From NCBI GenBank assembly GCA_022592445.1, contig JABYQR010000363.1, positions 1 through 43,232 of the forward strand: DNA of 43,232 nucleotides, given 5' to 3'. How positions within the stretch are numbered: position 1 is the first letter of the stretch; every line of letters starts with the position of its first letter. Positions 1-43,232 of the stretch are shown here, in pieces. The DNA comes from Cytidiella melzeri. Its lineage: Eukaryota; Basidiomycota; Agaricomycetes; Polyporales; Irpicaceae. The notes beneath the pieces are model-generated. The model made no database searches and had not been told where the DNA came from. It saw only the letters and a list, made by a program, of their open reading frames with translations. A program made the position numbers and the translations under genes.

Positions 1-1408
1 TGAGTGTATTACAGGCAATCAGATCATGTATGGAATGTTTGCGACAGACCCTTCAGTGTGATAAAAGTGACGTACTCAGGGAAATCAGTTGCGATGGCGT
101 GCTGGTCGCCGCTTACGTTAATTGCGGGAGGAGTGTGTGAGATGTGGTCTACAGTTTTGGGGAGCGTTACGGGGAAGGACAGTGGGTTCCGTTGAGGTGG
201 TGGTGGTGGTGGTGGTGGACGTAGCAAGGAGGGATGGGGTAGGGGAGGGGGCAGACTTTACAAACGATGTCCGCATGCGTGAAACGGCTAGACTTGATCT
301 GAGACGCGATTTAAGCGTGGCAGCCAATCAGAGCCCTCGCCTGCACAAATCGAGAAGAAGCCGCGACGTGGGATCTCAAGATTCCGCCAGGTTAATCAGG
401 AACACGTCTCAGATTCAAATCGGGTACGCTCTGTCTTGGCCAACAACGGCGACGACAACGGTGGCGACTTTAGCACCAGCACAGCACAGCAAATTGTGAT
501 GCACTAATCTCACACAAGTACAAGTGTCACTGCAGTAAAAGGTGAGCATAGCAGAACATCCATGAGAAGACGAACAGAAACGAACAAGGTTAGCTATTGT
601 CACCTTCCAATAGCAGCAGCAAATAGTTTTGTACTACAGTTTGAGTAGGCAGCGAGAGAGACTTGAAACATCTGCACTGCATCTGGTGGAGAGCACACGA
701 CCGTGAATTGACTTGTCCCACACATGCGATCAAGCCATCAAGCCATCCATCTCACACGGGAGGAGTTTCGTACAAAACAGTTTCCCCGCCTCGAGCCTTC
801 CGCTCCCGTCGCGCAGCTGTAAAATGTGGATAAGCGGCGGCAGAGAACATCGTTCCCCTAGGCTGCCATATGGCAATGACACACCTTTCTTGTTCATCGC
901 GAGTGATAGATACCGCTAAGTACAGCCTAAGCAAGGCAGTACAAAGCAAGAGCCCAAAATTATCTTCATTACTCTCAGTTCGCCGGAATTGGGACTACTG
1001 AGACAGCACACCCGGGCCCGACCGCGAAATAACGCTGAGGCTCGCACCGACGGAGACCGCCCGACATGACATATGGTATATGCCGGAACAACACGCGGAC
1101 GCTGCGTTACCTATCCGAGATTCTTTCCTGATTGACTCAGACCCAGGAGCCAGAATCAAGCTAGAACTATAAAGCCACAGCATGCTGGAGTATGTTCTGA
1201 GGAGGAAGGAGCGGAAACTACACGGAAGTCTCTGCCATGCTGGCATGTGGACGTCCATTCCAGTCATTCATTCCCGTTATTCATGTTGGATATCACGTTC
1301 TAAGTTTCATCAACGTCCAATTCCAACTCGAGGCTCGCCGGCGCGTTGCGATTACAGTGTTGGATCTGCTTCGAACTATCTCAGAGTGTGCGGCCAGCTC
1401 CGGTACCC
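1..1408. other. No supported gene; GGT microsatellite
   Basis: I see no convincing coding exons here on either strand. The open frames are short, overlap each other and have no recognisable motifs. A perfect run of GGT units lies at about 196-218. The rest looks like ordinary intergenic or decayed sequence. Confidence 0.5.
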
Positions 1409-1699
1409 ATGATTGTAACCGATCGCGACAGAGACACCACCTCACCAGATGATATGCGTGCGTTGGCAATACTGCGGCGAGAGGCAAACAAACACCTTTG
1501 GCAGAAGCCCGAAGGCAACGCTATGGAGTACAGGCTCCAGTCCGCATACGGTATGTTGGAGTTGGTCGGTGATACGAGCACGGACTCAATCGCACTTGAA
1601 ACTTTGGCCCCAGGTGCACACTTCGCACAGCTCCTGCCGTCAAACCTTGGAGAAGGAGTTGAGCATCTGCTTGCATGGGCGAATGTAGGGTTCATTTAG
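1409..1699 (+). CDS. Hypothetical short ORF, 96 aa
   Basis: An open frame starts at ATG 1409 and ends at 1699. The predicted product is soluble, mixed in composition, with no signal peptide or membrane segment. It contains a charged stretch (RALAILRREANKHLWQKPEG) that could be an amphipathic helix. The frame stays open upstream to about 1346, so it may be the last exon of a longer gene or a remnant. I do not recognise the family. The overlapping minus-strand frame is nearly as long, so coding status is uncertain. Confidence 0.25.
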   Translation: MIVTDRDRDTTSPDDMRALAILRREANKHLWQKPEGNAMEYRLQSAYGMLELVGDTSTDSIALETLAPGAHFAQLLPSNLGEGVEHLLAWANVGFI

Positions 1700-2014
1700 A
1701 CGTGCGGTGCTGACATAGTTTCAATAGGAGAGTCTGTAGCGTCTCCCGAGGCAGAGCATACAGACGTTGAAACCTTCATGCCTCAGGGGAATTCACAGTG
1801 TGGGAGTCATCGTCACCGAGTAGAATTACCAGCGTCAGGTGAACCAGCTTCGAGCACAGCGTGCGTTGCACTGTTTCACTACATGTGCGTGTCACCAATT
1901 GAATTTGTGTAGGTAAACCTCTGTCGACTACGGACTCAAGCTGTCTCCTCGACAGCCATCCTACGAGAAAGCACTTAGTAAGGCAGGCAGTCCTCACAAC
2001 AAAAGCGAATCCAC
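1700..2014. other. 3' flank of gene A, part of the duplicated unit
   Basis: There is no gene here. From about 1860 the sequence aligns by eye with 6115-6281 downstream of paralogue A'. Shared blocks include the CACTACATGT start and the GCCATCCTACG block, so this is the left edge of the tandem duplication. Confidence 0.6.
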
Positions 2015-3950
2015 TCACTTGCCATCATACTTCTTGACCACCCAATCCATAAATTGGTTCATCAGGATATCGTCAATGTCCACGTCGAGACGTAGGGGCA
2101 CGTAGCGGTTCATGAAATCAAAGTACGTTTCCCAATGTGGTTTCTCAGTAGTATTTGGCTGTCAATCGACGGTTGTTATTCAGGTAGTCAACAACGCATG
2201 ACAAACACCACTCACCAACGCTACGCCGAATTGGTAATGCAAGAATGGCGTGGTCCAAGAGTATCTGCCGGGATCGGCAGGCACGTTGTAGGCCGCCCCA
2301 TGAGGTATGAATTCTTGGCACCAACGCGCGTCCGGGATAGCATCCACCATAGTTGTGAGCAAGGTCTTCTCCCACTCCAGTGGAGTCAGCAGGACAAAGC
2401 GACGAACCAGAGTTTCCACGCGTATCATGTCGGTGTTGCATTCAGAGGTACCGAAGAGGAGGTTGCTCTTGTGCTGATCGCCATCCATGGAGTGAGCGAT
2501 GCGATGGATCCACTGTCGAACAAAACCAATGATCATGAGCACTACAATGGCATTATTTCAAACGAAGAAGAAAAACGCACCTCGCAGTTCCACTTTGGGG
2601 ACAGCCTATGTTGATCCGTCACAATATTTGGCCAAAGCAAAGCTGCAATCTAAGGCGACATGAACGTTGCGCTCCCTAAAAGATCATGTTGACTTACTTT
2701 CGTAGCACTGGTGTTGTCCATCACCTGGGCCTGGCCTCTGCTCCGTTGCGTCGTGACCGCCATAAGATTGGCGGGCTCAAGGTTATGCTGCACGACCTTC
2801 TTGCGATGTTCGCCCTGGAAGATCGTGTTCACGGCCGCAACACCCGCCTTGTTCTCCGAGAACCAAGGGCGTACCGGCCATGGATCGTTTACGTGGTTTT
2901 CGGCGATGGAGCACCTCCCTTTATCGTCAGTGTAACTAGCGATTATCATTCGCTTGTACTCCGATGATTCCATATAGGTGTCTACACAATCGCTCTCGAT
3001 CAGTACGTGTCATTCGCAGATTGAGCGGGGCTGGCGTACCGAATAATCCAAAGAAGTTATGACCGATTCTGATCATCGGAACCTGTGTATCTGGGTCGAG
3101 GATCGCAGCATCGAAAACGCGGTCTTGCTGGCTTAATCCTTCGTAGGCCTCCTCGACAGCGTCCTCTAGATCCTTTGCGGTGATGATGTCCGGCTTGGTG
3201 GGAAGGTAGTAGATCTTGTACTTCTGCTGGCCCGTAACAAGTTTCGGAAGCCAAAAGCGAGACTTGACATCGTACCTGTTGGAAAATACAACGAGTGCGA
3301 TCACAATCGAGAATGAGCCTCGACAATGTCAAGATGGAAAGTAAACGAGATGCGAGGACGTACTTGGAAGGAGTCTTCTGAGAGATTATAGTCACGAACT
3401 TGGACCACGTGCGTGTTTTGGCGAAGGCCGGATCATTTCCGTGGAGCATGGCCTTTGCGAGATCGTCGATCTTGAACGAGTCTCCTTGATGATCGTACGC
3501 TGTAAACCAAAATTTGTCCCAGAACTTCTCGTCCAGCTGCTTTTTCACAAGAGCCACGGCTGCGGCCTTCTTGTACGTTCGAGTCGCGGTGATCCGGACT
3601 TTCTTCCACGTCGCCTTGGTAGGCTCGTCTCGAATAAGAAGATTCCCCGCCAAAGTCTCCTCGTCGATGAAAAAGGATTTGTCTTTGACGACGCCAGCGG
3701 GGACATGGAAGTACCGAGTGGGTTGCACCAAATCTACATGTCGGTACGCTGGTAAGTCGACGGTCTTTTGGTTGACTCCTATGTCTCCCTCTGTGCCAGT
3801 CGCCCACCAGAAAGACGCAGTGATGATCTGACCAGTGACGATGAATTTACCCACTGGCCCGTCCTCCGCAGACTCGACGGCAGGCTCGTCGTCGAGGTTG
3901 TGTCGTTGGTCAAACTCCTCGGACTGCTCCATTGTGACTAGAACTGCCAT
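2015..3950 (-). CDS. Gene A: 538-aa protein with HNH/His-Me-like C-terminal motif
   Basis: Six exons on the minus strand join in frame: 3950-3364, 3275-3040, 2981-2698, 2649-2581, 2512-2216 and 2158-2015 (1617 nt). All introns are GT-AG. The start MAVLVTMEQSEE is the first ATG in the frame that is also kept in paralogue A'. There is no signal peptide or membrane helix. Exon 1 (about residues 1-195) is a conserved N-terminal region I do not recognise. Exon 5 starts with WIHRIAHSMDGDQHKSNLLF followed by GTSECNTDM. This has the H..(GG)..NL..GT..NT.M spacing of some HNH or His-Me finger nucleases, which suggests metal-dependent cleavage of nucleic acid, but that is inference. In this copy the GG of the paralogue is DG. 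The gene pairs with B and the pair is repeated as A'/B'. An alternative is a non-enzymatic protein that only resembles the motif. Confidence 0.8.
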
Positions 3951-4058
3951 GATTAGAGACCACAAAGACAGGGATGTGGTGTTGAACGAGCTACCTTGAG
4001 ATTCGATGTGAAGGGTGCAAAAGTTCGCTTGATGCATTCGCCTTCGCCTGACCTTCGT

Positions 4059-4164
4059 GTTTATATACCAAAAGTACTCAATTACTAGGAACCATAGTGC
4101 CATCGGACATAGGAAGTGCCCACCAAGAATGTTCCTGATTGCGGTCCAGCCGCAAAGAATGTTC
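4059..4164 (-). promoter_or_regulatory. Gene A promoter: TATA box and two GAATGTTC sites
   Basis: On the minus strand a TATATAAA-like box lies at 4059-4069, about 115 bp before the gene A start. Further upstream are two GAATGTTC boxes at 4127-4134 and 4157-4164. Each fits the heat-shock-element core GAAnnTTC. The same two boxes, with the same 30-bp spacing, lie upstream of A'. Confidence 0.5.
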
Positions 4165-4170
4165 CTGACC

Positions 4171-4929
4171 GACGCTCCAGGCTTGAGCGAACATCAGCAA
4201 CTCGAAGCGTTTTACTGTCACCTGGCGTACATTTTAGAGCGGCGGATGCATTGTGCCGCAAAATCTGCCAGCCAAGAACGTTAGAACGCTGCTTTCCTTC
4301 CATTCCTCACTACGATATTCACTCACTTTACCCCATTTGACGCAATGATTCATTATGTGGAAACAATCTGTCAATACACTGACCGCAAGGCTGTAATTGT
4401 AAACCATCCGTGCCGTTCCAGGCATCGATTATCAGTAGGCACAACAACAAGGTGACTTACAAGAGCAGCTGTTGCTTTCAGGTTTGCATAGACTAGATGC
4501 CAGGCTGAACACAAAGTCAGCCGCATATTAACCGCGCCGGAGAAAGGACTTGATACAATGCTTGCACGAGTGACACATACGAGAGCATGAGCACCGTTAG
4601 CCTTGTATATAGATGGGAGAGAGGGAGACGTACTCTATAGGAAGTAAATAGCCTCGTGATTGAAACATTGGCGGAGAGAAGATGTCGTCCGTTTCAAGAA
4701 TTAACTTACTTGGCTGTGTTAAGACAGGTAACGGTTGAGGGATGTACTACTTCGAGTCTTGGAGTTGTAGGGGTTTATGAAAACTGCGTTTCTTGAAGTG
4801 GAAGGAACATCAGAGAGAATATCAATACAACTCTTCCACCGTCGAAATTGAGTGTCCGTATAATGAATTAGAAAGCACAGATTGAGGGAGGGAAACAATT
4901 CTGAGGAATAGGCGGAATACGGGCAAACA
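4171..4929. other. Spacer between gene A and pseudogene B
   Basis: I see no supported gene. About 4171-4350 aligns by eye with the A' upstream region (8450-8620), so it belongs to the duplicated promoter. From 4350 to 4929 I see only short open frames without motifs. Confidence 0.4.
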
Positions 4930-5487
4930 CAATTATTAAATGACCCCCTGGTACAATGTTCGTGCAACCCTGACTGTCTATCAAGCACCATGAGCACGTA
5001 CACGACACAAACCAGTGTTCTTACCCTGCACACTTTCATGGACCGCGTGAATCGAGTGGCTCAACGTTGCGCTTGTAGCAAACGGACTGGCTGGAGATGG
5101 CTCTTGCCACCTGCCCCACCGGACGAGTTGTACTGGCTACCAGCGTCGCTGGGGTTGAGACAGGCAGTATGTTTCGACCCCACCGAGCGCATTGATACGA
5201 GACGGAACTGTATTGGCTGAGATGATTGACAGAGGGTCTTACCCTGGATGTTCGCTGTCGCCAATATCGGTATGAGACCCTTGTGGAATGATCAGGTACC
5301 AGTAAGACATGAGAAATTGTGACAAGATGTAGCCTTGAGCGGAAAACGCACCAGAACTGATTCTTGTCGTGACATAGACGATGTTGTCCACGGCCGCTCG
5401 TACGTGAAGTTCATGTGCCACTACAGGAAGTGCCTACACCGCTAATGCGGGGGTGCAGGAAAGAGAAGGCAGCAGGTTGAGGAGCAT
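4930..5487 (-). pseudogene. Pseudogene B: decayed copy of the secreted Cys-rich gene B'
   Basis: The start (ATG at 5487, MLLNLLPSLSCTPALAV) and several blocks match B' closely: DNIVYVTTR, the HTDIGDSEHPG exon end, and NPSDAGSQYNSSGGAGG. The gene is broken in several ways. A TAG stop follows codon 17 inside the signal-peptide region. The exon-2 splice structure is altered. Most of exon 3, the following intron and the start of exon 4 are missing, so the piece after TGGGGTCGAAACATACTGC jumps straight to the LNPSDAG block. The Cys-rich tail is scrambled. The TATA box of B' (CTTTATA in + orientation) has also become CTTTTCA here. This is the first-unit partner of gene A, lost after the duplication. 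Confidence 0.75.
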
Positions 5488-6281
5488 GGTTTGTTTGCAG
5501 CCAGCGCGACTGAGCGCAAAGGGTGAGAGGGGTGAACGGTTAGCATTTCGATGTCGTCTATGGCTTTTCACTCGTAGGTAGACCGTAACCAGTTGGCGAT
5601 ATCCGTAAGCGGCGAACCAACTCGGACACTTTTGGCCCTCTTGACTGGCTTTAGGTCGAATAAATAACGAGTTGGCTTTGCTTTGAGCTCAATCGCAAAT
5701 GCCTCAAGGTTTCTCGGCATGGCAAGTGTTCCCTATCCCACCGCAAATAACACAAAGACACAGTACACAAGAAGGTGCAGCGCGAATGATAGGATGTGCT
5801 AAGTGCTCGTGGTGGTTAAGGAGGAAGTGAGGTGGTCGAGACACGAGAGGTCCCGGGCCAGGGAGGTGAAGATACTGTCCGGGTGCTTTGTGCCGTTCAG
5901 CCAAAGCGCATAAACCCAGCGGAATTTCCATTAGATCTGCTTCCATAGGACTTCCTCAGTTGACATCGTCCTGATACTCGAGATATGTAGAGAAGGTCAT
6001 TTCGTCAGGAAAAGTGAACAGACGTTCAAGCGTTGACCTTCATGTCTCTCCCGTAGATCGCGGAAGCCACGCTATCGAGTAGAAGGTATAAATAATCATA
6101 TTTCGAATTCGGCCTGGGGTGCACTAGTGCACTACATGTACGTGTCACTACTTGTGGTTGTTGTGGATCAAGCTCTGCCGCCTATACGGACTCAAGTTAT
6201 TTGGTTGGCTCGGACTCGATCGCCATCCTACGGGAGAGGGTATTGTGAGTTAGGCAGTCCTATCGACAAAAGCCCAACCAC
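5488..6281. other. Duplicated upstream region of B and junction of the two units
   Basis: The 5488-5940 part aligns by eye with the B' upstream region (11181-11690). Shared blocks include AGCGGCGAACCAA and AGTGCTCGTGGTGG. From about 6115 the sequence matches the 3' flank of gene A (1860-2014). The unit boundary therefore lies at about 5940-6115. I see no gene. Confidence 0.5.
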
Positions 6282-8233
6282 TCACTTGTCACCATACTTG
6301 TCGTTGACCCAATCAATGAATTGATTCATCAGGATCTCGTCAATGTCCACGTCGAGACGCAGGGGCACGTAGCGGTTCATGAGATCGAAATACGTGTCCC
6401 ATTCTAATATTTTCTTGCTGTTTGTCTGCCAATCGACGCTCATTATTCGATCACAGCGACGAATGACCAAAACCACTCACAAGCTTTACACTGAGCTCAT
6501 AATGCAAAAACGGTGCGGCCCAAGAGTACCTTTCGGGCTTGGCAGGTACGTAGTTGGTGAAAACATCATCGACATTCCAAAGAACACCTTGGCACCAACG
6601 CGGTTGTGAGATAGTGGGCTTCAGAGTTGTGTTCAAGCGCCTCTTCCAGTCCAGGGGGGTCAGCAGGACGAAGGAGCGAATCAGATATTCCGTGCGCATC
6701 ATGTCGGTGTTGCATTCAGAGGTACCGAAGAGGAGGTTGCTCGAGTGCTGAGGGCCACCCAAGGCGTGACCGATGCGATGGATCCACTGTCGAACGACAA
6801 CGGTGACATGAGCGCTGCAACGAAGTTACTATAGCTGGATGGAAAAAGTCACCTCAAAGTTCCATTTTGGGGACAACCTGAATTGATCCGCCAAAATATT
6901 AGGCCAAAGATCACGTGCTATCTAGAGTGATATAAGCGTTTCGCTCTCTGGTCGTAGTGAAACAACAAGTCAAATTGACCTACGTCCGTAGCGCTTTGCT
7001 TGCTCATTACCTGGTACTGGCTTCTGCTTCGTTCTGGCGTGACTGCCATAACGACGGAAGGTACAAGATCTTCTTCCAAGACATTTGCGCGATGGAGACT
7101 GAACTTTTCGCACACTTTTTTCACACCTGCATCATTGTCGGAGAACCAAGGTCGTATCGGCCATGGATCGTTTATGGGGTTACTGACGATGGAGCAGTTT
7201 CCGTTTGTGTCGGTGTAGCTGTTAATCACCATACGCGCATACACAGAGGGCTCCATGTACGTGTCTGAACATTCGCTCTTGATCAGCAGGTGATTTTTAC
7301 AGATTGAGCGAGGGTGGCGTACCAAACAAATTGAAGAAATTGTGACCGATTCTGGTCACCACAAGGTTTGTATCTGGATGGATTATAGAGGCCTCGAAGA
7401 CGTGGTTCTCCGGGCTTAATGCCCCGTACGCCTCCACGACAGCGTCCTCTAGATCCTTTGCGGTGATGATGTCCGGATTGGTAGGTTGGAAGTAGATCTT
7501 GTACTTCTCCTCGCCGTCGGGAAGTTTCGGAAGCCAAAAGCGAGACTTGACATCGTACCTGTTGGAAAATACAAAGAGTGCGATCACAATCGAGAATGAG
7601 CCTCGACAATGTCAAGATGGAAAGTAAACAAGATGCGAGGGCGTACTTGGAAGGAGTCTTCCGAGAGATTATAGTCACAAACTTGGACCACGTTCGTGTT
7701 TTGGCGAAGGCCGGATCGCTTCCGAGGAGCATGGCCTCTGCGAGATCTTCGATCTTGAACGAGTCTCCTTGATGGTCGTACGCTATAAACGAAAATTTGT
7801 CCCAGAAATTCTTGTTTAGCTGCTCTTTCACAAGAGCCACGGCTGCGGCCCTCTTGTACGTTCGAGGTGCGGTGATCCGGACTTTCTTCCACGACACCTT
7901 GGCAGGGTCGTCTCGAATAAGAAGATTCCCCGCCAAAGTCTCCTCGTCGATGAACAAGGATTTGTCTTTGACGATGCCAGCGGGGACATGGAAGTACCGA
8001 GTGGGTAGCCCCGAATCTACACGTCGGTACGCTGGTAATTCGACGGTCATTTGGTTGAGTCCTATGTCTTTCTCTGTGCCGATCGCCCACCAGAAAGACG
8101 CGGTGATGATCTGACCAGTGAGGATAAATTTACCGACTGGTCCGTCCTCCGCAGACTCGACGGCAGGCTCGCTGTCGAGGTTGTGTTGTTGGTCAAACCC
8201 CTCGGACGTGTCCATTGTGACTAGAACCACCAT
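6282..8233 (-). CDS. Gene A': 540-aa paralogue of gene A
   Basis: Six exons join in frame: 8233-7647, 7558-7323, 7264-6984, 6921-6853, 6786-6481 and 6425-6282 (1623 nt). Every exon boundary matches gene A. Exons 1, 2, 4 and 6 have identical lengths, exon 3 is one codon shorter and exon 5 three codons longer. The start is the MVVLVTMDTSEG methionine. The exon-5 motif reads RIGHALGGPQHSSNLLF followed by GTSECNTDM, so this copy keeps the GH..GG form seen in HNH/His-Me-like nucleases. No stop or frameshift is visible. Exons 1 and 2 are closely similar to gene A while exons 3 and 5 differ more, which may indicate domain-specific change. Function is not established; a nuclease-like role is inference. 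Confidence 0.8.
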
Positions 8234-8340
8234 GATCAGAGACCACAAAGACAGACATATGGTGTTTAACGAGCTACCTTAGGATTCGATGTGAGGGGTG
8301 CAAAAGTTCGCTTGATGTATTCGACTATGCCCTACGCTTG

Positions 8341-8441
8341 ACTTTATATGCCAGCAGTACTCAATGAACCACAGTGCCATCGGAGATATCAAGTGCCCTC
8401 GAAGAATGTTCCTGTCCGCGTTCTAGCTGCGAGGAATGTTC
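8341..8441 (-). promoter_or_regulatory. Gene A' promoter: TATA box and two GAATGTTC sites
   Basis: A minus-strand CATATAAAGT box at 8341-8352 lies about 112 bp before the A' start. GAATGTTC boxes lie at 8404-8411 and 8434-8441, again 30 bp apart as upstream of gene A. The sequence around them has drifted, so their retention suggests function. Confidence 0.5.
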
Positions 8442-8499
8442 CTAAACGAGAATCCCGGATTGGTGAGCAAGTGAGCATACAACAGCAACTGACACTGAC

Positions 8500-8768
8500 G
8501 TGCACATTGAACCGGGTCATGGAAACATCATGCACTGAGATATGCCACGATGGAATGTATGAACGTTAGAGTGACGCTTCCCTTCCATGCAGGTTTGCAG
8601 GATTCACTCAGTTTGTCCTCCCCAGTGCCCTCGAGGAATGCCCGTGCACATTGAACCGGGTTTTGAAAACATCATGCATTGAGATATGCCACGCTGGACT
8701 GTATGAACGTTGAGGTGACGCTTCCCTTCCATGCAGGTTTGCAGGACTCACTCACTTTGTCCTCCTCA
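8500..8768. repeat. Tandem duplication, about 144-bp period, two copies
   Basis: The block starting GTGCACATTGAACCGGG at 8500 recurs at 8644. Both copies continue through GAGATATGCCACG, TATGAACGTT, GTGACGCTTCCCTTCC and TTTGTCCTCC with few mismatches. Gene A has only one version of this block upstream, so the doubling is specific to the A' side. Confidence 0.75.
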
Positions 8769-9133
8769 CTAGGGCTGCGAGTACGCTGACCGCGAGAACT
8801 GTTTCGTAGAACATCCGTACTGTTCCATACATCTAGCAGTAGCACCAAGTATCAGCAATAATGAGACACACGTTCAGGCTTCGTTTCCAGGTTTGCTACA
8901 AACGCAGCGTCATCCGAGCAATGGTGATGAACTAAAGCCCACATCAGTCTGAAGAGAACGCAATTCGCGCCTTGATCTGCTACCATTCTCCACGCTGACG
9001 ATTCATTTTGCTGCGTCGAAGGAGGGCGTGAACGTGATACTCGCACAAGTGGCCCGTGCGGGACCAAGAGCGACGGTCTGCATTACACGTCGCAGTAGGA
9101 CTTGATACCGTGCTGCATTGGTATGCCAAGTAT
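8769..9133. other. Spacer without recognisable features
   Basis: There is only a short minus-strand open frame with no motif. I see nothing else I can support. Confidence 0.4.
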
Positions 9134-10115
9134 ACTGTACCTTTACGACCGTAGCGGGCATGGGTTGTGACCGTGACACCCCATGTTGTTAAAATTTAGC
9201 AACAAATTGCCGGTGGGACCTGTGACATGGGCCGAACATACTGTCATTACGCGCTTCGCGTGTCTAGGCTAATAAGTGTTCCTTCTATCGTAGAGCACTT
9301 AGTGGACTCCTCGTTGTTACCCCTGTTCTGTACCGTCCCTGGCTTCGCCGACGTTAAAATACATTGATTAAAAAAAAAAAAAATACATGGGCCGACAACA
9401 TGTCGAGCACCTCGTGACCCATCGAAGCGCTGAAGTAAAGACAGAGTTTCAAAACATGAATCCCCGGGTTGTTACCACATAAGAAACATGCTTATATCAC
9501 TTTGTATTCATCAACCGCGCCTCAGAAAACGTTTCAATTCAAGGTTGAGGTTGAAACAATCAAAGTGTAGTCAGCAACCAATGAGAGAGCGCGAAGAACC
9601 CGATATGGAACTTTGTAGCGCCACCCTGAGTGGCAATGCTTTCGATTCTCCTTCCTCCATGGTATGCATGTTCAGTGAACATACATTGAAGTTTTCTACA
9701 TAAGTACATTACAGAATCATAGCTATTTTATTTGACCAAGCAAAACTCGCCGCCAGGACGAACAGCTGTGGTGAACTATCCGTTACGGCGGGGCTTGAAT
9801 CCTGACACAATTGGGCTGAGAGGAATGAAAATACATGAGGGAGCTGTTGCACACGGTCAATTGCTTCCCCTACCTGTCCTTCACCAATGTCTACTGAGGC
9901 CCATGTCACTGACCTCACACGGCCACCTACTGCAAAATGTATCTCTACATACAATGGTTTAACTCCCTTTGCGCCGCAGGCCCGACAAATCCAGTTGTAG
10001 AGAACTCGTAAATTTAACAACATGAGCCCTCCGTGACCCGTGACATTGACCAAAATTACAACAAAAGTCGATCTCACCGTGACCGTGACCCCCGCTACAG
10101 TCGTAAAGGTACAGT
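9134..10115. mobile_element. Terminal-inverted-repeat element, non-autonomous
   Basis: The left end ACTGTACCTTTACGACCGTA (9134) is repeated in inverted orientation at the right end, which finishes at 10115. About 24 of the first 26 bases match. A second inverted match lies further in: CATGTTGTTAAAATTTA near 9183 against a minus-strand copy near 10006-10022. No transposase-like ORF is present, so this looks like a non-autonomous DNA transposon. It is about 820 bp once the LINE fragment inside it is removed. I could not identify a target-site duplication, so the superfamily is open. Confidence 0.55.
9236..9384 (+). mobile_element. 5'-truncated LINE 3' end with 11-bp TSD
   Basis: This 149-bp piece carries the block CCTGGCTTCGCCGACGTT, then TTGATT-type sequence and an A-rich tail. 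The same block and tail end the large LINE at about 36960-37012. It is flanked by ACATGGGCCGA at 9225-9235 and 9385-9395. This is a severely truncated copy of the same LINE family, or a SINE sharing its 3' end. Confidence 0.8.
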
Positions 10116-10369
10116 GTGGATGCGGGAGTAAACTTAGCCGTGAGTATAAAGGAAGGGAGACGGGGTGCGTACTGTGTAAGCTGCAGAGAGGGTCACATTT
10201 TCTGTCTCGAGGACGCGAAGGTAAAAACTCAAAGGCACCGACGGGTTTTGTGTAAACTGAGTGTCATGATTTCCAAAGAGAATATAATTACAACGCTTCC
10301 AGCCGTTGTAACAAGTGCCCCGTGTCACAAAAGTCTGAGAGCAATGAAGAGGGCCGTATCAACATCGCT

Positions 10370-11180
10370 TCAATCACAATTGAAGTAGTTCCCTGGTATC
10401 ACGTTTGGGCAACCCTGAGTGTCTATCATACATCGTGAGCACATTACACGACACAAAGCAATGTTCATCCTACACACCTTTATTGGTAGGACAATCCGCT
10501 GGATCGTCGCAACACTTGATACAGGCTCTGGGACCGCGCGGCTCGACGAGCTCGACGTAGTGCTGGTAGCCGAGACACTGGCTTCCCTGAGGATTCCCCT
10601 TTCCACCTGCTCCACCGGAAGAGTCGTATTGGCCACCGGCGTCGGTGGGGTTGAGACGGGAAAGATGAGAGGAGTTGATGCATCCGGTCACTATTGAAAA
10701 ATGTCAACCGGGCAAAAGATCGGATTGTTGGTGGACGTGACACTTACGTTGAGCATATCTTCCGCCGTTTTTTCCCTTGCCACTCTTGAACTCGACGTTT
10801 TGCCAGAAATCGCCGGGGAGTTGACCTTGCTGAGACGAGTATCGGCCCTCGGGGGAGCAATATGTTTTCATCCCACTGAGCACACGAGTGTGAGACCGTA
10901 TTAACTAGAGTGGTTGACAGAGGGGCTTACCCTGGATGTTCGCTGTCGCCAATATCGGTGTGAGGCTCTCGTGGCATGATCATGCTATCAGCAAGTCGTA
11001 AGGATTCGTGACCAAATGCAGCTATTACAAGGGAACTCACCAAAACTTGTTCTTGTCGGTGACATAGACAATATTGTCCACGGCTGCTGCTCGTCCTTGA
11101 AGTTCATTTGCAACTGGAGGAAGAGCATACGCCGCCAGAACGGACGTGCAGGAAAGAGTCGCCAGCAAGTTGAGAAGCAT
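10370..11180 (-). CDS. Gene B': small secreted Cys-rich protein, 195 aa
   Basis: Five exons join in frame: 11180-11041, 10984-10931, 10875-10748, 10690-10478 and 10422-10370 (588 nt). Introns are 48-57 nt. The protein starts with a typical signal peptide (MLLNLLATLSCTSVLAAYAL). It then has a glycine-rich segment LNPTDAGGQYDSSGGAGG and a Cys-rich C-terminus with RACIKCCDDPADCPTNKD and GCPNVIPGNYF. From memory this resembles a conserved basidiomycete secreted family of unknown function, named mostly hypothetical. It probably acts outside the cell with disulfide bonds. An effector-like or cell-wall role would be speculation. It is the intact copy of a duplicated gene; its partner B is dead. Confidence 0.85.
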
Positions 11181-11285
11181 TGTTTAGTCTCAGCGTACGT
11201 GACAGAATGTGGAAGGGTGAGAGGTAATAGTGTACGAGGCTGGAAAGCGAACGGATACCATTTCGATTTCGTCTGCCAGCTGTGA

Positions 11286-11292
11286 CTTTATA
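11286..11292 (-). promoter_or_regulatory. Gene B' TATA box
   Basis: TATAAAG on the minus strand lies about 106 bp before the B' start. That is the same distance range as the TATA boxes of A and A'. The corresponding place in pseudogene B has lost it. Confidence 0.4.
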
Positions 11293-11746
11293 CGCGTTGG
11301 TTGACCGCGATGGCTGACTATAGCCGTCAGCGGCGAACCAAGCCCGACCATGCTTGGTCTCTTGACGAGGATAGAAATTGACTAGCGATAGGTCATCGGG
11401 TGCGAATAATCAATGGGCTTGTTCGGAGCTCAATCAGCGGATGCCATCGAGGCATAATTTCTTGGCATGGCGGGTATGCCTCTGTTTCGCTGTGCTCGTC
11501 GTGGGGGCGCAGTACAGGGAAAGGTGTGTCTGTTAAAATGTACTGAGTGCTCGTGGTGGTCGGGAGTCAGGAGTCAGGACTCAGGAGAGAGTGCAGGCCA
11601 GCTGAGACACGGCCCGCTGATCCGAAATACTTTGTGGCGTTCACTTGTTGCAATTTCCTGGGCAAGAGTTTGCGGCTTCAGATTGAAAGCTGAGAGGGCC
11701 TCATTCACCATCTTGACACCGTCCAACACCACCAGCAACGTCGAAA
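11293..11746. other. Duplicated upstream region ending at the LINE insertion
   Basis: This aligns with 5590-5940 upstream of pseudogene B. I see no supported gene; the open frame at 11467-11814 runs into the LINE 5' end and is not conserved in the first unit. Confidence 0.4.
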
Positions 11747-11757
11747 GGGCAGCAACT
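11747..11757 (+). repeat. LINE target-site duplication, left copy
   Basis: GGGCAGCAACT, or 14 bp counting the preceding AAA, recurs directly after the LINE A-tail at 37013-37023. It brackets the whole 25-kb nested region. Confidence 0.85.
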
Positions 11758-11954
11758 CGACGCTTCTTGAACCCGTACCACCACCACCAGGAAAATTCCC
11801 ACGCTCAAGCATAACACTTCCCTCGCCACCATTCCCCTTCCCCCCCCCCTTTAATCGCTCGTGTTCCTCTTATACTACCTTAATCACCCCTCTATTCCTT
11901 AAGTCTCGCGTTATTAGCTTATCCCTGTAAAGTCTCGGACCCCTTTAATACATC

Positions 11955-13786
11955 ATGTCTGGCGTTTTACCAGACGCAGACATGACTTCACCCCCGTCTC
12001 AACAGTCTCTCGAGTATCTTACCCAGCCGCCTGCAGGCACTCCAGTTGAGTTTAATCAGCCGGTAGTCCCTGGGGCAGCCCCTGTCCCATATTATAATCT
12101 GCCCCATATTCCTCCAACCAATTTCGCCCCTCAACCTCCTCAACCAGACCAATCTGGGCTGACTTCCATCGAAGAGGACGCAGATCTGTGGGGGGACGAC
12201 GTCTCCCCTGAGGCTCCCTATAACACATTCTTGCCGTACGAAAGTGAGACCCAGATCAGTGAGTCTCTCCCGGTATTTGCCGCCACCCTCTCTACTCTTG
12301 CAGCCTTCTTGACCGAGCCAATGGTCATGCACCACATCCGCGACCTCGCAAGGCAACCCAAGGCCTTCAACAACACCATCCTTCCCATCTTCAACAATCT
12401 GCAAAGCCTCGTCAACCAGTGGAATAACACTGTCAACGATGAATTGTCCATCCAGCGCTCGATCACCGCTCCATCTTCTCACAACACCTCAGCCGCAGTT
12501 GCTCCTCCTACCATTTCTTCTCCCCAGCACACTCCACAGACACTGCGCCCGGCACACGTGCTGGGTACCACCCAACGCCCCTTCTGAGTAGGGGGAGTAC
12601 CGACGCACCACACAGTCCAGACCACACTCCCTTTCGCCCCGGCTCACAACCCCCTCCCATTCCCATCGCTAACCGACCGGCCCCCTCGTACGCACAAGTC
12701 GTCAAATCCTGCCCGGCCAATACTCTTCTCAACATAACATCTGCCCTCGCTTCTGCCATGCCCAACGCTCCAGCAGAAGCGTTGCTCACTATGGCCACCA
12801 AGCTGGTGCCAGCTCCGCCCAATCGCGCTGTGCCGAGGCACGCCCCTTGCAACGCGTCAAAAGTTATCACGGTGAAATCAATGAGCGGTGCAGTCAACGT
12901 TTCTGAGATACCTAATGATTCACAGCTTCTCAGTGCGTTCTTGCTGGTGTATGAAGAGGCTAAGATGACGGGTCAACTCCCTCACGACGCCCCAAGCGTG
13001 CTCTTTGTGCGGTGGATCAATAACGCCCTGCAACTACAGTTCCGCACGTCACCCTGCAAGGGAACGGAGGCAGTCATAGAATCGTTCTGGAGAGCATGCA
13101 AGGGTCTGAACGGAGCCACCCCAATATGCTCCAAGTTCCGCTTCCGCAATGGTATACTCTACCGTCACGTTCCTTTTTCTGATCCAGCCAATGCATCATC
13201 TGACGAATCTGTCCAACAGATCAAGAATGCCCTTCTGAGCCAATACGCATGGGAGGGAGTCACAATGATTGGTAACCCCCGCATTCAGATCACCGAGGGG
13301 TCATCCTACGGAACCGTGTTCGCTGACTTTTATGACAGCTCAACCTTGCGATACATGCGACAGATCATGCGCCAAGTGGTGTACCTGAACGGGGCCGCTT
13401 GCCGGGCGATCCAGGCGCAGAACTTTCAACCAGCAACCCCACGCTGCGCGATTTGCCAACGATGGGGTCACCCTGCCGACATATGCCGCTCACAGGTGGT
13501 AAGATGCCCTGTGTGCGCACAGCCTCATGATGAGCAAAACCACGAGCACCTGGCGCCCCTTGCGCCCACCAAGTGCTTCAACTGCGGTGAGCCTCACCGA
13601 GCTGACTCAGCTGACTGCTCATTCTTCCAGCACCGCCGCAACCGCAAGTGGATTCACAACCACCAACCAGCCATGCAACCAGCCCACCAAGCACCACACA
13701 GTGATGTCCGCCAGGTCCCACAGACCAGGCAAACTACGCGCATTGGCATGGGCCGACAAGGCCCTAGCCTCGGCAGAATGACATAG
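11955..13786 (+). pseudogene. LINE ORF1, zinc-knuckle protein, one frameshift
   Basis: The frame starting at ATG 11955 stops at 12585-12587. The protein clearly continues in another frame from about 12584 to 13786, so one frameshift lies near 12550-12585. The N-terminal part is Pro/Gln-rich and disordered. The second part ends with three Cys/His clusters: CAICQRWGHPADIC, CPVCAQPHDEQNH and CFNCGEPHRADSADC. These are gag-like CCHC knuckles that bind the LINE RNA. About 610 aa in total is normal for ORF1 of this type. ORF2 starts 10 bases after the stop. Confidence 0.85.
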
Positions 13787-13796
13787 TAATTCCAAC

Positions 13797-15265
13797 ATGA
13801 CCACCGAAACACAGAACACATTCAGGGTAATCTCTTTTAATGCAAATCATACAGCTAATAACACTGCAGCGGTGCTGCAACACTTTATTCGAGCTGACGC
13901 CATCTTCATCCAAGAACCTTTGTACTCAGTTTTGAAACGAACTCCTTCCTCTACCAACCCCCAGGGCGACGAGTACTTTTGGACACAAGTACAATCTGCA
14001 GACTGGATGCTCCTCGAAGTCACCGACATCTGGCAGGCTAGGGTAGCTTGTTACATCAATCGCAGGTGGGCTGGATCTAACCCGCGCACTCGACATGATA
14101 TAATATCACACCCCCACCTTCTATGCTTCTCTCTCACCTTCGGTCATGAGGAGCAGTTCTTTCTCAACGTCTACAGTCATCCCAACACCCGCGACGCCAC
14201 TCACGCTCTCCTCGCCACACACCGCCTTCCTGCATTCACTCTGGTAGCAGGCGACTTCAACCTCCATCACATGCTTTGGGAGACAGGACAACGAGACGAG
14301 CGGCATGCACAAGACCTCATAGACTTCATGCCGGACATCGGCGTGTCGTTGCTGAACGCACCAGACGTCCACACGCACTTTCCGCACTGGCGCGGATTTG
14401 CACCCTCAGTCATTGATCTCGCGTGGATTGAGTCCGCGATGGTCAACCACCCACTAACAGCCCTTACAGTCGGTGCTGACATGTGCATGGGGTTGGATCA
14501 TGCCATCCTTGCCATTGACATACCTACCGTCCCAGAGCACATTGCCTTCCCGCGCATCACACCCAACTCAGACACGGAGACTGAGTTCATTCTCAACATC
14601 CTTGACGCTGCACATTTGCGCGTCAACGACTCCCTTTCATCTTCTGAAGACATTAAACATTTGCTTACGCTCTTTTTAGATTCCATACAGGAAGCCTTTG
14701 AAAAACACGCGACCAAACCGCGCATCTCCAGCCACTCAAAACCATGGTGGAATGAGGAGTGCCGTGAAGCACTTAGGGTGTTCCGCCATTCTGGTCTACC
14801 GGAGGACCGCTGGGCCTTCTTTCGAGCGGTACAAAAAGCCAAACGCCAGCACTTCGACAGCGTCATTGCCGATATGGCAGCCAAAAAACGTGTATGGGAC
14901 CTCACCGCCTGGGCCAAACCACGTCCCATCTCAACGTTGTCCCACATCAAGGGAAGCGACGGAACCACCCTCTCCTCCTTCGACGAGTTCGTAAGGGGGT
15001 GCTCAGATCAGTTCTACTCAGCTCAGGACCGACCAGTCGACTTGTCCATCGTCGAGGAACTCGAACAGCGGGATGAACGACCTTTCCCCCCCTTCTCCCG
15101 ACAGGAATTGAAGGAGTGCCTGGCAACAACCTCGTCTCGCTCAGCACCGGGCCCAGACCACCTCACCTGGTCAATGATCAAGACCCTCGTGGCTGATCGC
15201 AAATTCGAAGTGTACATCCTATCTGTGTTTAATGCATGCATCACTAACGGTTTTTGGCCCTCACA
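13797..15265 (+). pseudogene. LINE ORF2, endonuclease and start of reverse transcriptase
   Basis: Starts at ATG 13797. The N-terminus is an endonuclease/exonuclease/phosphatase (APE-type) domain: the SFNANHT Asn, the FIQEP Glu, VAGDFNLHHMLW and a C-terminal GLDHA block in place of the usual SDH. It nicks target DNA to prime reverse transcription. The reverse transcriptase begins near RSAPGPDHLTWSMIK and is cut at NGFWPS by the solo LTR at 15266. No frameshift is visible in this piece, so it decayed less than the downstream part. Confidence 0.9.
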
Positions 15266-16001
15266 TGACATGGATAGTCCAACAGACCGGATTTTTCCAA
15301 CATTGTCACAAGTTTATAGCCTTAAGCGCCTATCTAGAGCGCTTATTTTCCGGCTAGGAGTGTTACCAGACCTAACCCTAACCCGGGTCACGTGACATCC
15401 TGCCTTATTTATCAATAGTCCAGACCCAAACCCTAGACTCAGTCTGGAGCGGTTCCAGATCAACCTAGGCTATTGTTCTATTGTTCCTCTTCCATTGACA
15501 GGGATTCCCCAGGGATTCCCCCAGTTTCTATTGTTCCTATTCTATTGTTCTATTGTTCTATTGTTCTAGTGTTCTAGCTCTATTGCTCTCCGTACCCTGG
15601 TCCTTGACAGTTACTCAGGTCCTTGACAGTTACTCAGGTCCTTGACAGTTACCCTGGTCCCTTATTGTTCTATTGTTACTCCAGCCCCACAGTTACTCCA
15701 GTCCCTAGTGTGGGAACTTGTGCACAGACCACACAGCCACAGTATATATAGTAGACCTTACCCTCTCTAGCTCTGCATCTTGACCTCTCTATCATTTGCA
15801 CTGCTAGGTGAGTTACTGCATGTAACTTAGTATCATACCATATTAACTCTGTCATTTGCACTGCTAGTATCCGGCCTCAGTGCCTGCTTGTCTGCTCATC
15901 ATCGACTTTGACCTCGTTGTCGTCGTTGGAGATCTACCCCTTTCCTCTCTACTTCACTCCCTTTTTAGGGTTATCAGCATAGCAGCAGTCGCTCCGCGAC
16001 A
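15266..16001 (+). mobile_element. Solo LTR of the Gypsy family seen at 40022, TSD TCACA
   Basis: It begins TGACATGGATAGTCC and ends CTCCGCGACA, so it has TG...CA ends. It is flanked by TCACA at 15261-15265 and 16002-16006. It matches the minus-strand 3' LTR at 40022-40786 along its length. Inside are a telomere-like CCTAACCCTAACCC followed by GGGTCACGTGA (about 15370), three units of a 19-bp TCCTTGACAGTTACTCAGG repeat (about 15599-15657), and a TATATATA box near 15743. The internal region has been lost by LTR-LTR recombination. Confidence 0.9.
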
Positions 16002-16006
16002 TCACA

Positions 16007-17865
16007 GTTCAAGTCCTCAATCACGGTTGTCATCCCGAAGCCTAAGAAGACGGACTATTTGGTGTTGAAGGCGTACTGCCCGATCGTCCTCCTGAGTTGC
16101 ATGGGCAAGCTCATGGAAAAGATGATCGCCAACCGCATGCAATACGACTGCGTACGCTTCCAACTCCTACACCCCTCTCAATGTGGAGGAGTTCGCCACC
16201 ACTCCACAGACGACGCGGGCCTTCTCCTCGTGCATCACCTTCGGGCTGCTTGAGCGGCTGGTCTGCACTCATCGTGTCTCGCCATGGACATTGCACAGTT
16301 CTTCCCTTCCATAAACCATTAGTTACTCATTGCCATTCTCCGACGACTAGGGTTCCACTCGTCGCTGTGCGAACTCATGGCCGCATACCTCGCCAATCGC
16401 ACCACCCAGTTCCGGTGGGCAGAGAAACTGTCTGGCCCGGTGAACTGCACCGTTGGCGTAGGCCAGGGCTCATGCCTTTCCCCTCCTTCCTCTGCGCTAG
16501 CCATCACACCTGCGCTATTTGCCATCTATAAACTTCTACCCTCCCCAAGTTCCATTCTACGTCTTTTGCTCTTATTCTTTGTTGACAACGGTACCCTCGC
16601 CATTTCTTCTGATTCTCTTGGCACAAATGTCTTTATCCTTAAAAACCTCTACCTTAACATCACAAAAATATTTGCTCGCATAGGAATCATCCTAGAACTA
16701 GATAAACTCGAACTTGCCCACTTCCCCCTTCCTAGGTACCATGGACCTTTACCCTCCCTTTCTATCTCTATCAATAATTCTTCGGTTAATCTTTCCCCCA
16801 AACACATTTGGCGTTATCTTGGCTTCTTCTTTGATTCTCATTTGAATTTCAAGTACCATGTTCGCTTTTACGCCACAAAGGCCCTCAGCACGGTATGAGG
16901 ATACCCCATGCTGGGGAACTCCAACCGCGGCCTCTCTCCAGCACAAAATTGCCTTTTGTACATTTCCTGTGTCCGCCCCATCCTCACATATGGATTTTGC
17001 CTCTGGTTCAACCCTCGCAAACTTCAAAAAGCTCTCATCTCAACCCTCTCACAAGCCCAGTCGGCCACTGCAAGGTGGATACTGGGCGCATTCCGCACAT
17101 CCCCCATCGGTGGAATGGAGATCCTCGCTGGTCTCCTTCCAATCCGCCTCCACCTCCGAAAGATCTTCGACATATCTGTACTTCGCACTCAGTGCCTTCC
17201 CCCAAGTCATCTCGTCACCATTGCTGCCACTCCCAACTCGAATCGCAACACATCCCACTCCATTGGTTTCCCCGTCCATAACATCCTTCCTCATTTGCAC
17301 CTACCCCTCCAACTCCATCATCAAGCCGCCACACCCAATCTCGAACCTATGAGTCATTCGCACCCCAAAATACAACCCGGAAATAGAGTAATAGACATCT
17401 TTGAGTCGCGCATTTCTTTCATTCTTAAGCATCCTAAGAAATCTTCTGACGCCTTTAAATCTTGGTTGGAAAATAAACAGTCTTTTATCAATAGTTTAGC
17501 CACCTCTCCTTTAACTACCTTTGCCTTCTTGGACGGGTCAGCACGCACAGGAACTCCGGACGTTGCCGCAGCCGCATACCGTTTGTACGTTGGAAGGGTT
17601 CTCGTTGCATCCATGGCATTCACGTACTCCAACGCCACGTCTTTCGACGCCGAACTCTTAGCCTTAGCCGCTTGCATTGCGCGCGGCATCAACACCACCA
17701 CCACCGACCTCCATGTCTTCTGCGATAGCGAATCTGCTATTACCACCCTCCTCAAGGTTGAACCGCACTCCGCCCAAGCTATATACATCAGCATAACCAG
17801 CCGACTACGCGCTTGGTTCTCTCTTAATCCTGCAGCGCACCTCCACATTCATTGGTGTCCGGGAC
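16007..17865 (+). pseudogene. LINE ORF2, reverse transcriptase and RNase H, decayed
   Basis: Starts with the VVIPKPKKTDY reverse transcriptase block and continues through NCTVGVGQGSCLSP to the catalytic loop. That loop reads FVDN at 16579-16590 rather than F/YxDD. In-frame stops fall at 16251, 16320 and 16896, and there are frame changes between about 16900 and 17400. The RNase H domain follows in an open frame with FLDGS, DAELLALAA and FCDSES, and is cut after HWCPG by the solo Copia LTR. The reverse transcriptase is not functional; RNase H residues look preserved up to the break. Confidence 0.85.
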
Positions 17866-18408
17866 TAACAAAGTGGAAGTTGTGTGCGAGGGGTAGAGGC
17901 TGTTAAGCTTTGAAGATGAGTCTTATTATTATTGCTGCTTCAGCAGCTCTGCTTATATACATGTCTGTATCTACTTATGTAAGCAACTACTATACATGTC
18001 TACTTCAGCTATTCTACTGTATTACTAAGTGCATGACTCATGCTATGCATGCATGACTCATTGTATGACTAGGCTCAGCACTTGTACCAGAGGTGTACAT
18101 AATGAGTAAATGACTCATGCTAGTACTTGTCCTCATATGTATGCTTTAGGCATCCTCTGGAGTTGTACTACGTGCTTTCCATGTCATTTCCTATGCTACT
18201 AGAACACAGGTGTACATATATGTATAGTACTACTACAACCCATATCTGTACGTCTCAGCTAATGTGATGGTTACTACTAGAGTTTCCATATACGGCTGCA
18301 TAATTCCCATACTATCAAGATTGTGGGAACTCTGCTATCTTAAAGCGTCCTTGTAATAAGGCGTGGGAAACTACATATCATATTATATTATGTTATATAG
18401 TTTTAACA
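17866..18408 (-). mobile_element. Solo Copia LTR, TSD GGGAC
   Basis: 543 bp, nearly identical to the two LTRs of the Copia element at 28200-36771. Flanked by GGGAC at 17861-17865 and 18409-18413. It splits the RNase H domain: removing it with one TSD copy restores CCG GGA CAC GTG (PGHV). It contains three copies of the Gcn4/AP-1-type motif ATGACTCAT. Confidence 0.9.
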
Positions 18409-18413
18409 GGGAC

Positions 18414-18564
18414 ACGTGAGCGTCGAACAAAACGAGTCGGAGGACCAGCAAGCCCGAGAGGCACTGGCAAACCCCAACCCTATACCTTTCACCTCGGTCG
18501 CATGGACCAGGAAAATGGCCAAGATTCGCGCAGCTACTGCGTTACAGCATGGGGGTGAACTGGT
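18414..18564 (+). pseudogene. LINE ORF2, end of RNase H
   Basis: Reads on in the same frame from the PGH of RNase H through SVEQNESEDQQAREALANP to ALQHGGEL. At CTGGT (18560-18564) the frame is interrupted and resumes at 27812. Confidence 0.8.
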
Positions 18565-19289
18565 AGGTTAATAACCGAAGGTTATTAACAAGTATCAATA
18601 ACATGTTATTAACTTGAAAGCTGGCAACATCGGGTTAATAACATTCTGAAGCGCCCTCCCGCCGCCAGCCGTGAAATACGCGCGGTGTTCCGCAAAAATT
18701 GTCAAACACCAAGTTTACCATACGTAGTGTAGGTACAATTTATTATACAGTAATGAAACTTGTAGATTGGTAATAAAAATGAGACAAGTTCTATGCTGTT
18801 CAGTATAGCCCAGCCTACTGTGTTCTGTGCCAAAATCCGTGCCGCAGTTCACCTCCCGTGTTGTCTATCATGGACGAGCTGAGCCAGGAAACCGCGACAA
18901 AGCTTCAGATCCTTCGTAGCCTCTTGTCTTCACTTCCCCACTCAATTCCAGATGGTTGAGATTATTACGGCTTCAAAGGATTTACCCCCAGTTGCGCCAC
19001 AATCGGTGAAACCCAACAATACGACAGTGAACCAGGCGATAGATTTGTTGTCAGCAACGTGACTGACCTTCAGTCACTCGCACTTCGGGATTTGCTCTCC
19101 GATGCACCTCTAGTAGTAGCAAAGTCATCTCAGCCAGTCCCAATTATCCAAAGGGGCCCGCCGCGTAGGTTACAAGAGTCTGACTACACTATGTAGAGCA
19201 TCCAATAAACCTACATTACTTATGTGGAGTTAATAACCGGTTATTTACAGTATAGAACTAGCACGAGCAGAATTCATAACGTTATTAAC
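18565..19289. repeat. Cluster of GTTAATAAC / GTTATTAAC motifs
   Basis: The motif or its complement occurs at 18567, 18581, 18605, 18634, 19229 and 19281. The first two form an inverted pair around GAA. The outer sites bracket about 720 bp with no long ORF. This looks like a subterminal-repeat region of a DNA element: either the left end of the 9.2-kb insertion or a separate MITE. Confidence 0.5.
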
Positions 19290-19893
19290 GTGAAAAACTA
19301 CCTCAAAACAGTTTACCCCCGTGCTGTATACTGCGTGGGCGAACATGTGTAAACAACCTGCATACCGAGGCCACAACTTTTTATGCGGACGACGACCGCT
19401 CGCCCCCAATACACGCCCAGGCAAAGCCTGGGTGCTGAGGTATGTTTTGGTGTGTATGTACTGTACAGTGTTTCATCACGTCGCGCCGATATGTCCCACG
19501 TGAGCATCACTCCGACAAAACAATATTTGATCCTGTCGACATACTCCTCGGGATAGCACACTGATGTCCTAGTCAGATCGTGCCTACACTTGCTCTGTAG
19601 GACCGGTAGACAGTGTGACAACAAGATGAATACAGTTGTAGCGAATGTCCAGCCTTGGTGCTCGCGGTGTGCACCAGGTGTAGAGTGGTTTTGGTTTCCA
19701 GACCGTTGCACCGACAGTATACATTAGAATATTTTTTTTGTCACACCGTCGCACTGACACGATATATTAGAAATGAATGCGATTATGCTATCTGCGACAA
19801 TGGACAAAACGACAGTACACGAGAGCGAGGAAGCGAGAGTATAGCGCAGGCGGAAACAAACACAAACAAGAACAAAGAACAAGCCAACCGCGA
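19290..19893. other. Downstream flank of Y with a hairpin and a short direct repeat
   Basis: A perfect 7-bp hairpin CCCAGGC-AAA-GCCTGGG lies at 19416-19432. An imperfect direct repeat of about 28 bp (CGTTGCACCGACAG..., then CGTCGCACTGACACG...) lies at about 19704-19775. I see no supported gene. Confidence 0.4.
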
Positions 19894-21472
19894 TCAGACC
19901 ACAACAGACCCCTTGAAGTTGCTGACAGCGCACTGAATTGGCAGAAGATCAGCAGGGCCAGAGGGAAGAGCTCCGTGGCGGATGGTGAAGAAGCGGAGGT
20001 CAGCCTTGAGACACAGGTCGAAGTACCTGAGGCGGTGTTAGTATGCCAGTGCACTACCCGAGAGTCAGGGCGAACTCACTCCTTGAGCAGCGCCGCGGCC
20101 TGGGCATCGGAAGTCGACTTCGCCTTGGTCTGGACGGTTGCCTTCTGGAGTTCGTCGTTGACATACTTCCAGAAGCTGTCGTCCTTCTTGGCGTGTGCAT
20201 CGGCGGTGCTTGTGCCTTCGGTGGCGTTGGCTTGAACTTGGCAATGCTTGAGGTAACACTGACGCTGAAGGTTGGGGTTAGCGCAATAGAGAGCGTACTG
20301 ATATGACACTTACAAGGAAGGCGAAGCGAGTATAGTGAGAGCAGTCGGTATTGATATACTCCGGCGCGATCTTGTTGACCATGGCGATAATGTCCTGAGC
20401 CCCTGTGCAGGGCTTGAGTTTGTCCGTGCTCGAGACGAGCGAGGCTGCGATCTGTAGTGTGATAGTAATGATCAGTGTGTGCCAAATTGTGCGCGTCAAA
20501 GAGCAAACGAGTGAACTTACGATGGCTTTGATGTCCAAACGATGGCGGGTCATCGCGTTGCTGACGGTCGTCCGAATGATCCTCCATTTCTCCATGGAGT
20601 GCAGGGTTGCACAGTCGAGCTTGAACCACTCGGGGGACTCTTTGATGAAGTTCTAGAATGTGGTCAGTACCAGCGTATGTAGCATATCGCGCGACTCACC
20701 ATGACAATATCTACCGTGTTCTTGAGGTAGGCTGGGATATTCGGACTCACCATCACAACCAAAACCTGATCTTGAACGTGCGCCTGCAGGTGCTTGAGAA
20801 TTGGTCAGTTGGTGCGCGATGGTCAGCGATACGCACCTTGTAGGACTTGGACTGCAGCGTTTCCGTGGTCTTTGACAAGAAGTGGGCCTTGACAAGGATG
20901 TAAGTCTCAATGCTCCTCTGGTCAGCATTGAGCTGTGATGCAAATGGGTAAGCAATATGGTATCACGACAGGTGAGCACTTACCTGGCTGAAATAGTCAG
21001 CTGCGGTCTCCTCGAGTTGATACTCCAAGCATCTGCTGCGCGCGAACAACAACGCCTGCTTCTTGCGTTCGGGTCCCATATCGGGGGAGCTGTCACGGCG
21101 GCGACAACGGATAGAGCCAACGGGGAAAGGGCCAGTGCTGATTGAGGAGGTGGACTTGGTGCCATCCAATCGAGAAAGGTGTGGAACGTGGTCGAGTCCA
21201 TCGTCGGTCTCGCTAGTACTGGCAGGATGATAACTTAGAGACAGGGGAGGGAAGGACAGGCTTGAGGCCACGGTGGTATTGAGCGGCAGGTGCTCGTTAG
21301 CACGGAAGAGGTCGTCGAAGACACTCATCGAGGGCGTTGAGCGACGAGCAACCAGCGCGACCTGGAGAAACATGACAAGCGCTCAAATCGATATAAGCGC
21401 ACCAATGTTTACCTTTGTTTGGTCAACAATGAGGCCACAGGAAATGAGATTGCGAGAGACGCAAGTGAACAT
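19894..21472 (-). CDS. Gene Y: 404-aa protein of a multicopy basidiomycete family
   Basis: Eight exons join in frame: 21472-21413, 21361-20984, 20932-20837, 20792-20700, 20652-20521, 20451-20314, 20264-20080 and 20026-19894 (1215 nt). All introns are GT-AG. The start at 21472 gives MFTCVSRNLISCGLIVDQTK joined to VALVARRSTPSMSVFDDLF. Later starts at 21373 or 21328 are possible. The N-terminus is disordered with RRRDSSPDMGPERKKQA. The C-terminal half is helical with WFKLDCATLHSMEKWRIIRT and a SHYTRFAFL block. From memory this resembles a repeated basidiomycete family of unknown function. There is no signal peptide. It lies 30 bp downstream of X on the same strand. No disabling change is visible, unlike X. 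Confidence 0.7.
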
Positions 21473-21502
21473 GAGCCTCTATTTCTGAACTACAATACAT
21501 TG

Positions 21503-24500
21503 TTACATATTATTGTTGTTGTTATTGGGCCCAAATGGCAATGCATGGGTCCAGCGCGAGAAGCAATTGAAGGATTGAGGCTCCGGAGGCCCTGAAGGGT
21601 GTGTTTGCTGGTTGATTGGTATGTCTTGAATGGTGTGTGACGGGTGCGGCAGCGGAAATGATGTTTGCGTGTTTATGATGTGTGTTGGGTGAGGAAAGGA
21701 GAATGTAGATTGGGATGGGGGCATGAATGCAGGTGGAAAGTATGGTAATTCCCCGGACTCAGAGATGTGAGGACCTGGCTGTGCTGCTGGCCAAGAAAAT
21801 GAACGCTGCCACTGTGAATCAGCATATGCAGCACCAGTATAGCTCTCATGATGTTGAGATTGAGAGCTGGAAGCGATTGGATTAGCTTGAAAACCTCCGC
21901 CTGCTTGCTTCTGCCCACAGAAAATGAGAGCATGCACTATAATTGCAGGATCTGGAACTCACATCCATTTCTGTTACCTTGCGCTTTGCACCTCGTTTGG
22001 ATGAGCTCCGTTGGGGTGTTTCAAATGGTCGTGCAGTCACAACCCTGCTATCTGCATGTCATGAAAACAATTATTAGTGTGTGTATGGGTGTACCCTTAC
22101 GCACTGGCACTTACCCCTGTTTGCTTCACTCTCTTGAGAGGCAAAAGGAGTGTAGGTACCTGGTAAAGGCTGTGTCATGACGTTGGACACATTGTACGCG
22201 GCTGGAGTGATCGGTGTTGTGATCCTTGTGGTGCTGGAAGGTGGAAGTGCAGCTTTTGATGCAGCTTTTCGAGCTCCCATGTGCTTCACAGCTGCTTTCC
22301 GCACTTCTAAAACTGCTGTGTCAGGGATAACTGGCTCAGCCCGTCGTAGCGATGAAGGAAGAGCTTTAGCAATCTGGTAATAGTTGTGAATTGAGTAGAT
22401 ATTGAGTAAGAAGTGAGGTGTATCTGCATGCTGAGCAATTTGCTTGGTACGATGCTCTGTGAAGGTGCGTTCTTGCCGAGTAGGATGCAATGTCACTCCT
22501 ATGTATTGGGAGTCCGAGTCTGTGCAATTGTGCTGGGTATTGACTGCACATATGATGTCCTGCAATAATCCCTGACTGAGCACATACAGCTGTACAATTG
22601 AGTTCAACATACCTGGAGTGTGAGAAGGGCAGTGTCTTGTGTCAAGGTCAGTCGAGGGACTCGAAGCTTCTCATGTCGTGTGTCCTCTATCTTGAACAGC
22701 TGAACAGAGATGTGAGAAACTTGGGAGACATTTTCCAGTGGCACCAGCATCTCAATAACACGTGCAAACTTGTACTAAGAGCAGGAGAAGATTCAATAAT
22801 AGTTAAACATTTACCAAAACTAAGATAGCTCACCTGATTATCACCATACTTAACAAGAATATCTTTCCCAGTGACAGCTTTATCGCCGTTGATGAGAGTC
22901 ATAGACTCAACCTTGAAGTAGCGTTGTGTGTACAGTCCATGGGCAGCAAGTTGAGCTGAGGGTGAGCTGCTAGTGACTGTTGAGGAGTATGTTTGTGCCC
23001 ATGTAACAGACATCGAATGTCTCTGCTGTGACTTGGGTAGGTGTGCAGATCCTAGCATAATTATCAGTATAGTCACAGAGATAGTGTAGCATCTTCAGAA
23101 TCATACCAGAAATAACAGGCTTGGTTTCTTTATAACCCAGGTGTGCTTTCTCTTCTGGATGATCCCTCATGTAGTCCCGGACTCCATGACCTGCAGATCT
23201 CCAAGTCTTCTTCTCGGCATCATACCAGAATCCACCAAGGGCCACATGCTTGACAGCGTCCTGTGCAGCAAAGGTGTCACAGATTTTCAATGTTTCTACA
23301 AGACTTGCCTTACCAGGCAACGGTATTATTGGGAATATTTAAGCGCTTGTCAAGTGCTTATCCAGTGCTTATCCGGCGTCTATTTAGGCGCTTATCCAGT
23401 GCTTATCAGGCGCCTATTCCGGCGCTTATTCTCAGTGCCTATCAATTGATGCGCTGATGCGCCTCCTGTCTCTGATGCGCTGATGCGCTCCTTTCCTTAT
23501 ATGTGTATCACATGATAGAACTCTCTGGAACCTTGTGGAACTTGCTGGAACTATGATGTCATAGTATAGAACATTCCATTAGATGATGTCATAGTTCTTA
23601 GAACCTTCTGGAAAAGTCTAGCCTTGTCTTAGAACAAGCTAGAACAAGTCTAGCCTTGGAGCTGGGTCATGGGGTCAGGTCATGGGGACAATTGCTATTG
23701 GTTGATTATTGAAGTGGCACCACTAGGGCATAGGGCATGCTTAGTAAGGTAGATTACTTCGCTTACTCATGTAGGTATTAGGGGTCTTAAGGTAGTACCT
23801 GGGGTCCTCCCCTTCATGTATATGTAGAGGCACTCCTGAGGGCATATCCCCTCAGTCTTATCCACTCTGTTGATAAAGGACTACCTTGTACTCTCCAGTA
23901 CTTCGCTCACCACACCTCTTACTCTCTATATCTCTATCTCCCCCTCAAGTTAACCACTTATCTGGTGAGTGTAACCTTAACTGTTACACCGGCTAGTCCA
24001 AGCAATGGGTTAATCCAGTCATCCACGGAATGTGGCTGAAGTAGGCGATCTAGCTCTGTCTCAAGCTGCTTTCGTATTGCATCCTCAGATGCCTGGGAAT
24101 TGTCTGGCCGTGCCTTCCGAAGCTGTTTACCCATCTCAATCAAGGTATGAATGATGCTGTGAAGTCCTGAGTCCCAAACACCAGTGGCCTGACGTGCGCT
24201 GTCAACCTTGCTCTGAGCTCCAGGGAGAACAGACATGCTGAGCTGTCTTCGAATTTCTGCATCTGTTTCATGTGGTGTTCGAAGTGGGCCTTCCTACAGT
24301 AGCACAAAAAATCAGGTTCCCAACCTTGACTCTTGAAAAGAAAATAGAGAGCAAGAAACATACAGAGAATAGCTCAAGAAAGCCTTCTTCTGAGGCTTTA
24401 TGAGCCTTGGTACCACCAACTTTGCAAGTTCGGCAAAAGAGATTACAACCAAGCCCGTTGTGACTGCATTCCTCTGCTTGCATGGGATTGTCGCCACCAA

Positions 24501-26518
24501 AAAAAAAGCCATATGGAAGCAACAAAACCTCTTCGTCATACTTGCAGTCCCAGGCCTCAACACCATCCTGGGCTGCTGAACTATTTGAGAAGTAAGTAAA
24601 AAGTACCAGTATAATTTTTCTGCAGCAGAATTCAGGACTGTACTTACTTTATGGAGTCACAGACAGCCTTTGCAAGCTCTATTGGAGACGCATGTGGTGA
24701 CGATGAGACAAACTTGACCGAGAATTCCTTTTCTATCATCTCCCGTGGCAAGTTTGCGTTAGAGGCGTAGACAACATGATGCTTGTTCCACTGCTTTGAA
24801 ACATTGCCAGAAACATCATCGATGAACACGATGACTGGGGCAGCGTAGCACATCCTGCCCTTGGCAAGTTGTCAAATGGGATTTGGCATTTTTTCGGCGT
24901 ATTTCCGAGACTCATCTGTGCAAATTAAGTTAAGTGAGAAAGTCACTAAGTGGGTTTATTGAGACATACCAGAGAACAGCTGGACATGTTCAGGATATGA
25001 CCCATACAATTTGTCAAAGGGAACCTTGAAGGTAGCCACAGGACATAGCATCTGTCGGTTGCTCACAACAAAACCACGCTATATTTAATCAACCAGTGAG
25101 AAAAAATACATCCAATTGAAGATTTACCTTACCTCAGTCCAAGAAACGCTACGGCCTAATGCTGTAAGTGTCTCTGGTGTGCCTCCAGCAGTTGGGTCTG
25201 GGTCTCGTCGTGAACTACAACGATCCACAAAGAACCGCTCCGGTATAAAATAGGACGCGTCGGATCGCTGAAGCAGCTCCTGAGTGAAAAAGATCTTCCC
25301 TTCAACCCTTACAGCAGGTGTGACAATGCCTTCAGGGCCATTGCGAAGCATCTTGAAACCATGCTGTGCTTCAGACATATACCCTCCACGGTCTTCAGGA
25401 AAGTCGGACATTGCAAATCGAGTCAAAGGATTTGCGTAGTCCTAAAACAGGTTCAGATTGAGGTTTTATTACAAGATATACAATCTGTACCTTTGCAACC
25501 GCAGCCCCAATATCATTGATGTAGAAGATATTGCCGCTAGGACTTACAACCTTCTTTGTGGGATCTCCAACCAGACAACGGAGGTCCTGGCGCATTTTCT
25601 TGATAGCGTACAAGGTCGGAACGTCACGTGCGTGTAACGCCTTGGCCCATCTAAGCATTGCACTGATTTGTGCATCCGAGAACCGCAGACGCGGAGATGT
25701 TAACAAGAGGTCTGTGAGAAAGAGCTGATGGAAATTAGTAGCTATCTGACTGTAGGATCTCACTCATACTTACTGACCTGGACGGCCATGGAAAGAACGA
25801 TGTATCCTGAGCAGATGGCTGACCTGAGTGTGAGAACGCTGGTATGCCTATGATGAATTGTCAGCAGGACATTTTCATCATGTAATACCTCATACCTAGA
25901 TAGGACGGCTCATCTTCTCCTATGGTATCCTGCTCAATAGCGCTGCCTACGTGCTCATCTTGCAAATCATCCTCAAACAGCTCATAGTCCGCATCCAATG
26001 TCTCATCGCGCTCAGCACTATTGGCAGCAAATTCCTCCTCCTCCTCCTCCTCCTCCTCCTCCCCCTCCCCCTCCTCCTCATTCACCTCTAACACGCCAAC
26101 ACTGTGCTCACAACTTTGGGGTTGCCAGAGCTCACTGAATGGGACTGGATCTTGAGACGTGTCCACCAGGTGCTCTTCCTCCTGGAATGTGTCTGAAGAC
26201 TCCTCAATTCCTTGCATTTCTTGCCTTTGTAGTTCTGTATCTTGCAGCTTCGTGCGCTCCATGTTGGCATCTTGTAGCTGCTGACGGTACTGGAGGCGCT
26301 GCTGATGACAGGCTGTAGATTCATGGCCCTGAGCGTAGCGGCGTGCCATTGTGAGTGGAAGACCATTTGTGGGGCTCGGACACAATAAGCACGTCACTTG
26401 GTTCTTGGGGCCTATAGACCACACTGTGTAGAAATTATTGACGTGTGTAGAGAAACAGAGCCAATCTTAAGTACGCACCTGTAGGGTCTAAGCCATAAGC
26501 TGGAGTATTTGCGGACAT
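21503..26518 (-). pseudogene. Gene X: broken zinc-finger protein with the DDVSGNVSKQWNKH block
   Basis: Upstream exons join in frame: 26518-26479, 26423-25896, 25847-25774, 25724-25491, 25441-25133, 25078-24970, 24915-24648, 24580-24364 and 24293 onward. The N-terminus has a Cys/His cluster (CLLCPSPT...H...CH) and then a long Glu run (about 26030-26085). The centre has VFIDDVSGNVSKQWNKHHVV and PYGFFFGGDNPMQAEECSHN. The C-terminal part has NTQHNCTDSDSQYIG and a Gln/Asn-rich tail ending at 21503. From memory this is a multicopy basidiomycete family, often just called C2H2-type. Two lesions are visible: an in-frame TGA at 24872-24874, and an LTR-like insertion (23324-23988) where a conserved middle segment of the family appears to be missing. 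Function is unknown; association with mobile DNA is inference. Confidence 0.7.
23324..23988 (+). mobile_element. LTR-like insertion in gene X
   Basis: About 665 bp of non-coding sequence interrupts X between INPLLGLAG and LPGKASL. Its right end is CTTAACTGTTACA. A TATATGTAG box sits at about 23818 and internal repeats of GCTTATCCAGTGCTTATCC and GATGCGCTGATGCGC are visible. The left end (TATTATTGGG) is not a clear LTR start and no clean TSD is present (GCCGG against CCGTT). This fits an LTR remaining after a recombination that also deleted part of X. Confidence 0.5.
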
Positions 26519-26788
26519 GCTGACTGATGAGCAAAGGTAGCACAATCACAACGTAAGTTGGGTCAGATTGTGCAATACAAGACTGTTTTACTCACCTTTT
26601 GCAATGTTTCTCAAGCTTCGTGCACATGTGGTAGAGAAAGGAGAGGACTGTACGAGCCCATCAATGCGTTTGAGATCGACAGAGAAGCGCACGTGACCGT
26701 GCGAACTCCCTTGGCGTTGGCTTTCTCCCCTTGGTCAACGTTTTGGTCAGCGTTGCCAGCCCTCTCCACATCTCCCACTCTCTCAACC
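26519..26788. promoter_or_regulatory. Divergent promoter region between X and Z
   Basis: X starts at 26518 on the minus strand and Z at 26789 on the plus strand. The 270 bp between should hold both promoters. I see no clear TATA box on either side. An open plus-strand frame here overlaps it but has no matching splice structure. Confidence 0.35.
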
Positions 26789-27549
26789 ATGGCAACCGTT
26801 CTCATGGTCGACCCTGGACTGCACCAACGCGGCGAAGGGGTTGACGACTTCCGTCGTGTTCCCTTGTGGATCGAAATCCACGGCTTATCGCGCGCATTGG
26901 ACTCCGTGGTAAGCTAATGCTTAATTCACGCTTTGCTCGAACACTGACATCCTCACAGCCCATCACAGTAACAGTTGCAGTGCCTCCTGAGGCTGCTGGT
27001 TTTCTCACAGCAACAGTGCGCCCCGCAAAGGTGAAAGGTGAAGAGGCCGATTGTGACTTTGCGGTCACCCTCCCACCGGTAAGTACATTGTGCCTTGCGT
27101 CGAGTGACACGCACCTCACACTTTCAGCACAGGAGACCGACTTGAACTACCCGCTCACGTTTGCAACCACCCTCGATCATTTCAACTGCGAGTCGTTCGC
27201 ATCCTGGAAATTGCTCCTCGACGGTGTCGAGTGTTGGCTCCTCACGACCGTCTTGGACCGAGCACATCCCCAGTGGTCGTGGGGTGTTTCGCTGTACTGG
27301 ATGGCGTTTGTCGGCACCTACCCCGATTTTCCTGCTGGCCCCAACTGGCCTGATTGGAACACCGGCATTCCTTTCGAAGGCAGTTTCCTCGACTCCTGGA
27401 TGGCGCGCTTCAAGCCCAAGCGTGCCCCTGGCCCAGCACAGAAGCTCCTACCTGAACCTGTAGCTGCACGTACGCGCAAGGAGATTCGCAGGGATATTTG
27501 GACGGAAATTCAGGGGCAGCTCGCGTTGTATAATTGTACTTTGATTTAG
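26789..27549 (+). CDS. Gene Z: 218-aa hypothetical protein
   Basis: Three exons join in frame: 26789-26908, 26959-27078 and 27133-27549 (657 nt). The second intron uses an acceptor five bases after the first possible AG, which keeps the frame. The protein has a beta-rich N-terminal half (PITVTVAVPPEAAGF...) and a Trp-rich C-terminal half with PQWSWGVSLYWMAF and PNWPDWNTGIPF. A basic segment (KPKRAPGP) follows. There is no signal peptide, and the single hydrophobic stretch is too short to be a clear membrane helix. I do not recognise the family. It lies inside the 9.2-kb insertion and is divergent from X, so it may be cargo or part of the element. Confidence 0.65.
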
Positions 27550-27806
27550 CTGTATCTACATGTTGTTGTTGTTTCGACTATATCATTTGCTCGTTCTGCG
27601 CTGTCCATTCCAGCTCAAGTAAAGAGGGATCATATGTCTACTGTATTGCCCGAGTCTCTCGCGGCTTCTGCTCGCACTGTGCATGTTCAATCACACATAA
27701 TATGGTGGTCAGATAGTTGAACTGTGCATATAATGATAATTATGTACACTGGATGTCCATTATTGCTGGTCTAGATAAACTGGCTATAGACAGATTATAT
27801 GATGGG
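27550..27806. other. Right end of the 9.2-kb insertion
   Basis: AT-rich sequence without a gene. No inverted repeat of the left end is visible, and no GTTAATAAC motif occurs here. Confidence 0.4.
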
Positions 27807-27811
27807 CTGGT

Positions 27812-28199
27812 TGTCGGAGCGACGTTTCACACCCATCTCAGTAATTTTTTTTTCGTCGCACGCCCATCCCTCAAACCGCCACATTCCCTCCTTTCGTCGC
27901 CGCGACGACATACGCCGCGCTCATATCCGCCCGACATTGCATTTGCTTGGGAGTGTACCCACAAAGGCGGAAAGTTTCTCTCTCGCTTCACCACCAACGC
28001 GCTGGTCGCCAGGGCAGCTCGAGCCATTCTTAATCACGCACCCACTGGAGAGTATCGCTCTCGATTCTTCCCTGCCGAAGCCACTCGCTGCGACCAATGC
28101 AACGTCTTACAATCGCGCATGCACATCCTGAATCAATGTACTCGGTATCGCCGGCCGCGACGCAACTTCCTGGAGTTCCTCAAGAACTCCGCTGACCCT
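27812..28199 (+). pseudogene. LINE ORF2, C-terminal Cys/His region
   Basis: Continues the ORF2 frame with ARAILNHAPTGEYRSRFFP and CDQCNVLQSRMHILNQC. This is the CCHC/zf-RVT-like tail typical after RNase H in Tad1-like LINEs. It is broken after SADP at 28199 by the Copia element, and ACCCT at 28195-28199 is the left TSD. The ORF resumes in frame at 36777. Confidence 0.85.
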
Positions 28200-28760
28200 T
28201 AACAAAGTGGAATATGTGTGCGAGGGGTAGAGGCTGTTAAGCTTCGAAGATGAGTCTTATTATTCTTGCTGCTTCAGCAGCTCTGCTTATATACATGTCT
28301 GTATCTACTTATGTAAGCGACTACTATACATGTCTACTTCAGCTATTCTACTGTACTACCAAGTGCATGACTCATGCATGACTCATGCTATGAGTGCATG
28401 ACTCATGCATGACTCATTGTATGACTAGGTTCAGCACTTGTACCAGAGGCGTACATAACGAGTAAATGACTCATGCTAGTACTTGTCCTCAGATGTATGC
28501 TTTAGGCATCCACTGGAGTCATATGTGCTTTCCATGTCATTTCCTATGCTACTAGAACACAGGCATACATATATGTATAGTATTGCTACAACCCATATCT
28601 GTACGTCTCAGCTAATGTGATGGTTACTACTAGAGTTTCCATATACGGCTACATAATTCCCATACTAAGACTGTGGGAACTCTGCTACCTAAAGCGTCCT
28701 TGTAATAAGGCGTGGGAAACTACATATCATATCATATTATTATATTATATAGTTTTAACA
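28200..28760 (-). repeat. Copia 3' LTR, 561 bp
   Basis: On the minus strand it begins TGTTAAAACTATATAA and ends CCACTTTGTTA. It holds five ATGACTCAT motifs (about 28365-28475), more than its sister LTR, which accounts for most of the length difference. Confidence 0.9.
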
Positions 28761-28772
28761 CTCCCACTTAAC
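28761..28772 (-). promoter_or_regulatory. Copia polypurine tract
   Basis: Reads AAGTGGGAG on the minus strand immediately before the 3' LTR. It is the expected primer site for plus-strand DNA synthesis. Confidence 0.7.
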
Positions 28773-28779
28773 CGTTACA

Positions 28780-31700
28780 TTAGTGAGTGTTTAGATCAAT
28801 TAGACCTAATCTCCCACTGAAGTATGATTGCTTCTGAAATGCCAATGACTTTGTCATGATATCAGCAATCTGTTCTTCAGTTGGAACAGCATATAGTTCG
28901 GCATTCTTATTTTCGACAAACTCTCTAACATAATGATATCGAATGTCAATATGCTTTGAGCGTGACTCTATCTTTGGATTCTTGGTGAAGTAAATAGCAC
29001 CATGATTATCACAGCATAGAATTGTAGGCTCTTGCTGTTTTAAATCCAATTCTTTGAGCACGGTGCGCAACCAATAACATTGCTTGGAAGTTTCGCACAA
29101 GGCCATGTATTCTGATTCCATTGATGATAGAGCAACGGTTTTCTGCTTCTTAGAAGTCCAGGAAATTGCTCCTTCAGCCAACAGAAATACATATCCTGTT
29201 GTCGAATGTCTGTCATCTTTATTCTCAGCCCAGTCTGCATCCGAATAACCAATAATACCAGCATTACTTGATCCATTATACTTGATCGCATAGGACTGCG
29301 TTCCAAGCAAATATCTCAGTATATATTTAGCTGATTTATAATGGTGGTCAGTTGGATTTGACATGTACTGTGAAAGACGTATGACTGCATATGAAATGTC
29401 TGGTCTAGTACCAATCATAACATATATAAGCGTGCCAATCAACGCTTGATACTGTCTCAGTAAACCAGAATCTGCTTTATAGTCAGAATCTGCCTTCTGT
29501 AGTACAGCACCTGAAGGTAATGGTGTCCGAGCAGGATTAGCATTTGCCATATTAAATCGTTTTAAAGCCTCTTGAATATACGACTCTTGGTCAAGTAGAA
29601 TCGTTTTAGCTTTACAATCTCTCTGCACACGCATGCCTAGAATAAGCTTAGCTTCTCCTAAGTCACGCATCTCATAGCGATCCATAAGATTCTTCTTAAG
29701 TGCAGACATAGCAAGTTTACTATTTCCTATCGGAAATATATTGTCAACATATAGAATGAGAATTAAATTCCCCCCTTGTTGCCGATACACGTAAACACCA
29801 GCATCTGAATGAATCCGGTCAAAGCCTAATTCTATCAGAGTGTTATGAATTTTGATATTCCATGTTCGTGAAGCTTGTTTAAGTCCATAAATGGCTTTCT
29901 TAAGCAAACAAACATGGTTCTCCGTTCCCTTCTCCACGAAACCTTCTGGTTGTTCCATATAGATTTCTTCATCCAGTTCGCCGTAAAGGAAAGCTGTTTT
30001 CACATCCAATGCCTCGATTTCCCAATCTTCGAGTGCAGCTATAGCTAGTAGCATGCGTATGGATTCAAAACGTGCGACTGGTGAGAAAGTTTCTTGATAA
30101 TCAATTCCTTCAACTTGGGTGAATCCTTTTGCAACAAGACGCGCTTTATATCGACCATCAGACTTTATGGTGAAGACCCATTTGCATTTCACAATTTTGC
30201 GTGATGCATCTGGTCGTCGTACAAGCGTCCAAGTTTTATTCTTCATTTGAGAATCAATTTTGTCTTGTGCAGCAGCAAACCATTGATCCCGATCATCTCT
30301 TTTCATTGCCTGCTTCCACGTCTGTGGATATTCATTGATTGAATAAGCAGTAATTGAATTAAGAGTCTCGTCATCAATTTCTGCAGAATCATCATCATCA
30401 GTTAAGCCTCCTGATAGAGTTTGATGTTCTGGACCCGGTTCAACGGAAGGTGATCTCGAGGGTTGACGTGATGACGTTCCTGATCGCAAAGGTATCCGTA
30501 ATCTGGATGGCCCTGCAACCGGAGATCTCGCGCGTATTCTCGAGTTCCATTCAGCTCTCAAACGAAGCTCATTTTGTTCTTCCTTTTTGTCCTTAGCCAC
30601 TTGCTTTTCTAAAGCTTTCTGAATATCCACCGGCCGCATGGAAAGTTTAGGATTTTTTCCAGCAGTTGAACGTTTGTTCTGGTTGATAGGTGGTGGCAAA
30701 GGTGGTTTAGGCTTAGGTCCTCGTTTGATTTGTGGTTGTGGTTCTTTGTCAAGAACCGGAGCTGAAGGGAATTGCTGCTGTTGTCGAGAAGGATGAGTAG
30801 GTGCTTGGTGCTCTGGATGATCATCATCTCCATCATCAGAATCTTGATGACCTTGTTCATCATTCTCTTCAAAAGGTGAAAAATTATCGTGTGGAGGAAC
30901 AGTGTTATTATCACTGTTATCGCCGACTAAAGGTTGTTTGGAAGGAGTAATATCTTTACGATACGGGAAATGAGTCTCGTCAAATACTGCATCGCGAGCA
31001 ATGACGATTCGCTGTTTATCCCAGAACCGGTAACCCTTTACACCCGGTTCATATCCAACGAATATCATAGGAGTTGCTTTTGGTGACAACTTGTTCTGAC
31101 GACTCTTGATCGGTACGTGGACGTATGCACGACATCCAAATACACGAAGCATTGAGATATCTGGTTTTATACCCAGAAATCTCTCTATAGGTGTCTGCCA
31201 GTTTAATCGTACATTAGGTAGACGGTTATTTAAATATACCGCTGCTTTGCAAGTAAGCTTCCAGAAACCATTTGATAACCCAGCTTGCTGACGCAATGCT
31301 TCGGCTTTATATTTTATGGTCTGTTGCCATCGCTCAGCTCTACCATTTTGTTGTGGAGTATACGGTACAGAATTTGTAATTCTATTCCGTGTTCCTTCAG
31401 ATAATCCTTGAACTCATTATTAATGAACTCTGTTCCACCATCACATCTGAACTTCTTCATCTTCTTTCCTGTTTGGTTTCCGGCCCATGACTTGTATTCT
31501 TTGAATCTTGTGAACGCTTCATCTTTGTGCTTGAGATAATAGAGCATCCCATGACTAGAAGCATCATCAAGACAAGTCATACCGTATTTGTAACCATCAA
31601 TAGAAGTTGTAGAATATTCAATGAGATCGGAATGAGTTAATTCAAGGACTTCTGTAGCTCTCGACATAGATGGTGGAAATGGTTGTCTCTTTCCTTTTCC

Positions 31701-33244
31701 AACTTGACATCCGTGACAAGGAGAAATTGTCGATGGAATAGGAATCTTTTCTTTTAATCCCTTTGTTCCTTTGTGAAGATTTTCGACAATCTTATTCCCT
31801 GGGTGTCCTAGTCGATTATGCCACAATGTATAATCATTACGACTAACTTTATTAATTGAGTCTATCTTCCTGACTAGACGTCCTTTAATCCAATAAAGTC
31901 CGGCATGATCAGGTTGACCATTTATAATCTCTTTTCCTTCATTATAAATTGTCCATCCTTTCGATGTAACACTGCTGGTGCATCCTTGTTGCAGTGCTCT
32001 AGAAGGAGAAAAGAATCTTGTAGTCGCATCTGGTATATAGAGGACATTGTTCAAAGTTGTGCGATGTATTTTATCTTTCACAAGGACCGTGTCAAGTACA
32101 ACCGTTCCTTTTCCCAATATTTTGACAGTCATATCTTTACCTGCTACAGAGCATGTACCTGCTACCGTTGCTGGTTGATACGAGATAAAGTCGTCAATTT
32201 CATTGGTTATGTGACTAGTAGCACCACTGTCGATGAGCCATTCAACGCTTTCAGTCTCACACGTGGAATACAGAGAAACGTTGATGATTTCATTATCGTG
32301 CTCGAAGACAGGTTTGGTATCTACTTGAAGATTATTTACAGTTGCTTTGTCTTTGCCTTTGCCTTTGGACTTCTTTCGTTGTCCTCCTTTCTTTCCTTTA
32401 TTCTCCTTGTTACCCTGCTTGTTGTTGGTAGAAGATCCTTGCTGATTATTTCCATTACCGCGAGACTTGTTCTGGTTAGGTTTCCCTTTATCCCAGTGCT
32501 GACTCGTAGTATGGTTAGAAAGCCCACACTTCTTGCATTTTTCCTTGGTAAACGCGTGGTCTGCGTAATCCGATTCGCATTTTCACTGTTTGAACCCTTT
32601 CGACGTAACTCTTCCGCAAGTATCTTGGGGATGAGCGTGTCAAACTTAATTTCTTCGGGTTTTGCAACAGTGCCAATGTATGCAGAAATGGCGGTTTCAT
32701 ATGACGTTGGTAAAGCCCACAAAAGAATATGAACTTTAATTTGATCATCAAGGTCTAATCCAGCAACTTTGGTATCTCCAATCTTAGTACGGAAGCCTTG
32801 AATTTGTACGTTCATATCCTTAGACTCATCAAAAGTTGAGCTAAGTAGGTTTCTGAACGCAACAGAGCTTGCTAAGACTGATGTCTTCTCAAAATCTGTT
32901 TTCAACTTCTTCCACACTGCGGAGGCCAAATCCTCTCCTTCAAGATAGGATTGCAAAGTAATGTCAAGGTAAATATTGAAATAAGCTAAAGCGCGTTGGT
33001 TCCGAATTTCCCAATCCTTAAGTTCCTTCTTCTCATCAGAAGTGTCAGGAGGTGCAGTAGTCGTACCAGAACCTGAACTGGTTGCAGCTGCTGCGGGTAA
33101 GGTAGGTTTTGTTTCGGTTCCATTCACGATTAACCAAGTGTTTGAATATCTGAACAAGCCAATCATAGCGGTGGACCATTTCTTGTAGTTTGAACCGTCA
33201 AAGACGATCATTTGACTACCGCTAATCTTTCCTGGTTCAGCCAT
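28780..33244 (-). pseudogene. Copia gag-pol polyprotein with two frameshifts
   Basis: Gag starts at ATG 33244 (MAEPGKISGSQM) and has the FDGSNYKKWSTAM block. A frame change near 32585 precedes a CKKCGLSNHTTSQHW zinc knuckle. The protease has WLIDSGATSH. The integrase has LWHNRLGHPGNK...CHGCQVGK (HHCC) and a D,D,E core with FINNEF. A second frame change lies near 31375, after which the C-terminal half is open to 28780. The reverse transcriptase has TRPDASRKIVKCKWVF and a catalytic loop that reads YVDN at 29740-29751 rather than YVDD. RNase H has SSMESEYMAL and KHIDIRYHYVRE. The enzyme set is recognisable but inactive. Confidence 0.9.
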
Positions 33245-33757
33245 TATAACCAAAAGCAATCAAGGATCAAGTCGTAGTACGGAATGTACACTTCAGAGAT
33301 ATGAGGTACTACAGGTGCAATTACAGGTGATGACGTCTGTTTAGAAGTTTCTTCTAGAAGATCTTCGACTTCGGTGTTTTCTCCGGAATCTGAGTTCTTA
33401 TCTAGAGATTGACTGGATGTGTCACCAATGTAAGTTGTGCCTGTGATGATCTCTGATGGTTCCTGATCTATTACTACTTCTGGTTCGTTGTTCTGTGGTT
33501 CTGATTCTCGACGATTTGCTAAGTCTAGAAGGTATGAATTGACTAAAGCAGGTACGTCAAGATGCGGTACAGATCCTATGTAACCTCTAATGAGTTCTTT
33601 CTGATGTTCAAAAGGTTCAAGATACCGGTCCTGTGTTACCAATGCAATAATTCTATAAACTTCGTTTAAATCTGCTTCAAACGAATATCTATAGCGGTTA
33701 GGGCACGGTTGTGTTTCACAGGGTCTTGCAACACTGTCGACGTCACAAAAGTTCTCT
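33244..33757 (-). CDS. Copia accessory ORF 2, overlaps the gag start
   Basis: An open frame from about 33757 to its TAA stop at 33246-33244, roughly 170 codons. It has no internal ATG. Its last base is the first base of the gag ATG (TAATG). The product is acidic with ELIRGYIGSVPHLDVPALVN and a Ser/Thr/Glu-rich tail. With no ATG it is probably an exon continued from ORF 1 upstream, or it is translated by another route. I do not recognise a family. Confidence 0.45.
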
Positions 33758-34026
33758 GATCAAAGAGGTGCAATTCGGAATTTGTACACGCTAATGAAGC
33801 CAGAGTACAACGTTACAAACTATGTAAAGAAAAGTCATAAAAGTTCGTCAGAATGCGCTACGTGATGGTCGTGACTCGAAGCAGAACAAGAGAGAGATAG
33901 AGAAAATATACAAGTACACTACGGACTACGCTAATGAAAATGACCGTTTGTAAAAGTATAAATGTACACATCGCGATATTTTATAGTATACAGTGCGCGG
34001 TATAGTTCGATTTGCAGAGAGTCCGT

Positions 34027-35439
34027 TCAAAGAGAAGACGATCCAGGCTCTAAAGAAGGCTCGAGCGCAGCGGGCTCGATCTTTACCTCCTTCATTTTAC
34101 CTTTGAACTCTTCCTCCCTATGAAAGATACTCATCCAGTCTTCCTTCTTCTCCATACGTCTCTGTGTCAGCCAGACCAGCTGGTGATCGCTAAGATGATC
34201 GCGACCATTGAAGACCTCCATCGCTGTGTGAAAGTCTGCAACTGAGATGAAGTACGTGTTCCAAATATTATCGCAGTCCGGCCACTGTCCCCTCTTGAGC
34301 ATGAGGTAGATCCTGGCACAGGCTGTGATTTCCTTGATCCGCTGAGACTTGGCAAATTCCTCCAACTCCTCGACCATCTCACGATAGTGCTCGCATTTGT
34401 TGCCCATGCTAACGACCATTGTATCAACCAGTCCCCTAGAGCGTAAGCACAGCTCATTGGGCGTAAAGTTGGGATGGTTAACATGTTGCATGGCGAGGAT
34501 GGAACAAACTTGCTCCGGCCTGAATACCTCCCCCTTTGGTCCATCCACGCCATAAACCATACCACACGAATAGACAGGCGAAGCCGGCCTAGTGTCGGTA
34601 CGATCGACGTGGACCCAGTCGTCGAATGAGAAAGTGGGAATGACTGGTTGGGGAGCGTATACCGTTGGCCATGAATCTTCAACCTGTCCCTCCTCCTGAG
34701 TAGTGGAGGACGGAACCGGAGTAGGCTCGGCAGCTGAAGCGGCCTGGACTACTGGTTCTGAAGAATCATGAGAAACTGGTGAACTGATATTTAAACCGTT
34801 CATACCATCAACGATATCCGGAATGACCGGTGTAGGCGGATTGACCATTGTAGAAGAAGTCTGTGGAGATGCAAAATTATTTAATGCTTGGGCAACCATG
34901 TCCCAAAGCGATAATCCTGCACTCACAAAAGGCGGTGGCATTGGAGTAGGATGACGATGGGGATGAGGGTGCGACGGCGACGCAGATCGGCGCGGAGGTG
35001 CAGCATTAACCCTGGAAGAACTTTGGGTTTGATGTGCCCTTATTTCCGCACTGACATTGCGAGGCCTTCGTCTGTATAAATCCAATTCCGCCTCACGATT
35101 GGCTTCATCGATGATACGATTAACCTCCCGGAGGTGCCTTTGCCTATCACTCTGCCTGAACCTGTCCCAGCCGTGACGACCGAGAAGGCTGTACTCCATC
35201 GATTCCATGCGCCGAACTCCGTCCCTGTCAACGTAGTTGACATTGATCCTGGCATCCTGAGCATCGGTTTGACTCATACGGATAGAGATGGGAGTTGCTG
35301 AACTCCTTATCTCCATAACGATGGGGTGACCCATACGGTCAAACCGAGTGTAGTCATGAACGCGGTAGGGATCATTGGGAGAATGGGGAGCGAAGCGGGC
35401 ATTGACGCGACGGGAAGTGCGGCGAGAGTTATTCGGCAT
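34027..35439 (-). CDS. Copia accessory ORF 1, 470 aa, unknown function
   Basis: The first ATG is at 35439 (MPNNSRRTSRRVNARFAPHS) and the frame is open to 34027. It lies between the 5' LTR and gag, on the same strand. The N-terminus is Arg-rich. Then come a charged helical segment (RQRHLREVNRIIDEANREAE), a Pro/Ser-rich linker, and a C-terminal globular-looking region with VCSILAMQHVNHPNFTPNEL and KRGQWPDCDNIWNTYF. No zinc knuckle, protease or envelope-like membrane segment is present. Codons are open over 1.4 kb while gag-pol has frameshifts. It may be a gag-like or nucleic-acid-binding protein, or a captured gene. Confidence 0.6.
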   Translation of the reverse strand: MPNNSRRTSRRVNARFAPHSPNDPYRVHDYTRFDRMGHPIVMEIRSSATPISIRMSQTDAQDARINVNYVDRDGVRRMESMEYSLLGRHGWDRFRQSDRQRHLREVNRIIDEANREAELDLYRRRPRNVSAEIRAHQTQSSSRVNAAPPRRSASPSHPHPHRHPTPMPPPFVSAGLSLWDMVAQALNNFASPQTSSTMVNPPTPVIPDIVDGMNGLNISSPVSHDSSEPVVQAASAAEPTPVPSSTTQEEGQVEDSWPTVYAPQPVIPTFSFDDWVHVDRTDTRPASPVYSCGMVYGVDGPKGEVFRPEQVCSILAMQHVNHPNFTPNELCLRSRGLVDTMVVSMGNKCEHYREMVEELEEFAKSQRIKEITACARIYLMLKRGQWPDCDNIWNTYFISVADFHTAMEVFNGRDHLSDHQLVWLTQRRMEKKEDWMSIFHREEEFKGKMKEVKIEPAALEPSLEPGSSSL

Positions 35440-36219
35440 CTTCAAAAATATAATGGTCTGGAAGAAAGAATCGAAAGTATAAGATTTATGTCGTCGTATT
35501 CAATCCACAACACTTTCCTTGAGAAAGTCCTGGGGATTGCTAATGGAAAAGTCGAATGTGAGTAAAAGTTTTCCACAAGTGATTCAAGACGAGTATGACC
35601 ACTTGCAACTTCGACTTCTACCAGTCGGTATGATACGACGAAAACATAATGGCGCATGTAAGAAACACCACGAAGTATTGGAGAGTCCACAATCTCCGTG
35701 ATACCAAAAGTAAAAGTGGACGACATGCCTCAAGAAATTCTACAGCTACAAAAAGCGGCGATTTCTAATTCCAGGACTGACTGACGTGCGCCAACACGAA
35801 GGTCCTAGGCCTCTAAGTCACGAGCTTAGAGTGCCACTCAACACTACCCTCCTATTGTACTACTCCGCCGATCTACCACTTGTACAAGTGGGAGCTTGTT
35901 CCTCCACCACCGGATTTTACACTGCGTGTTAGGCAGATTCCGCGTAATGCACGACTCGTTAAAGTCGAGAACCACCAAGGGTGGCTTAAGTATTCAGCTG
36001 GGTTGGGAGTGCGTACGCAAGGGGCAAGTAGGTGAGGGAATTAGCTGTAGAAGATCAGTTGGGAATATTGTATTCGAAGCTGAGGCAGTCAACCAGTACA
36101 ACTCTACTACTACTATGTGGCCAAACAAAGTAAAGTAGAGAAACTTACTTATAAGAAAGCTTGGGGGATACTGGTTGGTGGATGTCGTTGAGAGTGTGGA
36201 TGTAGTTAAGTTAAAAGCC
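35440..36219 (-). other. Copia 5' leader
   Basis: Lies between the PBS and accessory ORF 1. A 94-aa ATG frame (35726-35442) ends just before ORF 1 but has no motif. I see nothing else I can support. Confidence 0.4.
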
Positions 36220-36232
36220 GGGGCTCATAACC
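36220..36232 (-). promoter_or_regulatory. Copia primer-binding site, half initiator-tRNA type
   Basis: Directly after the 5' LTR the minus strand reads GGTTATGAGCCCC. This is complementary to the anticodon arm of initiator tRNA-Met (GGGCUCAUAACC), as in the Drosophila copia and Ty5 group, which prime from a half tRNA rather than the tRNA 3' end. Confidence 0.75.
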
Positions 36233-36771
36233 TAACAAAGTGGAATATGTGTGCGAGGGGTAGAGGCTGTTAAGCTTCGAAGATGAGTCTTATTATTCTT
36301 GCTGCTTCAGCAGCTCTGCTTATATACATGTCTGTATCTACTTATGTAAGCGACTACTATACATGTCTACTTCAGCTATTCTACTGTACTACTAAGTGCA
36401 TGACTCATGCATGACTCATGCATGACTCATTGTATGACTAGGTTCAGCACTTGTACCAGAGGCGTACATAATGAGTAAATGACTCATGCTAGTACTTGTC
36501 CTCAGATGTATGCTTTAGGCATCCACTGGAGTCATATGTGCTTTCCATGTCATTTCCTATGCTACTAGAACACAGGCGTACATATATGATAGTATACTAC
36601 AACCCATATCTGTACGTCTCAGCTAATGTGATGGTTACTACTAGAGTTTCCATATACGGCTACATAATTCCCATACTAAGACTGTGGGAACTCTGCTACC
36701 TAAAGCGTCCTTTTAATAAGGCGTGGGAAACTACATATCATATCATATTATTATATTATATAGTTTTAACA
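36233..36771 (-). repeat. Copia 5' LTR, 539 bp
   Basis: Same ends as the 3' LTR. It has four ATGACTCAT motifs. TSD ACCCT follows at 36772-36776. Confidence 0.9.
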
Positions 36772-36776
36772 ACCCT

Positions 36777-36869
36777 GACCCTGCTCTTTATTCCTTTTTA
36801 CTTGACAACCCTTTTGCATTTACATTCGAACACGCTCCCACCAATAACGAGCAGTCAACGATGTGGTAG
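36777..36869 (+). pseudogene. LINE ORF2, last codons
   Basis: After removal of the Copia element the frame reads on as SADP-DPALYSFLLDNPFAF... to a TAG at 36867-36869. This fixes the true ORF2 end. Confidence 0.8.
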
Positions 36870-37012
36870 TGTACATCCCTTGCGCGTTTCGCGCGTCTAG
36901 ACACCCAAGTCTTCCTGTTACGCGTACGTTATTATGTGTATAGTCCTAGGTTTTGTATCGTCCCTGGCTTCGCCGACGTTTAATATCACTGATTTAAAAA
37001 AATAAAAAAAAA
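36870..37012 (+). other. LINE 3' UTR and A-rich tail
   Basis: Contains the CCTGGCTTCGCCGACGTT block shared with 9236-9384 and ends in an A-rich tail. The TSD copy follows at 37013. Confidence 0.8.
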
Positions 37013-37023
37013 GGGCAGCAACT
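37013..37023 (+). repeat. LINE target-site duplication, right copy
   Basis: GGGCAGCAACT, identical to 11747-11757. Confidence 0.85.
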
Positions 37024-37183
37024 ATCCCGACAAAATCCCTGCGAAATATATTATGCTATCGGGAATCACCCGGACGGAGCACTGGATCCGGAGGGACTCC
37101 GGCCTGGCTCACGTCGAGACCATCTCCAGTGGAGTCCGGCTTTCTTTGCTGTTCCAAGCACACCCAGTGCTCATCGCGTACGT

Positions 37184-37194
37184 CGATATATACT
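37184..37194 (+). promoter_or_regulatory. Putative TATA box of the F-box gene
   Basis: GATATATACTA lies about 55 bp before the ATG at 37244. Only 160 bp separate the LINE end from this box, so the upstream control region may have been displaced by the LINE. Confidence 0.35.
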
Positions 37195-37243
37195 ATGCCT
37201 CCCACGACGAACAGCCTAACACACTCCTGTCTCAGAGACCAAC

Positions 37244-38874
37244 ATGTCCGCTGGTCATCGCCTCGCGCATCTTTTCAAGGGACGTCGCCATGAGCGATCC
37301 CCGTTGTCTATCGGCCAAACACTCCCAGACGAGCTCATTCTCCTCATCCTCTCCAATCTCGCTCACGACAGACTCCTCGAGCAACACGTATACCCCATAT
37401 CGTCGCTCTCTGGCTGGTCGCATGCATCGAGAGCCAAGAAGGCGTCCATGTGCCAGCAAGGCCTGTATGTTGCATCATTCCTCTGTCGCTCGTGGCACTC
37501 TGTTGGCACAGAACTGCTGTATCGCGCCCCATTCCTCCCTACGAAGCGTACAGTCCATCTCCTCCTCCGGACCATCACGACCTCACCTCATCTCGCCACT
37601 TTCATGTCTGATCTGCACGCGCCCCTGGTTACAGAGATATATTCCCTCGCATGGTTGAGGAAGAGCCTCAAGCTCAAGAGTGCGAAAATGGAAGTCCAAG
37701 AAGTGGCAGACATCCTCACACGTCTCGCTCAAACGACGCCCTCCCTCCACACACTCACCCTCACACATAATATCCCCTCCAAACACATCTCCTCCATCCC
37801 TCTGTCCTCTATCCCATTCCCACCCTCTCTCTCGCACCTATGCATTCATGGCACCTCCTTTGCATCCCCAATGCACCCCCAACTCTGTCTCCTCCCCTCA
37901 CGCCACCAAGTTCTCGATCTCACCCTCTCCAACATGCGCAGCCTATGCCTACGAGAGATGTACATACTCTCCGGCGCACATCTTCCCCAGATGCCCTGCG
38001 TCGAAAAAGTCGTACTCGTCCACAACCTCTACTTCCCGCCCTCCGGTATCGTTGCTCCAGAGCGCCCGCGTCCGCTCAACAGCGCTGCGTTCCCCGCTTT
38101 GCGCGCACTCGAAGTTTATGGCGACACCAGTCCGACTGGGACAAATCTCCCTCCCTCGCTTGGCTGTGTCATCGACACGACGGCCTTGCAGCGCTTAGAC
38201 GAGTTCATTCTAGTCCAAATGATCGGTAAACTGGGGGATAGTCTATCCCTCGTAAAGAGTTCCTTCGACTCTGAAATCGCTCAGCTACGATCCCTGACCA
38301 TAGGAATTGTCGGCCTAGCCGACTGCGCGACTCTCGAGAAGTGGAGCATCCCGCCAAGCGTCGAGAAGCTCACGATACTGCTCTCGTGCACCCCGTCCGA
38401 TTCGGCGGAGAAGCACGGCGGTTCGCAAGGGAAGGAGGCTAGTCGGCTTTTGCGGAGCTTGCGCCGCTGTCTCAAGCTCAACACACACTTTCTTGTTGGT
38501 CTCCGCGAGCTCGTTCTTGTGTTTCACCCGTCGGCGTTTGACAGACTACGCGACGTCGAGAAGGTGCTGGGCTTCCGGACGGCCGTCGGTCTGAGCGTGG
38601 TACGCCAAGGTAAGAAGCTTATTCGTCATTTTATCTTGGGTGCTGATGTATGGAAATAGATTTGGACCAGTACGTCACACAAAGGTTGGTCGTTACCGAG
38701 TCAAAGCACGTCAAGAGGTAAGAATTCAGCGACAATTTGGGTTTACCGCTTGTAGTGACACTGACCCGTCCTCTTTCGTGACATAGCTATCCATTACCGC
38801 AACTGGGTCGTGCGCAGAGCAGTGACAGTTTGCTCAAACACCACGACATTCAGCACGTGGAACGTCATGTCTGA
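37244..38874 (+). CDS. F-box protein, 503 aa
   Basis: Three exons join in frame: 37244-38609, 38660-38717 and 38787-38874 (1512 nt). The start context ACCAACATG is good. Residues about 25-100 form an F-box-like domain: LPDELILLILSNL, then FLCRSWHSVGTELLYRAPF. The F-box would bind Skp1 and place the protein in an SCF ubiquitin ligase. The rest has leucine-rich, irregular repeats (LHTLTLTHNIPSKHI, LSHLCIHGTSF, VLDLTLSNMRSLCL) typical of fungal F-box/LRR-like proteins, which probably select the substrate. No membrane segment. Fungal genomes carry many such genes, so the substrate cannot be told. Confidence in the F-box call is good. Confidence 0.8.
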
Positions 38875-39036
38875 GTGTATTTATGAATATCTATATATGT
38901 CGCAGGAGAGATAATCCTGTAGATGTCCTCGGAGCCATGTTGTCACTCATATAGCAATATACCACATGTATTCCTGTTATCCCTTCTATCAACGGTAACG
39001 ATTCTCAATTTGGCTGAACTGAAACCCACGCGCATC

Positions 39037-39204
39037 ATGTCAGTAGCACAATCACAGGCTCGGGACGCAATGTGGCCAGACGTGATCGATGTGGCTGAGG
39101 ATCCCTGGAGCCGCAAATACTTCTATGCTTTGTTCAGGGAAGTTAAAGGATCCGGGGTCCGCATTGTGTACATTGTTCAGAGCGCGACAAACAGGCAAGT
39201 ATGA
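39037..39204 (+). CDS. Short ORF, 55 aa, uncertain
   Basis: ATG 39037 starts MSVAQSQARDAMWPDVIDVA and the frame ends at 39204. The composition looks protein-like (WSRKYFYALFREVKGSGVRI), but it is short and has no conserved neighbour. It may be an exon of a gene whose other exons I cannot define, or a remnant. Confidence 0.3.
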   Translation: MSVAQSQARDAMWPDVIDVAEDPWSRKYFYALFREVKGSGVRIVYIVQSATNRQV

Positions 39205-39583
39205 GAGGTACAGGAGGTGGAGGTCGTAAGTACATCGTAAAGAAGAAAAAGGTTCGTTCCAACGGCATCATCAAGCTACATTCCGTATTCGAGGTACACA
39301 TAAGGTGACATCAGGAAAGTCGTTTCTGCCCGGTAGGGCAGGGCGAAACTCTGTAGGCGCGGTGATGGCGTATAGGGCATGGTAGGTATCAGTGGGCGCT
39401 AGGTAGGCCGCGATAGGGCGCAAATCCCTAACGTTCCTTTTGCTACCTACCGCCATCATCCCTCAACGTGCGACAATGCGCTACCAAGAACTCAACGAGC
39501 GAGGTATGTGATACCACCCTGCCTCCTTTTACTTAACTGCAACTACAGTCAACTCGTAGCCATCCCGCTCCGTGCAGCTTCCA
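39205..39583. other. Intergenic; possible first exon of the next gene
   Basis: A small ATG frame at 39476 (MRYQELNERG) ends in a donor-like GTATGT, but joining it to the next acceptor gives an immediate stop. I see no supported gene. Confidence 0.35.
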
Positions 39584-40021
39584 ATGAAGCAGCTCACCAC
39601 GAAATTCCGGGTCAGACAACCAGTCCCGGTATTACGACCGCCGCCCGACTACATACTCTCGGATGCCGATGATTACGCCAGGTTTCGTCGTGAGCGGCTC
39701 GGATTACCAGATCGTACAGATCGCTGGATAGCGTCAGCGGTGGAGGTTTGTGGGAGAGACATAGCAGTAGATGCGAAGTGCATCCCAGGGCGGCTGGCTC
39801 GCTGCCTTCTGACTGTTGAACGAGTTGTGGTATGTCACTCCTGTTCACGCTCTCTGTGTTGTGTCTGACTGTCGGAGTCATCAGGGCCAAGTAGACGGCG
39901 CGTTCATAGATCCAGATATGTTCACACTCTACACGAACGCGATTGTATCGAGCAAACTGCCCTCATTACGAGAAGGAGAACATGTCGGTCCGCGCGTCAT
40001 ATTGGATCAGTTCGAGGGATG
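39584..40021 (+). pseudogene. Host gene truncated by the Gypsy LTR
   Basis: Two exons, 39584-39829 and 39885 onward, join in frame. The first gives MKQLTTKFRVRQPVPVLRPP and later RLGLPDRTDRWIASAVEVCG; the second starts GQVDGAFIDPDMFTLYTNAI. The frame is open until LTR sequence begins at 40022; the last residues before the stop at 40049 come from the LTR. The 3' part of the gene is missing from this window and would lie beyond the Gypsy element. I do not recognise the family. The start is uncertain because an in-frame stop lies just upstream, at about 39557. Confidence 0.5.
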
Positions 40022-40786
40022 TGTCGCGGAGCGACTGCTGATAGACTGATAAACCCTAAACAAGGGTGAAGTGGATGTGAGGGGAAAGTGGAAGGGGATC
40101 TCCAACGACGACAGCAAGGTCAAAGTCGATGATAAGCAGGCAGCAGGCACAGAGGCCGGATACTGGTAGTGCAAATGACGAAGTTAATATCATGTTTATA
40201 CTAGGTTACATTGAGTAACTCACCTGGTAGTGCAAATGACGAAGAGGTCAAGATGCAGAACCAGGGAGGGTAAGGGGTACTATATATACTGTGTCTGGAT
40301 GGTCTGTGCACCAGTTCCCACACTAGGGACTGGAGTAACTGTGGGACTGGAGTAACAATAGAACAATAATGAACCCGGGTAACTGTCAAGAACCGGAGTA
40401 ACTGTCAAGAACCGGAGTAACTGTCAAGGACCTGAGTAACTGTCAAGGACCAGGGTACGTAGAACAATAGAGCTAGAACAATACAACAATAGAACAATAG
40501 GATAAGAACAACAGAACAATAAGGCCTGGGGAATCCCTGGGGAATCCCCATCAATGGAAGAGGAACAATAGAACAATAGCCTAGGTTGATCTGGAACCGC
40601 TCCAGATTGAGTCTAGGGTTTGGGTCTGGACTATTGATAAATAAGGCAGGATGTCACGTGACCCGGGTTAGGGTTAGGTCCGGTAACACTCCTAGCCGGA
40701 AAATAAGCGCTCTAGATAGGCGCCTAAGGCTGTAAACTGGTGACATTTATTGGAAAAATCCGGTCTCTGTTGGACTATCCATGTCA
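40022..40786 (-). repeat. Gypsy 3' LTR, 765 bp
   Basis: On the minus strand it begins TGACATGGATAGTCC and ends CTCCGCGACA. It matches the solo LTR at 15266-16001. It has four units of a 19-bp AACTGTCAAGAACCGGAGT repeat (about 40379-40456, three in the solo copy) and a telomere-like GGGTTAGGGTTAGG near 40665. The flanking GGATG at 40017-40021 should recur at the far end of the element outside the window. Confidence 0.9.
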
Positions 40787-40789
40787 TTA

Positions 40790-40799
40790 CCCCCCTCCT
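40790..40799 (-). promoter_or_regulatory. Gypsy polypurine tract
   Basis: AGGAGGGGGG on the minus strand, just before the 3' LTR. It is the expected plus-strand primer. Confidence 0.75.
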
Positions 40800-40804
40800 A
40801 AAAT

Positions 40805-43232
40805 TCATCGCCTCGATGAACTAAGACCAGGGACTCTACCATCTGCCCACTCGAGGTCAGATGCAATAGCTTCTGTGATGTTCTCCAACGGTTTCCAAGG
40901 AATGGAGTCGAAGAGTGCTTTGGGTAATTTCTGAGGTGCGTTGGTATGTCTGGCGTGGAACTCTGCAATGCTCTCTTTCGCATTGGTCAGATTTACTGCA
41001 GGTTCCCACGTTACATCGCCTTCTCCATAGCCTTTCCATTTGACTAGGTACTGCATCTGCTTCCGATAGATCCGACTGTCTAGGATCTTTTCAACTTCAT
41101 AGACCTGTTGATCATCTACTATGATCGGTGCTGGTGGTTCTGGTATGAGGCCGTTTACTTCGTTTCCTCGATACGGAGATAGCCGTTCAACGTTGATGTT
41201 GTCGTGAATACGATATCCGGATTTGAGTTTGATCCGATATGTATGTTCACCGGTTTTCTGAAGAACTGTGAATGGACCGAGTTGTCTAGGCCCTAGCTTG
41301 TCAGACTGCTGATGTACTTTGACGTTCTTGGACGACAACCACACGAGGTCCCCTTCCTTGAAGACTGGAGTAGTTCTGCGGCTGTATGCGGAAGCTTCGG
41401 CCATCTTTTCCTTAGATAGACGCGATGCAGCTTCGGCTTCTATCCGAACCTGTCTGAGCTTTTCTAGACGTGCATCTAGATTCGGCATTCGGCTGTGACG
41501 TCCGACTGGTATGGTGAAATCTGGTAGGTACCCGTACATGACTTCAAACGGAGAGTGCTGCGTTGATGAGTTGACACGAGAGTTGATGGCGAATTCAGCC
41601 ACTGGGATGTATTCGGCCCAATCATCTTGTCGTTGATCAACAAAGAGTCGTAGAATCTTTTCTACTTCTTGGTTGACTCTTTCCGTTTGACCGTTAGCCT
41701 GAGGATGATAGGCTGTAGTCATAGCACCAGTGATGCCTAGCCGTTTATACAACGCTTGCATTACTCGGGCCGCAAACTGAGGTCCTCTATCGGATATGAA
41801 CTGTCGGGGAATACCATGGAGCCTAAAGACTTCTTTGATGTGGAGGTCGGCTATGCCGTCAGCTGTAACCGTAGACTGGGTCGGAATTACATGACTTTGT
41901 TTGCTATACAAGTCCGTGTATACTGCAATCATGTCAAATCCGTTGCTTCGCGGAAGAGGTCCGACTAGGTCTACGCCAACCACCTGCCAGGGTCCATCTG
42001 GTACGTCGATGGGCTGTATCGGAACGGTAGGATGTTGTGCCGGTTTGGTTCGCTGACACTTGTCACATCCAAGTACGTACTGCTCTACAAAGGATGCCAT
42101 GCGAGGCCACCAATAATGCCGTGTGACTAGTTCTAGGGTTGCATGTTTTCCCGGATGTCCTGCTGGTAATGCATCATGGCATCGTCGTACAATCTCCCTA
42201 CGAACTTCGCGATCCTTTGGAATGTATAGCTTCCCTTTGTAGTACACCAGTCCATTGTCTTCCTCCCACTCAAGTCCACCATCGGTCAACTTCCGGGGTC
42301 CATCCTTCCTGAGCTTGGCTAGTCCCTGGACTACCTCTGCTTCTCGAATACTGATGTCTTTAATCCGTGACTCTAACGGATCAGATTCCGGGGTACTCGA
42401 GGTGGCTATTGTCTGGAAGTATTCAGGCTTCAGTACAACTTGTTCCTTGTTATCTGATGCATCTAAAACTTCCAGGGTTCTGACCCGGGATAACGGGTCG
42501 CCTTGAGTGAGGGTTTTTCCGGGTTTGTGCGTTAAAACAAAATCAAACCGGCTCAGATACAGAGACCACCGAGCTTGTCGTCTGGACAGGTCTTGGGCGG
42601 TACGCCAGTATTGCAAATTCTGATGATCTGTGATGATCTCGAAGGGCGCGGGTAGTCCTTCCAGATAATGACGCCAATCTTCGAGAGCTCTGATGATAGC
42701 GAGCATTTCTCGATCATAGATCTCATAGTTCCGTTCTGCTTCGGCCATAGACTGAGACCGAAACGCTACTGGATGCCACTGTCCATCCTCTAATTTCTGC
42801 AGTAGAACTCCTCCGGTTGCAAAGCCAGACGCATCAACTTCAATACGTGTGGGACGATCGGGTTCCCATGTGACTAGAATTGGTTCCTGAGTGAACGCAT
42901 CTTTGAGCATTTGAAAGGTGTTCTGCTGTGCTTCTCCCCACTTCCAAGGTTGGTCTTTCTTGGTGAGATCGTGAAGAGGACGAGTATGCCGCGCAAAGTC
43001 CTTGATGAAACGTCGGTAGAAGTTGGCAAATCCAATGAAGCCGCGTACATCACGGAGGTTCTGTGGTACCGGCCAATTGGTGATAGCTTCTATTTTACCC
43101 GAGTCCATACAGATCTTTCCGTTACCAATGATTAAACCTAGATACTCGACTTGTGACTGTTCAAATTCGCATTTTTCGGGGCGAAGATACAAGTCGTTGG
43201 CTTCAAGTCGAGATAGTACCTCATGAACAATT
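40805..43232 (-). CDS. Gypsy chromovirus pol, partial (RNase H, integrase, chromodomain)
   Basis: One uninterrupted frame from the window edge to 40805; the 5' part (gag, protease, reverse transcriptase catalytic loop) lies beyond 43232. Visible order: the reverse transcriptase thumb (LYLRPEKCEFEQSQVEYLGL), RNase H (IEVDASGFATGGVLLQ, YEIYDREMLAII), an HHCC zinc finger (HPGKHATLELVTRHYWW...CDKCQRTKP), the integrase core (VGVDLVGPLPR, ISDRGPQF, GQTERVNQEV) and a C-terminal chromodomain (YEVEKILDSRIYRKQMQYLV, KWKGYGEGDVTWEP). The chromodomain guides integration to marked chromatin. No stop or frameshift is visible, so this is a good candidate for an intact, recent element. Confidence 0.95.
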   Translation of the reverse strand, partial: IVHEVLSRLEANDLYLRPEKCEFEQSQVEYLGLIIGNGKICMDSGKIEAITNWPVPQNLRDVRGFIGFANFYRRFIKDFARHTRPLHDLTKKDQPWKWGEAQQNTFQMLKDAFTQEPILVTWEPDRPTRIEVDASGFATGGVLLQKLEDGQWHPVAFRSQSMAEAERNYEIYDREMLAIIRALEDWRHYLEGLPAPFEIITDHQNLQYWRTAQDLSRRQARWSLYLSRFDFVLTHKPGKTLTQGDPLSRVRTLEVLDASDNKEQVVLKPEYFQTIATSSTPESDPLESRIKDISIREAEVVQGLAKLRKDGPRKLTDGGLEWEEDNGLVYYKGKLYIPKDREVRREIVRRCHDALPAGHPGKHATLELVTRHYWWPRMASFVEQYVLGCDKCQRTKPAQHPTVPIQPIDVPDGPWQVVGVDLVGPLPRSNGFDMIAVYTDLYSKQSHVIPTQSTVTADGIADLHIKEVFRLHGIPRQFISDRGPQFAARVMQALYKRLGITGAMTTAYHPQANGQTERVNQEVEKILRLFVDQRQDDWAEYIPVAEFAINSRVNSSTQHSPFEVMYGYLPDFTIPVGRHSRMPNLDARLEKLRQVRIEAEAASRLSKEKMAEASAYSRRTTPVFKEGDLVWLSSKNVKVHQQSDKLGPRQLGPFTVLQKTGEHTYRIKLKSGYRIHDNINVERLSPYRGNEVNGLIPEPPAPIIVDDQQVYEVEKILDSRIYRKQMQYLVKWKGYGEGDVTWEPAVNLTNAKESIAEFHARHTNAPQKLPKALFDSIPWKPLENITEAIASDLEWADGRVPGLSSSRR

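What the first reader, a model, noticed from the sequence alone, without database searches (positions are those of the whole stretch)
18565..27806. A 9.2-kb gene cassette (X, Y, Z) inserted precisely inside a LINE: candidate unknown mobile element
LINE ORF2 stops at CTGGT (18564) and resumes after CTGGT (27811) in the same frame, so the segment arrived as one unit or at one site. It carries intact Y, broken X and unknown Z, and no transposase, integrase, recombinase or helicase that I recognise. X and Y resemble, from memory, families repeated many times in mushroom genomes. Repetition plus a precise insertion suggests that X and/or Y belong to an undescribed class of mobile element, with the X block DDVSGNVSKQWNKH a possible catalytic core. 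Part of the sequence may instead be stacked unrelated insertions.
Basis: partly seen in the sequence, partly recalled or inferred. Interest (0 to 1): 0.9.

Follow-up and report, generated by a model that had tools for sequence, protein, structure and literature searches.

The report
RAG1-like jumping element in a mushroom
The 9-kb insert is two separate mobile elements sitting inside an older LINE of a fungal genome; the larger is an 8.5-kb three-gene jumping element, present in several full copies in that genome, whose main gene is predicted to fold like RAG1 (the enzyme that cuts antibody genes) and likely moves the element by cut and paste.

The parts
12443..28198 (+). LINE host copy (ORF1-like 12443-13786, ORF2 from 13782; outer limits by reading of frames), cut by later insertions; LINE pieces near the finding: 17800-17865, 18409-18542, 19331-19412, 27956-28198
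   Evidence: blastn to uninterrupted copies L006-L008; Exo_endo_phos_2 E 4.2e-14, RVT_1 E 9.9e-4, below its cut-off
17866..18408 (.). solo LTR in the LINE, 96% like the LTR at 28200
   Evidence: repeat pair; LINE matches overlap by 5 bases at its borders, i.e. a 5-bp duplication
18543..19328 (.). first insertion: 786-bp element with terminal inverted repeats and 8-bp target duplication (hAT-like by the length of the duplication), flanked by TACTGCGT at 18535-18542 and 19329-19336
19410..19411 (.). TA target duplication, left
   Evidence: empty site in C15 and C223
19412..27955 (.). second insertion: 8,544-bp DNA transposon carrying Z, X and Y
   Evidence: common ends in sister copies with unrelated flanks; complete sister copy C85
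19412..19424 (+). left terminal inverted repeat CACGCCCAGGCAA
   Evidence: 11 of 13 to the right arm
27943..27955 (-). right terminal inverted repeat, ends ...GCTTGGGAGTG
27956..27957 (.). TA target duplication, right
   Evidence: GTGTA at the border in 19 of 19 right ends read
19897..21328 (-). gene Z; matches at 19897-20034, 20076-20312, 20305-20457, 20500-20658, 20819-20953, 20972-21328; function not assigned
21503..26518 (-). gene X, about a dozen exons by my reading: predicted RAG1-fold DDE transposase; broken in this copy
   Evidence: relative's model
24779..24820 (-). X block DDVSGNVSKQWNKH, predicted first catalytic strand (aligned first Asp)
24872..24874 (-). in-frame TGA in X in this copy
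   Evidence: the C85 copy reads through here
23275..23988 (.). 714-bp solo LTR inside X, 39 other full-length copies among the 40 candidates scored; unequal flanks AAAGG/CCGGC; stands in place of about 690 bp of X that hold the predicted catalytic Glu
26789..27549 (+). gene Y, 3 exons by my reading, open here; divergent from X; function not assigned
28200..33759 (-). copia-type LTR retrotransposon inserted at the end of the LINE (neighbour, not part; far end not determined)
   Evidence: RVT_2, gag-type and integrase families; LTR repeat

Best explanation
Window 19412-27955 is one of at least nine two-ended copies of a DNA transposon of about 8.5 kb with CAC...GTG ends and TA target duplications, likely moved by cut and paste by its own gene X, which is predicted to encode a RAG1-fold DDE transposase of the CMCT clade. 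Shown: common ends, TA on both sides, the empty site, matches to all three genes in every two-ended copy. Predicted: X folds like the RAG1 core (RNase H-like domain, zinc-binding C(2)C and H(3)H, catalytic Asp-Asp-Glu), perhaps with a BAH-like barrel before the catalytic domain. Inferred: X binds the CAC ends, pairs and cuts them, and joins them to the two strands of a TA site with a 2-bp stagger; Y and Z are accessory proteins (end binding, regulation or host contacts). The window copy likely cannot make a full X now, because of an in-frame stop and because an LTR stands in place of the Glu-bearing part; it could move only with X from a sister copy. Order of events: LINE first; then, in unknown order, solo LTR, 786-bp element and transposon; then the LTR inside X.
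Against: No sequence-level link to RAG1: a profile search of PDB sequences found 0 at E<=1, and hhalign probabilities are low (5.1, 9.0 and 1.3%; but the yardstick Plavaka against Transposase_21 with the same shallow alignments gave only 0.2%), so the clade rests on motifs, fold and ends. The fold is a prediction for a relative (P0001, Trametopsis cervina), not for the window's X. I saw no CACTA, Plavaka or ESTA structure in the lists, so 'closest to RAG1' means among solved folds. Four of 63 rows have Lys at E654; E657, or D315 for the second Asp, could be catalytic instead. 9 of 29 Y loci and 9 of 35 left matches do not reach the common ends. Y and Z have no Pfam family and, by protein search, almost no relatives outside this species. 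No transposition was observed.
Confidence: 0.86

Rival explanations
1. The element is a plain fungal EnSpm/CACTA or Plavaka family that I have misjudged, and X is merely a divergent member of those families.
For: Weak profile alignments in the right register to Transposase_21 and Plavaka; CAC...GTG ends as in fungal EnSpm; 2-bp duplications are reported for animal CACTA relatives (PMC1636069, passages), so the length of the duplication alone is a weak test; one relative carries a UniProt name beginning 'Transposase family Tnp'.
Against: No match to either Pfam family for 9 full relatives scanned at E<=10; none of the 129 Plavaka or 20 Transposase_21 matches in this genome lies within the nine two-ended copies; TA duplication, not the 3 bp of fungal EnSpm; ends are neither CACTA nor Plavaka's TGT..ACA or CATCA..TGATG as given by Kojima 2025.
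Confidence: 0.2
2. [not shown]
For: Same duplication (TA) and same kind of resemblance to RAG1 (paper section read; here).
Against: ESTA sequences are in supplementary files that could not be opened; no TET/JBP or other Pfam domain was found in the X, Y and Z sequences scanned, though the paper's definition rests on TA and EnSpm-likeness, not on that gene.
Confidence: 0.4
3. X is a captured or domesticated host gene; the element is moved in trans by another transposase that recognises the CAC ends.
For: X was not recognised by Pfam; this genome holds many diverged X genes, whose ends I did not check.
Against: X has the conserved triad and zinc residues and lies inside the same ends in 9 of 9 two-ended copies; a second family at 48-73% X identity keeps X, Y and the same TA|CACGCCCAG end.
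Confidence: 0.06
4. The X-Y-Z repeats are segmental duplications, not transposition.
For: Three right ends (C123, C155, C612) share one flank.
Against: 17 distinct right flanks and 21 distinct left flanks (by eye) with exact ends, TA on both sides and an exact empty site.
Confidence: 0.02

Closest known systems
ESTA (EnSpm-like transposons with TA duplications, rust fungi; Kojima 2025, PMC12730594)
   Same: TA duplication; transposase resembling RAG1; fungal
EnSpm/CACTA (Pfam PF02992 Transposase_21)
   Same: CAC...GTG ends; motif order D, GD.P, CxxC, HxxxH, ERY
   Different: no PF02992 match; 2-bp TA instead of 3 bp; no CACTA word
Plavaka (Pfam PF18759)
   Same: fungal CMCT; C(2)C and H(3)H; weak alignment in the same register
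   Different: no PF18759 match; other ends
Transib / RAG1-RAG2 (RAGL)
   Same: fold of the core by prediction; CAC at the start of the end repeat
   Different: 5-bp duplications and RAG2 (kelch) in RAGL; X and Y are divergent and Y shows no Pfam match; possible BAH-like insert in X
hAT elements
   Same: 8-bp duplication and short inverted repeats in the 786-bp element
   Different: no transposase was sought there, so only the length of the duplication speaks for hAT

Membership tests
CMCT clade | DDE triad on an RNase H-like fold | tested here: met
   conserved D247, D334, E654; fold match to RAG1; predicted, not assayed
CMCT clade | C(2)C and H(3-4)H between second D and E | tested here: met
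   C353-x2-C356 (65/65, 66/66 rows with a letter) and H633-x3-H637 (63/63, 63/63); definition read
CMCT clade | 5'-CA..TG-3' ends and 2-5 bp duplication | tested here: met
   CAC...GTG and TA
ESTA | TA duplication in an EnSpm-like/RAG1-like element | tested here: met
ESTA | groups with ESTA in a transposase tree | not testable with these tools
   ESTA sequences are in supplements, for which no look-ups were allowed
EnSpm/CACTA | Transposase_21 domain (PF02992) | tested here: not met
   no match for 9 X relatives scanned at E<=10; none of 20 PF02992 matches in the two-ended copies
EnSpm/CACTA | 3-bp duplication (as in fungal EnSpm) | tested here: not met
   TA, 2 bp; a weak test, since 2-bp repeats are reported for animal CACTA relatives
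Plavaka | Plavaka domain (PF18759) | tested here: not met
Plavaka | ends TGT..ACA or CATCA..TGATG | tested here: not met
   CACGC...GAGTG; definition read
Transib / RAGL | 5-bp duplication | tested here: not met
   TA; definition from passages of PMC7204232
Transib / RAGL | RAG1-like core fold | tested here: met
   [not shown]
RAGL | kelch RAG2-like gene convergent with RAG1-like gene | tested here: inconclusive
   [not shown]
hAT (786-bp element) | 8-bp duplication with inverted repeats | tested here: met
   this copy only; not found for L002-L005
hAT (786-bp element) | hAT transposase | not tested
   no coding sequence sought in longer relatives L002-L005

The most novel reading that the evidence does not exclude
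Mushrooms harbour their own large RAG1-fold transposon lineage, separate from EnSpm, Plavaka and Transib, in which a histone-reading BAH domain was built into the transposase so that the element steers itself by chromatin, and in which a divergent partner gene (Y) plays the part that RAG2 plays beside RAG1.
Probability: 0.14. Interest if true: 0.82.

Novelty: new variant of a known kind. Interest (0 to 1): 0.56.

Why it matters
Hundreds of mushroom proteins now called 'hypothetical' are, on this evidence, likely transposases of a RAG1-fold clade that no Pfam model covers, so mobile DNA in these genomes is counted as genes. The lineage has nearly identical copies with clear ends, which makes it a practical system for testing how RAG1-fold enzymes choose TA sites and use partner proteins, and it adds a branch for the question of where RAG1 came from.

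Full report
What is there. The window is contig C294 of an unnamed 49.7-Mb assembly. Database proteins from Cytidiella melzeri that match X, Y or Z sit on contigs of 15 distinct lengths. Thirteen of them (118,051, 91,076, 12,808, 104,278, 114,658, 158,598, 14,221, 72,389, 62,154, 115,678, 198,994, 53,390 and 60,576 bases) equal the lengths of C17, C84, C633, C50, C28, C612, C606, C155, C198, C26, C401, C233 and C204; the other two (6,105 and 88,730) are not among the contigs whose length I saw. I therefore take the host to be Cytidiella melzeri, Polyporales, Irpicaceae.

Two insertions, not one. LINE copies L006 (C223), L007 (C15) and L008 (C295) match the window at 17800-17865, 18409-18542, 19331-19412 and from 27956/27957 on in one continuous run. 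The first gap of this finding, 18543-19328, is a 786-bp element with inverted repeats and the 8-bp duplication TACTGCGT; copies elsewhere (L002-L005) share its left part to about window 19009 and then differ, and I did not find their right ends. The second gap, 19412-27955, is the element with X, Y and Z. A solo LTR at 17866-18408 and a copia element from 28200 are further insertions in the same LINE.

Ends, duplication, empty site. One search listed 70 Y matches and cut out 30 loci, one of them the window's own. Of the other 29, 20 run to the same last base (window 27957, give or take 3) and 9 stop earlier. I read 19 of the 20 (not L055): all have GTGTA at the border, with 17 distinct flanks, C123, C155 and C612 sharing one. 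Of 35 left-end matches other than the window's, 26 start at the same base and 9 inside; I read 21, all TA followed by CACGCCCAGG or, once, CACACCCAGG, after unrelated sequence. The exact 26-base empty site with a single TA is present in LINE copies C15 and C223, and two more copies differ by one base. The two arms agree in 11 of 13 bases, which 0 of 20,000 random border pairs reached. TA makes up 5% of dinucleotides in the window.

Copies. Nine copies have both ends: window 8,548 bp with both TA; C85 8,523; C299 8,524; C97 8,520; C101 8,524; C330 8,459; C50 8,466; C123 7,453; C445 18,568, so with other DNA inside (spans worked out by hand). All nine have TA on both sides and matches to X, Y and Z between the ends. 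C97 and C101 agree at 99.9% over 2,530 bp with different flanks. A second family (C243, C705, C512; X 48-73%, Y 41-43% identical) has the divergent X-Y pair about 2 kb apart in C243, while in C705 and C512 X and Y matches lie 11-13 kb apart; two of its three Y-side ends that I looked at (C243, C705) read TA|CACGCCCAGATG after unrelated flanks, and the third match stops short of the end.

X. The gene runs on the minus strand from 26518 to about 21503. In this copy it holds an in-frame TGA (24872-24874), and a 714-bp solo LTR (23275-23988; 39 other full-length copies among the 40 candidates scored of 1,000) stands where C85 has about 690 bp of X with the stretch STERYESFNHVFR. The LTR's flanks AAAGG and CCGGC differ, as expected if two LTR insertions recombined and took the stretch between them (inference). 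C85's X itself has a frameshift in one exon as I read it; other copies were not read through, so I do not know which copies are whole.

What it is not. X does not match PF02992 or PF18759, none of the 20 and 129 matches of those families in this genome falls within the nine two-ended copies, the duplication is 2 bp and not 3 or 5, and the ends are neither CACTA nor Plavaka's. I therefore do not file it as EnSpm, Plavaka or Transib. ESTA fits in duplication and RAG1 likeness, but its sequences were out of reach.

Mechanism. X likely binds the CAC ends, pairs them, cuts, and joins the ends to a TA site with a 2-bp stagger. CAC at the tip of the end repeat is also the rigidly kept part of RAG and RAGL ends (PMC7204232, passages read). 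A BAH-like barrel in X (model about 97-227) is a tentative prediction; if right, it could tie insertion to histone marks.

Literature. Searches (PubMed Central, open licences only): no title or abstract start in the listings names this family; the nearest is Kojima 2025. Passages of PMC1636069 report 2-bp repeats at animal CACTA relatives and Transposase_21 relatives in fungi in 2006. Transib elements in fungi are stated as known in passages of PMC7204232.

Noticed in passing
23275-23988: Solo LTR with unequal 5-base flanks that stands in place of about 690 bp of X: looks like recombination between two LTR insertions with loss of the stretch between them.
   Followed up: partly
17866-18408 and 28200-28667: Two LTRs of one copia-type family, 96% alike, one solo in the LINE with a 5-bp duplication, one at the end of the copia element that abuts the LINE end.
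   Followed up: partly
L002-L005: Relatives of the 786-bp element share its left 460-470 bp and then differ; their right ends were not found in the fetched DNA, so they may be longer, possibly autonomous.
   Followed up: partly
C123, C155, C612 (L044, L061, L062): Three X-Y-Z right ends share one and the same flank: duplicated region, haplotype copies or insertion into a repeat.
   Followed up: no
P0119 (Heterobasidion irregulare): An X relative with a weak C-terminal SAP domain match (E 5.6e-4, below the curated cut-off), a DNA-binding module.
   Followed up: no
P0088 (Rhizoctonia solani): An X relative carries the database name Valine--tRNA ligase, probably a wrong or fused annotation.
   Followed up: no
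window 3057-4193, 7283-8278, 34027-35499, 37220-38659: Long open frames without any Pfam match at E<=0.001.
   Followed up: no
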